Assembly: GCF_014526325.1 (NCBI RefSeq)
Contig: NZ_JACNMJ010000001.1
Location: forward strand, 248,001-312,000
Direction: 5' to 3'
Length of the DNA: 64,000 nucleotides
DNA from: Psychroserpens algicola
GTDB lineage: Bacteria > Bacteroidota > Bacteroidia > Flavobacteriales > Flavobacteriaceae
Numbering within the stretch: the first letter of the stretch is position 1; each line of letters starts with the position of its first letter. The notes under the pieces were generated by a model. The model was not told the DNA's origin. It worked only from the letters and a program-made list of their open reading frames with translations, and made no database searches. Below are positions 1 through 64,000 of the stretch, one piece after another. Both the position numbers and the translations under genes were made by a program.

Positions 1-76
1 GATCAGCTTTGCTGACTTTAGTTTGACAACTAAAGCATACTGCAATTATTAGAATTAAAACGAAACTTCTTTTCAT
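1..76 (-). CDS. N-terminal fragment of a lipoprotein (cut by window edge)
   Basis: Reading the minus strand from the ATG at 74-76 gives an open frame of 25 codons up to the window edge. It begins MKRSFVLILIIAVCFSC followed by QTK, a textbook lipoprotein signal peptide with the lipobox Cys at residue 17. The gene starts 1 bp after the stop codon of the alpha-amylase at 78, so it is the next member of the same alpha-glucan operon. Only the signal peptide is visible, so its function cannot be read here. Another periplasmic or outer-membrane alpha-glucan enzyme is the natural guess from context. Confidence 0.7.
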   Translation of the reverse strand, partial: MKRSFVLILIIAVCFSCQTKVSKAD

Positions 77-77
77 G

Positions 78-1976
78 TTACTTTTTTAATTTAAGTATCA
101 ACGATTGCAATGGCTTTAAGGATATCTTAGCCAAACCTTCGCCATTGGCAACCGTTAATTCTGTTGAGTATGAATCATTCAGTTGATCTGATAACTCATA
201 CGATTGATTGTTTAATTCCCAAGTTTCTGTAATACCTTCCGGAATTTTGAGTTCAAAATCACGTCCGTTTTCGGCATCAAAATTGGACATTATAATTAAG
301 TGTTCTTTGTCACTCCATCGAACAAACGACAAGACTTTATCATCATAATTTGGAGTATTTTCTCGGTTATAGTGATGGATATCCTGATAGTTTCCAGCCA
401 ACGCAGAGCTTTGAATTGTAAAATTTAATAAGCGTTTGTAAAACTCACGAAGTTCTTTTTCTTCAGTGGTTGATTGTCCGCCATCAAACTGTTTATTATT
501 AACCCATCTTACGAGGCTTGGCACACTTCCGTAGTCAAAAATTGAAGTCCGCGTCGGATCCCCAAAACCTAAATCTTCGGCGCCTGGCTCTCCAAATTCT
601 TGTCCGAAATACACCATCGTTGGCGATGTACTTATAGTTGCAGATACAACCATTGCAGGCTTTCCTTTTTCGGCACTTCCAGCAAAATCGGGACTCGCTA
701 TTCGTTGCTCATCATGATTTTCAAGGAAATGAAGCATATGATGTTCAATATCTTTTAAATCGTCTTGAATTGGCGGAATATTATCCGTTTTCCCGTGACC
801 TTGCATGACATGTTTGATTGTATCATACAATTGTACTTTGTCGTAGAGGTAATCCATTTTTCCTTTTTTGATATAGTCTCTATACAAGCTTGGATTATAG
901 ACTTCAGCTAACAAGAAAGCATCAGAATTTTTCATTTTGATATGTGAATTCATATAGCTCCAGAATTCGACAGGCACCATTTCGGCCATATCGTAGCGAA
1001 ATCCATCAACTCCTTTTGCTGTCCAATACAAGGTAATATCTTTAAATTTCTTCCAGGAACTCGGAACGGTTTTAGCTTTCCAAAACTCGAAATGGGCTTT
1101 ATAATCTTCGTTGTCAAACCCTTCTGGCAATTCATCAAAATCTTTATGACCATCAGGAGACACACCATAATTCACCTTTACAGTTTCATACCAATCGTAC
1201 ATATCTGGTTGTGATGCGCGTGAGCCATTGCCTGTCCATTTTGCTGGGTTTTCCTCAAATTTACCGTCGGCCATAGGATGATGTTCACCACCTAAAGGCT
1301 GATAACCATTTTTCCATTCTGGCACTTTAAAAGCCTCTCCAGGATTGTAATAAAAGTTATTGTTAACAGCGTAAGCTACTGTTGTATCATCTTCGGCACC
1401 AAAATCGGAAGCACCTTCAGGATTTGATGCACTTTGATAATTTCGAGCCACATGATTTGGAACGATATCAATGATCACTTTCAGACCAGCATTGTGCGAG
1501 CGCGCTATCAAGGCTTCAAACTCTTCTAAGCGATTGTCAACATCATCGGCTAAATCGGGATTTACATTATAGTAATCTTTAACCGCATAAGGTGAACCAG
1601 CACGTCCTTTAACGATATCTGGATCGTCATTAGAAATGCCATATTGCGTATAATCGGTAATGACATCATGATGCGGCACACCTGTATACCAAATATGAGT
1701 CACACCTAAATCTTTAATTTCTTTTAAAGCTTTATCGGTAAAATCGCTAAACTTTCCAACGCCATTTTCTTCGAGAGTACCCCAAGGTTTATTTGTAGTA
1801 TTTGTATTTCCAAAGAGTCTTGTAAAGACTTGATAAACGACTTCTTTTTTCTTCATGCTTTGTTTGGCCTCATTAACCGTTTGTTGGTGTTCAATATCCA
1901 TTTGTTTGGGTTCATTCTTACATCCAAAGAAACCAATCCATACTAGTGTAATTAAGATAAATTTTGTGTGTTTCAT
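78..1976 (-). CDS. GH13 alpha-amylase family lipoprotein
   Basis: Alpha-amylase-fold glycoside hydrolase (GH13), 632 aa, expected to hydrolyse alpha-1,4-glucan oligosaccharides in the periplasm or at the outer membrane. The signal peptide ends in a lipobox with Cys19. The four GH13 signature regions are visible: DIVPNHV (170-176), GFRYDMAEM (325-333, nucleophile Asp329), LLAEVY (acid/base Glu358) and ENHDEQR (419-425, transition-state Asp422). A C-terminal beta-sandwich domain follows, normal for the family. It is 6 bp downstream of the GH31 gene and lies within the operon running from the MFS transporter at 11917 leftwards. Catalytic residues are all present, so I expect an active enzyme. 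Subfamily and exact product size cannot be assigned from sequence alone. Confidence 0.9.
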   Translation of the reverse strand: MKHTKFILITLVWIGFFGCKNEPKQMDIEHQQTVNEAKQSMKKKEVVYQVFTRLFGNTNTTNKPWGTLEENGVGKFSDFTDKALKEIKDLGVTHIWYTGVPHHDVITDYTQYGISNDDPDIVKGRAGSPYAVKDYYNVNPDLADDVDNRLEEFEALIARSHNAGLKVIIDIVPNHVARNYQSASNPEGASDFGAEDDTTVAYAVNNNFYYNPGEAFKVPEWKNGYQPLGGEHHPMADGKFEENPAKWTGNGSRASQPDMYDWYETVKVNYGVSPDGHKDFDELPEGFDNEDYKAHFEFWKAKTVPSSWKKFKDITLYWTAKGVDGFRYDMAEMVPVEFWSYMNSHIKMKNSDAFLLAEVYNPSLYRDYIKKGKMDYLYDKVQLYDTIKHVMQGHGKTDNIPPIQDDLKDIEHHMLHFLENHDEQRIASPDFAGSAEKGKPAMVVSATISTSPTMVYFGQEFGEPGAEDLGFGDPTRTSIFDYGSVPSLVRWVNNKQFDGGQSTTEEKELREFYKRLLNFTIQSSALAGNYQDIHHYNRENTPNYDDKVLSFVRWSDKEHLIIMSNFDAENGRDFELKIPEGITETWELNNQSYELSDQLNDSYSTELTVANGEGLAKISLKPLQSLILKLKK

Positions 1977-1982
1977 TTGGGG

Positions 1983-4370
1983 TTAGTTTTTAAGTTTAAG
2001 TTTAATTGTTTTTGCTTCGGAAGTATGCCACGGAAACGTAACAATGAGATTTTTTAAAGCCTCACTGTAAAAGAATTCTACTTTTTTTTCGTCGATTTTC
2101 ACATACTTAGGACGCTTTGAAATATTATGAATGGTGAAATCTATACTTCTACTTTTTGCCGTAAACATTTTTCCTGTTTCGGCCTCAAAGTCAAACTGAA
2201 GGTTACGACCTTTGTAATTAGCTTCAAAGTTTAAGATTTGATAGTTTCCATTCTCATAAGCAGCAACTGTTTTGCCATCATCGTTGTAAAATTCTCGTCG
2301 ACTTTGGGTCACAGAATTGTGATGCCCATAACTTAAATATAAGGTCTTATTCTCAACGAGTTTTGTGCTTTGTTGTGGCCTTAGCATTGGAATAAAAGCA
2401 CCAGCTCTTATAAATGTTGGGATGGATTGTTCTTTAGTTGAAATTGTTTTTGTTTGTCCGCCTTCAAACACTTCAGCAGTATCAAAATCAAACCAAGCGC
2501 TATGCTTCGGAAAATAAATCGTTTGCTCTTTTTGTCCCGCTTTTAAAATTGGAGCAACCAAGATATCTTTTCCCCAGAGATACGCATCAGAATAGGCATA
2601 TAAATCTGGGTTATTAGGTTCTTCAAAAAACAGAGGTCGCATTAATGGCGTTCCCGTCTGGCTATTTTGAAACATCAAATTGTAATTATATGGCAAAAGT
2701 GCGTAGCGTAATTCAATAGCTTGTTTGGCCAGTTCTTTTGCCTTTTCACTTCTAAAAACAGGTTCACTAGCGACGTCTTCTTGCGCATGCGGACGATAAA
2801 TAGGCTGAAATACGCCATATTGTAACCAACGTACATACAGCTCATCATCGAGATTCGCTCCAGCAAAACCACCTAAATCACTATGCATATATGCCAAACC
2901 TTGCAGTCCCATTTGGAGTGCAATTTCGGGTTGAGACTGTAAACCTCCCCAAGTACGATTGACATCTCCTGACCAAGGTACCATACCATAACGTTGTGAT
3001 CCAGAATATCCAGCACGCATTAAAATAAAAGGTCGTTTATCTGGGCTTACCTCCAAGCTGGATTCATACACCAATTTTGCCCAATCGTGTCCATATATAT
3101 TGTGGACTTCATCTGCAGTTCCAGCCTCAAATTTAACCCAAGATGGTAGCACTTCAGGTTCACCAAGGTCTCCCCAAAATCCGTTAACGCCAAGCTGTAC
3201 CAAGTCTTTGTAGATGGTTTTAAACCATTGTTTTCCTGTATTGCTATAAATATCAATAATTCCTGTGTTTCCGAAGTAAAAATCGTAGGTAGCAGGATTT
3301 CCGATAGTATCTTTCGCTAAAATATCTTTTTCAACAGCTTCATCCCAACGTTTAGACGTGGTAAGCATAAAAGGCTCTGTGATTAGAATGGTTTCTACAT
3401 TTTTAGACTTTAAGTCTTTTACCATTTGTTGCGGATTAGGAAAAGAATCTCTATCGAAAGCCAAGTTTCCCATAGTGCCTTTAATATCTTTTCCAAACCA
3501 GTACAAATCCAGAATTATGGCATCAACCGGAATCTCTTCAGCTCTAAATGCATCGATAGTTTCTAGCACTTCCTTTTGAGAATGGTATCCAAAACGGCTT
3601 GAAAAATTACCTAAAGTCCAACGCGGCAACATGGGTTGCTTTCCAGTTAAATCGGTATAATTATCCACGATGTCATACCAGGATTCACCTACTATCACCT
3701 GATAAGTTTTACGACCAGAAATTGTCTCATAAGCTAAGGTATTATCACCTTTACTATCTAGGTCTAAAAAGCCTATTGGCGCATTATCAAAATGTACCAT
3801 ATACTGGTTGGACGACATCACAATTGGTAATGTGAAATTCATCAATTCGGAATGCGTTTCATAACCATAATGTGCACGATTATACAGCTGTAATCGATGT
3901 CCACGACGATTCATTCCAAGAGCTCTTGCACCTCCTCCATATAGCACTTCATCTTTAGAAATTTCAAATTGAATGGTTTCCAGGCTATCATTTTTTGCAT
4001 AACCTGCTTTTTCAGAAATGACGTGCTTGTCTTTATAATAATATGAGATTTGAAACGGAGATTTTGTAATAGTAATATAAAGTCCGTTAGTTTTCAATAG
4101 TATATCCTCAGCCCGTTCTGTCACCTGAACATTTATAGCGTTTGGTTCTAAAACAACTGCATGAGAAGCAGCCATAGCGGTTTCTCCGATAGGCAAAAAG
4201 GACGTTTCAGCAATTTCTGGAGTATACATTTGAATTGTATAAACACCATCATTAACATGTACCTCAAGACCATTAGATATTTCGTTTACACTTATAAACT
4301 TTCTGTCAGCGTTTTGAGACGTCAGTAAAGCTGTTACTAACAGAAATATATATGTTATATAGTGTTTCAT
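1983..4370 (-). CDS. GH31 alpha-glucosidase
   Basis: GH31 family enzyme, 795 aa, likely releasing glucose from the non-reducing end of malto-oligosaccharides in the periplasm. A signal peptide is visible (about 1-20), with no lipobox. The N-terminal galactose-mutarotase-like beta-sandwich (about 30-240) precedes the TIM barrel. The nucleophile region reads GFWGDLGEPE with Asp401, the substrate-binding DLYWFG motif is near 288-293, and the acid/base is Asp469 in WSGDVNRTW. The C-terminal region (about 640-795) carries the usual beta domains, including a DUF5110-like part. It sits between an esterase and a GH13 amylase in the alpha-glucan operon. In Bacteroides the equivalent SusB is a GH97 enzyme, so this locus uses a different family for the same step. 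Specificity (maltase versus isomaltase/transglucosidase) is not decided by the motifs. Confidence 0.9.
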   Translation of the reverse strand: MKHYITYIFLLVTALLTSQNADRKFISVNEISNGLEVHVNDGVYTIQMYTPEIAETSFLPIGETAMAASHAVVLEPNAINVQVTERAEDILLKTNGLYITITKSPFQISYYYKDKHVISEKAGYAKNDSLETIQFEISKDEVLYGGGARALGMNRRGHRLQLYNRAHYGYETHSELMNFTLPIVMSSNQYMVHFDNAPIGFLDLDSKGDNTLAYETISGRKTYQVIVGESWYDIVDNYTDLTGKQPMLPRWTLGNFSSRFGYHSQKEVLETIDAFRAEEIPVDAIILDLYWFGKDIKGTMGNLAFDRDSFPNPQQMVKDLKSKNVETILITEPFMLTTSKRWDEAVEKDILAKDTIGNPATYDFYFGNTGIIDIYSNTGKQWFKTIYKDLVQLGVNGFWGDLGEPEVLPSWVKFEAGTADEVHNIYGHDWAKLVYESSLEVSPDKRPFILMRAGYSGSQRYGMVPWSGDVNRTWGGLQSQPEIALQMGLQGLAYMHSDLGGFAGANLDDELYVRWLQYGVFQPIYRPHAQEDVASEPVFRSEKAKELAKQAIELRYALLPYNYNLMFQNSQTGTPLMRPLFFEEPNNPDLYAYSDAYLWGKDILVAPILKAGQKEQTIYFPKHSAWFDFDTAEVFEGGQTKTISTKEQSIPTFIRAGAFIPMLRPQQSTKLVENKTLYLSYGHHNSVTQSRREFYNDDGKTVAAYENGNYQILNFEANYKGRNLQFDFEAETGKMFTAKSRSIDFTIHNISKRPKYVKIDEKKVEFFYSEALKNLIVTFPWHTSEAKTIKLKLKN

Positions 4371-4399
4371 TGCTATAAATTATGTGGTTTAATGACGTC

Positions 4400-5365
4400 T
4401 TATTTTTTCAATAAAAAGGTTAATGGCTTATCGAGTCGCTTATTCCAAGAGTTTTCTGAATGATCTTCACCTTCAAAAAATAAATTAACTGAATTAGCAT
4501 CAGTGTATCCCTTTTGTTTTAATATTGAGTCAACTCTAGGCGCATATTGTGGGTAATGTGCATCTAAGGTTTTATCTCCATAATCGAAATAAAGTTTATG
4601 GTTTTCTGGTGAAGGAAGATGTTCTTCCATATACTCAAAAATAGCATTAGGCAATGGATTAAAATCTGCTGGTGTAGCACCAACCCAATGCGTAGAGATA
4701 CAAGCTGCTCCTCCAAATACTTCTGGGTATTCAGAAATAGCATACATTGACATGAGTCCGCCCATACTTGAGCCTATAACAAATGTATTCTCAGAGTCTG
4801 TTAAGGTTGAAAAGGATTTGTCTATAACAGGTTTCAACTCTTCAACAATAAACTTAAGGTACTTATCTCCTGATAATGCAATCGATTTATCGGCATTAAT
4901 TGTTTTCACATATAACTCATCAATAACTTGTTTATCAAAACTTTCGAAAGCTTTCTGCGGAAATAAATCTTGCCATCTAATGTCAGCAATATTATGAATC
5001 GCGACGACTATAAAGTTTTTAGTTTTATTTTCACTCATCAGCTTTGAAGCCCATTCATCGACTTTCCACTCTTGTTTATTCCATGTTGTACTAGCATCGA
5101 ATAGCATTTGTCCGTCATGCATATAAAGCACTGCATAAGCATTTTGGTCAGAATAATTTTCAGGCAACCATACGTCAACAGGTCTTGGTGTGATGTATGA
5201 TGATGGAAAGCTATCAACTCTTTTTAAAGTTCCTCCATATAATTTAACGTCCTCAACTTGATGAAATGTTAGCTGGTTTTTGTCTTCGGAAACGTTAACT
5301 TCTTGTGTTTTGTCTTTACATGAAAGCATTAAAATCATTGCTAAAATTAGACTACAATGTTTCAT
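4400..5365 (-). CDS. Alpha/beta-hydrolase, putative esterase (PF00756-like) lipoprotein
   Basis: Serine hydrolase of the esterase D / enterochelin-esterase-like group, 321 aa. The signal peptide ends at lipobox Cys16. Visible family marks are an early YMHDGQMLF strand near 81-89 and the nucleophile elbow GSSMGG with Ser200; the catalytic His is probably in GEDHSENSW near the C-terminus (about residue 304). It is 1 bp downstream of the SusA-like gene and 29 bp upstream of GH31, so it is co-transcribed with alpha-glucan genes. Its role there is not established. Deacylation of modified glucans, or a carbohydrate esterase/amylase-associated hydrolase function, are guesses from context. All catalytic residues seem present. 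Confidence 0.8.
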   Translation of the reverse strand: MKHCSLILAMILMLSCKDKTQEVNVSEDKNQLTFHQVEDVKLYGGTLKRVDSFPSSYITPRPVDVWLPENYSDQNAYAVLYMHDGQMLFDASTTWNKQEWKVDEWASKLMSENKTKNFIVVAIHNIADIRWQDLFPQKAFESFDKQVIDELYVKTINADKSIALSGDKYLKFIVEELKPVIDKSFSTLTDSENTFVIGSSMGGLMSMYAISEYPEVFGGAACISTHWVGATPADFNPLPNAIFEYMEEHLPSPENHKLYFDYGDKTLDAHYPQYAPRVDSILKQKGYTDANSVNLFFEGEDHSENSWNKRLDKPLTFLLKK

Positions 5366-5366
5366 C

Positions 5367-7340
5367 TCAATTGGTTTTAGTTGTAAGTAAAATTGGTCCT
5401 TTGGTTGTTAGCTCAATAGCATTATTCCAAATAAATTTATCTCCTGAAATAATGTTGTGTAAGGTTTTACCATCCAATCCTATTTCGGAGTAACGCTTTA
5501 AATCAATTGTAATGGGCTTATCATTTTTATTAACTATTAAGACCACTGTTTCGTCACCTAATGTTCTAAATAAGAAATAGGTTCCCATAAAAGGTGCAAA
5601 GTGTACTGTTTTACCTTCATGGATTGCTTTACTGTTTTTTCGATAGTTGAGTAAGGTTTTTACAAATGCTTGCATGTCCTTTTGTTGCGGAGTTAAACCT
5701 TCTCCAGTAAATGCATTAACGGTATCACCTTCCCATCCTCCAGGATAATCGGTTCTAATCAATCCGTGATCTCCTGGCTTATCAAAATCATCCATTAAGA
5801 TTTCGGTACCATAATACATTTGCAAAATTCGAGGCATGGTCGCATAGGTCGCCAATGCCATTTTTGTATTCGGAATATCGCCCTTTAATTGTGTAAAAAT
5901 GCGACTCATATCGTGATTTCCTGGAAATATTAGGATGTCTTTCGGACTAGCATAATGGAAATCGTTAGCCAGGCCTTCGTAAATTTTCACAAGACCTCTG
6001 TCCCAGGATTCTTCTTCATTAAAAGCTTCAACAACTTTACTTTGCATTGCGAAGTCCATTGGTGATTTTAAATTAGAATCATAACCATCTCTATTGTTAG
6101 CACCTTCCTGCCAATAACCGATAAGTAAAGGATTATAGCTCCACTCTTCACCTACAATACTAAAGTTAGGATACTCTGTCATAATTGCACCAGCCCAGTC
6201 ACTCATAAAATGTTTATCAGGATAGGGATAGGTGTCTTGACGTATTCCATCCAGCTGTGCCGTTTCAATCCACCAAATACTATTTTGAATAATGTATTTA
6301 GCCATAAATGGATTTCTCTGATTTAAATCAGGCATTGCTGATACAAACCACCCGTTAGAATTTCCGTCGCTATCATATTTAGAGGCATAAATATCTTGAT
6401 TGGTAGTTCGTATATGATTAGAATTAATCGTCACATCATTATTCCAGTTATCAATGTTTTTTTCGTAATTATCTTGAAGATTCACCCAGTCTTTAAATGG
6501 TAAATCTTTCATCCACCAGTGTTCTAATCCGCAATGATTCGCAACCTGATCCATCACGAGCTTCATTCCTCTTTGCTTAGCCTTTTGAGACAATTCTTGA
6601 TATTCTGCTAGCGTTCCGAATCGCGGATCAATTTGATATAGGTCTGTGATGGCATAACCATGATACGACCCCCTTTTCATATTATTGGTTAGTAAAGGTT
6701 GTGGCCAAACTGCTGTGAAACCTAAATCTTTAATATAATCTAAATGGTTAATTATACCTTCAATATCACCTCCGTGACGTGCATAATTATTAGTTCTATC
6801 AATTGTTTTTTCTAGCAAACCTTCCTGACCTTCCATAGCAATTGGAGTATCATTATCAGGATTAGCATTTGCGAAACGGTCTGGAGTTATGAGGTAAATA
6901 GCATCGCTACTATTAAAACCTTTATAGTCTTCGGCAGGTTTCGAACGTGTTTTTAATTCGTAAACATCAATGAGTTCATCTCCATTATCATTTTTAAACT
7001 TGATATTAAATCGTCCTGCAGGTGTTCCATCAGTAATGATTACATCAATAAACAGGTAATTATTACTATTGTCGCCTTTACTCACCTTATTTATTGACAC
7101 ACCATTGTAAGAAATACTCGGTGTAAAATCTCCAATATTATCATGTTTGACCAATAATTGAAGGGTGTCATTTTTAAAACCTGTCCACCAGTTTGGAGGC
7201 TCTATGCGTTCAATATCACTTTTATCAATAACATCTGATGGTGAGCTACTATCTACTGCGCTTTCAGACGTATTTCCATCTTTACAAGACACACTTAAAG
7301 CAATTATGAATGAGAAAAATAAAAAAGCTAGTTTTTTCAT
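5367..7340 (-). CDS. SusA-like GH13 neopullulanase / cyclomaltodextrinase
   Basis: GH13 enzyme of the cyclomaltodextrinase/neopullulanase type, 657 aa, predicted to cut maltodextrins and cyclodextrins in the periplasm, as SusA does in Bacteroides. A lipobox Cys19 suggests membrane anchoring. An N-terminal immunoglobulin-like cyclomaltodextrinase domain (about 45-135) precedes the barrel. The GH13 regions are DQVANHCG (264-271), GIRQDTYPY (365-373, nucleophile Asp369), IVGEEW (acid/base Glu398) and FPGNHDMSR (Asp477). The C-terminal beta domain includes a VLIVNKNDKP strand. It lies between the GH65 phosphorylase and the esterase in one operon. The family assignment is firm, while the substrate is inferred from the neighbours. 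Confidence 0.9.
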   Translation of the reverse strand: MKKLAFLFFSFIIALSVSCKDGNTSESAVDSSSPSDVIDKSDIERIEPPNWWTGFKNDTLQLLVKHDNIGDFTPSISYNGVSINKVSKGDNSNNYLFIDVIITDGTPAGRFNIKFKNDNGDELIDVYELKTRSKPAEDYKGFNSSDAIYLITPDRFANANPDNDTPIAMEGQEGLLEKTIDRTNNYARHGGDIEGIINHLDYIKDLGFTAVWPQPLLTNNMKRGSYHGYAITDLYQIDPRFGTLAEYQELSQKAKQRGMKLVMDQVANHCGLEHWWMKDLPFKDWVNLQDNYEKNIDNWNNDVTINSNHIRTTNQDIYASKYDSDGNSNGWFVSAMPDLNQRNPFMAKYIIQNSIWWIETAQLDGIRQDTYPYPDKHFMSDWAGAIMTEYPNFSIVGEEWSYNPLLIGYWQEGANNRDGYDSNLKSPMDFAMQSKVVEAFNEEESWDRGLVKIYEGLANDFHYASPKDILIFPGNHDMSRIFTQLKGDIPNTKMALATYATMPRILQMYYGTEILMDDFDKPGDHGLIRTDYPGGWEGDTVNAFTGEGLTPQQKDMQAFVKTLLNYRKNSKAIHEGKTVHFAPFMGTYFLFRTLGDETVVLIVNKNDKPITIDLKRYSEIGLDGKTLHNIISGDKFIWNNAIELTTKGPILLTTKTN

Positions 7341-7374
7341 AGAATAAAGTTTTTAAGTCTGAATTATTAATTAG

Positions 7375-9681
7375 TTATACTGTCACCAAATTATTAGCGC
7401 TTATTGTTACTGCTTTACCATTTACCAAAATCTCTAAATCGCGATGACCTTCGAGTTCAAATTTGGTTTCACTTTTAGTGACATGTATCTTTAAAATTAG
7501 ATTTCTAAAGTTGACTTTGAAGGAATAACCATTCCATTCCGCTGGAATTTTTGGCTCAAACGACAACGTATCGTTGACGATACGCATTCCGCCAAAACCT
7601 TCAACAATACTCATCCAAGTACCCGCCATTGAAGTTATATGTAGTCCTTCTTCAACTTCGTGATTATAATCATCCAAATCTAATCGTGATGTACGTAAAT
7701 AGAATTCATAAGCCTGATCCATACGTCCGAGTTTTGCTGCTTGAATACTATGTACACATGGGGACAACGAACTTTCATGAACAGTAAATGGCTCATAAAA
7801 ATCAAAATGACGCTCCAGCTCTTCTATAGTAAAATGATCTTCAAAGAAATAAAACCCTTGTAAGGTATCTGCTTGTTTGATATAAGGTGAACGTAAGATT
7901 CTGTCCCAAGACCATTTTTGATTAATAGGTCGCTGGGATTTAGGTAAATTCTCAACGGTAATCAATTCTTTATCTAAAAAGCCATCCTGTTGTAAATAGA
8001 CGTTTTTAGTTTCAGAAAATGGAAAATACATGTTATTGGCAACTTCTTTCCAAAGATCTAACTCATTATCTGTCAATTTTGTTTTACCAATAATTCGTGA
8101 ATAATCATCACTGTAACCCTCTTTAACTTTTGCCAGTGTTTCAATTGTATAATCGATGCACCATTTAGCTATATAGTTCGTATACCAGTTGTTATTGACA
8201 TTATTTTCATATTCATTTGGACCAGTAACTCCAAGAATCATGTATTTGTTTTTGGCTTCAGAAAAATTAGCCCGTTGTTGCCAGAATCTTGCAATTCCGA
8301 TTAAGACTTCCAAACCTTTTTCAGGAATATAACTAAAATCACCCGTATATCTGAAATAATTAAAAATCGCAAAAGCAATGGCACCATTACGATGAATCTC
8401 CTCAAAGGTAATTTCCCATTCATTATGGCATTCTTCTCCATTCATCGTTACCATAGGATATAAAGCAGCGCCATTGGTAAAGCCTAATTTTTCGGCATTT
8501 TCAATAGCTTTCTCTAAATGGTGATAACGGTATTCTAATAAGCTCTTAGCAACTTGTTGATCTTTAGTTGCCATATAAAACGGGATACAATACGCTTCGG
8601 TATCCCAATAGGTACTACCGCCATATTTTTCACCTGTAAAACCTTTTGGCCCAATATTTAATCGAGCATCCTTACCTAAATACGTTTGGTTTAACTGAAA
8701 AATATTAAAACGAATTCCCTGTTGTGCTGCCACATCACCTTCGATAGTGATATCTGCCATGTCCCAAATTTTTGCCCAAGCTTGTTTTTGTTGTTCTAGC
8801 AACGTATTAAAGCCAAGTTCTGTAACCTGATTGAGCGTCTTTTTAGCGACAGTAATCAGTTCGTTTTTATCATGATTTCTATCAGATGTATAACCACCAA
8901 ATTTTGTAAGTGTAATGGTATCTCCTTTAGTTACCTGGTTTTGATAAGTAAATGCAATTGTATCAATAGCATCATTTACTGTTTTATCCTGTTCTAAAAT
9001 TTTACCATTTAAAGACACTTGTGTTTGCATTGCTGTACACACATAAAAATTAGTTTTCATGGTACGAGACACAATAAATGCTTGTTCATCTTCATGATTA
9101 ACACTCAAAACGTCCCAAAACTTATCATCCCAGTTAGAATCTTCATTGGTAATCCCATTATCTAAGTAAGGTGAAAAATTAATTTGAGCATCGTTATTTA
9201 ATGGCGTTACATGATATTCTATAGCTCCTATTTCATCAATTTCCAGACTGAGAAAACGTTTGGTTTCTACCTTAACTTCAATAAAGTTTTGAAGTGTCGC
9301 TGTGAAACTTCGAGACAACCAACCTTCTTTCATATTAAGTTCTCTTCGGAAATTTTCTACTTTATTACATTTGGCTAAATCTAACGACTCACCATTAATA
9401 GTGACGTTAATACCAATCCAATTCGGTGCGTTTAAAACTTTAGCAAAATACTCTGGGTAGCCATTTTTCCACCAACCTACTCTGGTTTTATCTGGATAAT
9501 ACACTCCTGCCACATAGCTTCCCTGAAAGGTTTCTCCTGAGTAGTGCTCTTCAAAATTGGCACGTTGTCCCATGGCACCATTTCCTAAGCTCATTAAACT
9601 TTCTGAAGATTTTACACGCTTTGCTTCAAAACCTTCTTCAATGATTGACCAGTTATCTGGTTGTATATATATATTATTCAT
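7375..9681 (-). CDS. GH65 disaccharide phosphorylase, probably maltose phosphorylase
   Basis: Cytoplasmic GH65 phosphorylase of 768 aa without a signal peptide. It is expected to phosphorolyse maltose to glucose plus beta-glucose-1-phosphate with inversion. The N-terminal beta-supersandwich (about 10-290) is followed by the (alpha/alpha)6 barrel. Visible family motifs are YWDTEAYCIPFY (358-369), the general acid Glu490 in VTGPNEYENN, and WSWDRILRSPYIKQAD in the later part of the barrel. It is 12 bp downstream of pgmB, whose product uses beta-glucose-1-phosphate, and both follow an MFS sugar transporter. This three-gene set is a classical maltose import and phosphorolysis module. Other GH65 specificities (trehalose, kojibiose, nigerose) are possible, but maltose fits the amylases around it best. 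Confidence 0.9.
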   Translation of the reverse strand: MNNIYIQPDNWSIIEEGFEAKRVKSSESLMSLGNGAMGQRANFEEHYSGETFQGSYVAGVYYPDKTRVGWWKNGYPEYFAKVLNAPNWIGINVTINGESLDLAKCNKVENFRRELNMKEGWLSRSFTATLQNFIEVKVETKRFLSLEIDEIGAIEYHVTPLNNDAQINFSPYLDNGITNEDSNWDDKFWDVLSVNHEDEQAFIVSRTMKTNFYVCTAMQTQVSLNGKILEQDKTVNDAIDTIAFTYQNQVTKGDTITLTKFGGYTSDRNHDKNELITVAKKTLNQVTELGFNTLLEQQKQAWAKIWDMADITIEGDVAAQQGIRFNIFQLNQTYLGKDARLNIGPKGFTGEKYGGSTYWDTEAYCIPFYMATKDQQVAKSLLEYRYHHLEKAIENAEKLGFTNGAALYPMVTMNGEECHNEWEITFEEIHRNGAIAFAIFNYFRYTGDFSYIPEKGLEVLIGIARFWQQRANFSEAKNKYMILGVTGPNEYENNVNNNWYTNYIAKWCIDYTIETLAKVKEGYSDDYSRIIGKTKLTDNELDLWKEVANNMYFPFSETKNVYLQQDGFLDKELITVENLPKSQRPINQKWSWDRILRSPYIKQADTLQGFYFFEDHFTIEELERHFDFYEPFTVHESSLSPCVHSIQAAKLGRMDQAYEFYLRTSRLDLDDYNHEVEEGLHITSMAGTWMSIVEGFGGMRIVNDTLSFEPKIPAEWNGYSFKVNFRNLILKIHVTKSETKFELEGHRDLEILVNGKAVTISANNLVTV

Positions 9682-9693
9682 TGTCTTTAAAAA

Positions 9694-10395
9694 TCAATTA
9701 TTGATTGATAAATTATTTTCTTTATTATTTTTCTTTACAGTTCCAGATATAAGTCCTTCTAAAAAGGCTGGAGACATTTCAGTAAAGTCTTTAAAAATAT
9801 AATCTGCTTCACGAAGCACATCCTTTTCTCCTATACCTATAGAAATCATATTTGCTACGTTAGCCGCTTGAACACCAGCAACAGAATCTTCAAAAACAAT
9901 ACAATCTTCAGGCTTTAAGTCTAAGAGCTTGGCTCCTATTAAAAATACTTCTGGATCTGGTTTAGCTTTCGACACATCATTGCCATCAACTATAGCTTGA
10001 AATTTATGAAACAGGTTTACTTTCTGTAAAATTGGAGTTGCATTTTTACTTGCTGAACCTAGAGCAATCGCTTGCTTTTTTTCAATTAAAAAGTCTAGTG
10101 TTTTTGATACATCTGGAAGAATCTCAGATGCGTCCATTTTATTTATATAACTTAGATAGTCATCATTTTTTAAACCCATGAGTTTCATGAATTCATCTTC
10201 AGACAGGGTTTTATTTCCCCATGCTAATATTTTTTCTAATGAACGTACGCGGCTTACTCCTTTAAGTTGTTCATTTTGTACTTCGGAAAAATCTACACCA
10301 ATACTATTGGCTAATTTTTTCCAAGCTAAAAAGTGATACTTTGCGGTATCGACGATGACACCATCGAGGTCAAATATGAATCCTTTTTTATGCAT
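9694..10395 (-). CDS. pgmB: Beta-phosphoglucomutase (HAD superfamily)
   Basis: Converts beta-glucose-1-phosphate to glucose-6-phosphate, linking the GH65 phosphorylase to glycolysis. It is a HAD-family protein of about 233 aa. HAD motif I is FDLDGVIVDTAKYHFLAW, with both catalytic Asp residues and the YHFLAW extension typical of beta-PGM. Motif II is the ALGSASKN segment, motif III includes KAKPDPEVF, and motif IV is IVFEDSVAGVQAA. I start it at the ATG at 10395, which gives the compact N-terminus MHKKGFIFDLDG and an 8-bp overlap with the stop of the MFS gene. A start at 10419 is also open, but adds eight polar residues and a 32-bp overlap. Function is well supported by motif and context. Confidence 0.9.
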   Translation of the reverse strand: MHKKGFIFDLDGVIVDTAKYHFLAWKKLANSIGVDFSEVQNEQLKGVSRVRSLEKILAWGNKTLSEDEFMKLMGLKNDDYLSYINKMDASEILPDVSKTLDFLIEKKQAIALGSASKNATPILQKVNLFHKFQAIVDGNDVSKAKPDPEVFLIGAKLLDLKPEDCIVFEDSVAGVQAANVANMISIGIGEKDVLREADYIFKDFTEMSPAFLEGLISGTVKKNNKENNLSINN

Positions 10396-11917
10396 TTGTT
10401 TTAATTGTTGTTTTGTCATTTACTGTTAATGATAGTATGCCTGCAATAATCATGGAAACTCCACCTATTAATAATGCATAAATGGGTTGGTTATCGAAAA
10501 ATTTAGAGACTAAAAATCCTAAGATAGATGCAGCTACCAATTGAGGTATAACTATAAAAAAGTTAAACACTCCCATATAATAGCCCATTTTATTTGCTGG
10601 CAAAGATCCTGATAACATCGCATAAGGAATAGACAAAATACTAGCCCAAGCAATACCAACACCAATCATTGGCAACCATTCAATTGTAAAAACAGAAGGT
10701 TCAGTTATAAAATAAAGTGACATTAGCCCTAATCCTCCGGCAACTAGTGCCAAAAAATGAGTGAATTTACGACTCGTCATTTTTGCAAGTAGTGGTAATA
10801 AAAATGCAACTGCTGCTGCAATAATATTGTAATTAGCAAACATTGCACCTACCTGATTTGCACCCAAATTGTATGCACTTGATGTAGTGTCTGTAGTTTT
10901 GTAAATATGTTCTGTTACAGCAGGTGTCATGTAAATCCACATAGAGAACAAAGCAAACCAAGAGAAAAACTGAACCCAAGCTAACTGCTTCATTACTTTT
11001 GGCATGGATTGAAAATCGTTCATGATATTAACAAATCCGCTTTCAGTATTATTATTCTTTTGAAGAATTCCTGAGATGAGCATTGCAATTCCACCTAAAG
11101 TAATAAGCCCTAACGTTAGGACGAATAAATCCTTTTTTAGTTCAAAATGATAAACGACATATGTAGACATCAAACCAATAATGGTTGTAATTATTCCAGT
11201 GATAAAATGAGATTTTCCATTATTTCGAAACCAATCTGCTGAAGGTTTTTCTGTAGTAGATATTTCTTTTTCTTGTTCAAAAGCAAGCATCTCTTCTGGT
11301 GAATATTCTTTCGATTTCAACACTGTCCATAAAACAGCAATTAAAAAAGCTGCGCCTCCAATGTAGAAAGAGTATTTTACCGAATCAGGAATTACACCTT
11401 CAGGAGCCGTATTAGAAATACCAATGTAAGTCATAAATTCTGGTAAGCGAGATGCAACATAAGCACCAACACCTATAAAGAAACTTTGCATTGCAAAACC
11501 TTTAGTTAACTGATGTTCAGGAAGATTGTCTCCAACAAAAGCTCTAAACGGTTCCATAGACACATTAATAGAGGCATCCATAATCCACAGCATACCAGCT
11601 GCGAACCACAATACAGGAGAATTAGGCATTATAAACAATGCCAATGAGGCCAAAATTGCTCCAATTAAAAAGTATGGTCGACGACGCCCTAATTTTGGAT
11701 GCCAAGTACGATCACTAAAATAACCAATGATAGGCTGAACAATTAATCCTGTTAGAGGTGCGGCAACCCAAAGAATAGGTATATCTTCGACTTCGGCTCC
11801 AAGAGTTTGAAAAATTCGACTAACGTTGGCATTTTGAAGGGCAAAACCCATTTGTATCCCTAAGAAACCGAAACTCATGTTCCAGATTTCCCAAAAACCT
11901 AGCGTGCGCTTTTGCAT
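10388..11917 (-). CDS. MFS sugar transporter (maltose/oligosaccharide:cation symporter type)
   Basis: Inner-membrane transporter of 509 aa with about 12 predicted membrane segments. The loop SDRTWHPKLGRRRPYF between helices 2 and 3 matches the SLC45/GPH-like sugar symporter group that includes maltose and sucrose carriers. A soluble loop rich in charged residues lies near 200-235. It is the first gene of the minus-strand alpha-glucan operon and overlaps pgmB, so import of maltose or short maltodextrins to feed the GH65 phosphorylase is the natural role. The upstream 130 bp contains an 11-bp inverted repeat that may be regulatory. Substrate is inferred from context. Confidence 0.85.
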   Translation of the reverse strand: MQKRTLGFWEIWNMSFGFLGIQMGFALQNANVSRIFQTLGAEVEDIPILWVAAPLTGLIVQPIIGYFSDRTWHPKLGRRRPYFLIGAILASLALFIMPNSPVLWFAAGMLWIMDASINVSMEPFRAFVGDNLPEHQLTKGFAMQSFFIGVGAYVASRLPEFMTYIGISNTAPEGVIPDSVKYSFYIGGAAFLIAVLWTVLKSKEYSPEEMLAFEQEKEISTTEKPSADWFRNNGKSHFITGIITTIIGLMSTYVVYHFELKKDLFVLTLGLITLGGIAMLISGILQKNNNTESGFVNIMNDFQSMPKVMKQLAWVQFFSWFALFSMWIYMTPAVTEHIYKTTDTTSSAYNLGANQVGAMFANYNIIAAAVAFLLPLLAKMTSRKFTHFLALVAGGLGLMSLYFITEPSVFTIEWLPMIGVGIAWASILSIPYAMLSGSLPANKMGYYMGVFNFFIVIPQLVAASILGFLVSKFFDNQPIYALLIGGVSMIIAGILSLTVNDKTTIKTNA

Positions 11918-11960
11918 AATAGTATGTTTAAATTAATACTATTGACAAGCGATAAAACTT

Positions 11961-12000
11961 ATCAAAACTTAAATGTAGAAGTGAAAATATAAGTTTTGAT
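11961..12000. promoter_or_regulatory. Perfect 11-bp inverted repeat upstream of the MFS gene
   Basis: ATCAAAACTTA at 11961-11971 and its exact reverse complement TAAGTTTTGAT at 11990-12000 are separated by 18 bp, in the 130-bp gap between the LacI-type regulator and the MFS gene. No T-run follows on the minus strand, so it does not look like a terminator of the regulator. A binding site controlling the alpha-glucan degradation operon is more likely. The spacer contains AGAAGTGAAAATATA (11977-11991), which recurs exactly at 13362-13376 just upstream of susC. Function is inferred, not shown. Confidence 0.4.
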
Positions 12001-12047
12001 TTGGCTGTAAATATAGTAAAGTTTTTAATTAATCAATGATAAATCTA

Positions 12048-13100
12048 TTATTTGGTTGATTCTCTTTCGATTAATTCGGTCTCAATTATGACCGTTTCAT
12101 AGATGTCTTCTTCCTCTTCAGCGCTTTCATCTAATTCTAATCTGTTGATTAATAAATCGGCCGCTTTTTCCCCGATTTTTTGTCCGTGCTGACTCACTGT
12201 CGTTAGGCTTGGTGTAGAATGTTTTGACAAGACACCATCAGTAAAACTAATGACCTGAAGCGATTTAGGAATTTCTAACCCTAGCTTTCTGGCGACCTTC
12301 ATTGCTGTAACAGCATACAGCTCGTTTACGGCAAAAACACCATCAATATTTTTGTTCGATTTGAATAATTGTTCGATTTCTTTTTCGAGCGCTTCCAAAT
12401 GATTTTCAGATAACAACTTATCATCAACTTTTAAAATTAATGATGATTTCGGACTTATCTTATGGTCTTCTAAAGCTTCTAAATACCCTTGAGTTCTTAA
12501 TTTTCCGACGCTCACATAATCCTTAGTAGTAATAATTGCAATATGTTTACAACCGTTACCTATTAGCTTTTCAACAGCTTGTTTGGCGCCTTTCACATCA
12601 TCAACAATAACTTTATCGCAAGGTATTTCATTCACCACACGATCAAACATCACGATAGGCATACCTTGATTAATGGTTTCGGTAAAGTGATGATAATCCT
12701 GCTGTTGCAATGTCTCTTTTGAAATTGAAAGAATAAAACCATCTATACTTCCATTAGCCAGCATTTGCATATTGATTACCTCTTTATCAAACGATTCATT
12801 TGACAAACCAACAATCACATTATAACCTCTACTGTTTGCAACCAGTTCTATACCTGTAATCACTTTAGAAAAAAAGTGATGCACAATTTCAGGTATAATA
12901 ATACCAATTGTCTTGGTTTTTCTGTTTTTTAAACTCAGAGCAATATTATTAGGCCTGTAGTTGTATAGTTTTGCAAATGCCTGAACTTTCTGTCTAGTAT
13001 CTTCACTTATTTCAACACTATTTCGAAGTGCTTTTGACACTGTTGAGATAGACACATCGAGTTCTTTAGCTATTTGTTTTAGGGTTACTTTTCGTCTCAT
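12048..13100 (-). CDS. LacI-family transcriptional regulator of the alpha-glucan PUL
   Basis: LacI/GalR-type regulator of 350 aa. The N-terminal DNA-binding domain reads VTLKQIAKELDVSISTVSKA (about 4-23), a standard LacI helix-turn-helix, followed by the hinge region with YNYRPNNIALSLK. The C-terminal two-lobed sugar-binding domain (about 65-345) is complete, including TIGIIIPEIVHHFFS and the late SFTDGVLSKHSTPSLTTV segment. The gene lies between the minus-strand degradation operon and the plus-strand susC operon, the usual place for the local regulator. An operator-like palindrome with the LacI-type central CG step is found 110-125 bp upstream of susC. Maltose or a maltodextrin as inducer is inferred. 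Confidence 0.92.
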   Translation of the reverse strand: MRRKVTLKQIAKELDVSISTVSKALRNSVEISEDTRQKVQAFAKLYNYRPNNIALSLKNRKTKTIGIIIPEIVHHFFSKVITGIELVANSRGYNVIVGLSNESFDKEVINMQMLANGSIDGFILSISKETLQQQDYHHFTETINQGMPIVMFDRVVNEIPCDKVIVDDVKGAKQAVEKLIGNGCKHIAIITTKDYVSVGKLRTQGYLEALEDHKISPKSSLILKVDDKLLSENHLEALEKEIEQLFKSNKNIDGVFAVNELYAVTAMKVARKLGLEIPKSLQVISFTDGVLSKHSTPSLTTVSQHGQKIGEKAADLLINRLELDESAEEEEDIYETVIIETELIERESTK

Positions 13101-13414
13101 TTATAGGGATTATAATCAACAGATTTTTTATTTCTGAAAGGTTAAAACTAAACAATAATTTGCGATTTTAATTAAAAAATGATATTTTAAAATTCCGAAG
13201 ATGACAATAATTTCATGTTTTTATTACTAAAACAATAATTCTCACCCATTTGAACTACGGTACTGTTAAAATTTAAAAAGTTTTTAACACGAAAACGTTT
13301 GCGTTGCTGAAATACAAAGGGACAACAGTAAATACACATAAATTTTACATAGATTTAACCCAGAAGTGAAAATATAGTCAATTTAACTAAAGCAACTAAC
13401 TTTAAAAATATTTT
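13101..13414. other. Divergent control region between lacI-type gene and susC
   Basis: A 314-bp very AT-rich gap between the two divergent genes. It contains the operator-like palindrome described separately (13289-13304) and the 15-mer AGAAGTGAAAATATA (13362-13376) shared with the upstream region of the MFS gene. I could not find a convincing TTTG/TAnnTTTG pair at the correct spacing for either gene. No open reading frame of note lies here. Confidence 0.6.
13289..13304. promoter_or_regulatory. Putative LacI-type operator upstream of susC
   Basis: The 16-mer ACGAAAACGTTTGCGT is a palindrome around a central CG step, with one mismatched pair (ACGnAAACGTTTnCGT). This is the form expected for LacI/GalR-family operators. 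It lies 110-125 bp upstream of the susC start and about 190 bp upstream of the lacI-type gene, so its owner is most simply the adjacent regulator. I saw no second AAACGTTT copy upstream of the MFS gene. Binding is inferred. Confidence 0.55.
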
Positions 13415-16318
13415 ATGAAGACATTTTTAAATAGCTTATTGTTACTAACATTTTTAATACCTGCTACCATCTTTGGTCAAACCAATGTAACAGGTGTAGT
13501 AACTGATGAAGCTAACGCACTACCGCTTCCTGGAGTTAATATCCTTGTAAAAGGAACAACCACAGGAGCATCAACTGATTTTGATGGAAATTATTCTATT
13601 ACAGCAAACGAAGGAGATATTCTCATATTTTCTTACTTAGGGTATGCTACCAAAGAAATCACATTCACTGGGCAATCGCCTCTTAATGTAAGTTTAAGTG
13701 AAGACATTGGTCAATTAAACGAAATTGTGTTAATTGGTTATGGTACGACAACAAAAAAGGATGCTACAGGTTCATTAGAATCGGTTACATCTGAAGATTT
13801 CACAAAAGGTAACATAGTAACACCAGAGAACTTATTACAAGGTCGTGTTGCGGGTGTAACCATAAACACAAGTGGAGCTCCTGGTTCTGGTTCTGAAATT
13901 AAAATTAGAGGAGGATCTTCAATTAATGCATCTAATAATCCTTTAATTGTTATTGATGGATTACCAATTACAAATGATGGTGTTGGAGGTTCTAGAGGTA
14001 TTCTAGCAAGTATCAACCCTAATGACATTGAGTCGTTTACCGTTTTAAAAGATGCTTCTGCAACTGCAATTTACGGATCTCGTGCATCTAATGGTGTTAT
14101 CATTATTGTAACTAAAAAAGGAAAGGCTAAGTTTAGTGCAGATTACGACGTACAATTCACATTTGGTGACATTGACGAGCAAGTTGATGTGTTTTCTGCT
14201 GATGACTTTAGAGCGCTTGTAAACTCTCAACCAATTAACGGAACAACCTTAAACACCGACTTATTGGGTGATACAAGTACAGACTGGCAAGATGCAATCT
14301 TTAGACAAACTGTATCAGCTGTACATAATGCAACTTTAAGAGGTTCATTATTTAACGTATTGCCTGCACGTTTATCTTTTGGTGTAACAAATCAAGAAGG
14401 TGCGCTTTTAACGTCTAAGTTTAACCGACGTAATTTATCGGTTGCATTGAACCCTTCAATGTTTGACAATCATTTAAAAATAAATGTGAATGCTAATTTA
14501 GCATTTGAAGATAGCCGATTTGCTGATTCTGGACAAATTGGTGCTGCATTACGTTATGATCCAACACAGCCAATTTACGATCCAACCTCTCCATTTGGAG
14601 GTTTCTACCAACACAGAAATGGTAATACATTATTATTAGGTACTACAAACCCTGTAGCATCGTTATTACAAACGAATAACCAAGGTGACGCCAATAGATT
14701 TTTTGGAAATATCAACTTTGATTATAAATTCCATTTCTTACCAGAATTAAGAGCAGTCCTTAATTTAGGATTTGATCAAACCGATGGTAACACAGATAAC
14801 TTTTCTGTTTTTGCTACAAATGATGATGTAACTGCAAATATTTCAAGAAGTTTTCAAACAAGAAAAAACCAATCTCTTGATGGGTTTTTAAACTATAAGA
14901 AAACTTTTGGTGATATTGAAACAGATCTAACAGCAGGATATTCTTATCAAAGATTTACTAATGATGGTTCATTTTCTGGAAACAGATTAGACCCATTAAG
15001 TGTTGGTGATACTTTCGCCGATCCAGATATCGTTTTAATTGGTTTCTTTGGTAGAGCTAATTTAACCTTCTTTGAAAAATACCTAGCAACATTTACATAC
15101 AGACGTGATGGAACATCACGTTTTAGTGAACAAAACCAATGGGGTAACTTTTATGCAGGTGCAGTAGCATGGCAATTAAGTGAGGAAGATTTTCTTAAAG
15201 ATTCTGAAACCATCTCTAACTTAAAGTTAAGAGCGAGTTATGGTATTACAGGACAACAAGAAATTGGTGAACGTGATTTATTTTTAAGTCGCTATAGAGC
15301 AGGTAATGAAAACTCTCAATTTCAGTTTGGCAATACAGTGATACGATCTTTAATCCCTTCTGAAATTAACCCAGACCTAAAATGGGAAGAGACTAAAACA
15401 CTAGAATTTGGTATTGATTACGGTTTATTTAATGATAGAATTTCTGGTAGTTTAAATGTATTCCAAAAAGACTCTGAAGACTTATTATTTAATGCACCTG
15501 TTCCTGATGGAAGTAACTTTTCAAATAGTATTGTACAAAACATTGGTAACTTAAGAATTCAAGGTATCGAATTTACAACCAATGTAGATGCTGTTAGAAG
15601 TGAAGATTTTAATTTAAACTTTAACTTCAATGCTACATTCCTTGATAGAGAGATTACTGAACTAGCCTTTGGTCAAGATGTTACTACTGGAGGTATTGCT
15701 GGTGGAACTGGAAACTTCATACAATTATTTAGAGAAGGTGAAGCTCCAAATTCGTTTTACGTATTTAAGCAACTTAAAGATGCTCAAGGTAATTATATAG
15801 AAGGTGCGTATGTAGATTTAAATGGAGACAATATCATTAATGATGAAGATCGTTACCTTAAAGCTAACCCTGATCCAGATGTAATTCTTGGATTTCAAAC
15901 CAACTTAGAATATAGAAATTTTGACTTTGCGTTCAACCTAAGAGCCAACATAGGAAACTACGTTTATAATAACGTAAACTCTTCAAGAGCTCAGTATGAA
16001 TTATTACAAGATAATGCTGTATTAGGAAATATTCCTACTTCAGTAACTCAAACTAATTTCCAAAGAACATCAGATGTAATCATTTCTGACGTCTATGTTG
16101 AAAATGCTTCATTTTTGAAAATGGATAATATTACTTTAGGATATACATTTAGAAACCTTTCTAACGTTATTAAGTCTGTTAGACTTTGGGGAGGTATCCA
16201 AAATGTATTTACAATAACAGAATATAGTGGTTTAGACCCAGAAGTATTTAACGGTATCGATAATACAATCTACCCTAGACCTCGCAATATATTAATTGGT
16301 GCTAATATCAAATTTTAA
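13415..16318 (+). CDS. susC: SusC-like TonB-dependent outer-membrane receptor
   Basis: Outer-membrane importer of maltodextrins working with the SusD-like lipoprotein encoded next, 967 aa. A Sec signal peptide covers about 1-22. The order is typical: a CarboxypepD_reg-like domain (about 25-105, VTGVVTDEANALPLPGVNIL), then the plug (NLLQGRVAGVTI, GSEIKIRGGSSI, NPLIVIDGLPI, DASATAIYGSRASNGVI), then a long beta-barrel ending in an aromatic C-terminus (PRPRNILIGANIKF). It is the first gene of the plus-strand operon susC-susD-susE-susF-like, with 5 bp to the next gene. It lies divergent to the LacI-type regulator with an operator-like site upstream. Family assignment is certain; alpha-glucan specificity is from context. 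Confidence 0.95.
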   Translation: MKTFLNSLLLLTFLIPATIFGQTNVTGVVTDEANALPLPGVNILVKGTTTGASTDFDGNYSITANEGDILIFSYLGYATKEITFTGQSPLNVSLSEDIGQLNEIVLIGYGTTTKKDATGSLESVTSEDFTKGNIVTPENLLQGRVAGVTINTSGAPGSGSEIKIRGGSSINASNNPLIVIDGLPITNDGVGGSRGILASINPNDIESFTVLKDASATAIYGSRASNGVIIIVTKKGKAKFSADYDVQFTFGDIDEQVDVFSADDFRALVNSQPINGTTLNTDLLGDTSTDWQDAIFRQTVSAVHNATLRGSLFNVLPARLSFGVTNQEGALLTSKFNRRNLSVALNPSMFDNHLKINVNANLAFEDSRFADSGQIGAALRYDPTQPIYDPTSPFGGFYQHRNGNTLLLGTTNPVASLLQTNNQGDANRFFGNINFDYKFHFLPELRAVLNLGFDQTDGNTDNFSVFATNDDVTANISRSFQTRKNQSLDGFLNYKKTFGDIETDLTAGYSYQRFTNDGSFSGNRLDPLSVGDTFADPDIVLIGFFGRANLTFFEKYLATFTYRRDGTSRFSEQNQWGNFYAGAVAWQLSEEDFLKDSETISNLKLRASYGITGQQEIGERDLFLSRYRAGNENSQFQFGNTVIRSLIPSEINPDLKWEETKTLEFGIDYGLFNDRISGSLNVFQKDSEDLLFNAPVPDGSNFSNSIVQNIGNLRIQGIEFTTNVDAVRSEDFNLNFNFNATFLDREITELAFGQDVTTGGIAGGTGNFIQLFREGEAPNSFYVFKQLKDAQGNYIEGAYVDLNGDNIINDEDRYLKANPDPDVILGFQTNLEYRNFDFAFNLRANIGNYVYNNVNSSRAQYELLQDNAVLGNIPTSVTQTNFQRTSDVIISDVYVENASFLKMDNITLGYTFRNLSNVIKSVRLWGGIQNVFTITEYSGLDPEVFNGIDNTIYPRPRNILIGANIKF

Positions 16319-16323
16319 AGACT

Positions 16324-17922
16324 ATGAAAAAAAGAATTAAAAACATTAGTGTCCTTTCATTATTAATGATATTTACATTATTCTCTTGTACAGATGATTT
16401 AAATATCACTCCAAATGACGATGACACATTATTAGGCGAAGACCTTTTTGAAAATGAAGGGGCTTACAGACAAGTTATTGCTGGTGTGTATGCTAATCTG
16501 GCCTTGACAGGAACAGATGGTGCTGGTACGTCAAACATCGAAGGTATTGATGCAGGTACTAGCCAATTTGGACGTGTACTTTTATACATGCAAACCTTAT
16601 CAGCAGACCAGATGATCTGGTCGTATGAAAATGACCCTGGAACACGTGAAATCCAACGTAATATTTGGACAGCACAAAATCCACTTATCTTAGGAATGTT
16701 TAGTAGAACGCATTTAACTATTGCACTTGCTAATAACTTCTTGAGAGAAACTACAGATGAAAAGTTAAACAGTCGAGGTGTCTCTGATGCTGTTCGCGCT
16801 GATATTGTTGAGTATCGTGCCGAAGCAAGATTATTAAGAGCATTATCATACTATTATATGATGGATCTCTTCGGAAAAGCAAACTTCGGAACAGAAACTG
16901 ATCCTTTAAATTCAGTTTTACCTGTTGCTGAAACTCCTCAACTTTTTGAGTTTATAGAAAGTGAATTATTAGATATTGAAGCTGATTTAGTACCAGCAGG
17001 AGAAAATGAATATGGTAGAGCAGACAGAGGTGTTGCTCATATGATTCTTGCTAAAATATATCTAAATGCGGAAGTATATATCCAAACAGATAGATACAGC
17101 GATTGTTTAAACTATTGCCAGCAATTATTATCATCAGGATATAGCTTAGCCGATGACTACAGACATAATTTCTTAGCTGACAACAACACAAACTCAGCTT
17201 TAAATGAAATCATTTTCCCTATTGTATCTGACGGATTTACTACACAAAACTTCGGACCAACTACTGTTATGATTAACGGTTCTGTTGGAAGTATTGAAGT
17301 CAATGGTACTGAAGTTGGCGTTAGTGAAGGTGGCTGGGGAGGCGCTCTAAGAGTGCGTCGTGAGTTTGCCGAACTATGGCAAGGTGGTGATTTTATTGAT
17401 GATGATAGAAACACTATCATTTCTGATAACAGACCTATTGGTATTGTTGACATTTCAGATAGAGATTCTGGATATATTATCCAAAAATATGCTAATGTCA
17501 CTTCAACAGGAGCCAATGGTATCGATCAAACTTTTGTTGATACAGATTTCCCTTTATTTAGATTAGCTGATGTACATTTAATGTATGCTGAAGCTCATCT
17601 TAGAGGTGGAGGTGGTTCAACACCTACTGCAGTTGAGTTAATAAATGATTTAAGAATACGAGCTAATAACCCTAATTTAATTTCTAGTGACGAGCTTACT
17701 TTAGATTTTATCTTAGATGAAAGATCAAGAGAACTACACTGGGAAGCTCATAGAAGACAGGATTTAATTCGTTATGGATTATTCACTGGTGGAAACTATA
17801 ACTGGGCTTGGAAAGGTAACGGAAGTAATGGTATTGCAATACCATCTCACCTTAAACTATATCCAATACCAAGTTTAAGTTTATCATCAAATCCAAACCT
17901 AACTCAAAATTCTGGATACTAA
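16324..17922 (+). CDS. susD: SusD-like starch-binding outer-membrane lipoprotein
   Basis: Surface glycan-binding lipoprotein that forms the lid of the SusC pore, 532 aa. The signal peptide ends at lipobox Cys22 (FTLFSC). SusD/RagB features are clear: an N-terminal region with GAYRQVIAGVYANL, TPR-like helices such as YRAEARLLRALSYYYMMDLFG, and the C-terminal LDERSRELHWEAHRRQDLIRYG motif, ending in YPIPSLSLSSNPNLTQNSGY. It starts 5 bp after susC and is followed 12 bp later by the SusE-like gene. The starch/maltodextrin ligand follows from its neighbours. Confidence 0.95.
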   Translation: MKKRIKNISVLSLLMIFTLFSCTDDLNITPNDDDTLLGEDLFENEGAYRQVIAGVYANLALTGTDGAGTSNIEGIDAGTSQFGRVLLYMQTLSADQMIWSYENDPGTREIQRNIWTAQNPLILGMFSRTHLTIALANNFLRETTDEKLNSRGVSDAVRADIVEYRAEARLLRALSYYYMMDLFGKANFGTETDPLNSVLPVAETPQLFEFIESELLDIEADLVPAGENEYGRADRGVAHMILAKIYLNAEVYIQTDRYSDCLNYCQQLLSSGYSLADDYRHNFLADNNTNSALNEIIFPIVSDGFTTQNFGPTTVMINGSVGSIEVNGTEVGVSEGGWGGALRVRREFAELWQGGDFIDDDRNTIISDNRPIGIVDISDRDSGYIIQKYANVTSTGANGIDQTFVDTDFPLFRLADVHLMYAEAHLRGGGGSTPTAVELINDLRIRANNPNLISSDELTLDFILDERSRELHWEAHRRQDLIRYGLFTGGNYNWAWKGNGSNGIAIPSHLKLYPIPSLSLSSNPNLTQNSGY

Positions 17923-17934
17923 AAAAATAACACA

Positions 17935-19071
17935 ATGAAAAAAATATTAAAATTTAAAGTTGTATTGTTTGCTGTATTATCACTTGGATTCTTAATGAAT
18001 TCATGTGAAGATGATACATCTGAGTTTACAGCAACTCCAACACAAGCTATAACGCTTGCCGATCTTCCAATTACGATGATTGAGTTAGATGCTACTAATC
18101 CTGGTAATCCAGCAATAACATTTAACTGGAACGAAGCAGATTACAATCAACAAGCATCAGAAAATTATACAGTACTTGTATCATCTGATGAAGCATTCAC
18201 AAACCCTATAACTGCTACTTCTGTAGTAGGAACAACGTCTGCGACATTATCTGTAAACGAATTGAATTCTGCTGCAGGTGCTGCTGGCTTACCTCCTTTT
18301 ACTTTTAGCACATTATATGCTAAAGTTGAAAGTTCTATAGGAACTCAAAACGGACTTCCAGTAAGTTCTAATACTATTAATTTCCAAGTGCAGCCCTATT
18401 TCAACTATGTATTTGATGATTACTACTTAGTAGGAAATGGAACGTCTGCAGATTGGAATAACAATAACAATAACCCACCATTATTTAGAGATGCCGAAAA
18501 CGGTAATTTATATACCTATACTGGTTTCTTCACTAAAGGTGGAGGTGGTTTTGATGATGGTCGTTTTAAAATCCTGGAAGTAAGAGGTCAATGGCAACCA
18601 CAATGGGGTGTTGCTGCCGATGAAGGTAGCGATACAATCGAAGCTTCAGGTGACATCGCTGGAAACCCTGCTACACAGGATAATGATCCTGGACGATTTG
18701 GTGTAGCTTCTGATGGTTACTATACATTTACCATCAACTTTTCATCAAACACATATACTATGAACCCTTTTAATGATGCTGGTGCAACTACATTTACTAG
18801 CATGACATTACAAGGATCTGGTGTAGGATCTGATACTGCATTTACACAATCTAGTTTTGATAGCCATTTATGGTATATCTCAAGTGTAAACCTTCAACCT
18901 GGAGACTTACAAATTATGACAAATGCAGGAACGACATGGGCTGGATCAACTTCTTTTTCTGGAGTTGCTACCGAAGGTGGAGATAGCATACCTGTTGTTG
19001 TTCAAGATGATTATGAAGTTTGGTTTAACGACTTAACTGGGGATTATATTATGATTCCACTTAACTTATAA
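17935..19071 (+). CDS. susE: SusE-like surface starch-binding lipoprotein
   Basis: Outer-membrane lipoprotein of 378 aa, the length usual for SusE. The lipobox Cys is residue 24 (LMNSC). An N-terminal immunoglobulin-like SusE domain (about 38-155, with AITFNWNEADYNQQASENYT) is followed by two beta-sandwich modules of the SusE/SusF kind: one around 160-265 (YYLVGNGTSADWN, then FKILEVRGQWQPQWG) and one around 280-378. The role is to hold alpha-glucan chains at the cell surface for SusCD and the amylases. It lies 12 bp after susD and 11 bp before the next gene in one operon. The assignment rests on the N-terminal domain, position and architecture. Confidence 0.85.
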   Translation: MKKILKFKVVLFAVLSLGFLMNSCEDDTSEFTATPTQAITLADLPITMIELDATNPGNPAITFNWNEADYNQQASENYTVLVSSDEAFTNPITATSVVGTTSATLSVNELNSAAGAAGLPPFTFSTLYAKVESSIGTQNGLPVSSNTINFQVQPYFNYVFDDYYLVGNGTSADWNNNNNNPPLFRDAENGNLYTYTGFFTKGGGGFDDGRFKILEVRGQWQPQWGVAADEGSDTIEASGDIAGNPATQDNDPGRFGVASDGYYTFTINFSSNTYTMNPFNDAGATTFTSMTLQGSGVGSDTAFTQSSFDSHLWYISSVNLQPGDLQIMTNAGTTWAGSTSFSGVATEGGDSIPVVVQDDYEVWFNDLTGDYIMIPLNL

Positions 19072-19082
19072 AAAATAACACT

Positions 19083-20879
19083 ATGAAAATCAATAAAATT
19101 AGTGCGTTCATACTAAGTCTCTTCTTAGTCCTTGTAGCGTGCGAAACGGAAGAAAGTATTGATATTACATCTCCTGATGCTTCATTTACATTATTAGAAC
19201 CATCAATATCTAATATCAACTTAAACTACAACTTACCAAACAATGAAGCATTTACTATTGTATGGAATGATCAATTGACATCTGGAGACAGTTATATGAT
19301 TGAATTATCTCCTGATGCTTTATTTGAAAGTCCAACAGTAATTGGATCATCTACAACAGATCGATTTACAATGACGGTTGCCGATTTCAATAGTACAGTT
19401 CTTGGTGAAGGTGCTGCTGCATTTGAACCATTTACCGTATTTATGAGAGTAACTTCTGGATCTGAAATATCTAATAGCGTAAGCTTTAGTGTATCTTCTT
19501 ATTCTGAAGCTGAACCAGTAATTACAACTCCTGACAGTTCATTTTCACTTGTTCTGTTAGAAACAACTCCAAATGATGAGGCTATAAGTGTTACTTGGGA
19601 GGATCCAGATTTTGGTGAAAACAGTTCTGTCGATGTTATTTACGAAGTTCAGTTTGCCGAAGCTGGGACAGATTTTGCTGGTGCCGTAACTGAAACTGCA
19701 ACCGACATGTCTTTTTCAAGTACTCATGAATTATTTAACGAAACTGTTCTTAATGCCGGACTTGCTGCTGAAGAAGCTGGAAGTTTAGATATTAGAGTAA
19801 AAGCTACTATAGAAATGGATGCAGGAAACATGGAACGTTTCTCTGAAGCTGTAACTATTACAGTAACGGCATATAGTGTTGAGCTTGCTCCTGTTTTATA
19901 CGTAGTTGGTGCTGGTGCTGCTGACGCTGGATGGTCTTGGGATACACCTGTTGAACTGCCTTTACAAGGCACTAAATACTCAGGAAATATTAACTTGGTA
20001 AATGATGCATTCAGATTTTTTACAGTTAATAACGATTGGGGATCTGGTCTTAATTACCCGTACTATGAGTCTGTTGGTTATACAATTGATAGTAATTTAG
20101 CCAATGCAATGGATGGTGATAGTAATTTCCAGTTTGTTGGTACGCCTGGTGAATACTTTATTGAAATAGATACCGATGCAAAAACAATTACCTTAGGTCC
20201 TCCAGTAGTTGGACCAAACTGTAACTTTGACCAATTATGGTTAGTTGGTGCAGGTATTGTTGATACTGGATGGTCTTGGGATACACCTGTAGCTTTACCT
20301 TGTACTGGAAACGGAACTTATTCTGGAAATGTAGCTTTAACTAATGATGCATTTAGATTTTTCTCAGTAAACAATGACTGGGGAACTGGAACTAACTATC
20401 CAACTTATGAAGGAAATGGATACACTATCGATTCTAACTTTAATAATGCAATGGATGGTGACAGTAACTTCTTCTTCAACGGAACTCCTGGAACGTATTT
20501 CCTAACCGTTGACGACATCAATAAAACAATCACCTTAGGCCCTGAACAGTTACAATGTGATTTTGAGCAATTGTGGATGGTAGGCGCTGGTGTTGTTGAC
20601 GCTGGATGGTCTTGGGATACGCCTGTAGCTTTACCTTGTACTGGTGCTGGTGTGTATTCTGGATCTGTAGCTTTAACTAATGATGCATTTAGATTTTTCA
20701 CGGTAAATAATGACTGGGGAACTGGAATTAATTATCCAACTTACGAAGCTGATGGATATACTATAGATTCTGATCTCATCAATGCGATGGATGGAGATAG
20801 TAACTTCTTCTTCAACGGAACTCCTGGAACTTACACTGTAACAGTAGATACTGGTAATTTAACAATCACAGTAGAGTAA
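19083..20879 (+). CDS. SusF/SusE-like lipoprotein with three tandem glucan-binding modules
   Basis: Outer-membrane lipoprotein of 598 aa with lipobox Cys20 (LVLVAC). Two N-terminal SusE-type immunoglobulin-like domains (about 25-140 and 145-262) precede three near-identical modules of about 110 residues, starting near 267, 377 and 490. Each module repeats the pattern VGAG.vD.GWSWDTPVaLP, then NDAFRFF.VNNDWG, then YTIDS...NAMDGDSNF.F.GTPG. This resembles SusF of Bacteroides, which has three starch-binding modules, but the modules here are far more alike than in SusF, suggesting recent duplication. The gene ends the susC-susF cluster and is followed by an intrinsic terminator. Ligand specificity is inferred from the operon. 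Confidence 0.88.
   Translation: MKINKISAFILSLFLVLVACETEESIDITSPDASFTLLEPSISNINLNYNLPNNEAFTIVWNDQLTSGDSYMIELSPDALFESPTVIGSSTTDRFTMTVADFNSTVLGEGAAAFEPFTVFMRVTSGSEISNSVSFSVSSYSEAEPVITTPDSSFSLVLLETTPNDEAISVTWEDPDFGENSSVDVIYEVQFAEAGTDFAGAVTETATDMSFSSTHELFNETVLNAGLAAEEAGSLDIRVKATIEMDAGNMERFSEAVTITVTAYSVELAPVLYVVGAGAADAGWSWDTPVELPLQGTKYSGNINLVNDAFRFFTVNNDWGSGLNYPYYESVGYTIDSNLANAMDGDSNFQFVGTPGEYFIEIDTDAKTITLGPPVVGPNCNFDQLWLVGAGIVDTGWSWDTPVALPCTGNGTYSGNVALTNDAFRFFSVNNDWGTGTNYPTYEGNGYTIDSNFNNAMDGDSNFFFNGTPGTYFLTVDDINKTITLGPEQLQCDFEQLWMVGAGVVDAGWSWDTPVALPCTGAGVYSGSVALTNDAFRFFTVNNDWGTGINYPTYEADGYTIDSDLINAMDGDSNFFFNGTPGTYTVTVDTGNLTITVE
19881..20876 (+). repeat. Three tandem intragenic repeats of about 330 bp
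   Basis: Within the SusF-like gene, segments starting near 19881, 20211 and 20550 repeat each other. The second and third are almost identical over long stretches at DNA level, for example GGATGGTCTTGGGATAC and AACTTCTTCTTCAACGGAAC in both, while the first is more diverged. This is the pattern of stepwise tandem duplication and is a likely place for copy-number change by recombination or for assembly collapse. Confidence 0.9.
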
Positions 20880-20891
20880 CTTATATTATAT

Positions 20892-20928
20892 AAAAAAAAG
20901 CTATGTGTAATGCATAGCTTTTTTTTTA
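20892..20928 (+). terminator. Intrinsic terminator between the SusF-like gene and amylase
   Basis: A-rich flank, then a stem of at least seven pairs (AGCTATG with CATAGCT, 7-nt loop TGTAATG) at 20899-20919, then a run of nine T. Including the A-tract/T-tract the stem extends to about 14 pairs, so it may act in both directions. Only 13 bp separate it from the amylase start codon. Confidence 0.85.
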
Positions 20929-20941
20929 AAAATCAATTACT

Positions 20942-23869
20942 ATGAAAAAAATTTTATGCTCTTTAATAACTTTAATTTCTTTAAACACATTTGCTCAGGT
21001 AACATTAGATGTTGGTGCTATTGAAGTTGATCAGCCTGTCACGATAACAGTAGATATTAATAGTACAGATTCAAATTGCAATGGTTTTAACAATCCGGCA
21101 AAAGTATATATGCACTCTGGTATTGGTGACAATTCTAATGCATTCGGTTTTAGTGTAGTTGGAAACTGGGGACAAGATGATGGTGTTGGTGAAATGTCTT
21201 CAAATAATGATGGGACTTTCAGCATCACTATTACGCCAGAAAGTTATTACAGTCTTACAGCACAACAAGCAGAAGACGCTACCCAAATAGGTATGGTATT
21301 CAGAAACGCTGATGGTACGGAAGAATTAAAAGACGATGGTTGCAATGATTTTATATTTCCTATTGGAAGTGTTCAAATTGACATTACTCAACCTACTACT
21401 GACTTGGTAGTCGTGAATTCAGGAAGTAACCTCTCGGTAAGTGCCGAAATCGTTTTCCAAGGTGGTACAACCGTCATGGGAAGTTTTGAAGTATTTTATA
21501 ATAATGTTTCTGTGGCTACTGGGAACTGCGGATTTCCAGCATGTAACGCTACAATTAATAATATCACAGAAAATGGCACTGTAAGATTTGTTGGAACGCC
21601 TCCAGGGTCTTCAGAAACTGGTGAAGCCAGCTTTGAAGTGGTCGTTGCTCCAACTGTTGTTGAAGAAGCACTACCTTCTGGAGCCAAGGATGGAATTAAC
21701 TACGGAACAGATCCAACTAAAGCTATATTGGTGTTAAATGCTCCTAAAAAAGACTTCGTTCAGGTAGCTGGAAGTTTCAATAACTATACACCTACTAATG
21801 CAGATGTTATGAAACGTGACCCATCAACAGGAAAATACTGGATAGAAGTATCAGGTCTAACATCAGGTCAGATAGAAACTTATCAGTATTGGGTATTTGA
21901 CACAAATCCAATAGCAAACTCGCCTACGTTGGTAAAAACAGCTGACCCATATTCGACATTGGTATTATCGCCTTTTGATGATCCGTTTATTCCTGCTAAT
22001 ACATACCCAAACTTACCTGCATACCCTTCAGGGCAAGAACGTGAGGTCACTGTATTGCAAACTGGGCAAACACCTTATAACTGGCAAGTTCCAAATTTTA
22101 ATAAGCCTAAGAAGGAAGATTTAATTGTTTATGAAGTTCTAGTAAGAGATTTTGATACCGATAGAAACTATCAAGATTTAATTGATAAAATCGATTACTT
22201 TAAAAATTTGAATGTTAATGCCATACAATTAATGCCAGTAATGGAATTTGAAGGCAATGAAAGTTGGGGTTATAATACGTCATTTCATTTAGCCTTAGAT
22301 AAATATTATGGTACTGAAGATAAATTTAAAGAATTCATCGATGTATGCCATCAAAATGGGATAGCCGTGATTCTTGATGTTGCTTTAAATCACGCTTTTG
22401 GAAGAAACCCTATGGTACGCATGTGGATGGATGATCCTGATGGTGATGGTTGGGGTGGACCAAGTAGTGAAAACCCATATTTTAACCAAACGGCACAACA
22501 CAGTTATAGTGTTGGTTCAGATTTTAGTCATACTGCCGAAGAGCCTAATGATCCTGGCGCCAGCTCTAATGATACTACAAACCCTATTACCAATCAATAT
22601 GTTGAACGAGTAATTGAACACTGGATTACCGAATTTAAAATTGATGGTTTCCGATGGGATTTAACTAAAGGGTTTACTCAAAACTGTCAGAATGATGAAG
22701 GCTGTACTAATGGCTATAATCAAGACCGAGTTGATATTTTAAAAGCCTATGCAGACTACTCATGGTCATTAGATCCAGATCACTATGTTATTTTTGAACA
22801 TTTAGGTCAAGAAAATGAAGAAAAAGAATGGGCAAACTATCGTTTTAACGAAGGTAAAGGTGTTATAATGTGGGGCATTATGAACAGTCAATACAACCAG
22901 TTAACAATGGGCTTTAATTCGGATAATAACATTAATAACATGGGTCATAAATCACGTCCGCAATTTAATGGTCCTAGAGTTATAGGGTATGCTGAAAGTC
23001 ATGATGAAGAACGTTTAATGTATAGAAATGTGACATTTGGAAATAATTCTAATGGATCACACAACGTTAGAGATTTAAACACAGCCTTATCTAGAATGTC
23101 TGCTTTAGGTGCAGTAAGCTTAACAATTCCTGGTCCTAAAATGATTTGGCACTTTGGAGCTTTAGGTATGGACAACTCTATATTTACCTGTAATAACGGA
23201 ACTGTTAATGACCCTTCAGGCACTGATGGTGATTGTAAATTAGACACCAAACCTCAACCGCAATGGTCTGAAAACTGGTTGGCAGATGCTAACAGAAGAC
23301 AGATATATGATGATTGGGCACGATTGAACGCCTTAAAAATTAACGAACCCGTTTTTGAAGGTGATTATGCTATTACCTCTGGAAACTTAACCCCTAGAAT
23401 TGATGTATTTGATACCTCAATCCCGACTTCAGAATTAAGAAATGTTATTGTACTTGCTAATTTTGATGTTGTTTCTCAAACTATAAATACAAGTTTCCCT
23501 ACTGGTGGAAATTGGTATGACTTAATGGATAATACAGGTAATACAACCTATAGTGCATCTACTGTTACTATTCCTGCAGGTCAATTTAGAATTTTTGGAA
23601 ATCAACCTGTAACATTAAGTACAGATGAATTTGAAGCTAATGATACCTTTAGCATTTATCCAAATCCTGTAAATTCATCATTTAAAACGAATAAAGTTTT
23701 AAATCGATTAGACATTTATGATATTACAGGTAAGTTGGTAAAGTCTTTCAATGGAGATTTTACTGAAACAGACTCTTATGATATTTCAGATTTAACACAA
23801 AGTATTTACTTGGTTAAGATTGAAAATTCTAATGGTCAGTCTTTAACCGCAAAGCTTATTAAACTTTAA
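20942..23869 (+). CDS. Secreted multidomain GH13 alpha-amylase with T9SS sorting domain
   Basis: Large extracellular alpha-amylase, 975 aa, likely starting the breakdown of polymeric alpha-glucan outside the cell. A Sec signal peptide (1-19, ending FAQ) is followed by an N-terminal beta-sandwich region (about 20-240), a CBM48-like module (about 258-345, KKDFVQVAGSFNNYTP) and the GH13 barrel. GH13 regions are DVALNHAFG (479-487), GFRWDLTKG (nucleophile Asp573), VIFEHLG (acid/base Glu619) and AESHDEERL (Asp688). The last 75 residues form a type A T9SS sorting domain (FSIYPNPVNSS, then LDIYDITGKLVKSF and SIYLVKIENSNGQSLTAKLIKL). It follows the SusF-like gene behind a terminator, so expression may depend on read-through or on an unseen promoter. 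Confidence 0.93.
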   Translation: MKKILCSLITLISLNTFAQVTLDVGAIEVDQPVTITVDINSTDSNCNGFNNPAKVYMHSGIGDNSNAFGFSVVGNWGQDDGVGEMSSNNDGTFSITITPESYYSLTAQQAEDATQIGMVFRNADGTEELKDDGCNDFIFPIGSVQIDITQPTTDLVVVNSGSNLSVSAEIVFQGGTTVMGSFEVFYNNVSVATGNCGFPACNATINNITENGTVRFVGTPPGSSETGEASFEVVVAPTVVEEALPSGAKDGINYGTDPTKAILVLNAPKKDFVQVAGSFNNYTPTNADVMKRDPSTGKYWIEVSGLTSGQIETYQYWVFDTNPIANSPTLVKTADPYSTLVLSPFDDPFIPANTYPNLPAYPSGQEREVTVLQTGQTPYNWQVPNFNKPKKEDLIVYEVLVRDFDTDRNYQDLIDKIDYFKNLNVNAIQLMPVMEFEGNESWGYNTSFHLALDKYYGTEDKFKEFIDVCHQNGIAVILDVALNHAFGRNPMVRMWMDDPDGDGWGGPSSENPYFNQTAQHSYSVGSDFSHTAEEPNDPGASSNDTTNPITNQYVERVIEHWITEFKIDGFRWDLTKGFTQNCQNDEGCTNGYNQDRVDILKAYADYSWSLDPDHYVIFEHLGQENEEKEWANYRFNEGKGVIMWGIMNSQYNQLTMGFNSDNNINNMGHKSRPQFNGPRVIGYAESHDEERLMYRNVTFGNNSNGSHNVRDLNTALSRMSALGAVSLTIPGPKMIWHFGALGMDNSIFTCNNGTVNDPSGTDGDCKLDTKPQPQWSENWLADANRRQIYDDWARLNALKINEPVFEGDYAITSGNLTPRIDVFDTSIPTSELRNVIVLANFDVVSQTINTSFPTGGNWYDLMDNTGNTTYSASTVTIPAGQFRIFGNQPVTLSTDEFEANDTFSIYPNPVNSSFKTNKVLNRLDIYDITGKLVKSFNGDFTETDSYDISDLTQSIYLVKIENSNGQSLTAKLIKL

Positions 23870-23900
23870 TATAGATTAATTAGTGATTTTGAATTAGCCT

Positions 23901-23933
23901 AAAACCTCCAAGTTAACTCTTGGAGGTTTTTTT
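23901..23933 (+). terminator. Intrinsic terminator after the secreted amylase
   Basis: A 12-bp stem AAAACCTCCAAG (23901-23912) with CTTGGAGGTTTT (23919-23930), a 6-nt loop, and a T-tract running through 23933. It lies 31 bp after the amylase stop and closes the alpha-glucan PUL. Confidence 0.92.
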
Positions 23934-23946
23934 AGTAGTAAAAACA

Positions 23947-23976
23947 AAAAAAGCTAACCCGTTAGAGTTAGCTTTT
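23947..23976 (-). terminator. Intrinsic terminator downstream of the tRNA-Leu fragment
   Basis: AAAAGCTAAC (23949-23958) pairs with GTTAGCTTTT (23967-23976) around an 8-nt loop. Read on the minus strand it follows the 3' end of the tRNA-Leu relic by about 10 bp and ends in a T-tract, so it is probably the original terminator of that tRNA gene. Confidence 0.8.
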
Positions 23977-23985
23977 CCATTTAAG

Positions 23986-24043
23986 TACAGGCGGAGAGAC
24001 TCGAACTCTCACACCTTGCGGCACTAGATCCTAAGTCTAGCGT
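23986..24043 (-). pseudogene. 3' fragment of a tRNA-Leu(UAG) gene
   Basis: The minus strand carries a normal tRNA-Leu from the anticodon stem to the acceptor: stem CTAGA, loop CTTAGGA with anticodon TAG (24031-24033), stem TCTAG, a long variable arm (TGCCGCAAGGTGT), T-arm GAGAG-TTCGAGT-CTCTC, acceptor strand CGCCTGT and A. On its 5' side the D-arm and the acceptor 5' strand (expected to pair with CGCCTGT) are missing; the sequence instead runs into a T-tract and AT-rich DNA. It cannot fold as a complete tRNA. Together with the terminator beyond its 3' end and mobile-element relics on its 5' side, it looks like the att-site copy left by an element that integrated into a tRNA-Leu gene. Confidence 0.8.
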
Positions 24044-24129
24044 ATATTGCACCAAAAAAACACAAATAAAATCATTTTCAATGATTTAAGTGTTTGTCAA
24101 TTTTCTTTAAAGTCAAATCAGGTCAACGG

Positions 24130-24373
24130 TATCAGCAACAATTATTACTACAGATGATCTCAGGGATTTTAAACTTGAATTGCTCCACGACATTCAAAAC
24201 CTATTAAGCAAACAAGCGCAAGGCAAACTGAGAAATATCTAAAATATTCAGAACTCATGGACTTACTTCAAATTAGTCTTGGTACTCTACAAAATCTTCG
24301 AATTAAAGGCACACTACCCTATACAAAGGTTGGTGGCATCATTTTTTATGATTCAGAAGGTTATGGACAATAA
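24130..24373 (+). pseudogene. Frameshifted excisionase-like helix-turn-helix protein
   Basis: Two adjacent frames together give an HTH/excisionase-like protein of the kind found next to integrases of Bacteroidota mobile elements. The first frame reads ITTDDLRDFKLELLHDIQNL and continues through LLSKQAQGKLRNI to a stop at 24239-24241. The second, beginning near 24238, reads KYSELMDLLQISLGTLQNLR, then IKGTLPYTKVGGIIFYD. The hallmark part is the segment ISLGTLQNLRIKGTLPYTKVGG, a winged-helix DNA-binding motif. A frameshift near 24238 and lack of a clear start make it a pseudogene. The family is recognised from memory of similar proteins. Confidence 0.65.
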
Positions 24374-24404
24374 TCGAGTGCATCATAAAACGGAATAAGT
24401 ATGC

Positions 24405-24952
24405 ATGAATTATTTAAAACATCTCAATGCTGTATTTCAAAAATTCTATGCAGACAAAAGGCTAAACACAACTCATGTCAGCTTGTATATGGCTTTGTTT
24501 AGTTTTGGAATTTAAACCGATTTCGAGAAGAATTTTACATAGTCAGACAAGAAGTTATGAAACTCTCAAAAATTGGTTCTACAGCAACTTATCATCGCTG
24601 TTTAAAACAAATGGATCATGGGATTATTTAAAATATTCCCTTTCATAAAGTCCATATGAAGGCAGTAAAATTAAGTTGTTCAATTTCGGTACAACCTCTG
24701 AACAAGTTGTGAATGAGTTTGAAACAAGTATTGAACAAGCATTGATACGTAATACAAACATTAATAAACAAATAGAAAACATAAATAAAACTAAGCTACC
24801 AAAAAATGAATTTGAAGTGATTGATTTTTTTTAAAAAGAAAAAATGGCCTGAAAATGAAGCCAAGAAATTCTACAACCACTACCAGGGCATCGGATGGAA
24901 AATTGGTGGCAAAATAAAAATTGAAGATTGGCATGCTACAGCGAGTAATTGA
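24405..24952 (+). pseudogene. Frameshifted mobile-element protein (unnamed conserved family)
   Basis: Starting at ATG 24405 (MNYLKHLNAVFQKFYADKRL), the reading continues through several frames: NTTHVSLYMALFSF, then after a shift WNLNRFREEFYIVRQEVMKL and SKIGSTATYHRCLKQMD, then after another shift YLKYS with an in-frame stop, FEVIDFF, and finally KKWPENEAKKFYNHYQGIGW and KIGGKIKIEDWHATASN. The order MNYLKHL...THVSLYMALF...ATYHRCLK...WHATA is typical of a conserved protein of unknown function encoded near excisionases on Bacteroidota integrative elements. At least three frameshifts and one internal stop show it is dead. No function is claimed. Confidence 0.6.
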
Positions 24953-25309
24953 GTGTGAGGGTAGCCTGGAAGTGAGCCTGATTATGCTGTTGCTCAAAGC
25001 TGAATGTTGTTATTTTGCTGTCAAAAAAAAGGTATGTCGGTGTTGGGTTACGGAATTGATTCTAAAGTCTTTGTGAAATACAAAATCATAGGAAGTGAAT
25101 AAAAATGCAGATATATTTTCCTTCTCTAGCAGACTTGATTCACAATTTTTAGTTGGAAATAAAATGTTCCTTTCCAGAGCAACGGAAAGGGTTAACGGAA
25201 TGAAGAGTCAGAAGTGGGGATTAGGTCCAAGAATATTGTTAAAGAAGCTATTTTGCTGGAATGTAGCTTTTACGGAATGGAAGGAAATGTGCTGAATGAC
25301 TTCTAAACG

Positions 25310-26437
25310 TTACTTTCCCAATAACATTTCGGGCGTAACAACAGTCCTAAAACCAATATGTTCTGCAGAAGAATCATTAGCATTTCCCATTCTTGAAGAT
25401 ACCCTGTAACTCGCACAGTAAGAATCGCTACATAAAAAAGAACCTCCCTTAATTACTCTTTCTTGAGAATAGGGGTTGCTTTGGTTAAAAGGATTAATTG
25501 CTCCTTTAGGATTTATAGATGTTTCATTTTTAGAAGCTAACTCACTATAATAGTTAACGTTGTAATAATCTGTTGTGATCTCCCAAACATTACCTGCCAT
25601 ATCAAATAAACCAAAGGTATTTGGTGGGTATGATTTTACAGGTGCTGTTCTTTCAAACCCATCTTCTAAGGTATTACTCACAGGAAATTCTCCTTCCCAA
25701 CTATTTGCATTTTGAGATAAAACATCCTGAGTATCTCCCCAAAAAAAGATAGTATTTTCCTTACCGCCTCTCGCCGCGTATTCCCATTCTGCCTCTGTTG
25801 GCAATCTTCTTCCAGACCATTTGCAGTAGGCTTGAGCATCTGCATATGTAATGTGAACTACAGGATGATTATCTTTTCCAATTATATCTGATTCTGGTCC
25901 ATTTGGATGTCTCCAATTTGCTCCTATTTTCCATTTCCACCATTGTGAAAAATCATATAAATTAGGAACAGGCTCTTTCGTTTTCTTAAAAACAAGAGAT
26001 CCGGGTTGCATAATAGAATCATGAGGTTTCGGTGTTCCTTCTGGTAATTGTTTTTTCATTTCTCCCCAATCAATTTCACGTTCGGCAACTGTTATGTATC
26101 CTGTTTCATTTACAAATTCAGAAAATTGAGCATTAGTAACTTCTGTTATATCCATAAAAAAACCATCAACCATTACCTGATGTTGTGGTTTTTCATGTTG
26201 CATCGCCATCTTGTCGTGAGACACAGCACCTTGCATAAATGTTCCTTCGGGAATCCATACAAGACCTTCAGGAGGATTGCTTATGAGGCTATCTAGTGTT
26301 TTTTGTGAGATTACAACTTCTTTTTTAGGTATTGTTAATTCTGAATTGTTTTTAGATTCAATTTTAGGTTCATTCTTACAACCTAAAGTCGTAAAAAAAC
26401 AAATAGCAAATATAAATACGTGTTTAACAGTTATCAT
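25310..26437 (-). CDS. Formylglycine-generating enzyme (sulfatase-modifying factor) with lipoprotein signal
   Basis: Oxidises the active-site Cys of S1 sulfatases to formylglycine; needed for the six sulfatases in this locus. It has 375 aa of the FGE/SUMF1 fold. Family marks are WIPEGTFMQG, HEKPQHQVMVDGFFMDITEV, RRLPTEAEWEYAARGG, GLFDMAGNVWEIT and GGSFLCSDSYC. The two catalytic cysteines are present as Cys336 and Cys341 (C-x4-C), which separates it from the Cys-less GldJ/GldK-like relatives. The signal peptide ends at a lipobox (TTLGC, Cys20), so the enzyme would be exported and membrane anchored. It is the last gene of unit A, 108 bp after the permease. Confidence 0.9.
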   Translation of the reverse strand: MITVKHVFIFAICFFTTLGCKNEPKIESKNNSELTIPKKEVVISQKTLDSLISNPPEGLVWIPEGTFMQGAVSHDKMAMQHEKPQHQVMVDGFFMDITEVTNAQFSEFVNETGYITVAEREIDWGEMKKQLPEGTPKPHDSIMQPGSLVFKKTKEPVPNLYDFSQWWKWKIGANWRHPNGPESDIIGKDNHPVVHITYADAQAYCKWSGRRLPTEAEWEYAARGGKENTIFFWGDTQDVLSQNANSWEGEFPVSNTLEDGFERTAPVKSYPPNTFGLFDMAGNVWEITTDYYNVNYYSELASKNETSINPKGAINPFNQSNPYSQERVIKGGSFLCSDSYCASYRVSSRMGNANDSSAEHIGFRTVVTPEMLLGK

Positions 26438-26545
26438 TATGTATATCGTAACAAAGGTTTACCTAACTATCAAAACTAATATATTGTCAACGATTAGTGA
26501 GAAAAAAACATGAAATTATAACAACTTTATAATTACTTCAATTTA

Positions 26546-27955
26546 TTAAGTCTGTTTTTGAAAATACTTACTTAAAATCAAAAATAAAATACCACATAGC
26601 AACCAAGCTGGTAATGTAACAAAAGATAAAAACACATCAAATTGTATAGATATAAAGTAAAACAACCCAAAACTAATGGCCCACGCCCAAAACACTGATT
26701 TGTTAAACGAAATATTTGCAGATTCTGCGTAATTCTTTACAATGCCTGCCTTTTTATGGAAAAAGTGCTCAAACACTATGATCGCTCCAAAAGGGGCTAA
26801 AATAAACCCATACAATGCCACAAAACCTAGTAATTTCATTGCGAATGCAGGGAATAATCCTGCAATTGTTGCTATTGTTCCAGCTATTATAGTAACCCAA
26901 AAGGTTGACACTTTCGGGATAATAGCTTGAAATGCCAAACCTGCTCTATAAATAGTTGGGTTAGCTGTAGTCCATCCTGCCAATACAACAGCAATAATTC
27001 CGAAAACACCAATAGCATTGTGAGCCAATGGCCCTGGTGCAACAGGAGGTGCCTCGCCATTGCTTAGAAAAGCTTGCGCCTCTGGTGATTTTAAATACAC
27101 TGCATATAATAATGCAGCTGCAATCCATGCCATATAATGCCCTACATACATACCTGCAGCAGTCGTCCATCCAGAACTTTTCTTCTTAGCAAATCTAAAT
27201 ACAGATAGATCCGACATACCCACATGCATGGCTGCATTGGCAAACCAAGACCAGATTACAACATGCCAGAATGTAAATTTAATTTGTCCAGGAAAAGGCT
27301 CCGATCCTTCACCCCAAATATCCCAAAATTCAGCAAAACTATTAACGCCTAATTGACCCAAAGCTACAACTCCACAAGCTACAAATGCCAATACTATTAG
27401 TGGTGACATCCAGTTGGCAGCTTTTGATACGGTGTCATATCCTTTTGAAGCAATTAGTGAAATAACAGCTCCTATAATTATAACAATTATTATCCATGTA
27501 AGACCATTGGGTGTAGTATCCGTAAGTTTGGGCATTTCCATATCAAAAGGAATACCTACTGCCGTTGCAGAGACCGTGATCATAGCTCCAGCCAGGAAAC
27601 AAAATAATATACCATTGGCTAAATTATAACCAATGACTAATTTTTTACCACAAATCTTTTCTAATTGGTAGTAAAGCGTTAATCTATTCTTTACGGCTAT
27701 TTCTGCTGTTAGAAATCTCCAACTTAAGACCGCTAATAAATTACCTAATAACAATCCAATAATTAAATCAAAAGCACTTACACCTGCTGTTAAAAACAGA
27801 GGCCCTATCATAAATTCCGTCCCAGCTGCATGTTCTCCTGCATACATACCTAAAAAACTTTTCCAACTTTTAAGTTTAGATTGTGGCACTGGTGTTCTTT
27901 CAAATTCACCTCCTGCTATTTCTTCGATGTCTTCTTCTATATTGAATTGGCTCAT
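26546..27955 (-). CDS. NCS1-family (cytosine/purine permease-like) membrane transporter
   Basis: Inner-membrane transporter, 469 aa, with about 12 hydrophobic segments and a cytoplasmic N-terminus. The N-terminal FLGMYAGEHAAGTEFMIGPL, TAANWMSPLIVL-like segment near 180-193 and WTTANPTIYRAGLAF near 330-345 are typical of the NCS1 nucleobase:cation symporter fold. It sits in unit A, 46 bp downstream of lldD, among L-rhamnose catabolism genes and no purine or pyrimidine genes. A role in bringing L-rhamnose or a related monosaccharide or acid across the inner membrane is therefore a reasonable inference, though not known for the family. No other inner-membrane sugar carrier is seen in this PUL. 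Confidence 0.8.
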   Translation of the reverse strand: MSQFNIEEDIEEIAGGEFERTPVPQSKLKSWKSFLGMYAGEHAAGTEFMIGPLFLTAGVSAFDLIIGLLLGNLLAVLSWRFLTAEIAVKNRLTLYYQLEKICGKKLVIGYNLANGILFCFLAGAMITVSATAVGIPFDMEMPKLTDTTPNGLTWIIIVIIIGAVISLIASKGYDTVSKAANWMSPLIVLAFVACGVVALGQLGVNSFAEFWDIWGEGSEPFPGQIKFTFWHVVIWSWFANAAMHVGMSDLSVFRFAKKKSSGWTTAAGMYVGHYMAWIAAALLYAVYLKSPEAQAFLSNGEAPPVAPGPLAHNAIGVFGIIAVVLAGWTTANPTIYRAGLAFQAIIPKVSTFWVTIIAGTIATIAGLFPAFAMKLLGFVALYGFILAPFGAIIVFEHFFHKKAGIVKNYAESANISFNKSVFWAWAISFGLFYFISIQFDVFLSFVTLPAWLLCGILFLILSKYFQKQT

Positions 27956-28001
27956 ATAATTTATTTTTAGTTAGTTAGATGTTTGTTTGTTTGGGTATAA
28001 A

Positions 28002-29150
28002 TTATTTAATTAAGTGATTCGGAAAATCCGTAGTTTTCTCGCAACACAATTGCTCCATAACTTGTTGTAATTCTGTTTTTAATAATGAAATCGTATGTTC
28101 TCCACCTTTTTTACCCAGAGCTGATACTCCGTACATGAATGAACGTCCCATAAATGTAAATTTTGCTCCACTGGCCATTGCTCTAGCCACATCAGGACCA
28201 GAACGTATACCACTGTCCATCATCACTTCAATTTGGTCGCCATATTTTTCGGCAATAGTCGTTAGTGGTTTTATGGTAGATTGACCTGCATCTAATTGAC
28301 GACCACCATGATTAGATACTATAATACCATCAATTCCTAATCGTATTGCTTCTTCTGCATCATACTCTGAAGCTACTCCTTTAAGAACTAATTTCCCTTT
28401 CCACATATCGCGAATTGGTTTTATCTTATCAGCGTTGAGTCTACCACTAAAAGTATCATCCATAAATTTACCAAGTTGTTTTAAGTCTAAACCTTTTGGC
28501 ATATATGGTTTTAAAACTTCAAAATTAGGTATACCATGTTTTAAAGTTTGTAAACTCCAATCTGGCCTCCCAATGGCTTGCAAAATATTAGTTAAGTTCA
28601 TTTTAGGTGGCATCGCCAGCCCATTTCTGATGTCTCTTGGTCTAAATCCAAATGAAGGAACATCACAAAGAATAACTAAGACAGGACATTCCGCTGCCTC
28701 TGCGCGTTTTATGATATCATCTCGCAATCTATTTTCGGTTGGATGATATAATTGAAACCAAGCTTTTCCTTCTGTTAATTCGCTTGCACGCTCAATACTT
28801 GTTGTAGTCACCGTACTAAGAATAAATGGAATATTATGCTCAAAAGCGGCTTTTGCTAAAATTTCTGGTGAGTTTGGCCACATTAGTCCTTGAAGACCAA
28901 CTGGTGCTATGCCAAATGGTGCATCGTATTCAATTCCAAATAATTTAGTTTTCAGTGAAGATCCATGGTGCTTTCTTAAATAATTTGGTTTAAGTTGTAC
29001 ATCTCTAATCTCTGTTGTATTTCTCTTTAAATTGACATCTTCATTACAGCCTCCATCCAAATATTCGAAAGCAAATTTTGGAATTTTCTGTTTAGCTCTC
29101 GTACGCAAATCGTCGATTGAAGGGTATCTTGTATCAAACTTTATAGCCAT
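28002..29150 (-). CDS. lldD: FMN-dependent L-lactate dehydrogenase / alpha-hydroxyacid oxidase
   Basis: Oxidises L-lactate to pyruvate at the inner face of the membrane, passing electrons to the respiratory chain. It has 382 aa and the complete FMN-dependent alpha-hydroxyacid dehydrogenase barrel. Visible signatures are FGIAPVGLQGLMWPNSPEIL (79-98), LVLKGVASEYDAEEAI, and the catalytic SNHGGRQLD with His281, followed by the FMN-phosphate motif MMDSGIRSGPDVARAMA. It lies 28 bp downstream of rhaB. Rhamnulose-1-phosphate cleavage gives L-lactaldehyde, which the aldolase/dehydrogenase fusion of this operon turns into L-lactate, so LldD completes the route to pyruvate. Other short 2-hydroxyacids are possible substrates. 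Confidence 0.88.
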   Translation of the reverse strand: MAIKFDTRYPSIDDLRTRAKQKIPKFAFEYLDGGCNEDVNLKRNTTEIRDVQLKPNYLRKHHGSSLKTKLFGIEYDAPFGIAPVGLQGLMWPNSPEILAKAAFEHNIPFILSTVTTTSIERASELTEGKAWFQLYHPTENRLRDDIIKRAEAAECPVLVILCDVPSFGFRPRDIRNGLAMPPKMNLTNILQAIGRPDWSLQTLKHGIPNFEVLKPYMPKGLDLKQLGKFMDDTFSGRLNADKIKPIRDMWKGKLVLKGVASEYDAEEAIRLGIDGIIVSNHGGRQLDAGQSTIKPLTTIAEKYGDQIEVMMDSGIRSGPDVARAMASGAKFTFMGRSFMYGVSALGKKGGEHTISLLKTELQQVMEQLCCEKTTDFPNHLIK

Positions 29151-29178
29151 AAACTAGTCATTTTAATTACTCAAACTT

Positions 29179-30552
29179 CTAAGTTACTATAAAAGGAACA
29201 TGCTTTTTTAAAGCATAATTCTTTTTCAAGAATTTTGAGTTTAATTTGGTATCTGAAATTGATATCGCAGCTCCTAAGGCAGAGCCTAAAGAAGCTTTAG
29301 TAGTTCTTAATTTTTTATCTCTAAAATGATGCGATAACAACTTAATATAGATATCGTTATTGCTAAAGCCACCATCCACATATATTTTAGCGATGTCATT
29401 ATTGCCAAGAGCCTCTCTAATACAACGTATTTGAAGTAGTACAAGCTCTATCATTAACTGATGATACGCATGCTCATATTTATCATAAGATATTTTCGTT
29501 TTATTTGGCATATCTTTATCAACGATACTATCCCATTTAAAACAATGTTCAAAATCTTGCATAATTTCAAAATAGGTGTCATAATCAAACTTTACTTTTC
29601 GGTGATAATTATCATCGACTCCAAATTTTTCATCGAGTTTAGCCACTTGTACTTTGTATTCGTTCCCCAAAAACATTCGCGTCGCTTTAACAGGTTTTCC
29701 GTTAATACGCATGTAATTTAAAGCATCTTTATTATCTTCAACATCCGAGATAGGATTCTCTGTAAATGGATTAAAAACAATACTCCAAGTTCCTGTAGAT
29801 ACTAAAACAAATTTATTTTTTATACTTCTTACATAAGGTAATAGTGCAGCAGAACTATCGTGAATGCCAACACCAATTTTAATACGATTACCATTGTAAT
29901 TCATATTAATACTTGTTTCTGTTGAAACTATTGGCGGTAAAATGTTATCAAACCCTTCTTTGTAAACCCAAGAATGATAATCCTTTTTACTATAATCCCA
30001 TAAGGCTGTGTGACAACCTATACTAGTATATTCACTTAAAGGGATACCAGTAAAAATATAGCTTAGATATTGCGGTAAGTGCAGAGAATATTTAATTTGC
30101 TTAAAAATTTCTGGCTTTGTTTTCTTTAACCAATAGAGCTGCAAACCAGAATTTAACATACTTAAATCCCCACAGCCTGTTGTTTTAAGAAACTCATCTT
30201 TTGGACCATAGGATTCAAAAAAAGAGGTGACGATCTCATCTGGTAAAGGTTTTGTATAATTATATAGAGGTGTTAATGGCTCTCCATTGGCATCTATATG
30301 CACTAAGCTTGCACCATAGGTTGAAAAGTTGATTGCTGTGATATGGAATTCTTTTGTCTCTAAAATACGATCAAAAACATCTTTTAACCATTTTTGTAAT
30401 GCTGGTAGATTTTCTGTAGGATGATTATCCTCATCTACTATTTCATCAAAAGTGATATACTCTTTATGAACTTCTTTAAAGTCTTTATCGAATAAAAAGA
30501 ATTTTTTATTGGTTTTACCAATATCAAAAACAGCCGTAACTTTTTGTCTCAT
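29179..30552 (-). CDS. rhaB: Rhamnulokinase (FGGY family)
   Basis: Phosphorylates L-rhamnulose to L-rhamnulose-1-phosphate in the cytoplasm. It is a 457-aa FGGY kinase. The phosphate-1 motif is VFDIGKTNKKFFLFD near the N-terminus, the second lobe has GVGIHDSSAALLPY and FVLVSTGTWSIVFNPF, and the late YVDGGFSNNDIYIKLL supplies the adenosine motif. The FGGY family covers many sugars, but the gene lies 10 bp downstream of rhaI and near the rhamnulose-1-phosphate aldolase, which fixes the substrate with good confidence. The start ATG is the only good choice, since the phosphate motif begins at residue 9. Confidence 0.88.
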   Translation of the reverse strand: MRQKVTAVFDIGKTNKKFFLFDKDFKEVHKEYITFDEIVDEDNHPTENLPALQKWLKDVFDRILETKEFHITAINFSTYGASLVHIDANGEPLTPLYNYTKPLPDEIVTSFFESYGPKDEFLKTTGCGDLSMLNSGLQLYWLKKTKPEIFKQIKYSLHLPQYLSYIFTGIPLSEYTSIGCHTALWDYSKKDYHSWVYKEGFDNILPPIVSTETSINMNYNGNRIKIGVGIHDSSAALLPYVRSIKNKFVLVSTGTWSIVFNPFTENPISDVEDNKDALNYMRINGKPVKATRMFLGNEYKVQVAKLDEKFGVDDNYHRKVKFDYDTYFEIMQDFEHCFKWDSIVDKDMPNKTKISYDKYEHAYHQLMIELVLLQIRCIREALGNNDIAKIYVDGGFSNNDIYIKLLSHHFRDKKLRTTKASLGSALGAAISISDTKLNSKFLKKNYALKKHVPFIVT

Positions 30553-30562
30553 AGGGATAATA

Positions 30563-31843
30563 TTATAGTCCTGTAGCTACAGTATGCTTACCTCTTTCTT
30601 TAATAAGTTGACCTCTTACATCTAAAACTCTATAGGCATTTATTGGACTTATAACTCCGCCAGCGTCAAGGCGCGCCTTTTCAATTAAAGGTCTCACATC
30701 TGTTCTGTAAGCATTTTGTAAAATTTCTTGGCATTTTACAACGTCATTATCATTCTGTGCTGCCTTTAGTAGATCTTGATCTACTAAGAGTGCTTTTGCA
30801 TAGGCTTCTTGAATAGCTTCTAACGACTGAATTAAATCTTCTAATGGATCTTTTATATTATGACTGGCATCAATCATCCAAGCTAAATCAGGGTTTTGTG
30901 GATTGTTTTCAATGCCATAAACCAATTCATTAAAAATTAAGAATAAAGCATAAGGCTTTATACTACCAACCGTTAAATCATCATCACCATACTTACTATC
31001 ATTAAAGTGAAAACCACCTAGTTTCCCTTTTAATTGTAAAATAGCAACGATTTGCTCAATGTTACTGTTTGGTAAATGATGACCTAAATCTACAAGTGTG
31101 TATGCTTTATCTCCACAACCGTTGGCCAACATTAAAGATGCTCCCCAATCTTGGATTACAGTACTGTAGAAATTAGGTTCGTATGGTTTGTATTCTACCA
31201 ACAGTTTCCAATCATCTGGTAAACCTTTGTAAATATCAATTAAACTGTCTTGTGTATTTTGAAAAGCTGTTTGGAAGTTGTTTTGTCCAGGAAAACTAGA
31301 ACCATCGGCCAACCAAACGGTTAAGGCTTTAGATCCTAATTTATCTCCAATTTTAATAACATCGAGATTATGTTGTATCGCTTGATCTCTTATCGCTTTA
31401 CTTGTATTACTTAAAGAGCCAAACTTATAACTTTCCTTTGCATTTTGCTGATCCTGAAATGTATTAGAGTTTACAGCATCAAATTTTATATGTAAAGCAT
31501 CTGCTTTTTCTTTGATGGCTTTATAATCTGAAGGGATATCCCAAGGTATATGGAGTGAAACGGCTCCTGCTGTTTGCGTTAAACTGTGCAGCACACCTAT
31601 ATCGTCTAATTTCTGTTCTAAGTCTGAAGGTTCACCGTAAAATGAAAAACGTCCAAAACGTGTGCCTCCTGCACCTAAAGCCCAACTCGGAATTGCGACT
31701 TGAAAATCAGCTAATTTAGACACAATATCCGAAACATCATAACCTTGTTTATTTAGCTTATGTGCCAAAAAATCAAAATTTTCACTGTGGTTCTGTAATC
31801 CGTTTTTATTAAAATCGGTAATCTGCTCTTTTTGTATTTTCAT
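30563..31843 (-). CDS. rhaI: L-rhamnose isomerase (RhaI type)
   Basis: Isomerises L-rhamnose to L-rhamnulose in the cytoplasm. The protein of 426 aa matches the RhaI (Pseudomonas stutzeri-like) rather than the E. coli RhaA type. Visible features include IPSWALGAGGTRFGRF near 52-67, SLHIPWDIPSDY, the metal-site segments TLVDLGHHLPNSNIEQIVAI and GGFHFNDSKYGDDDLTVGSI, and a closing RVLDVRGQLIKERGKHTVAT. It lies 100 bp downstream of the aldolase gene with a terminator-like hairpin between them, and 10 bp upstream of rhaB. Similar isomerases accept other rare sugars, but the surrounding pathway points to L-rhamnose. Confidence 0.92.
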   Translation of the reverse strand: MKIQKEQITDFNKNGLQNHSENFDFLAHKLNKQGYDVSDIVSKLADFQVAIPSWALGAGGTRFGRFSFYGEPSDLEQKLDDIGVLHSLTQTAGAVSLHIPWDIPSDYKAIKEKADALHIKFDAVNSNTFQDQQNAKESYKFGSLSNTSKAIRDQAIQHNLDVIKIGDKLGSKALTVWLADGSSFPGQNNFQTAFQNTQDSLIDIYKGLPDDWKLLVEYKPYEPNFYSTVIQDWGASLMLANGCGDKAYTLVDLGHHLPNSNIEQIVAILQLKGKLGGFHFNDSKYGDDDLTVGSIKPYALFLIFNELVYGIENNPQNPDLAWMIDASHNIKDPLEDLIQSLEAIQEAYAKALLVDQDLLKAAQNDNDVVKCQEILQNAYRTDVRPLIEKARLDAGGVISPINAYRVLDVRGQLIKERGKHTVATGL

Positions 31844-31867
31844 ATTATAAAATTCTTTAAAAAAAAT

Positions 31868-31904
31868 AAACTTCCAATACTTCGGTTAGAATTTTTGGAA
31901 GTTT
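31868..31904 (-). terminator. Intrinsic terminator/attenuator between the aldolase gene and rhaI
   Basis: AAACTTCCAA (31868-31877) pairs with TTGGAAGTTT (31895-31904); on the minus strand the stem is followed by a T-rich tail (TTTATTTTTTTT region, about 31858-31869). It lies inside unit A after the aldolase gene. It probably lowers, rather than stops, transcription into rhaI, since no clear promoter is seen between it and rhaI. Confidence 0.65.
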
Positions 31905-31943
31905 TCTTTAACTAAACTAAACAAATATGTTCTTTTAATATTA

Positions 31944-34049
31944 TTATCTAACAAAGGCATTTGCCATACCACCATCTACATTCAAAATATTTCCTGTGGA
32001 TTTATCGAGTAACCCAACAAACGAAAAAACACCATTGGCAATATCATCTGGCGTAATAATTTCGTTCAATAAGTTTCTCTTGGCGTAAAATGCTGGTAAT
32101 TCTTCAACTGTAATACCATTTGCTTTTGCACGACCTTCAGCCCAAGCTCCTTCCCATATTTTACTTCCTACAATAACGCCATCTGGATTTACTGTGTTGA
32201 CTCTTACTTTATCTTGTGCTAATTCGGCAGCTAATAAACGTACCATGTGTTGTTGCGCTGCTTTCGCAGTACCATAAGCCACATTATTAGGACCTGCAAC
32301 TAAGCCATTTTTGCTTGCTATTGCAATATAATCTCCTCCAAGACCTTGTTTGCGTGTAATGGCTGAAAATTGTTTTGCTAAGTCAAACTGACCCTTCACT
32401 AAAATACTTTGTAAAATATTCCAATCTTTATCAGTAGTATCTAATAAGGGTTTAGAAATTGCTAGTCCTGCACTATGCACCACAATATCAACACCTCCAA
32501 ATTCAACACACGCCTTTTTGTAGGCATTTGCTATAGATTCTGTGCTAGTGACATCACAAACAGCATAAGTTGATACATCTCTTTTATAGGTGGCATTTGC
32601 CATGATAAGACTTTCTTCGTTAATATCTGTTAAAACAACGTTAGCTCCTTCTGCAGCTAATTTATCTGCAATCGCTTTACCTATTCCACCTCCTGCACCT
32701 GTTATAAGCGCTACTTTTCGAGATAAGGATTGCTCTTTTGGCATACGTTGTAGTTTTGCTTCTTCTAACAACCAGTATTCAATATCAAAAGCTTCTTGTC
32801 TTGGTAAAGAGGTGTATTCTGTAATTGCTTCTGCACCTCGCATTACGTTAATGGCATTAATGTAGAATTCATTCGCAACACGAGTTGTTTGCTTATTTTT
32901 TGCGAAACTAAACATTCCAACTCCTGGGTAAATTATAATAACAGGATTCGCATCTCGCATTGCAGGACTATTATCCTTTTTACACGTATTGTAGTATTCT
33001 GCATATTCTTGTCTATATGCTTCAAAAGCTGGTTCTAATTTCTTTAAGATAGCATCAGCATCTGATAAATCTTCATTCTTATCTAATGTTAATACTAACG
33101 GCTGAATTTTTGTTCTTAAAAAATGATCTGGGCACGATGTTCCCATAGGAGCCAATCTTTCTAAGTCATTACTATTTATATATTCCAATACCACATCTGT
33201 ATCAGAGAAGTGACCTATCATTCTATTTTCAGAAGAACATAATCCTCGCAATAATGGCATGATTTGAGCCGCTTTTTCTGAACGTTCTTCTTTTGGAAGA
33301 CTTTCTATTTTTTGACCACCAAAAACGGAACCTTTTTCTTTGATTTTTTTAGAAATATACTCAGAAGCCATTTCAATAACTTCTAAGCTATTCATGTAAC
33401 ACTCGTAAGACGTGTCTCCCCATGTAAATAGACCATGACTTCCTAACACTATACCTCTAATACCTGGATTATCTGCTAAACATTTTTCTAGCTGCAACCC
33501 TAAATCAAAACCTGGTCGTTGCCAAGGGACCCAACCCATTGTATCTCCCCAAATCTCTTTGGTAACTTTCTCGCTATCCTTGGCTGCAGCCACAGCAATT
33601 AATGCATCTGGGTGTAAGTGATCTATATGAGCAAAAGGTAACAAGCCATGCAATGGTGTATCAATTGAAGGTGCTTTACTATCTAAATCATAAATACAGT
33701 GATTAAAAAGCCCAACCATTCGATCTTCATCGTGTAAACCTTTATAAACATTTTTTAAATCGCGCAATCTTTTAGTATATAAACCTGCAATTCCCGATCT
33801 AGTTAAAGTTCCAATATCACCACCAGAGCCTTTAACCCACATTACCTCAACCTCTTCGTTGGTTAGTGGATCGGTTTCGATGGTCTTACAACTTGTATTT
33901 CCACCACCATAATTGGTTATTCTTAAATCGGCTCCTAAAATATTTGAACGGTATAAAAATAAATCGACTTGGTTATCACCAAGTGAAGAAGCTTTATCTT
34001 CATCCCATAAATAATCTACGTACTTAAATTTCTTCGTAATTGTCTCCAT
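31944..34049 (-). CDS. Bifunctional rhamnulose-1-phosphate aldolase / lactaldehyde dehydrogenase
   Basis: Fusion enzyme of 701 aa that splits L-rhamnulose-1-phosphate to dihydroxyacetone phosphate and L-lactaldehyde, and then oxidises the lactaldehyde to L-lactate. The N-terminal half (about 20-420) is a class II aldolase domain with NYGGGNTSCK, VKGSGGDIGTL, LPFAHIDHLHPDALIA with metal-binding His residues, and VLGSHGLFTWG. The C-terminal half (about 435-701) is a short-chain dehydrogenase with the NAD motif TGAGGGIGKAIA, the active-site YGTAKAAQQHM (Tyr-x3-Lys) and a closing GGMANAFVR. This matches the known RhaEW-type fusion. It is the first gene of unit A, under the shared promoter architecture at 34076-34120. 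Confidence 0.93.
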   Translation of the reverse strand: METITKKFKYVDYLWDEDKASSLGDNQVDLFLYRSNILGADLRITNYGGGNTSCKTIETDPLTNEEVEVMWVKGSGGDIGTLTRSGIAGLYTKRLRDLKNVYKGLHDEDRMVGLFNHCIYDLDSKAPSIDTPLHGLLPFAHIDHLHPDALIAVAAAKDSEKVTKEIWGDTMGWVPWQRPGFDLGLQLEKCLADNPGIRGIVLGSHGLFTWGDTSYECYMNSLEVIEMASEYISKKIKEKGSVFGGQKIESLPKEERSEKAAQIMPLLRGLCSSENRMIGHFSDTDVVLEYINSNDLERLAPMGTSCPDHFLRTKIQPLVLTLDKNEDLSDADAILKKLEPAFEAYRQEYAEYYNTCKKDNSPAMRDANPVIIIYPGVGMFSFAKNKQTTRVANEFYINAINVMRGAEAITEYTSLPRQEAFDIEYWLLEEAKLQRMPKEQSLSRKVALITGAGGGIGKAIADKLAAEGANVVLTDINEESLIMANATYKRDVSTYAVCDVTSTESIANAYKKACVEFGGVDIVVHSAGLAISKPLLDTTDKDWNILQSILVKGQFDLAKQFSAITRKQGLGGDYIAIASKNGLVAGPNNVAYGTAKAAQQHMVRLLAAELAQDKVRVNTVNPDGVIVGSKIWEGAWAEGRAKANGITVEELPAFYAKRNLLNEIITPDDIANGVFSFVGLLDKSTGNILNVDGGMANAFVR

Positions 34050-34075
34050 AAATAGTGTTAAATAAATTCTTAACC

Positions 34076-34120
34076 CAAATATATATTTGATTAAAAACTT
34101 TTGTATCCTGTACTGTACCG
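34076..34120 (-). promoter_or_regulatory. Promoter A: shared activator box plus -7 element before the aldolase gene
   Basis: On the minus strand the box CGGTACAGTACAGGAT (34105-34120) is followed by exactly 21 nt and then TATATTTG (34076-34083), a perfect match to the Bacteroidota -7 consensus TAnnTTTG. The -7 element ends 26 nt before the ATG at 34049. The box occupies the place of the -33 TTTG, which is absent. The same layout occurs at 46211-46255 and 62981-63025. Confidence 0.65.
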
Positions 34121-34294
34121 TATGGATAGGATTAGTTTAAAAATACGATTTTCGAGTCATTATACATAAGTGAAAGCCATTATAAAGTATTTACATTAGT
34201 TCTTATTCTCAAACATACTATTAAACACTACTCGAATAATGTAAAGTCTAATCGAAAATTTGAGTTAATTCTAGACTTAGATTTATCGTCAAAA

Positions 34295-35428
34295 ATGAAT
34301 ATTTGCACCCTAAAAAACCTATTAATTCGTAATATTTGTTTATACTTGAATAAGTTTTATTTTTTTAAATTCTGTTATATTTTGGAACTAATTAAATTTA
34401 TAAATATCGATGAAGAATCAAGGGTACCTAAGTACCAGCAGATTATAGATTCGATAATTCATAATATTTCTGAGGAAAACTTAAAGATGGGAGAAAAAAT
34501 CCCTTCGATAAACAGGTTTAGTGAAGAGTTTTATTTATCGAGGGATACTGTTGAAAAAGCTTACAGTATTTTAAAGGAACGTAATATTATAAACGCCATA
34601 CGCGGTAAAGGTTATTATATCAATCGAACTAAATTAATCTCCAAAACCAACATTTTGTTTTTGGTGAACAAATTAAGCTCTTATAAGTTGAGAACTTATA
34701 ATTCCTTTATAAATAGTATTGGGGCAAATTCGCACACAGACTTAATGATTTATCACTGTGACGAATCTTTATTTCTAAACCTATTAGATAAACATAAATC
34801 TTCCTACAACTATTATGTGATTATGCCTCATTTTAAAACAGACGATTTAAAGCACGTCAGTTTTACTGATAAAACCATTAAAGCTTTAAAAAAACTACCA
34901 CAAGAGAAGTTAGTCATATTAGATAATGTTAAATCAGAAATGATTGGTAATCATATATCTGTTTATCAAGATTTTGAAAATGATATTTATAATGCCTTAA
35001 AAGGAGGCATTTCTAAAATCAAGAAGTATGAGAAAATAATGTTATTCTACCCTGAAAATGCAGTCTATCCTTATCCACGAAGAATTTTACATGGCTTTAG
35101 AAAGTTCTGTGTAGAGTTTAAACTCGATTTTGAAATTCTTGAAGAGGTGTTTGACGATATGATTATTAAAAAGGGGGATTTATTTATTACGATAGAAGAA
35201 TCTGACTTAGTTAATTTAGTAAAACAAGCTAAAGAAGATGAATTTGTATTAGGGAAAGACATCGGTATAATTTCTTATAACGATACACCTTTAAAAGATT
35301 TATTGGGAATTACGGTCATATCTACAGATTTTAAAATTATGGGCGAAACTACCGCAGACATGATTTTAAATAATAAAAAAGGTCGGGTTAAAGTTCCTTT
35401 TAACTTAATTGAAAGAGATTCACTGTAA
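34295..35428 (+). CDS. GntR-family transcriptional regulator with sugar-binding-like C-terminal domain
   Basis: Likely regulator of the rhamnose/sulfated-polysaccharide locus, 377 aa as opened at ATG 34295. The winged-helix GntR domain is clear (VPKYQQIIDSIIHNISEENL, then LKMGEKIPSINRFSEEFYLS and RDTVEKAYSILKERNIINAI, with RGKGYYIN wing), followed by a periplasmic-binding-protein-like domain (about 110-377). The first 29 residues are Phe/Tyr/Leu-rich and unlike any GntR N-terminus. A TTG at 34382, giving LELIKFINIDEESR, fits the family start much better, so the true protein may be about 348 aa. It is divergent to unit A, with a 245-bp control region between, and is the best candidate to bind the shared box. 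Effector unknown; L-rhamnose is a guess. Confidence 0.85.
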   Translation: MNICTLKNLLIRNICLYLNKFYFFKFCYILELIKFINIDEESRVPKYQQIIDSIIHNISEENLKMGEKIPSINRFSEEFYLSRDTVEKAYSILKERNIINAIRGKGYYINRTKLISKTNILFLVNKLSSYKLRTYNSFINSIGANSHTDLMIYHCDESLFLNLLDKHKSSYNYYVIMPHFKTDDLKHVSFTDKTIKALKKLPQEKLVILDNVKSEMIGNHISVYQDFENDIYNALKGGISKIKKYEKIMLFYPENAVYPYPRRILHGFRKFCVEFKLDFEILEEVFDDMIIKKGDLFITIEESDLVNLVKQAKEDEFVLGKDIGIISYNDTPLKDLLGITVISTDFKIMGETTADMILNNKKGRVKVPFNLIERDSL

Positions 35429-35519
35429 ACATCTGAAGGCCTCAAGCTAATTTAACAGAGAATAGTTAGGGTTTCGACTGCGTTCAACCAGACACTAGTT
35501 GAATTTATATCTTATCAAA

Positions 35520-36674
35520 TTACAAACCATTCTTATAGGTTCGCATTTGCAAACTCGACGGATTGTTAACAGCTATATCATTAGGTAGCTTACTCAGCTT
35601 TCCCGTTTTAATATCGCGGCGAAAAACTACTATATTATCAGAAAATTGATTCGCAACTAACAAAAATTTACCTGAAGGGTCAATGGCAAAGTTTCTTGGA
35701 TGTTGACCATAAGTTGGTTCATGGCCAATTAAATTAAGCGTTCCATTGTCTTGATTGACAGAAAATATGGAAATGCTATCTTCTTCTGGATCACGATTGG
35801 AAGCGTACAAAAATTTTCCATCATGTGAAATGTGAATATCTGCCGCTCTATATATATCTTGTTGTTTTTGATAAGATTGATAATCTTCAATAAATTCTAA
35901 TTGACCATCTTTATAATTGAAAGCGGTTATTTTACCACTTAATTCGGCAATACTATAGCCGAATTTACCATTTGGGTGAAACGTAAAATGCCTTGGTCCA
36001 CTTCTTGGTTTCATTTTAATTTGGTCCTCGTTCAAAAGAATTGAATCCTGATTATTCATATCAAAATTAAATCTTCTTATTTTATCAGCACCAAGGTCAT
36101 GCGCAAATAAAAATCTATTATCAGGTGAAAAATTTGATGAATGAATATGTGATGCTTCCTGTCGACTTTTAATGATACTACTATCCTTAAATTTTAAAAC
36201 TTGGGGATGCGGATTAAGACTTCCATCCTTATTAATTTTAAACATACTCAAACTACCATCAGAATATTGAGAACTTGCTAAAAACTTTCCTGTTTTATCT
36301 ATGTCGATATGAGCTGGATTTAAGCCTCCACAATCTTGTACATTTATCAGGTCTAGTTTTCCTTGAATGGAATTTATAGCAAAAGCGGCTATTTTCCCAT
36401 GATATGGCATTTGACTATCCATCACCGAATACAAATGCTTCCCATTATTAGATACTTTTAAAAACGAAGTATTGGTCACACTATTTAGCGTGAATTTCAA
36501 AGAAACTTCACCTATTTCATTGTTAAACTCATACACATGGATCCCTTCTCCTAGTTTTTTATCCGTAAAACTACCTACAAATAGTAATGTTGTTTCTTTT
36601 TTTGACTGACAACCAACAAGTAATAACGAGACTAAGATTAGCGATAAGCATTTCGATATTTTATTTAGTTGCAT
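35520..36674 (-). CDS. Lactonase-family seven-bladed beta-propeller lipoprotein
   Basis: Protein of 384 aa of the 6-phosphogluconolactonase-like propeller family (PF10282 type). The signal peptide ends at lipobox Cys22 (LLLVGC). Propeller blades repeat the pattern seen in FLFAHDLGADKIRRFNF, GPRHFTFHPNGKFGYSIAEL, DIHISHDGKFLYASNR and PRNFAIDPSGKFLLVANQFS. It is the last gene of unit B, 9 bp downstream of the PL40-like lyase, and convergent with the GntR gene. Because it is exported, hydrolysis of cytoplasmic 6-phosphogluconolactone is unlikely. An extracytoplasmic aldono- or uronolactone released from the polysaccharide is a possible substrate, as is a purely binding role. Family membership is firm, function is open. 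Confidence 0.82.
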   Translation of the reverse strand: MQLNKISKCLSLILVSLLLVGCQSKKETTLLFVGSFTDKKLGEGIHVYEFNNEIGEVSLKFTLNSVTNTSFLKVSNNGKHLYSVMDSQMPYHGKIAAFAINSIQGKLDLINVQDCGGLNPAHIDIDKTGKFLASSQYSDGSLSMFKINKDGSLNPHPQVLKFKDSSIIKSRQEASHIHSSNFSPDNRFLFAHDLGADKIRRFNFDMNNQDSILLNEDQIKMKPRSGPRHFTFHPNGKFGYSIAELSGKITAFNYKDGQLEFIEDYQSYQKQQDIYRAADIHISHDGKFLYASNRDPEEDSISIFSVNQDNGTLNLIGHEPTYGQHPRNFAIDPSGKFLLVANQFSDNIVVFRRDIKTGKLSKLPNDIAVNNPSSLQMRTYKNGL

Positions 36675-36683
36675 AAACTTGAG

Positions 36684-39188
36684 TTAATAGGCCTTGTAAT
36701 AGGTTTTACTGGCATCCGTTTGTATGGTTTCGTTTTTATAAACGAGTTGGTCTCCTTGTCCAATGTAAATACTGTGCAAACTTTTATTTTTATTCAATGA
36801 AATTACAGCAAAAGTACCTTTAAAGTAAATACCTAGTGCTTCATCTTGAAATATGTCATTTTTCGATTGGGTTATCACATATTGTGTCAACTTTTCGGTT
36901 GGTGTATTACTAATAATCTTTAATCCTTTATAAACACCACTCTCTTCTAATTTTTCAACCGATTGTATTGTAGCCGTTTCATTTTCATTAAAAGGTTCAA
37001 AGACCACAACAAAAGGATTTTTCCAAGCTTCGCCTTTATTGCGAATAACCAATGTTGGTGTTGACAAATCGTCGTAAGGTTTTGGCGATTCAAAAGTTGT
37101 TGGCGCTTTTGCTTTGGTATATTCCCTGTTTTCAAAACCTGGAATATGCAATTGCATAAACACGCTTCCTGCACTTAACTTTTTCGTATTAAATGTGGCC
37201 TTAACATCCTTGCTGTAGGCTTGGGATGATTTTACATTTTTAAAAAAATGCCACCCTGGGTTTCTATAGACTTTATTATGCCTCCACTCCGCATTGGCAT
37301 TCGCCATATAGCGATTTGGTGTTTTTTTGAAATTCAGATCTTTAGTTTCAAACACCAATTTATCACCAATATTATGATATAAATAGTCGTGATATTCATC
37401 TAGAAGCTTAGATCTTGAACGAAACACATCCACATAATAGCCCGTTGTAGGTGATGTTCGAATTAAGGCTAAAGTCCTTTCTTGAGTCGCTTCGGCTTTA
37501 TCACCCTCGTTGTCTTCAAAACTAGTGTGACTAAAAGAATGGTAAGGCGAGACCGCTTCTTCGCCTACTTTAGGTTCCATAGAAATAAGTTCAACAGTAT
37601 TTATCCCTAAATTCACCCATCCACCTTCACCTTGAGAGCTTCCATTTACGATAACCGTATTGTGTGCCGCAAATAGTCTTGAATAATTTTCATGCAGGTC
37701 TTTTCCATAGCTTTTTCGTCCATTATCTGCACCTAAAACTTGACCTTCTCCATACAATTCAATATTCATACCTTCGGCATGACCGTGAACCATATGTGCT
37801 CCACCTACAAAACACATTAAACCATCTTTTGGATTATTTGTACTACTCAGGTTCCGCTGTAATATAATACCTGCGTGATACACTCTATCGGTTCTTGGTA
37901 AATCTATCTTAGCGACATTTTGACTCATATCATCCTTGTACCAAAACAAAGCTTCTGGGTTTTTTCTACGATATTTACCTCTACTCATGGCACGCTTAAT
38001 AAGTGGTCCAAATTTATCTTCCAACTCTTGTAATCCGTCCATTTGAGCTAATACAAAAGAATTTTCATAAGCTTCGTATGGTACATGAGCTTTTCTATGT
38101 CCATCTCCCCATCTTACAATCTCATTATTTGGATACACAAAATAGTCTAGTCTTGGTAAGGCATATAATATGTTTTGATATTTTTTTCCTAACTTTAATG
38201 ATGGATTATACTTATTCACCACCAACAACAATTTAGCTAAAATCGCTGTAGAATGATTTAAATACTGTGAGGTTTCGGGCCAAATATCACCTTTGTTTTT
38301 ATACTTTTTATACATGACGTTGAGTGCGTCTTGATTGTCTGTATTTTCAGTTAGAAAATAGGATAATAATGTTTCACGCTCTTTTTCGTCATCCATAGCT
38401 AAGGCATTATAGACTAAACTTGGCGACTCTAAAATCGAATGGTTAGAGCCCGTATGACCGTAATTAATAGAAATATCGGCATAGGTTCTGCAAACGTCTT
38501 GAAGCTCATTTATTGGGAAATCTACTTTTTTGTTTTTGATGATATCAAATGGTTTTCCACCGCTTTTTAGGTAAGATGCGGTAAAATCGTAAATCAAAGG
38601 GACTTTATAACCTAGAACACGTACTTCTCTAAAGCCATCATACGGAAACAGCCAACCGCCTCTGCCGTGCCAATCTGAAAGTTCAGATTTTTGAACCGAT
38701 TTTGTAAAAGCATATAAAATACTGCTTGCCACATAAGCGTAGTTTTCATCTTGGGTTAAATAATACATCATGCCACAATCCATAGCGATTTGCAGATATT
38801 TGTCCAATAACTCCATATGTTTCGACTCGGCACCTGTGGCATTATCAAGATTTTTTTGAACACCATTTTCTACATGGTAGGTTTTATAGAATGGTGGAAA
38901 GCTATTCTTTTCGCCTTCAGACCAATTGAATGGTAGTTTTTCTAAATAGGTTTTCGGATTTTTAATAAAGGATTTAACTTGAAAATCTGCTTTTCCTTTT
39001 AATTCAGTAAAGATGGCTTTTGCCCAATCTTGAGCCTCTATTTTTTCTAGTACTTGATTGTGCTCCTGAGCAGTTACTAAAATAAATGGACGTTCTTTAA
39101 CCTGACTACTCATTTTAAAAGTAACGAGTAATAATAATCCAATAAGTATTATGTTTTGATTTAAACAATTAAATTTCATAGACATCAT
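36684..39188 (-). CDS. Heparinase II/III-like polysaccharide lyase, PL40-like (candidate ulvan lyase)
   Basis: Exported protein of 834 aa with signal peptide about 1-29. An N-terminal (alpha/alpha)6-toroid (about 40-400, with NYGHTGSNHSILESPSLVYN as likely catalytic segment) is followed by a heparinase II/III-type beta-sandwich (about 430-834) containing HMVHGHAEGMNIELYGEGQV and AAHNTVIVNG. Such proteins cut uronic-acid polymers by beta-elimination. From memory, the ulvan PUL of Formosa agariphila has a lyase of this length and context (family PL40) next to rhamnose catabolism genes and sulfatases, which is why I suggest ulvan. It is in unit B, 21 bp downstream of a sulfatase. The Met at residue 4 is an equally good start. 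Fold assignment is solid, PL40 assignment moderate. Confidence 0.75.
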   Translation of the reverse strand: MMSMKFNCLNQNIILIGLLLLVTFKMSSQVKERPFILVTAQEHNQVLEKIEAQDWAKAIFTELKGKADFQVKSFIKNPKTYLEKLPFNWSEGEKNSFPPFYKTYHVENGVQKNLDNATGAESKHMELLDKYLQIAMDCGMMYYLTQDENYAYVASSILYAFTKSVQKSELSDWHGRGGWLFPYDGFREVRVLGYKVPLIYDFTASYLKSGGKPFDIIKNKKVDFPINELQDVCRTYADISINYGHTGSNHSILESPSLVYNALAMDDEKERETLLSYFLTENTDNQDALNVMYKKYKNKGDIWPETSQYLNHSTAILAKLLLVVNKYNPSLKLGKKYQNILYALPRLDYFVYPNNEIVRWGDGHRKAHVPYEAYENSFVLAQMDGLQELEDKFGPLIKRAMSRGKYRRKNPEALFWYKDDMSQNVAKIDLPRTDRVYHAGIILQRNLSSTNNPKDGLMCFVGGAHMVHGHAEGMNIELYGEGQVLGADNGRKSYGKDLHENYSRLFAAHNTVIVNGSSQGEGGWVNLGINTVELISMEPKVGEEAVSPYHSFSHTSFEDNEGDKAEATQERTLALIRTSPTTGYYVDVFRSRSKLLDEYHDYLYHNIGDKLVFETKDLNFKKTPNRYMANANAEWRHNKVYRNPGWHFFKNVKSSQAYSKDVKATFNTKKLSAGSVFMQLHIPGFENREYTKAKAPTTFESPKPYDDLSTPTLVIRNKGEAWKNPFVVVFEPFNENETATIQSVEKLEESGVYKGLKIISNTPTEKLTQYVITQSKNDIFQDEALGIYFKGTFAVISLNKNKSLHSIYIGQGDQLVYKNETIQTDASKTYYKAY

Positions 39189-39209
39189 TTTTTATAATGT
39201 GGTCCAGCC

Positions 39210-40679
39210 CTAGTTACTAAACCATTCCGTATGGTATATATTTCGTAACCTTTTTAAATCATCTTTAAATTCCTCGTCATTGGTAAAGTGTGTAGTTTCA
39301 AAAGGGTCTTTCTCTAAGTTTAATAACTGTTCTTCAATGCCATCAACATCATAGCGCACATATTTTAAACCGTTTTTATCAACTACCATTTTACCAATTT
39401 CACTTTCTACACCAAGGGTTTCTCTCCATATCACATCTTCACCTTGAAAAAGTGGTCTCAAGCTTTTACCTCTATGGTCAGAAACCCCTTCTATATTGGC
39501 ATAATCACATAACGTAGGAAGTAAATCCAGTCCGTTTGAGATTAAATCCTTCTCGTTGACCTGACCTTTTGGAATATGACCTTTCCACATCGCCATAAAT
39601 GGAACATTTGCAGATTCCTCATATAATGTCGACTTATGCTCCATACGATGGCTCGCGCTCATATCACCATGGTCGCTTGAAAAAATTATAAGCGTATTCT
39701 CTTCTTGTTCGCTGTTTTTTATAGCATCTAAAAGTACTTGTACTTCCTGATCCATAACCTCTGTTAAGCGATGGTAAGCATATCTATGATGTTTCCAATC
39801 CTTATCGGTAAAATGCTCTCTAGCGTTTTTACGAAATGGTCTGTTATTAATTAAACGCTTTACTGCTCGAGGTTCATCGTTTTGAGGTTCGTAATTTTTT
39901 GGTAATGGCGGACAATAACTTGCATAAAATTCTTCTTCGCTAACGCCTTCTGGAATTTTCATGGCTTCATCTAATGCTGCCAATTCAACTTTTGCACGTT
40001 TTAAAAGAACTGCATCATTTTTACTAGTCGCCTTTTCTCGTAAAGCCATGTAGCAAATGTCATGTGGGTTTATTAATGAAACCACCATGAAATATGGGTT
40101 TTCATGCTTTTTCTCAATAATATCTGCTGCTTTGTTTACTAGCTCACCTCTTTCGTCGTCACTAAATTTATTAAAACCAAGTGCTGCTGGTGTTAAGTAC
40201 TCTGGTAAATGTTCTTTACCTCCAAAATACAAGTCATAATTTGCCTTTTTAAGGTACGACGCAATGGTTGTATTCTTTACGTCTTCAGTAACAGTTGGAA
40301 TCTTCATGGACCCTCTATTTTCTCTAACCTCATTCCCTTTATCATCTTTGAAATAACCTGGAAAGCGACCTGTCATTAAACTCACTCTTGCCGGTGAACA
40401 CACAGGATTGGTGGTATAGGCTCTTGTAAAGCGGATACCATTATTGGCAATGTAATCTAACGCAGGTGTCTTTAAATAGGTATTACCAGCATTACTCATC
40501 ATATTTGCGCTCATTTGGTCTACATACACATATATAATATTCGGTTGTGTTTCTTTTTTAGTAGTTATCTTTTTTTCTTCGTTTTTACAACTAATTATTA
40601 CTAAGAAAAGGATGAAAAGACATATATAATTCAAATTTGTTGCTATTTTTCTCATATCTAGCATTTGATTAAGTTCCAA
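39210..40679 (-). CDS. S1 family sulfatase lipoprotein (CSPAR motif)
   Basis: Formylglycine-dependent sulfatase, 489 aa, removing sulfate esters from oligosaccharides in the periplasm or at the outer membrane. The maturation motif is CSPARVSLMTGR with Cys94 as the formylglycine precursor. The N-terminal metal-binding segment is IIYVYVDQM (Asp-Gln in place of the common Asp-Asp), and the second metal segment is FSSDHGDMSASHRMEHKSTLYEE. A lipobox is visible at LVIISC. The opened start at 40679 gives eight extra residues before MRKIATNLNYICLFILF; the Met at 40655 places the signal peptide correctly and is the likelier start. It lies 21 bp from both neighbours in unit B. The sulfate position attacked is not readable. 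Confidence 0.9.
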   Translation of the reverse strand: MELNQMLDMRKIATNLNYICLFILFLVIISCKNEEKKITTKKETQPNIIYVYVDQMSANMMSNAGNTYLKTPALDYIANNGIRFTRAYTTNPVCSPARVSLMTGRFPGYFKDDKGNEVRENRGSMKIPTVTEDVKNTTIASYLKKANYDLYFGGKEHLPEYLTPAALGFNKFSDDERGELVNKAADIIEKKHENPYFMVVSLINPHDICYMALREKATSKNDAVLLKRAKVELAALDEAMKIPEGVSEEEFYASYCPPLPKNYEPQNDEPRAVKRLINNRPFRKNAREHFTDKDWKHHRYAYHRLTEVMDQEVQVLLDAIKNSEQEENTLIIFSSDHGDMSASHRMEHKSTLYEESANVPFMAMWKGHIPKGQVNEKDLISNGLDLLPTLCDYANIEGVSDHRGKSLRPLFQGEDVIWRETLGVESEIGKMVVDKNGLKYVRYDVDGIEEQLLNLEKDPFETTHFTNDEEFKDDLKRLRNIYHTEWFSN

Positions 40680-40700
40680 TTCATTTTATAACGAGCTACT

Positions 40701-42107
40701 TTATTTATAACTACTTGCTTGTTCTTGCTTTATTTTGAGAGTATTTCGCATGTCTTCAAGCACATCTCTATAAGTATCATCTTCTACGACATTCTTATTC
40801 TCCTTTGGATCTAATTTACGGTTGTATAACATCTCATCACCATTTTCGTATAATGAATAGGTAAAATCTTCCGTTACAATAGCATCAGCCTTTTTAAAAC
40901 GCGCATAAGCGTTTTCTCTAAACGATTGTTTAGGATTATCTAAAACGGATTTAAAACTCTTGCCCATAATATATTCAGGTGTATCTAAATTGGCTAAATC
41001 ACAAAGTGTCGGGTAAATATCAACACTCTCCACCAAAGCTTTGGTTTGCTGTCCTTTGGATTTTCCTGGTACTTTTACAATTAGCGGTACTTGCAACGCA
41101 TTATGCAAGGTATTGTGCTTTCCCCAAAACTCGTGCTCACCTAGATGCCAACCGTGGTCTCCCCATAATACGACAATCGTATTCTCTGCTAAACCAAGGG
41201 TTTCAAGCTCACCAAGCACCTCACCTACCAATTCATCTACATAACTAACACAGGCATAATAGCCATGACGCATCATTTTGTGAAATTCGTCGGTATTAGG
41301 TTTATATTCTCCAAAACTATAAGATTTGAATTCGCCACTTCCACGTAATAACTTAGGTGCATTTTCTGGTAAATGACGGTTGTCTGCTATCTCTATTGAA
41401 TCTCTATCATATAAATCCCAATACTTTTTTGGTGCATAAAAAGGCATATGTGGACGAAAAAATCCACAAGCCATAAAAAAGGGTTCTCCCGATGCTTTGA
41501 AATTTCGTAAATCATTAATGGTTTTTTGCGCTATTTTATAATCAGGATACGCACTATTATCTACTTCTGGCGCCTCGTACACACGACCATTCCCTGATTT
41601 CAATAATACTTTAGTGGTCTCAGGGTCATAACTCACTCTGTGTCCTCCATCTGGCATCCAAGGGTTTCGACTCCAACTGGCTTCCTGAACGTCTTTATTG
41701 TAATGAAAAATCTTTCCGTTAGAAATACTGGTGTAGCCAGCGTCTTTAAAAATGCCTGGTAATGTTTTGGCATTCGGCACGTCTTCTTCGGCCTTTGCTC
41801 TATAATCTATAAAACGTGTTTTAGTAGGCAGAATACCGGTAAGCAAACTTGCTCTTGAAGCGCCACAAACCGGAATATTACAATAGGCGCGGTTAAAAAC
41901 GATAGCTTCTTGTGCCAGTTTATCTATGCTTGGCGACTTTATTTGTGGCGCATCATAGCAACCTAGTTCAGGTCTCAAATCATCAATGGCAATAAAGAGA
42001 ACGTTCACTGGTTTTTGATCTTGTTTCTCAACGGTTTCCTCTTTTTCATTTTTGCATGACATAAAAAGGATTACTAAACCAAATATGTATGTGAAGAATT
42101 TATTCAT
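40701..42107 (-). CDS. S1 family sulfatase lipoprotein, iduronate-2-sulfatase-like (CGASR motif)
   Basis: Sulfatase of 468 aa with lipobox Cys18 (LFMSC). Metal-binding IAIDDLRPELGCYDAPQI resembles the iduronate-2-sulfatase group, as do [19 protein letters not shown] and WGDHGWHLGEHEFWGKHN. The maturation motif is CGASRASLLTG with Cys81, the CxAxR variant that FGE enzymes also accept. It is the second sulfatase of unit B, 15 bp downstream of its neighbour. Attack on a 2-sulfated uronate or on rhamnose-sulfate in an ulvan-type chain is possible; family resemblance alone does not prove it. Confidence 0.9.
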   Translation of the reverse strand: MNKFFTYIFGLVILFMSCKNEKEETVEKQDQKPVNVLFIAIDDLRPELGCYDAPQIKSPSIDKLAQEAIVFNRAYCNIPVCGASRASLLTGILPTKTRFIDYRAKAEEDVPNAKTLPGIFKDAGYTSISNGKIFHYNKDVQEASWSRNPWMPDGGHRVSYDPETTKVLLKSGNGRVYEAPEVDNSAYPDYKIAQKTINDLRNFKASGEPFFMACGFFRPHMPFYAPKKYWDLYDRDSIEIADNRHLPENAPKLLRGSGEFKSYSFGEYKPNTDEFHKMMRHGYYACVSYVDELVGEVLGELETLGLAENTIVVLWGDHGWHLGEHEFWGKHNTLHNALQVPLIVKVPGKSKGQQTKALVESVDIYPTLCDLANLDTPEYIMGKSFKSVLDNPKQSFRENAYARFKKADAIVTEDFTYSLYENGDEMLYNRKLDPKENKNVVEDDTYRDVLEDMRNTLKIKQEQASSYK

Positions 42108-42122
42108 TTCATGATGTTTTTT

Positions 42123-43607
42123 TTACCAATGTTCAATTACCATATAATCGTCTTTTGTAAGTATATTTTTTATGGAATCTGGTATTTTTCGTCTTGGTGT
42201 GTCTTGGTCTAACTTAAACCCCTTTTTTCCTTTAGGTGTAATTATTGGCATATTGCCAGGTTCTTCATTCAAAATATCACCTTGCTCATTCATCCACACA
42301 AACAAGTCTTTTACCAACCTTTCTTTAACAGCTTTTAATTCTGAATTATTAGCCAAATTCTGTTGCTCAAAAGGGTCATTCTCTAAATCATATAATTCCT
42401 CGAATGGTTCGTTTTTGAATGCTTTAGCACCTCTTTTGATAAAGTAGTCCACATTTGGTTTTCCTGTCAAATTTTGTTCTACAACTTCCAATGAATTGAA
42501 ATTCCTAATGTATTTATATCGCTTATCTCGAATCATACGAGATGGAAAAATTTCAGAATTTAAAATGTTTTGATTGGTTCTTACACCATAAACATACGTG
42601 TTGATTTCATCATCTTTTCCTATAAGTAACGGTATCAAACTTTTACCATCCATATCCTCGGTTATCTTACCACCTGCAACCTCTAAAAAAGTTGGTAAGA
42701 TATCTGTATAATGAATTAATTGATTTGATGTTGAACCTGCTTCTATAACTTCTGGCCAACGTACCACAAACGGAACTTTTAACCCAATATCTTTTACGGT
42801 AAACTTACCTGAAACGCCGTGATCTGCACTGTATATAAAAAGTGTGTTTTTATCTAAATGAATGTCGACAAATTTTAAAACGTTCTCCAGTTGCTTGTTG
42901 TCTTCCTCGATACTTCGATAATAACCAGCTCTACTTTTAATATATGCTTTGTTATTTTTTTTATGTGCATTAAAAGGATAAAATTTAAGGTCTTCTGCAT
43001 TTGGGTTTTCAACATCAAAATATTTTCCGTGAGGATATTTTGACGTAATAAACATGCAAAACGGTTTTTTAGCTGTTTTAAAATAATCTTCTATACTGTC
43101 CAATGGAATATATTCTCTTGGCACATTCTTTTTAGGAACAGGTTCCCATTCCTTGTCCCATTGATATACGCTATTTGGTGTTACGTGACTTTTTCCAGCT
43201 AAAACGACTTCATAGCCTAATCTTTTCATGTGTGCAGTCACGCTTTTAATGTCTTGTTTCGTCGCCGTATGATTTGCAAAACAGCCGTTTTTTAGCGGAT
43301 ATTGTCCTGTGAAAATTTGAGATCGACTTGGCGCGCAAATGGCTTGTGCTGTAAATGCATTTGTAAAGCGTAGGCCTTCTTTTGCCAATCGATCTACTGC
43401 TGCCGTATTTACTTTTTCATTACCATAGCATCCGTAATCGTAAACATCTTGGTCGTCTGCCAGATAGAAGATGATATTTGGTTTTTGATTATCATTATTT
43501 TTTTTTTGTGTAGATGATGTATTGCAACTTAAAAAAACAATTGCTAAAAAAACAAATATTGAAATCTTTGAAAATATCTTCATATTAACGAATCTTCTAG
43601 TTGTCAA
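42123..43607 (-). CDS. S1 family sulfatase lipoprotein (CAPSR motif)
   Basis: Sulfatase of 494 aa. The maturation motif is CAPSRSQIFTGQYP with Cys91; metal segments are FYLADDQDVYDYGCYG and YSADHGVSGKFTVKD. The position FTVKDIGLKVPFVVRWPEV replaces the more common HKxTxYE segment, as in several heparan/arylsulfatase-like groups. A lipobox lies at AIVFLSC. The open start at 43607 adds eight residues; the Met at 43583 (MKIFSKISIFVFLA) gives a regular signal peptide and is preferred. The gene is 6 bp downstream of the GH39-like enzyme in unit B. Specificity unknown. Confidence 0.9.
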   Translation of the reverse strand: MTTRRFVNMKIFSKISIFVFLAIVFLSCNTSSTQKKNNDNQKPNIIFYLADDQDVYDYGCYGNEKVNTAAVDRLAKEGLRFTNAFTAQAICAPSRSQIFTGQYPLKNGCFANHTATKQDIKSVTAHMKRLGYEVVLAGKSHVTPNSVYQWDKEWEPVPKKNVPREYIPLDSIEDYFKTAKKPFCMFITSKYPHGKYFDVENPNAEDLKFYPFNAHKKNNKAYIKSRAGYYRSIEEDNKQLENVLKFVDIHLDKNTLFIYSADHGVSGKFTVKDIGLKVPFVVRWPEVIEAGSTSNQLIHYTDILPTFLEVAGGKITEDMDGKSLIPLLIGKDDEINTYVYGVRTNQNILNSEIFPSRMIRDKRYKYIRNFNSLEVVEQNLTGKPNVDYFIKRGAKAFKNEPFEELYDLENDPFEQQNLANNSELKAVKERLVKDLFVWMNEQGDILNEEPGNMPIITPKGKKGFKLDQDTPRRKIPDSIKNILTKDDYMVIEHW

Positions 43608-43613
43608 ACGCTC

Positions 43614-46169
43614 TTAGTAAAACAATATTTTTTTGTAAGAATTATTTAATTTTATAATATACATTCCATGTGAAAAATTAGAGATATCTATTGTCTTTCC
43701 TTTTCCAGACAGAACTTTAACTCCTGTTAGGCTATACACTTCCCAAAGCTCTGTTGTATTACTTTTTATTGTAAATAAACCATTAGAACTTGGATTTGGA
43801 AAGACAGTAAAAGTATTGTCTAAATTATTTTCATCTACAGATAATCCATCTTGAACAAATGTTGCTGTGATATTTAAGTTAGAATTTACGGTAATTGTTA
43901 ACGGATTTTCTGTGCTTACTATATCACCAGACCAACCTTGAAATACCCAACCTTGATCTGCAATGGCATTCAAATCAAATGTTTGTCCGCCTAAAGAAGT
44001 TCCGCTTTGATAATTTAATAAGCCATTGCCTACTTTAGTAATTGTTACATCAAAAATATTATTATCAATAGGCATAAACTCAATTCTATCAAATACAATA
44101 CTACCTGTATTCACACTTTCATATACCTTAAATTCGTTAATAATACCTTCCCAATGAGACCAGTTTGTTAAATCTACATCTATAGTATGCCACTGATTAT
44201 CATTAGGAATGGTAATTTTTTTTCTTCCTGAAGAAAATTCTGTACCTGGAATATTTGCAGCCATTTGAAGAAAAATATCTTCTGTGCTATTTTTAACAAC
44301 TAACTGTAAAGTGTCATACAAATCAGAATTAATATTTAGCCCTGTAATAGCAGCCATTGGAAATGCAAATCCATTTGAATAATTTAAAGTTAATTTATCA
44401 TTATCTGTATTTACATTCATTCCAGCACTAACTGCTGTCCAAGGCGCAAAATCTTCTGAAGTTGTCCAAACAACGGTAGCAGGTGTAATAGGGATTGCAA
44501 AATAATCTTCGGTTCTAAATTCAAACTTTTCGAACGCAAATGAAGGAACTTCTGTTTGTACGCTTATTACTGAGCCAGATTCACCATCATTTGGTGCAGT
44601 AGTTACTATACTTTCCCAATTACTATATTGGTGTGGGTTTGGATTTTCATAAGCTTCATATGCAGCTAATCCAACTTCAGTTAAAATTCTCTCTGGATCT
44701 CCTTTATCATCAAATCCATTCATTACATAACCTTGTCCGGAATTTTCTTCTAAGAAATTCTGAAGTTTATTATTGGTTTTATCATAAGAAATGCTTCTAT
44801 AATATAAGGTTGTACCTTCTGGTAATTCGGACGTTATAGACACGTTTACGGCTTCATTATCCACATAGTTTAAAGAATTATTATTGTAATTAAATATTAA
44901 CGCATCATATTCTGTAGCGCTATCATTTTTTGAAAAAATAGCATCAATATCATTTGTTGGAGTTTCAGGTGTACCAGAAATATCTGTTGTGTAATGCACT
45001 TTATCATTCATAGAATTTAAAATACTAATTCCGGGAGGATCTTGCGAACCAGTTCTATTACCCCATCTGTATATTAAATCTAAGCCATTGTCTTTGTTCT
45101 TGTAAAAAATATTAGAAAAATATAATTCTACAACTTCTGCATGAGATGTTTCTGCATTGATAAACCCATTGCCATCAGCACCATTCATTGTGGTTACTGT
45201 TGCATACTCCATTAAATCAATGGTTGCATTGACGTTCCATTTTGGATGACTTACCAAATCTGCAAATAAATGATCGTACTTAATGCTCATATTACGTAAA
45301 TTGCCATTACCTAAAACTACGTAATCTGAAATCCCCCAAAAATCATATTGCACATTATTATCAAAACAATATTCAATTAAATCCTCAGCAAAAGAAGCAA
45401 AAGGTTCTCCTTTGTAATTTAATACAGTGCCATTTTGAAAGAGAAAATCTGGAGCTCTTGTATGTAAACCAATAATTGCATCTGGTAAAACTGACCTAAC
45501 TGCACTTTCTGTATTTTCAAAATGCTCTATAAAATCTTGTTTGGTACCAAACCAATGGTCTGGTGTTTCGATTTCAGAACCAACTCTAAAACGCCAAGAC
45601 AACACCATTTCTTCTCCATAGTTTGCAACTAACTCGGTCATCAATGCTACGATATAATCATGGTATGCAACTTGGTCTGCAGGAGGTAAAGAATTTCCAT
45701 AAATAGATATTTGTTCGTTCTCTCGAAAATTAACGTTATCTATCGTCCCTTCTGGAATAAACGTATAGCCGTGTTGAAAAGCCCAAGGCGGTTGATCTAA
45801 CACAATTTGATGGATTTCTGTTTGAGAATTAATAATATTATCTAACCTTTCTATTAGTGGCTCAAATCTATATACGTATTGATTAGTAATAGAATCATAC
45901 AAACAGGTATCAAAATCTAGATCTTTCATTCGTACTCCATTTACAATTTTATTGATTCCGCCAATCATTCTAACGGTATTCATTTTAAGTCCTGGACGTA
46001 CATTTGAACCATTTTGAGGACTAATTCTATTGGCTATAGACCATATATTATGTAAAGGTGCGCGTTCATTAGCTTCATCTGTAAAATCTGTTGATAAAGT
46101 TACTTGTGCATTAAAGTTGTAAAAACTAAAAATGCATAATACAAGAACAAGTTTATTTTTAGAAAACAT
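43614..46169 (-). CDS. GH39-like TIM-barrel glycoside hydrolase with T9SS sorting domain
   Basis: Exported enzyme of 851 aa and the first gene of unit B. A Sec signal peptide (1-21, ending FNA) is followed by a TIM-barrel (about 40-400) with clan GH-A style carboxylates: LSWRFRVGSEIETPDHWFG (acid/base candidate Glu199) and NATIDLMEYATV (nucleophile candidate Glu321). This resembles GH39, which includes beta-xylosidases and enzymes of ulvan loci. A beta-sandwich, CBM-like domain (about 555-700, with NDNQWHTIDVDLTNWSHW) precedes an InlB-like repeat (about 705-775, GWVFQGWSGDIVSTENPLTI). The last 65 residues are a T9SS sorting domain (FTVFPNPSSNGLFTI to YIIKLNNSYKKILF). Surface attack on the polymer is therefore likely. 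GH39 is my best family guess, not a proof. Confidence 0.7.
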   Translation of the reverse strand: MFSKNKLVLVLCIFSFYNFNAQVTLSTDFTDEANERAPLHNIWSIANRISPQNGSNVRPGLKMNTVRMIGGINKIVNGVRMKDLDFDTCLYDSITNQYVYRFEPLIERLDNIINSQTEIHQIVLDQPPWAFQHGYTFIPEGTIDNVNFRENEQISIYGNSLPPADQVAYHDYIVALMTELVANYGEEMVLSWRFRVGSEIETPDHWFGTKQDFIEHFENTESAVRSVLPDAIIGLHTRAPDFLFQNGTVLNYKGEPFASFAEDLIEYCFDNNVQYDFWGISDYVVLGNGNLRNMSIKYDHLFADLVSHPKWNVNATIDLMEYATVTTMNGADGNGFINAETSHAEVVELYFSNIFYKNKDNGLDLIYRWGNRTGSQDPPGISILNSMNDKVHYTTDISGTPETPTNDIDAIFSKNDSATEYDALIFNYNNNSLNYVDNEAVNVSITSELPEGTTLYYRSISYDKTNNKLQNFLEENSGQGYVMNGFDDKGDPERILTEVGLAAYEAYENPNPHQYSNWESIVTTAPNDGESGSVISVQTEVPSFAFEKFEFRTEDYFAIPITPATVVWTTSEDFAPWTAVSAGMNVNTDNDKLTLNYSNGFAFPMAAITGLNINSDLYDTLQLVVKNSTEDIFLQMAANIPGTEFSSGRKKITIPNDNQWHTIDVDLTNWSHWEGIINEFKVYESVNTGSIVFDRIEFMPIDNNIFDVTITKVGNGLLNYQSGTSLGGQTFDLNAIADQGWVFQGWSGDIVSTENPLTITVNSNLNITATFVQDGLSVDENNLDNTFTVFPNPSSNGLFTIKSNTTELWEVYSLTGVKVLSGKGKTIDISNFSHGMYIIKLNNSYKKILFY

Positions 46170-46210
46170 CGGTTATATTATATATTAAAAAAATTATTAT
46201 AAAATTTAAC

Positions 46211-46255
46211 GTAAGATAATTCTATTAATAACGCTAACTATCCTGCTCTGTCTTG
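46211..46255 (-). promoter_or_regulatory. Promoter B: shared activator box plus -7 element before the GH39-like gene
   Basis: On the minus strand CAAGACAGAGCAGGAT (46240-46255) is followed by exactly 21 nt and then TATCTTAC (46211-46218), which keeps the TAnnTT part of the -7 consensus. The start codon at 46169 is 41 nt further on. An imperfect hairpin (46252-46282, 11 of 13 pairs, A/T-rich) overlaps the distal end of the box and may help to end transcription from unit C. Confidence 0.55.
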
Positions 46256-46293
46256 AAAAACGATTCAATATCATTTTTGAAGATTTATATGAA

Positions 46294-47820
46294 TTACCTA
46301 TCAGCTCCAATAGCCCGCACTGGTTTATTTTCTTCTCCATTTACACGAGTCTTTTGCTCTACAAAATAAGGTTGAAATGTATAGTTAGATTCTGAATCCC
46401 ATTTTGAATTCACCTTTGGTAAGAGTACTTTTAATGCTTCTATCTCACTTTTATACTTGGGATTATCAGCTTCATTATGCCATTCATTCGGGTCTACGCT
46501 GTGGTCGTAAAATTCTTCTTTACCATCTTCATAGCGAATGTATCTGTAACCATCTTTTTTAATGGCATGATTGTTCATCCCAAAGGTTGTAATGGCATAA
46601 CTTTCATTTACCCCTTCATTTTTTTGCATCAGACGTGCTAAACTTGTTCCTTCATTTTTAGAATAGGCTGGCAATCCGCTTAATTCCAAGAGTGTTGGAT
46701 AGATGGAAAGCATCTCTACTGGAGCATCTATCTTTTTCCCTTTAGGTAAATTAGGTCCTGCAAACAATAAAGGTGCTTGAGTAGCAGTTTCCCAAAGGGC
46801 ATGTTTTGCAAAAGTACCTTTTTCGCCCAATCTGTAGCCATGGTCTGACCATAATACAATCAGCGTATTATCGGCATATTTACTTTGTTTTAAAGCATCT
46901 AAAATACGACCTAGTTCATAATCAACATAACTCATACACGCTAAATACGCTTGAATAATTTTTTTCCATTCGCCATTGTCTTTGGCCCATTCTGTGGATG
47001 GCATCATTGGTAAGTCGTTGATTTTCAAACCTACTGGTGGAATATCATTTAAATCGCCTGCTAAATATGGTGGTGTTTCTATACTTTCTAAAGGATGCAT
47101 ATCAAACCATTTTTGAGGCACATAAAGCGGCACATGCACACGTAAAAACCCAAGTCCTAAAAAGAATGGTCTATCATAATTTCTGTGTAATCGTTCTATT
47201 GCCCAATTTGCTGAAGCATGGTCTGGCATTAATGAATCTTGTTCAGGAAAAGCGCCCCAATCAGTGTTTGTTCTTCCATGAATGCCTTTTATTCCATTAC
47301 CTCTACCGTCCCAAACAAAACGCTTTTTAGGATGTGGTCCAAAACCTTTTACGCGTCCTCCAGATTCATTAAACATACTATCTGGTGCATGTACATGAAA
47401 TAATTTGCCAATACCCATCGTATGGTAGCCATTTTCTTCGAAATATTCTGGAAGGAAGGTAATATCCTTGGTTGCTGGATTGCCATTACGACGTATTTTA
47501 TTATCAGGCGTCATCCCATAAATACCTGTTGTTGATGGACGTAAACCTGTCATAACTGATGCCCTGGATGGTCCACAAAGTGGTGCTTGCACATGCGCAT
47601 TAGTAAAGGTTACACCCATTTTTGCCAACCTCTCAAAATTTGGGGTTATAACGTTCGAAAAATTATCAATAGGACTAATCCAATTGTTTAAGTCGTCAAC
47701 AGAAATAAACAATACGTTTGGCTTTTCATTTTCTGTTTCAGCAGGCGTTGATTTTTCATTTTTACATGAAAACATCAGTAGTATCAAAAATATGAAGCCT
47801 ATGTTTTTCATAATTACCAA
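46294..47820 (-). CDS. S1 family sulfatase lipoprotein (CGPSR motif)
   Basis: Sulfatase of 508 aa, last gene of unit C. The maturation motif is CGPSRASVMTGL with Cys82. Metal segments are FISVDDLNNWISP and LWSDHGYRLGEKGTFAKHALWE. The stretch FLRVHVPLYVPQKWFDMHP matches the iduronate-2-sulfatase-like group seen elsewhere in this PUL. The lipobox is at LMFSC (Cys19). Met4 could equally be the start. It begins 3 bp after the stop of the preceding sulfatase. Substrate position is not readable from the sequence. Confidence 0.9.
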   Translation of the reverse strand: MVIMKNIGFIFLILLMFSCKNEKSTPAETENEKPNVLFISVDDLNNWISPIDNFSNVITPNFERLAKMGVTFTNAHVQAPLCGPSRASVMTGLRPSTTGIYGMTPDNKIRRNGNPATKDITFLPEYFEENGYHTMGIGKLFHVHAPDSMFNESGGRVKGFGPHPKKRFVWDGRGNGIKGIHGRTNTDWGAFPEQDSLMPDHASANWAIERLHRNYDRPFFLGLGFLRVHVPLYVPQKWFDMHPLESIETPPYLAGDLNDIPPVGLKINDLPMMPSTEWAKDNGEWKKIIQAYLACMSYVDYELGRILDALKQSKYADNTLIVLWSDHGYRLGEKGTFAKHALWETATQAPLLFAGPNLPKGKKIDAPVEMLSIYPTLLELSGLPAYSKNEGTSLARLMQKNEGVNESYAITTFGMNNHAIKKDGYRYIRYEDGKEEFYDHSVDPNEWHNEADNPKYKSEIEALKVLLPKVNSKWDSESNYTFQPYFVEQKTRVNGEENKPVRAIGADR

Positions 47821-47823
47821 TTA

Positions 47824-49164
47824 CTATTCTGTTCTAAATGCTTCAATTTTTTGATTCAGTTTTTCGACCAATTCAGGATTACTGCTCGCAATATTTTGTT
47901 TCTCAAAAGGGTCTTCATCAATATTAAATAATTGAATTTTTTCGTTTGGTTTTCTAACCGCATCAGGCACAATCAATTTATATGGTGGCGCAATTACTAT
48001 AGTGTAAAACAAACTAGACTCTATAGTCGTAAAATCGTGTGCGTAGATTTCTCCAAAAATCTCTTCTCTATTCTGAAGTGTTTTTTTGTCTAAAACATTG
48101 ATGCCTGGTAAGTTTTTAGGTTTATCAATATTCAAAATATCTAGAACTGTTGGCACCATATCAATACTACTTACAACAGTCGTCGTATCCATCTTAGGCT
48201 TAATTTCTCCTGCCCATTTATACATAATAGGCGTACGCATTCCCAAGTCGAAAGGCGAGCGCTTTGATATTTCATTATACTTGCTATCATTTAAATTTTG
48301 CACCCAACCATTATCACATACATAAACAAAAAGGGTGTTTTCAGTTAACCCTTTTTCTTCAATAATATCGAATAATTCGCCACAAGTTTCATCAAACCAT
48401 TCGCACATGGCCCAATACTTGGCAACATATTCTGTAGGTGCTTTTGGAAGATATTTATCTAACAAACGTTTTGGCGGTGTATGTGGTGCGTGTGGTAAAA
48501 AAGGTGCATACCATAAAAAGAACGGCTTTTTTTCTTTAATAGCTAAATCCACGTAACTGGTTAAAGTATCCATTCCTTTTCGTCCAATTTCTAAACCATA
48601 ATCACCATGACGACCTCCACGATTTGGATCTCCATGAGTCATTCCATAATCAAATCCACCAACTTTATGATTACCATGCCACCATTTACCAGTTTGAAAC
48701 GATAAATACCCTTTTTCTTTCAGTAAATCAGGCAATGTCGTTAAACGCTCAAAATGAGTAATCATAGGCTTATAGGCCTCACTTCTATTCTTTCTCTTAA
48801 CTGCTCTATCTTTAGCCCTTTCATAAGCCACATCGTTTCCAAGGATGCCATGGTCTTTTGGATACATTCCTGTGATTATGGTTGCTAAGGATGGTGAACA
48901 TAAGGAAGTTGGCACATAACCTCTGGTGAATGTTAGACTTTCTGAAGCAAATTGATCTAGCCTAGGTGTTTCAATATTGTCATCTCCCATAAAACTGTAA
49001 TCGGTCCATGATTGGTCATCTGAAAGGATGAATACAATGTTAGGCAATTGCGACTCTTCAGCCTCTTTTTCGTCTTTATCTATCTTGTTTTTCGTCTCAT
49101 TTCCGCAAGAAAAACAAATGGCTGCAAGTATTATTAAACAACTTATATGGCTTAATCTCTTCAT
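47824..49164 (-). CDS. S1 family sulfatase lipoprotein with non-canonical CSPSL maturation motif
   Basis: Sulfatase-fold protein of 446 aa with lipobox Cys20 (ICFSC). Metal-binding segments are FILSDDQSWTDYSFMG and YVCDNGWVQNLNDSKYNEIS, where the usual DHG is DNG. At the maturation site the sequence is LCSPSLATIITGMYP: Cys89 is kept, but the Arg of the CxPxR signature is Leu93. The Arg normally contacts the formylglycine, so either this belongs to a sulfatase subgroup with relaxed motif or maturation differs. It lies 48 bp downstream of the BNR gene in unit C and next to a canonical sulfatase. The rest of the fold is complete, so I do not call it a pseudogene. Confidence 0.85.
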   Translation of the reverse strand: MKRLSHISCLIILAAICFSCGNETKNKIDKDEKEAEESQLPNIVFILSDDQSWTDYSFMGDDNIETPRLDQFASESLTFTRGYVPTSLCSPSLATIITGMYPKDHGILGNDVAYERAKDRAVKRKNRSEAYKPMITHFERLTTLPDLLKEKGYLSFQTGKWWHGNHKVGGFDYGMTHGDPNRGGRHGDYGLEIGRKGMDTLTSYVDLAIKEKKPFFLWYAPFLPHAPHTPPKRLLDKYLPKAPTEYVAKYWAMCEWFDETCGELFDIIEEKGLTENTLFVYVCDNGWVQNLNDSKYNEISKRSPFDLGMRTPIMYKWAGEIKPKMDTTTVVSSIDMVPTVLDILNIDKPKNLPGINVLDKKTLQNREEIFGEIYAHDFTTIESSLFYTIVIAPPYKLIVPDAVRKPNEKIQLFNIDEDPFEKQNIASSNPELVEKLNQKIEAFRTE

Positions 49165-49212
49165 GATAATTATTCTATTTATTTATCTGTTTTCTATTTT
49201 ATTTATTATTTG

Positions 49213-50637
49213 CTACTCATCTTCATTTTTTAAAACCTGTGCTTCATTTTCATTACGCATCACAGCTCCATTATCTCCTAAGAGGTACATCTTTCTGAAA
49301 TCTGATCCTTCATCTTTTTCTCCAACAATCAGTCTAGCATCAGGATGCGGATTATCAATTAGAGAAGATATCACAAATCCTGAGTTCTTTCGACTTAAAA
49401 GGACAGGTCCTTTATTAAAGGTTTTTCCAGCATCAGAACTGTCCCATCGACTTATTTCTCCCACACCATCGTTGGTCTGGCTTTCTAGATATAGGCTTAC
49501 TTCTGTGTCTGATTTTACGTCGAAAACACCATCCCCTTTCGGAAGATTAGAAGTGTCGCTTTTTAACCAGACCTGTCCATCCCATCTAAAATGTTGCATA
49601 CGTTTTGGGCCACTTCTGTTGGCTCCTACGTCTGGACCAACCAAGACCCCTACATTTGGATTACCATCTGGGTCTACGTCTGTTATCGCCTGAAACGTCC
49701 AATCATCAGCGATAATACTCACTAAGGCTTTTTCATCTGCCAATTCCTTGGTTAAAGGCATTGCTAAAGGTTCGTTTTTTACGTTTTTCCATTGATTGGT
49801 TTTGGTATCAAAAACCATGTAATAAAGGTTATGCCGTTCTGGAATATGCCCTCGTTCGTCCTGAGTGTTATTTCTATCTCTACAAATATGATAATCGAAT
49901 GCCACAATAATATCGTCTCCATTACCTCTAGTCACCCAAGGATACCAAGAATCTTCAGCTAATATATCTATTCTGCGTTTGTGTTTTAGAAATGAAACGG
50001 GTTCGCCGAAAGTGACACCATTGTCGGTTGATTTTTGATACACCCAATTACTTCGATGTGCTCCGTGACGATAAAATAAATACATATCGCCATTATCCAT
50101 TTTTATAAACTGACTGTAGGTGCCAAATACAGAAATATTATCCAGTGTTTCCCATTCAGAAATATCTAAAGGTGTTTTAGAAACGGCATGCAAGTTTTTA
50201 CCGTAATGGTAATTGCCTAAAGGGTTATCACCATCATCAGGTGTCCCACCATGACCTCCAAAAGCAATATGAATATAGTCCGCATCATCAATAAGGATAG
50301 CCGGTTTACCGTGATTATCTATTCGTTTTTTTCGATTTGGGTCTTTACCCATTTCGCTAATTCCCGCTTTATATGGGCCTTTCCATTCTTTAGTTTTATG
50401 GTTATATGACGCCACATAAGGGTCTTCTAAAGCACCTTGGTAAGCCACATAAGTAATGCCTTTATGGTAAATACCAGATGGATGTTGCACAATGGCCACC
50501 GCATTTCCAAAACCATTATCGGCAAAATAGTCCACCATTTGATGTTCTTCTGAGGTTGCTTTGGCATCTTTGGTTTTTGATGCACATCCTAAAAAGCAAA
50601 AACAAATCAAAAGAGTTTTAAAAACGTGTTTATTCAT
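49213..50637 (-). CDS. BNR_4-type beta-propeller lipoprotein, candidate PL24/PL25-like lyase
   Basis: Exported propeller protein of 474 aa starting at ATG 50637, where MNKHVFKTLLICFCFLGC gives a clean lipoprotein signal (Cys18) and a 7-bp gap to GH106. The longer frame from 50715 would add 26 residues without signal character and overlap GH106. Propeller features include HIAFGGHGGTPDDGDNPLGN, DMYLFYRHGAHRSNWVYQKS, TDNGVTFGEP and WDSSDAGKTFNKGP. Seven-bladed propellers with conserved His/Arg/Tyr in such loops form the ulvan lyase families PL24 and PL25, and BNR_4-type proteins include these. The gene is in unit C with rhamnose- and uronate-active enzymes. Lyase function is a reasonable but unproved guess. 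Confidence 0.75.
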   Translation of the reverse strand: MNKHVFKTLLICFCFLGCASKTKDAKATSEEHQMVDYFADNGFGNAVAIVQHPSGIYHKGITYVAYQGALEDPYVASYNHKTKEWKGPYKAGISEMGKDPNRKKRIDNHGKPAILIDDADYIHIAFGGHGGTPDDGDNPLGNYHYGKNLHAVSKTPLDISEWETLDNISVFGTYSQFIKMDNGDMYLFYRHGAHRSNWVYQKSTDNGVTFGEPVSFLKHKRRIDILAEDSWYPWVTRGNGDDIIVAFDYHICRDRNNTQDERGHIPERHNLYYMVFDTKTNQWKNVKNEPLAMPLTKELADEKALVSIIADDWTFQAITDVDPDGNPNVGVLVGPDVGANRSGPKRMQHFRWDGQVWLKSDTSNLPKGDGVFDVKSDTEVSLYLESQTNDGVGEISRWDSSDAGKTFNKGPVLLSRKNSGFVISSLIDNPHPDARLIVGEKDEGSDFRKMYLLGDNGAVMRNENEAQVLKNEDE

Positions 50638-50644
50638 AACCATT

Positions 50645-53600
50645 TTAAAGTTTAATGCTTTTATAAAATTGAATCTGTACAGGTCCCAAAAGTCCGGATG
50701 TTTTGAGTTCATCATTTTCGCTCCAATGTTTCCATGACGGAAACGTGGTTCTTTTACTAGGTCTTTCTGTATTATTGAGCAACCAATCGGGTAAATGTTT
50801 TATTTTATTGCCTTTACGTTCAAAATCTAATTCCAATTTTTCATCGCCAATTAATCGGTTTGGCCATAGGTTGGCTACTTTAATTTCAAGGGTGTTTTCT
50901 CCAGCTTTTACAACATCAGTAATGTCTATTGTGAATGGTGCTTTCCAGAGTATTCCTAATGTCTTACCGTTTATAATCACTTCGGCCATAACGGCTACAC
51001 TTCCTAAATCCAGTTCCAGTTTATTATCAGATTTTAAGTGTTTTTTAGACAATTTGAACGTCTTTTGATAATTCGCTGTCCCTGAAAAATACTGAATATC
51101 TTCATTTGAAGATTCTGACCAGGACATCAATTCATCGAACTTTAATTTAGTTTCTGAATTAGATGCCGATGGAAATGAAACGTCCCAAGCACCTGATAAC
51201 GTAATTGGCTCAGGCACAGATTTGACCTTAACAGTTTTGGTTTTTCCAGACGCACTTGTGCACATAAGATTGCCTGGATAAGGTGTCAACCATTGCCCTT
51301 TTCCTTTATTTAAAACTAACTCAGGTTTGCTGATGTTTTTTGAAAGATTTAAATATCTTCCCTTTGGAATGAACAACGTTTGTTCTTCACTATCTGTTAT
51401 AAAGGTTATTTTTATAGCCGTATTATCGCCTTCAGGTGTTTGCCCATCAATCAACTGATTGTTTACAGGAATACTGTATTCTTTTGAAGCTATCTTTTCT
51501 TTGATTTTATTGGTAACATCATAAACTGGAAAATATTTTGGTACGCCTTTAGTTTCTGGCTTAAATTTTCCAAAAACAGCTTTTAATACTTTTAGTTGTT
51601 TATCGCCTCCATCAATGTCAACAAACTCTTTTTCGCGAACATATTTGGTTTTTATCTCATTGCCAATTTGATATTCCATTCTGAATTCTTTTACATAACC
51701 CATTGCAGGGTCGCAATCACAAAAATGCCGTGTGGCTTGTATATGCAACTGATTGTCTTTTACCTCAGCAGCTACTTTATCTGTAATATCCACCACACCT
51801 TCTTGTAGAAATGTACCATATTCAGCTTTTATAATTTCTAAATTTGAAAGCGGTTCCAATTGAGGGTTTTCAATATCCATTTGTGCAGAAACCAAATGGT
51901 GTTTTGCTTTTGAAGCGTTCTTAAACACCACGAATACTGCTTCTTCTAAACCTAATTGAATTGGCAAACTTGTGGTACCATCTGTATGATTTTGCCATAA
52001 GGCTGGTTTTTTAATTTCGCCCGTTTGAGCATTCCAAAGTTCTGGCTGCTTTCCTGACACTCGAAAACGAACATCTATTTCCTGGCTTTCTTTTCTAGCA
52101 TTCGCGATAAAATAAATATCGGCTTCTTCGGTTTTTCTGTGCACGAAACTGATATCTGAAGCATCATCGCTTTCAATTTTAAAGTCAGGGGGTAATTGGC
52201 TTTGTTTTAAAAAATCTACTATCGAAATATCCTTTACTAATTCTTTAGTCCATAGTGAATTCGTTAGTTTTTCAACTTCCATATCGCATAAAGGGAAGTT
52301 TTCCAAACTTGGTGATTTTTCGGGCTTAGAGCCTATGACTTTTCCTCCATTCGTGACTAATTCTTGAATTTTTCGTAGTGTTTCAGGTTTAATCCAATCA
52401 GATTCAGGTAAGACTAAAACCTTATATTTTCCGCCAACAGGTGTACATATTTTTCCGTCTTTTACGAATACATCCGACAATTTATTAGAACCGATTAAAT
52501 CATAATCGTATCCCAAGTTCTTGATTTCGGGTAATAAAAAAGCGATATTGGGTGAAGATTCTCCCGTAAACACCAAAACATCGGCTACATTTCGACCTTG
52601 TTGAAGTAAAAACTGAGAACGTGCGATGTAATCCATAAAGCCTTTAGCTTGGCTCCACCAGGTATTTAATCGATTGAAATCAGTACCATGATAACTTAAG
52701 GCCAATCCTGGTGCCACGTCCCAAGGTTGGTGCACATAGGTGTGAAAAATAAAACGTGTGATGCCTTCTGCCCAAGCCTTATCGCCAATAGATTTGAGTT
52801 GCGCAGGATGATCATCCCAACCACCAATACCTGTAAACGATTCGGCTCCAACGATGGAACTTCCATTTAAATGTGCAATAGAGGATACGAACTTAGGCGA
52901 ATCAAAAAACGGATAGCCTCCACTCCAAAACTCACACATTACAATATCTCCAGTCGCACCAACTTGCATATTATCAAACGGTCCCCAATAGGGTTCTACT
53001 GAAAATTTCAATCCATTTTTATGGCATAACGCTCCAAAATGTGCGTAATAATTTTCAGCTATTAAATCACCAATAGTTCTCCTAAAATCCCAGAGAAAGC
53101 GTTCTGTAACTTCGCCACTTTCAACATAATAACCTGCTAAAGTTGGCAAATATGTGGTTAAATCATAACCTCTTAATTTTTCGAATTCAGCATCAAAACC
53201 AGTAGTCCAATTTGTGGTTCCAACTTCATAACTATCAATCAAACAATTATTTACTGTAGTACCTACTAAATCTCCTAATGTATTAAGAATGGGTTGAATA
53301 CCACCTTCCCAGAAGACATCTACAGCCTTTTTACTCATTTTATCTACTTCAAGACCGCGTCCACTTTCTGGTGCTGGATGATTTGTTTTTCCTTTAGCTG
53401 TATGTCCTATTCTTAAAACAATCCATTCGCCTTGAGGCACATTCCATTCTATAAAACCGTCTTTGCTTAGTTTTGACGTTAAATCAACGATTTCTTCTTT
53501 ATTAATAAAAGCCGAAGTAGGAATGCCTTTTGTATCTGGTAATAAATGATTGCGAATACGTCCTGTAAGATTTTTATAATCTAATCCATCAATTTTTATA

Positions 53601-54136
53601 TCCACGTTTGGTTTAGGAAATGCTAGTACTGCAATATCTCTGTAATAGTTTAATTTGGTTTCGGGTTGTGGTAATTGGTCTTTAAATAATTTTCCACCTC
53701 GAACCATAACTTCGCTAAAAACCGTAGTTTGCATGGCATATTCTGGTGTCATCCAAGGTCCTCCAGACGATGACCAACCTGCGCTATTATGAAACGTCAA
53801 TTCTAAACCTAATCGTTTGGCTTCCTGTGCCGAAAATAAAAACAGGTCTAACCATTCTTCACTTAAATATTTTATTGAACCTTCTGGAAAACCTAAATGC
53901 ACATTAAACAATTGGGCTTCTTGAATGCCCACGTCTTTCATCGCCTCCAAATCTTTTGTGATTCCGGATTTAGAGACGTTACCACTAATCCAATGCCACC
54001 AAGTTCTTGCTTTGGCTTCGTTTGGTGGATTTTGAAATCCAGATTCTAATTCATCCATTATAGGTGAGTTTTGACCATGTACTGCTATGCTCAGCATAGC
54101 TAGGAAGAAAAAATTAAATATGATTATTTTTTTCAT
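50645..54136 (-). CDS. GH106 alpha-L-rhamnosidase
   Basis: Exported enzyme of 1163 aa, expected to cleave alpha-L-rhamnosyl linkages. The signal peptide covers about 1-22 (AVHGQ). The N-terminal TIM-barrel begins with the GH106 hallmark TWWHWISGNVSKSGITKDLE and AMKDVGIQEAQLFNVH, followed by LELTFHNSAGWSSSGGPWMT. Later beta-sandwich domains include GH2-like jelly-roll segments near the C-terminus (LDLGSVAVMAEVIINGKTLGILWKAPF, split here over two strands, then NLWPNRLIGDEKL). Length fits GH106 (about 1100 aa). It is 6 bp downstream of the PL8-like gene and 7 bp upstream of the BNR gene. Rhamnose release feeds unit A directly. Confidence 0.88.
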   Translation of the reverse strand: MKKIIIFNFFFLAMLSIAVHGQNSPIMDELESGFQNPPNEAKARTWWHWISGNVSKSGITKDLEAMKDVGIQEAQLFNVHLGFPEGSIKYLSEEWLDLFLFSAQEAKRLGLELTFHNSAGWSSSGGPWMTPEYAMQTTVFSEVMVRGGKLFKDQLPQPETKLNYYRDIAVLAFPKPNVDIKIDGLDYKNLTGRIRNHLLPDTKGIPTSAFINKEEIVDLTSKLSKDGFIEWNVPQGEWIVLRIGHTAKGKTNHPAPESGRGLEVDKMSKKAVDVFWEGGIQPILNTLGDLVGTTVNNCLIDSYEVGTTNWTTGFDAEFEKLRGYDLTTYLPTLAGYYVESGEVTERFLWDFRRTIGDLIAENYYAHFGALCHKNGLKFSVEPYWGPFDNMQVGATGDIVMCEFWSGGYPFFDSPKFVSSIAHLNGSSIVGAESFTGIGGWDDHPAQLKSIGDKAWAEGITRFIFHTYVHQPWDVAPGLALSYHGTDFNRLNTWWSQAKGFMDYIARSQFLLQQGRNVADVLVFTGESSPNIAFLLPEIKNLGYDYDLIGSNKLSDVFVKDGKICTPVGGKYKVLVLPESDWIKPETLRKIQELVTNGGKVIGSKPEKSPSLENFPLCDMEVEKLTNSLWTKELVKDISIVDFLKQSQLPPDFKIESDDASDISFVHRKTEEADIYFIANARKESQEIDVRFRVSGKQPELWNAQTGEIKKPALWQNHTDGTTSLPIQLGLEEAVFVVFKNASKAKHHLVSAQMDIENPQLEPLSNLEIIKAEYGTFLQEGVVDITDKVAAEVKDNQLHIQATRHFCDCDPAMGYVKEFRMEYQIGNEIKTKYVREKEFVDIDGGDKQLKVLKAVFGKFKPETKGVPKYFPVYDVTNKIKEKIASKEYSIPVNNQLIDGQTPEGDNTAIKITFITDSEEQTLFIPKGRYLNLSKNISKPELVLNKGKGQWLTPYPGNLMCTSASGKTKTVKVKSVPEPITLSGAWDVSFPSASNSETKLKFDELMSWSESSNEDIQYFSGTANYQKTFKLSKKHLKSDNKLELDLGSVAVMAEVIINGKTLGILWKAPFTIDITDVVKAGENTLEIKVANLWPNRLIGDEKLELDFERKGNKIKHLPDWLLNNTERPSKRTTFPSWKHWSENDELKTSGLLGPVQIQFYKSIKL

Positions 54137-54142
54137 TGCTTT

Positions 54143-56260
54143 TTATTCCTGTTTTTGTAATTCCAGTTGAACTGTTTTTCCTGCTTCATCACCTGTCGGT
54201 AACTGTAATGTTATCTGAGTTTTTCCGTTGACATATTGACTGCCATTTGCTTTATATTTACCAGAAATAGTTATGGTTATTTTAGTCAATTTGTGCGTTG
54301 GGTCACTTACTAATATTATGAGTTGATTTGCTTTTTCTTCTAACATCATCATGCAAGGTTGATTCACCGAAACACCTCCTTTTATACTTGATATTCCTTT
54401 TGAATAAAACACCATACCTGCCAATGTTCCATCCATGCTTTCAACAGATTGTAGCGCTTCATTATTCACGATTTTAAAAGGCTTATTTTTATTAAAATCC
54501 TTCAGTTTTGCTTCTGTTGCATTAGGCACCAAAATGTAATTGTATTTTTTATTTTTAGGTTGTTTACCATGAGTAAACCATAGTTTAAAAATATGTTCCG
54601 TTAGTATCACCGGACGATAACGTTTTGCAACTTTAGTCCAACTGCCTTCTAAAATATTTGTTGATAGATTTATGGTTCCTCCATTTGGAAATAAATAGCC
54701 TATGTTATCGTGTAGCAACCAATCGGGATTTATCTCTTTGTGTTTTCTTACATTAGTTTCTACTTCATCATCTTTTCCTATAACAACTCCTCCCCTCGCA
54801 AAGGCTTGATTTATGGCTGTCGTAACTGGATATTCTGTATTTGCTGAAATTCCACTTCCCAAACACACAATTTTATCATCAAACATAAACCATGATTTTT
54901 TAGCCTTTAAACCATCACGATTATAGTCCATTGCAGCAATTCCATTTTCTCCATTACTAACACCACCAACAAAAACACTATTGGTTTTAAAGTCACTAAA
55001 TTTTATAATTGGTAAAGGTTTGTTATCTTGAATAATTGTAGTTCCTGGTAATTTTTTCCAATCCCAAAACGGAAAGATATTTTCATATTCCTTTCCACTA
55101 ATGGATAGCAGCGATACACCATCACCCAAATAATAACCTTGAATATTTTCTTGATTAACCGATTCAGTTCCAACCACGCGTGTCGAACTCATTTTAACGG
55201 AAAAGTAAAAATCTTTTGTTCTGTGTACTTGAAAATCGGATTTCCAGAAATGTTTGTTTCCTGATAGAATTTTTGAAACTAAAGCATCATCATATACTTT
55301 TGAATGTGCTTTATCCAAGACCTTCATTTTATGAATACATGCTTTTAAACGTGATGCTTTTTTAGCTTGTTCGTTTTCAAAAAGTTGTCTGCCAGATGCG
55401 CTTATATCATAGGTGTCATCCCATAATATCCATTGCTGACCTTTAAGGATAATGTTTCTTAAAAATTCAATTTTGTTGGCTTCAAAATGATATGGTGTGT
55501 CGTGAACAAATGAGTAACACTTTATCATATCTTCTAAATACGACAGACCGTAATTACCAAATTGCAGTTGTGCGCCATGTTCGTGATACGACCAATCTGG
55601 TTTTACGCCAACACCTTTTGCTATTTGTAATTCGTTTTGAATGGCTTTACTTGCAATAGCCACAGAATCTGGTTTTCTTAACAACAGTGAACGCAACATG
55701 ACGTTGGTAGATAACCATACTTTATTCTGCCCAGACATTTTTATTTTAGCACGATCAAGCAATACTTTAGCTTTTTTAAACTGCTTTTCACTTAACTCTG
55801 CTTCCATTAAAAAAAGTGTCGGCAATAATAGCTCTGGCACTCCAATATGTTGATCGTGCCAATTGGTGCTTAAAAAATCATTATCTAACCAATAATTTAA
55901 ACTTTTATGGATTTTTTTTGAGAGATTATTATTCAGATAATATTTAGAATCTTTGTTCTTGTAATTGATAGCTAAGGATTGAACATGCTTTAAATGATTT
56001 TTCACAGGCCATCCACCTCTAATTTTATTAGAATAATCTATGGTTGCCCATGAGCCATCTTCCTGAAAATTTTGCAATAATTCTTCAATAGTATCATCAT
56101 CATTTTCTTGATTCAAATAATATTCTATAACGTTATTATGAAGTTGTTTTAATTCCTTTGGATACAGAAATTCTGAACCATTACTTGTACCTGAATTATC
56201 ACAACTACATATTATAACTGAAATAAACGCAATACAAAAATGGATAAGATTTGACTTCAT
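54143..56260 (-). CDS. PL8-like polysaccharide lyase lipoprotein
   Basis: Protein of 705 aa with the layout of PL8 lyases (hyaluronate, chondroitin AC and xanthan lyases): an (alpha/alpha)-toroid (about 35-340) followed by a beta-supersandwich (about 355-705). Lipobox Cys20 (VIICSC). Likely catalytic residues sit in TNWHDQHIGVPELLLPTL (Asn133), STNVMLRS (Asn186), DWSYHEHGAQLQFGNYG (His228, Tyr237) and ISASGRQLF (Arg291), which match the PL8 Asn/His/Tyr/Arg set. Substrate would be a uronic-acid-containing chain. PL8 is not, to my knowledge, an established ulvan lyase family, so its place beside rhamnosidase and sulfatases is notable. It is 38 bp downstream of the PF05426 lyase in unit C. Confidence 0.75.
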   Translation of the reverse strand: MKSNLIHFCIAFISVIICSCDNSGTSNGSEFLYPKELKQLHNNVIEYYLNQENDDDTIEELLQNFQEDGSWATIDYSNKIRGGWPVKNHLKHVQSLAINYKNKDSKYYLNNNLSKKIHKSLNYWLDNDFLSTNWHDQHIGVPELLLPTLFLMEAELSEKQFKKAKVLLDRAKIKMSGQNKVWLSTNVMLRSLLLRKPDSVAIASKAIQNELQIAKGVGVKPDWSYHEHGAQLQFGNYGLSYLEDMIKCYSFVHDTPYHFEANKIEFLRNIILKGQQWILWDDTYDISASGRQLFENEQAKKASRLKACIHKMKVLDKAHSKVYDDALVSKILSGNKHFWKSDFQVHRTKDFYFSVKMSSTRVVGTESVNQENIQGYYLGDGVSLLSISGKEYENIFPFWDWKKLPGTTIIQDNKPLPIIKFSDFKTNSVFVGGVSNGENGIAAMDYNRDGLKAKKSWFMFDDKIVCLGSGISANTEYPVTTAINQAFARGGVVIGKDDEVETNVRKHKEINPDWLLHDNIGYLFPNGGTINLSTNILEGSWTKVAKRYRPVILTEHIFKLWFTHGKQPKNKKYNYILVPNATEAKLKDFNKNKPFKIVNNEALQSVESMDGTLAGMVFYSKGISSIKGGVSVNQPCMMMLEEKANQLIILVSDPTHKLTKITITISGKYKANGSQYVNGKTQITLQLPTGDEAGKTVQLELQKQE

Positions 56261-56298
56261 ATTATTGTGTTTTCTAAAACAATTTTAAATTCAATAAT

Positions 56299-57486
56299 TT
56301 AGTTTTTAACCTCATTTTTTTGGTTTAATAAATGAAGTGCTTCATCAAAAGATGTTTCTTTCAATGTTTTACTCACATAATTTAAATCAGCGACTAATTT
56401 CTCTTCGGAACTCTTTATACTGGCAATTTGCTTGTACTCCCATTCTTTTTCTTTAGTGAGATAAGGTACCATATATTGATAGCCCTTCTTTATACTTCTG
56501 CCATCTTCTGACTCAATATTCCATAAATCAATTCCTACTTTTTGTCCTATACGCACCAATTCCATAAACCCATGTAAATTCATAGTTGAATATGAAAAGG
56601 ATTTGGTTCTTTTGAGTTCTCTTGGTTGACTTCCATCTGGTTCAATTTGACTAAAGATTCTTGCCTTTGTTACGGTAGACAGATGGTTTTTGACCTCATC
56701 TGCTCTATTGAGATATAATAGTATATTAAGCAATTGAATATCATAATGCGTTCCGTGATTATTTTCTCTTGTGGCTTCTTCCTTACCTAATTCACTGTTT
56801 TGCAACCAATCGGCGTATTCTGACAACCATGACTCCATACCTTTCTTCGTTTCATCGTCAAGTTGATTTCTATCTTCTAATACCTCTAAGCATTTAAGGA
56901 CTTCAACTAAACCACCAAACTCAATAATGCCAAAACATCGTCCATCATTTTTCCCTGGTATAGATTGGCCATAATTAAGATTGGGATTCATTTTGGTATC
57001 CGCATCTAAAAACCAAATATTAATTAATTCTACAGCTCTATTTGCATAGCTTATATTATCGCTTAAATAATAAGCATTACTTAAGTCTCTAATTGCTCGT
57101 AGAAAGTTTTCGTTCTCAACAAAATCAGTATAATTGTTTCTTGTCTCCGGATTTATTTCACCGTCTTTTCTTATATATGGTAATCCGTCTGCTGTCTCAG
57201 GATTAGGCCACCAATAAGGCCCAATACTCATATAATCGTGTTTGCTTTTACTTGGTGGAATACCTACTTTATTTACAACAGAAAACGTTTTACCTTTCAG
57301 TAAATTATCTGCTTTCTTGATTAGTTTCTTATAATTATCAACGGCTTTCTTATTGCCCTTGTTAATCAGATTGTTTTGACTCTCTAGTTTCTGATAGTCT
57401 ATGACTCTTACTTTCTTTGAAGTTTCTTGCGCAAAATTACAACCCAAAAAGCCTATTAGGCATAAGACTAATATTTTTTTAATCAT
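56299..57486 (-). CDS. Alginate_lyase-domain (PF05426) lipoprotein, PL38/PL5-like
   Basis: Exported (alpha/alpha)-toroid protein of 395 aa with lipobox Cys16 (IGFLGC). The diagnostic segment is HDYMSIGPYWWPNP (83-96), with NYGQSIPGKNDGR, ENNHGTHYD (Asn243, His244) and PRELKRTKSFSYS (Arg293, Tyr299) as the likely catalytic groove. PF05426 contains PL5 alginate lyases and PL38 glucuronan/alginate lyases. Beta-glucuronate cleavage would fit a rhamnose- and glucuronate-containing polymer. It overlaps the GH59 fusion gene by 8 bp, indicating tight co-expression in unit C. Exact PL family and substrate are not decided. Confidence 0.75.
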   Translation of the reverse strand: MIKKILVLCLIGFLGCNFAQETSKKVRVIDYQKLESQNNLINKGNKKAVDNYKKLIKKADNLLKGKTFSVVNKVGIPPSKSKHDYMSIGPYWWPNPETADGLPYIRKDGEINPETRNNYTDFVENENFLRAIRDLSNAYYLSDNISYANRAVELINIWFLDADTKMNPNLNYGQSIPGKNDGRCFGIIEFGGLVEVLKCLEVLEDRNQLDDETKKGMESWLSEYADWLQNSELGKEEATRENNHGTHYDIQLLNILLYLNRADEVKNHLSTVTKARIFSQIEPDGSQPRELKRTKSFSYSTMNLHGFMELVRIGQKVGIDLWNIESEDGRSIKKGYQYMVPYLTKEKEWEYKQIASIKSSEEKLVADLNYVSKTLKETSFDEALHLLNQKNEVKN

Positions 57487-59797
57487 TGTCTATTATTTCT
57501 AAATTATCAAAAAGATTCCCGTGATATGAACTAGCAAAAGCAACGTAACCATTACTAACGATATGAGTTGCTTGGGTAATAGATTTGTTATCAACAAAAA
57601 CTTCGACGTCTTTATCTTGAAACCTTATTTTTAATTGGTGCCAAATATTTCCATCAAAACCGTTAATATTTCCTTTGGTCAACGTTTTTTTATTATACAT
57701 TAACTTCCAATTTCCACTTCTTTCAATCAAAAATCGATAACCGTTCAAAAAACTTCCTTTTACACGTCCGCCTAATTCCACATTTCCATTTTCAATATAA
57801 ATGTCTGCACTACAGGTGAAATTTTTCCAATTAACGTCTCCTATTAAAGTGTGCGGTTTTATATTAGTTCTTCGGTAAATTCGCATCCAGTCATAACCTG
57901 GTTCTGGCGCAATTTGTTTTAAGCAATTGGTGCCATCTTCTTTTAAAGCGATTTCAAAACTTCCTTTTTGATCTGAATGATACTTTGGTAAGTCACCAAC
58001 TTTTCTATCCTCGTAATCTTCTTTATATGGAAATGGAAATGCTTTAGATTCAGGAATCTCATAAGCTCCTTTTTGTTGACCAGTTGTTGTGGTTAAGGAA
58101 TAAATGCTTTTGGCATCAAGTTGTATCGCAAATGAACTTCTTTCTGGGATGATACTTGCTAACTCTACAAATTGATTTTCTGCATCCGATTTCCAAACAT
58201 AAATCTTGTCGTCTGCTAAGCCCTTTTTAATTTTCACCTCTAAAGTTTCTGCATTTTCAGTACAAATAATCATACTCCAGTTTGTACTGTTCTTATCTTT
58301 CAAAGTAACAACACTTCCTTTATATGTTGATGCATCAAACAATCCACAGGCTTTGTCTAAATATTGCCATTTGTGTGGCGTTGCAAATTGTGTAGTATGC
58401 GCTGTTGCCCAAATTGTTGGCCAAACCTTATAATATCCACTCCAAGGTTCATTGGCTTTCATTGCGCCTGCCTTATCCCATGTTACAGATTTATATACTG
58501 AGCCAATAGGCGCCCAAATCATTGATTTTGTAATTTCATCTCTAATGTAAAATTTATTGTATAGTCGTGCTAAGTTGAGTGCTCCAGCACCATCCCAATC
58601 TTTGCCTGTCCAGCTCCAATCTTCGCTTGCCCAAAGTGGTTTTCCCGATTGTTTTGCTTTCTCTGTGGTTGGGCGTCCACGACCATCTACCATATTTTCA
58701 GTAAATTCTCTACCGGAAACATAGTGATAACCTACTGCTTCAATGACGTCATCAAACTCACTATCTTTTTCTAAGTCGTCAAATATTTTCCAGTCACCAC
58801 TGTTATCATCAGGGCCTTGAATTTTTACGTTTTGATAACCACTGGCATCTAAAGTTGGTCTCATATGGTTTACTAACCAATCACGATCAGTATCATTTTC
58901 ATTTTCTGCGGCTGCCACCCAATCTATATCTAAATCCCACTGTTTTTTTGCCACATCTAAAAAGGCTACAAAATACTCAGCGGATTCTTGCGTGTAAATG
59001 TTTGGTTTTAACCACCCAGGAAAACTCCAAGGCAGATACTCAAGAATCATATCTGGATTTCGATTTTTGGCTTCTCTCATCAACCAGAACTCATATCCTC
59101 GAGAAACTGGATTTTTCAATTCTTCTCTCGTAAAAGCATGTGAGGGTTCTGATCCACAAGTAGAATTTTCTCCTCCACCCATTTCAACTTTTAAATGTTG
59201 AAAACCAGCACCAAATTTAGGCTTGAATAAAAGGTCTAAAATTTCACCTCTTATCGGGTCTTTATAATCATATAATAAGTCTGTTGAAGCACCTGCACTA
59301 ACCGCTCCAACACCTTCAAAAGTTCTCCCTTTATCTTTACTGTTTATATGGATTTTTATGACACCTTTTCTAGATTTAGAAAACACATAAGGTTGAAATG
59401 CTTTTTCAGGATTTTCTATTTCTCCCATTTCAAACCAAGACACTTCACTATGCACTGCGCCTCGGTTATTTCCCCAAATGGTAACTTTCCAGTACACGCG
59501 TTGTCCGTTTTTTAAAGGTGCTCCTGAATACTGTATGACACTAGATTGTGATGAACTGGTTGGTCCTGAATCCCAAAGATCTGGATATTTTAATTTTTCG
59601 GATGAAGTTGCCATTACAATTCTATAACCTCCTTGTTTAGGACTTTTTGCATCACCTATAAAAGTCCAACTAAAATGGGGTTTATTAATAGTTATACCTA
59701 TTGGATTAGTTTTTGATTCACATTTCAAATCTTTTACCTCCATAGCATAGGTATTTGAACACATAAAAAATATAAAACATACTATTTTGTTCATCAC
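57479..59797 (-). CDS. Fusion: GH78-type N-terminal domain plus GH59 (galactocerebrosidase-like) glycosidase
   Basis: Exported protein of 772 aa (signal peptide about 1-18). Residues 19-126 are the immunoglobulin-like N-terminal domain normally seen in GH78 alpha-L-rhamnosidases (VKDLKCESKTNPIGITINKP, GYRIVMATS, DLWDSG, GQRVYWKVTIWG, SWFEMG). No GH78 catalytic barrel follows. Instead, residues about 155-560 match GH59: GRTFEGVGAVSAGASTDLLY, EYLPWSFPGWLKPNIYTQES, WVAAAENEND (acid/base candidate Glu300) and LWASEDWSWTG (nucleophile candidate Glu392). The C-terminal lectin-like sandwich of GH59 (about 590-772) is present. Known GH59 enzymes are beta-galactosidases/galactocerebrosidases; here a beta-linked sugar of the polysaccharide is a likely target. 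It lies 115 bp after GH2 and overlaps the lyase gene by 8 bp. Confidence 0.8.
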   Translation of the reverse strand: MMNKIVCFIFFMCSNTYAMEVKDLKCESKTNPIGITINKPHFSWTFIGDAKSPKQGGYRIVMATSSEKLKYPDLWDSGPTSSSQSSVIQYSGAPLKNGQRVYWKVTIWGNNRGAVHSEVSWFEMGEIENPEKAFQPYVFSKSRKGVIKIHINSKDKGRTFEGVGAVSAGASTDLLYDYKDPIRGEILDLLFKPKFGAGFQHLKVEMGGGENSTCGSEPSHAFTREELKNPVSRGYEFWLMREAKNRNPDMILEYLPWSFPGWLKPNIYTQESAEYFVAFLDVAKKQWDLDIDWVAAAENENDTDRDWLVNHMRPTLDASGYQNVKIQGPDDNSGDWKIFDDLEKDSEFDDVIEAVGYHYVSGREFTENMVDGRGRPTTEKAKQSGKPLWASEDWSWTGKDWDGAGALNLARLYNKFYIRDEITKSMIWAPIGSVYKSVTWDKAGAMKANEPWSGYYKVWPTIWATAHTTQFATPHKWQYLDKACGLFDASTYKGSVVTLKDKNSTNWSMIICTENAETLEVKIKKGLADDKIYVWKSDAENQFVELASIIPERSSFAIQLDAKSIYSLTTTTGQQKGAYEIPESKAFPFPYKEDYEDRKVGDLPKYHSDQKGSFEIALKEDGTNCLKQIAPEPGYDWMRIYRRTNIKPHTLIGDVNWKNFTCSADIYIENGNVELGGRVKGSFLNGYRFLIERSGNWKLMYNKKTLTKGNINGFDGNIWHQLKIRFQDKDVEVFVDNKSITQATHIVSNGYVAFASSYHGNLFDNLEIIDND

Positions 59798-59912
59798 ACC
59801 AATACTTTTTTACAATTCAATCTTTATTACAACTATAGAACAACAATACTGCGTTAAAAACCACTAGTCCACTAATAATAAATACTATTGTTATCATCTT
59901 TAATATACTATT

Positions 59913-62900
59913 TTAATCTACAAACAACTCGTCAATAAAAGGACCACTTTTACCTGTCGTTTCTAATTTTATACTATTAGCACCTGCTTTTAATGTGATT
60001 ATAGCGGGCACAAATTTCCACTCTTTTTCCCAACCACCAGTTGTCTTAAATTCTAATGTTCTGATGTATTCGTCATTGACGTACAATTTCATAGGATGTA
60101 ATTCTCCTTCATTGTTATGCATGTAGCGAAAACGAATACTATAATCGCCTCCTTCGCCGTCATTTTCTTGATAAAACTCTAAAGAACCTTCTTTTCCATC
60201 AAAGCGTACAAATCCTGTTCCCTTGTAACGTCGCGCTTCTGTACTTGCCTTTGCTCCACCTTCTAAGATGCCTTCTTCTGCAGAAATATTGATTCCTCTA
60301 CCAATCCACATATCTTTAGAATGTTCGTCGCCCCAAAACAAACCTCCATTTTTTCCGAAAGCTTCTTCCATTTTTAAAACAGTCTTACCATTTTGTATAA
60401 CAACAGCTTTTACTGTGGTGCCATCTGAAACCTCAAACTGACCTTTGTAAACGGCACCATTTGTTTCAGGATTATCGCCATTGACTGTATATAGAATTTC
60501 TAAATTATCAACATTTGAATTTCCTAAAACTTGAATCTGTTTGGCGTCAATGGTGATTATATTTGAAGTATATAATGCTTTATCACCTAAAATTGATGCC
60601 CTGATAATCGAAGCCGCTTTAGCACTGGGTAATTCTCTTAGGAATAGTCTTGTTTTTCCAAAAAATAAGGCTCTATAATCTGATTTTGTTCGACTAGTAG
60701 AATCAATAGGATTTCCATTTTCCATGGAAATCTTCTTCACATCACCTTGAATATTATAATAAACTCTGTTTTCTCCGTAAGGGTATAAATTATTGTTTTC
60801 GTCTAAACTTTCTGAGGTGATAATATGACTTGTGGTAAAACTATCTTCAGCTTCTAATTTCTGAATTGTTGTTTTTAATTTTGAAGGTTGTTTACTTGTT
60901 GAAAAAGAGGTGCGTTTGACTTCCTTGCCATCGTTATAAGCTACGGCTTCTAGTTTTCCTTCTTCATAAGGCACTAGCCATTCGCATTGCATTTCGTTCC
61001 AAATGATTCCTGATTGGTCTTTTCCTAATGATTTTCCATTTAAAAACAACTCTACTTCATCAGCATTAGAATACACCCAAACCGGAATAACCGTTCCCTT
61101 TTTCATTCTTGGATGCGTCCAATGTGGTAACATATGAATCATTGGTTCTTTGGTCCATTGACTTTGATAGAAATAGAATAAATCTTTTTTGAATCCAGCA
61201 ACATCTAAAGCACCACCCATAAATAAATTGAACGGTAAACCTCCATGTACTAAACCAGCTTCTCCATAATAGTCAAAACCTGTCCAACGAAAATGACCAC
61301 TATGCCATGGGTTATCTCTCATGACTTCCCAATATTTTCTTGCCGACACTCTTACCGTTGCATTATCATATGACGAATTGAAACTTTGCTTTCTGTTTCT
61401 CCAGTTTTTAGGATTAATGCCTTCATAAAAGAAAATCTCTTTTTCTGTTAGATTTGGCAAATCATACGTACCAGGCAACTCATTATCACGCCACCAAGTT
61501 TGGGTGCGGTAATAACCTCTAGTTTGCCAGGTATGTGGTGCTTCCGTTGAAATAAATGGTTTCTCTAATTTTTTGCCATTCATCCCATCTATAAACGATT
61601 TGGTTTCAGAACCTCCATTAACGCCTAAAATATCCATGTCTTCTGGATTTCCTGCGCCTGAGGTAAATAATCGTGTTGGGTCTAATCGTTTACCAAATTT
61701 CACCAATTCCGGCGCCACATCGCTATGTGTTTCATTGCCTAAACTCCAGACAAAAATACTTGGGTGATTTCTATCTCTGGTTATCCACTCTGTTACATCA
61801 CGTTGCCACCATTCATCAAAAGCTTGCTTGCCATAATCTTGAGGTGCTTTTTTATGCCAACCATCAAATATTTCGTCCATAACGAGCAAACCGATTTCGT
61901 CGCAGATATCATAAAACATTGGTGGTGTTGGATTGTGTGATGGACGAATGGCATTGATTCCCATATCTTTTAAGGATTGAAGTTTCCAACGCAACATCGG
62001 TTTTGTCCAAGCTCCTCCAACTGGACCACCTTCCCAATGTTCGCAAACCCCTTTTAATTTTACATTTTCACCATTCAACCAAAAACCAGTCTCAGTCTTC
62101 CATTCTACGGTTTTGAAACCAAAAGTCGTTTCTACCTCATCTATAATTTTTTTTCCATTTAAAATTTGAGTCACAGCCATGTACAAACTTGGACTTTCTG
62201 GACTCCAAAGTTTTGGGTTCTCTATTTCGAATTGATAAGTTGGATTGAATACTTTTAATTGTTCACTTTTACGAGTTAATTCGTTTCCTTCTGGTGACAA
62301 TAATTTTACCTCATAATTAAGGTTCTTTATGTTGCCGTTAATTTCTGCATCAATGTTCACAATTGCATTTTTATTGGAAATTGAAGGTGTTTTAATAAAA
62401 ATACTGTTTGGTTTAAAATGTGTTGGGTTAACTTCTATTAGTTTTACTTGTGCATACATTCCACATGGATGATACCAACGAGCTGAAGGCTCTAAACTAT
62501 TATCAACTCTTACGGCAATTGTATTTCTTCCTGCTTTTAAATGCTTAGAAATATCGTATCTAAAACTGATGTAGCCATATGGTCGTTTTCCTAAATGGTT
62601 GCCATTGACCCAAACATCGCTGTTCATATAAACGCCATCAAAATTGATGTAGGTGATGCTAGAAAGACTTGTTTTGTTGACATCAAAAGATTTACGATAC
62701 CAACCAATACCACCATCGTGATAACCACCACCTTGACCTTGGTCTCCACCTTTCCGCACGCCTTTTTCAAAGGACCAATCGTGTGGTACGTTTAATGTTG
62801 TCCAAGATGAATCGTCGATGTTTTCTTGTGAAAAATTGGCGTTATCCTCTAAAATAAATTGCCAATTATTATTGAAATTTGTTACAGACCGCTGCGTATA

Positions 62901-62957
62901 AACAAGATTTACACCTATGAATAAAAATAGAAGTAATAGCGGTTTTTTTCTTTTCAT
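59913..62957 (-). CDS. GH2 beta-glycosidase with C-terminal CBM-like domain
   Basis: Exported GH2 enzyme of 1014 aa, first gene of unit C. The signal peptide covers about 1-21. The N-terminal sugar-binding domain (DVWVNGNHLGKRPYGYISF), an immunoglobulin-like domain and the TIM-barrel are complete. The acid/base is Glu409 in WSLGNETHSD and the nucleophile is Glu472 in KPFISTEAPHTW. After the barrel come a DUF4982-like segment (about 620-690), a chitobiase-type beta domain (about 795-855) and a CBM6/35-like beta-sandwich (about 885-1014, ending GPFIDELFVD). Beta-galactosidase, glucuronidase or xylosidase-type activities all occur in GH2; the substrate cannot be fixed here. The shared promoter box lies 53-68 bp upstream. 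Confidence 0.88.
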   Translation of the reverse strand: MKRKKPLLLLFLFIGVNLVYTQRSVTNFNNNWQFILEDNANFSQENIDDSSWTTLNVPHDWSFEKGVRKGGDQGQGGGYHDGGIGWYRKSFDVNKTSLSSITYINFDGVYMNSDVWVNGNHLGKRPYGYISFRYDISKHLKAGRNTIAVRVDNSLEPSARWYHPCGMYAQVKLIEVNPTHFKPNSIFIKTPSISNKNAIVNIDAEINGNIKNLNYEVKLLSPEGNELTRKSEQLKVFNPTYQFEIENPKLWSPESPSLYMAVTQILNGKKIIDEVETTFGFKTVEWKTETGFWLNGENVKLKGVCEHWEGGPVGGAWTKPMLRWKLQSLKDMGINAIRPSHNPTPPMFYDICDEIGLLVMDEIFDGWHKKAPQDYGKQAFDEWWQRDVTEWITRDRNHPSIFVWSLGNETHSDVAPELVKFGKRLDPTRLFTSGAGNPEDMDILGVNGGSETKSFIDGMNGKKLEKPFISTEAPHTWQTRGYYRTQTWWRDNELPGTYDLPNLTEKEIFFYEGINPKNWRNRKQSFNSSYDNATVRVSARKYWEVMRDNPWHSGHFRWTGFDYYGEAGLVHGGLPFNLFMGGALDVAGFKKDLFYFYQSQWTKEPMIHMLPHWTHPRMKKGTVIPVWVYSNADEVELFLNGKSLGKDQSGIIWNEMQCEWLVPYEEGKLEAVAYNDGKEVKRTSFSTSKQPSKLKTTIQKLEAEDSFTTSHIITSESLDENNNLYPYGENRVYYNIQGDVKKISMENGNPIDSTSRTKSDYRALFFGKTRLFLRELPSAKAASIIRASILGDKALYTSNIITIDAKQIQVLGNSNVDNLEILYTVNGDNPETNGAVYKGQFEVSDGTTVKAVVIQNGKTVLKMEEAFGKNGGLFWGDEHSKDMWIGRGINISAEEGILEGGAKASTEARRYKGTGFVRFDGKEGSLEFYQENDGEGGDYSIRFRYMHNNEGELHPMKLYVNDEYIRTLEFKTTGGWEKEWKFVPAIITLKAGANSIKLETTGKSGPFIDELFVD

Positions 62958-62980
62958 TTGATTGACCTTGACGCGTCACT

Positions 62981-63025
62981 CAAACTTAATTTTAAAAATT
63001 ATGAATATAATCCTGTAGTGTCATG
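62981..63025 (-). promoter_or_regulatory. Promoter C: shared activator box plus -7 element before the GH2 gene
   Basis: On the minus strand CATGACACTACAGGAT (63010-63025) is followed by exactly 21 nt and then TAAGTTTG (62981-62988), a perfect TAnnTTTG -7 element. The start codon at 62957 is 23 nt further. No TTTG is seen at the usual -33 position; the box takes its place, as at promoters A and B. Confidence 0.65.
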
Positions 63026-63084
63026 CTTTGACTAAGTTAATTTTAATGCTAAAAATGTGAATTAAATTAGGTTATAAATATGTA

Positions 63085-64000
63085 TTATCTTCTTGGCTGA
63101 TCATTTTGCGAAAACGGTTGACCCCTAGGAAACTGTTCTTCTAATAGTTTTTTCAGTTTCTTTTCTATTTTTTGATGCGTTTTATTTCCTGATAAATTAA
63201 CATAAGCTAACAAACTATTTTGATGCTCATAGAGTTCTGCTTCTAATATTTCATTCGTTACAGAATCTCTCCATTCGGTATATCTCCAGTTACCATCAGT
63301 AACTGTACAACCCATTATTTTTTTACCTCTCGCATAAACACTAAATGCTGCTTCATCCCATTTTTTATTGGGTTTATCAATAACCGAAAGAAAACTTTTG
63401 CCGTCAGAATCTGGTCCTTCCAAACCGCAATACTCAACTAGCGTAGAAAAGATATCCACATTTTCTATTAAAGCATCAGAAGTTTTACCAGTTACTCTTT
63501 TTTTATAGCTCGTTTCTCTACTAACAATTAAAGGCACTCTAACATCTATTTCTAAATTAGATTGCTTACACCATAACGCGTATTCCCCAATTTTATAACC
63601 ATGATCGCTCATAAAAATCACCATCGTATTTTTTCTTAAATCTAGCTTTTCTAAGGTTTCCATGACTTTCCCTACTTGTGCATCTATGTAACTGATTGAA
63701 GCATGATAACCATGTATTAACTCTCGCGTTAAATTATCATCTAAATCACCTTCTTTAGGAATTCCGTGATAGCTTTTTAATTCTCCCCATTTCGGAAGTG
63801 CCAACCTGTAAGCGCCTTCTGGTTTTTGCCTTGATGGAATTTTAAAATCATTTTTATCATATAAATCCCAGTATTTCTTAGGTGCATTATAAGGCAAATG
63901 TGGTTTACTTAAACCTACAAACATTATAAAATTATCGTCTTTTACCTTGTTTAAAGTTTCGATGGCATAATTAGCTGCACGTCCGTCTTTATAGGCGTCG
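63085..64000 (-). CDS. S1 family sulfatase, iduronate-2-sulfatase-like (C-terminal part; 5' end beyond window)
   Basis: The frame stays open from the stop at 63085 to the window edge, so the Met at 63924 is internal. Upstream codons read [20 protein letters not shown], a continuous sulfatase sequence. The visible 305 residues include [20 protein letters not shown] and the second metal segment [20 protein letters not shown], both as in iduronate-2-sulfatase-like S1 enzymes. The maturation Cys motif lies outside the window. The gene ends 60 bp before the distal edge of promoter C, so the two are separate transcription units, or this unit reads through promoter C. Confidence 0.88.

Follow-up and report, generated by a model that had tools for sequence, protein, structure and literature searches.

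Glycoside hydrolase family 59 (GH59) is known mainly for galactocerebrosidase (GALC), the enzyme missing in Krabbe disease. A different set of enzymes, the alpha-L-rhamnosidases of Streptomyces avermitilis (PDB 3w5m, 3w5n) and Dictyoglomus (6i60), which we take to be members of family GH78, carries an N-terminal immunoglobulin-like (Ig) domain. The active-site residues of GALC named in the available part of PMC4445328 are G48, T93, W135, N181, E182, E258, S261, and R380; all but the catalytic pair E182 and E258 are galactose contacts. Ulvan is described, in the available part of PMC8360166, as composed of rhamnose (Rha), glucuronic acid (GlcA), iduronic acid (IdoA), and xylose (Xyl), with no galactose. 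Among the enzymes that the excerpt of PMC8511951 lists for an ulvan locus, PUL H of Formosa agariphila, are PL28, Uly1040/PL40-like, GH2 (P17_GH2), GH39, GH3, GH43, GH88/105-type, and GH78 enzymes, S1 sulfatases, and an S1-GH78 fusion, all of which have counterparts in the locus described here; unlike the latter, PUL H shows in that list no GH59, PL8-like, alginate-lyase-fold, GH106, or PL25 enzyme. GH106 and PL25 are reported from a Pseudoalteromonas ulvan locus (PMC13050008, in part). The partly accessible literature on GH59 or galactocerebrosidase yielded no account of an Ig-GH59 protein, and we found no paper joining GH59 with ulvan; works that name the family otherwise would escape such searches.

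Here we describe a GH59 gene of Psychroserpens algicola, encoded in a stretch of 64,000 nucleotides (hereafter the window; assembly GCF_014526325.1, contig NZ_JACNMJ010000001.1, positions 248,001 to 312,000). Both the GH59 family and this kind of ulvan locus are known; the gene encodes a conserved fusion of a rhamnosidase-type Ig domain to GH59 in such a locus. The features of the gene are as follows.

57479..59797, minus strand: Ig-GH59-lectin protein (open reading frame list, Pfam, PDB sequence search)
59423..59737, minus strand: Ig_Rha78A_N domain (PF25788), residues 21-125 (Pfam 2.1e-27; rhamnosidase fold match)
58388..59320, minus strand: GH59 catalytic barrel (PF02057), residues 160-470 (Pfam 1.3e-111)
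58898..58900, minus strand: E300, aligned with GALC acid/base E182 (alignment, 772-residue numbering)
58664..58714, minus strand: Arg loop, residues 362-378 of 772 (361-377 of 771), shortly before the nucleophile in sequence
58622..58624, minus strand: E392, aligned with GALC nucleophile E258 (alignment, 772-residue numbering)
57494..57973, minus strand: GH59 C-terminal lectin domain (PF21708), residues 609-768 (Pfam 1.2e-12)

The reading frame opens with GTG and has ATG as codon 2 (772 residues from GTG, 771 from ATG); the true protein probably starts at the ATG and has 771 residues, and its N-terminus suggests secretion. An earlier note had proposed a GH78-type Ig domain in about the first 125 residues and a GH59 catalytic part, and both assignments were borne out. 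PF25788, the curated Rha78A model, reached 95.9 bits, its cut-off being 27.4, and the same position was recovered in a genome-level search with this model. A GH59 match does lie within residues 155-560: PF02057 was covered end to end (1-294 of 294) at 373 bits against a cut-off of 27. The two Pfam scores (2.1e-27 and 1.3e-111) rule out a chance or weak domain match. By sequence, the body of the protein matched galactocerebrosidase in the PDB (3zr5/4ccc, 1.6e-78), and the N-terminus matched the rhamnosidases 3w5m (residues 24-126, 1.4e-14) and 6i60 (residues 14-133, 2.9e-13). Two NCBIfam rhamnosidase models matched as well, confined to the first 130 residues and far under their whole-rhamnosidase cut-offs. 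Pfam found neither the rhamnosidase 6-hairpin catalytic domain (PF17389) nor Bac_rhamnosid_N in the reading frame, both of which set the S. avermitilis and Dictyoglomus enzymes apart from it. Despite its Ig domain, the protein is, judged by its domains, not a GH78 enzyme. It is the single GH59 match in its genome. An AlphaFold model of the entire protein, built with 21 close relatives, was poor (pLDDT 53.3) and was set aside.

Fn3 and Ig modules are common in secreted glycosidases, and the N-terminal domain could accordingly be a generic Fn3 spacer on an ordinary GH59, its likeness to GH78 being superficial. We regard this as very improbable. A model of the Ig domain (35 alignment rows, pLDDT 92.7) was compared with PDB folds, and its best five matches represent three proteins, every one an alpha-L-rhamnosidase: 3w5n, 3w5m, and 6i60 at a TM score of 0.88 (33-35% identity) and 6gsz at 0.74. 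Fn3 domains rank below these, with E values of 7e-3 or worse. The Ig domain was also absent from all four GH59s examined outside the clade described below (from L028, L029, and L068 with an Ig profile built here, and from L078, a Kitasatospora GH59, with Pfam). Together with the Pfam score, the modelled fold and these Ig-less GH59s contradict a generic Fn3 identity and favour the GH78 type that had been claimed. Conservation over the 21 rows of alignment A1 is 72.9% for the Ig domain, 68.9% for the sandwich, and 68.1% for the lectin domain. Being conserved like the other beta domains of the enzyme, the Ig domain is integral to the protein and not a loose linker, and its role is presumably structural. 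Four other Ig domains in the own genome exceed the cut-off, in three GH78s and one S1-GH78 fusion, none of them more than about 50 kb away from the GH59 gene. A sixth PF25788 match in this genome is below the cut-off.

A scan of genome contigs for relatives returned 26 loci from 11 named marine or related genera, with 70-91% identity in the best segment, and the Ig domain was present in every one. These relatives were found by exact peptide patterns of the query, a procedure that favours close kin and could miss Ig-less sisters; Pfam scans of family, phylum, and class genomes are free of that bias. Thirteen of 397 genomes of the family (Flavobacteriaceae) hold a GH59 at E <= 1e-30, and the Ig domain occurs in 12 of the 13, L068 being the one strong GH59 without it. 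In the phylum sample (395 genomes), PF02057 was matched at E <= 0.001 in 71, and only three (own, L028, and L029) reached 1e-80 or better. The remaining 68 had no match better than 2.2e-16 and are presumably other glycosidase families, probably GH30. The same three genomes were recovered in the class sample (395 genomes, E <= 1e-30). The GH59 of Kitasatospora (an actinobacterium) shares the barrel and lectin domain with the window protein, but it lacks the Ig domain and has a ricin trefoil at its C-terminus.

The search for the same architecture, called for by the earlier note, gave 38 fetched loci (own, 26 relatives, and 11 from the family sample, some species being included twice) with 31 distinct sequences; outside the own genome, PF25788 was sought in fetched loci only. 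The 26 relatives and the family-sample genomes rule out a one-genome curiosity. In a tree of 60 Ig domains (60 rows, 114 columns; identical domains, doubly held own copies, and reading frames of <240 aa were dropped), the 31 GH59-borne domains fall on one side of a long branch supported at 100/100. On the other side are one S1-GH78 domain and 28 domains labelled GH78 by length and motif, 8 of which were Pfam-scanned. No donor GH78 group was singled out by this tree. A tree of the GH59 core, with 14 of the 31 distinct clade members and five outgroups, likewise separated the clade at 100/100; the outgroup branches are very long, and the deeper order was disregarded. The Ig-GH59 fusion is a conserved one, probably of single origin.

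GALC aligns with the window protein over most of the chain, the barrel and the following domains, with about 40% of 497 aligned residues identical. The glutamate pair common to both enzymes corresponds to Glu300 and Glu392, correctly picked out beforehand as the GH59 carboxylates, and is invariant in the 21 rows of alignment A1. Seven of the eight named GALC residues (G48, T93, W135, N181, E182, E258, and S261) recur unchanged in the window protein. We also counted GALC H237, W291, and Y303 as active-site residues, on our own assumption; the first two are identical and the third is Trp. W528, considered as a further contact, was discarded, as its position fell on Ala in the numbering used. S261, kept here, is P, V, and G in three Ig-less GH59s compared, the G becoming a gap in a second alignment. 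R380 has no counterpart in the window protein, where the alignment has a gap, and the gap is shared by L028, L029, and L068; this residue is therefore a mark of GALC and not of GH59 at large. The R380 loop is missing from the window protein, which has a different, Arg-bearing loop of 17 residues, 13 of them invariant in 21 rows; its R362, R372, and R374 (771 numbering) are shared by all 31 clade members. GALC is shorter in this stretch, and four other bacterial GH59s differ there in sequence. The loop may lie near the active site and could serve an anionic substrate.

GALC is lysosomal, whereas the window protein is encoded in a bacterial gene run with the following members, on the same strand.

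25310..34049, minus strand: FGE sulfatase-maturation gene, gene without Pfam match, FMN dehydrogenase, FGGY kinase, others
36684..39188, minus strand: Uly1040 relative (9vtk, 5.1e-183)
39210..43607, minus strand: three S1 sulfatases (Pfam)
43614..46169, minus strand: GH39-like protein with secretion tail (Pfam)
46294..49164, minus strand: two S1 sulfatases (Pfam)
49213..50715, minus strand: PL25 ulvan lyase relative (5uam, 5.7e-153)
50645..54136, minus strand: GH106 alpha-L-rhamnosidase-type gene
54143..56260, minus strand: PL8-type lyase, chondroitinase AC-like
56299..57486, minus strand: alginate-lyase-fold gene (PF05426; nearest solved structures: 3nfv, 8bdq/9fi1 group)
59913..62957, minus strand: GH2 gene, adjoining GH59 upstream (many closest solved relatives named beta-galactosidase)
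63085..63999, minus strand: S1 sulfatase, partial at the window end (whole in L075:4085-5542)

The last 8 bases of the GH59 reading frame also belong to the alginate-lyase-fold gene, and the nearest solved relative of the GH2 protein is 3gm8, a 'candidate beta-glycosidase'. We take Uly1040 to be an ulvan lyase of PL40. The run at 25310..34049, which further includes an aldolase-dehydrogenase fusion and a gene whose isomerase-barrel match is sub-threshold, presumably provides sulfatase maturation and rhamnose catabolism. Upstream of GH59 follow the GH2 gene, the sulfatase, a GH115_C-like gene, two GH78s, and a BNR_4-trefoil lyase-like gene; then another sulfatase, GH3, GH5, another GH78, two PL28s, and GH106; and beyond that, among other genes, GH88, GH3, GH43, and an S1-GH78 fusion. 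The two PL28 genes, GH88, GH43, GH3, and the S1-GH78 fusion lie just outside the window, and SusD genes are found upstream of the gene run at C8:365032 and C8:369900. With PL25, the Uly1040-like lyase, two PL28s, S1 sulfatases, GH78, GH106, and GH88, the surroundings of the GH59 gene are, by gene content, an ulvan utilization locus. The earlier note had suggested an operon for a sulfated rhamnose polymer, with a new activity for the GH59 protein. PL25, the Uly1040-like lyase, PL28, and the S1-GH78 fusion uphold the placement in a sulfated-rhamnose locus and make the case for ulvan stronger than that note could have known; the new activity is conjectural, the GALC site being kept at seven of eight residues.

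The association extends to the relatives. PL28 was found in 11 of the 12 Ig-GH59 genomes and in 8 of the 385 without Ig-GH59 (Fisher p about 1e-15, with no correction for relatedness), the PL28 and GH59 counts being taken as one sample of 397 genomes on the strength of equal size and shared handles; G754 is the Ig-GH59 genome without PL28. The fetched flanks of the 26 relatives (at most 10 kb on either side, some shorter) hold a rhamnosidase-type gene in 23, an S1 sulfatase in 18 (in one case by the S1-GH78 reference only), and an ulvan-lyase relative in 17 (two, L015 and L024, by BNR_4 references only). In the fetched flanks of the other nine no ulvan-lyase relative was found, and in those of L021, which lies among cell-wall genes, no locus partner was recognised. 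A GH2 gene adjoins GH59 in 7 of the 26 relatives as well.

Taken together, the product is most likely a secreted, retaining exo-glycosidase, and the assignment as a GH59 retaining glycosidase is the safe part of the mechanism. E392 would attack the anomeric carbon, with E300 acting as acid/base. Beta-galactosidase chemistry is the simplest guess, because the -1 site keeps seven of eight GALC residues. We tentatively prefer, at somewhat less than even confidence, an enzyme by which a terminal residue, beta-D-galactosyl or galactose-like, is trimmed off ulvan or ulvan-bound oligosaccharides; this would open them to the rhamnosidases and lyases encoded in the locus. The Ig domain would be a scaffold acquired once from a GH78-type rhamnosidase, perhaps a GH78 from the same kind of locus, and then kept fixed. 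We lean to beta-galactosyl-like residues on two grounds, the retained galactose site and the beta-galactosidase-type GH2 next door, here and in the seven relatives; the GH2 neighbour is weak support, since the partly available account of the F. agariphila ulvan locus also names P17_GH2. Several observations speak against trimming of a beta-galactosyl residue: ulvan as described in the part of PMC8360166 cited has no galactose, the R380 counterpart is absent, and the near-invariant loop, with its three Arg, might instead suit an anionic substrate. L021 among cell-wall genes, the nine loci without an ulvan-lyase relative, and G754 without PL28 also count against it. Given that description of ulvan, the substrate would be either minor beta-galactosyl residues or an anionic ulvan unit.

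The latter would be the target if specificity had shifted, with the Arg loop replacing GALC R380 and binding the carboxylate or sulfate of beta-D-GlcA, sulfated beta-Xyl, or alpha-L-IdoA on Rha3S. The missing R380 loop, an Arg loop longer than GALC's and unlike that of four other bacterial GH59s, the three Arg found throughout the clade, and a setting in which no galactose is described (PMC8360166, in part) are consistent with such a shift. Yet the seven remaining named GALC residues are all retained, other members of the locus are already candidates for acting on uronate and xylose (GH39, GH3, GH43, GH88, and the GH115_C-like gene), L028 and L078 also have residues in the loop stretch, the loop is hardly more conserved than the whole barrel (91.3% against 88.0% identity in 21 rows), and its proximity to the active site is read from sequence; we consider a shift possible but rather unlikely. 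Alternatively, the target may be a companion green-algal polymer, for example an arabinogalactan-like or galactose-bearing wall component, the gene being merely co-located with ulvan genes. The galactose-type active site and the beta-galactosidase-like GH2 neighbour would fit, as would the PL8-like and alginate-lyase-fold neighbours, which to our knowledge are not standard ulvan enzymes. The strong co-occurrence with PL28, the rhamnosidase-type genes nearby, and the 8 bases that GH59 shares with the following gene make such a target improbable.

That a GH59 lineage left galactose altogether, a rhamnosidase-type Ig domain and the Arg loop yielding, from a galactocerebrosidase-like enzyme, a retaining exo-glycosidase for a sulfated or uronic unit of ulvan, is a proposal we hold to be unlikely; if true, it would constitute a step of ulvan breakdown that we did not find described in the partly accessible literature searched. 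A conserved bacterial branch of GH59, bearing a rhamnosidase-type domain and placed mostly beside ulvan-lyase and rhamnosidase genes, points either to an undescribed galactose-bearing part of ulvan or to a new specificity in the family.

Features around the ulvan locus were located in the window and on L076 and L077, two stretches of the P. algicola genome that carry parts of the ulvan gene run:

L076:10117-14452, minus strand: DUF1501 and PSCyt1/PSCyt2/PSD1 genes, within the ulvan gene run
L076:14506-16422, minus strand: 638-aa protein
L077:8970-12497, minus strand: S1 sulfatase, Ig_Rha78A_N and GH78 in a single chain
window 1983-4370: GH31
window 13415-17922: SusC-like/SusD pair
window 20942-23869: GH13 protein

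The GH31, SusC-like/SusD and GH13 genes apparently form a distinct alpha-glucan locus adjoining the ulvan locus. The latter also includes PL8-type and alginate-lyase-fold genes (window 54143-57486). DUF1501 and PSCyt1/PSCyt2/PSD1 are gene types associated with Planctomycetes. Ig_Rha78A_N is the middle domain of the L077 chain, and the joining of S1 to GH78 is likewise found in P36 of Formosa agariphila (PMC8511951).

Among relatives, the Ig-GH59 gene of Seonamhaeicola aphaedonensis (L021) adjoins genes for a penicillin-binding protein and RodA/FtsW, and no polysaccharide-locus partner was recognised around it. The Ig-GH59 frame at another locus (L013:9779-12259) is ∼50 residues longer at its N-terminus, an extension that is probably a mere upstream open frame.

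The 638-aa protein, encoded next to PL28 in the P. algicola genome, matched no Pfam family. Among the 26 GH59 loci, 10 encode a relative, with 55–85% conservation across ∼640 residues. The protein is a candidate ulvan enzyme, possibly of the type of the dehydratase P29_PDnc.
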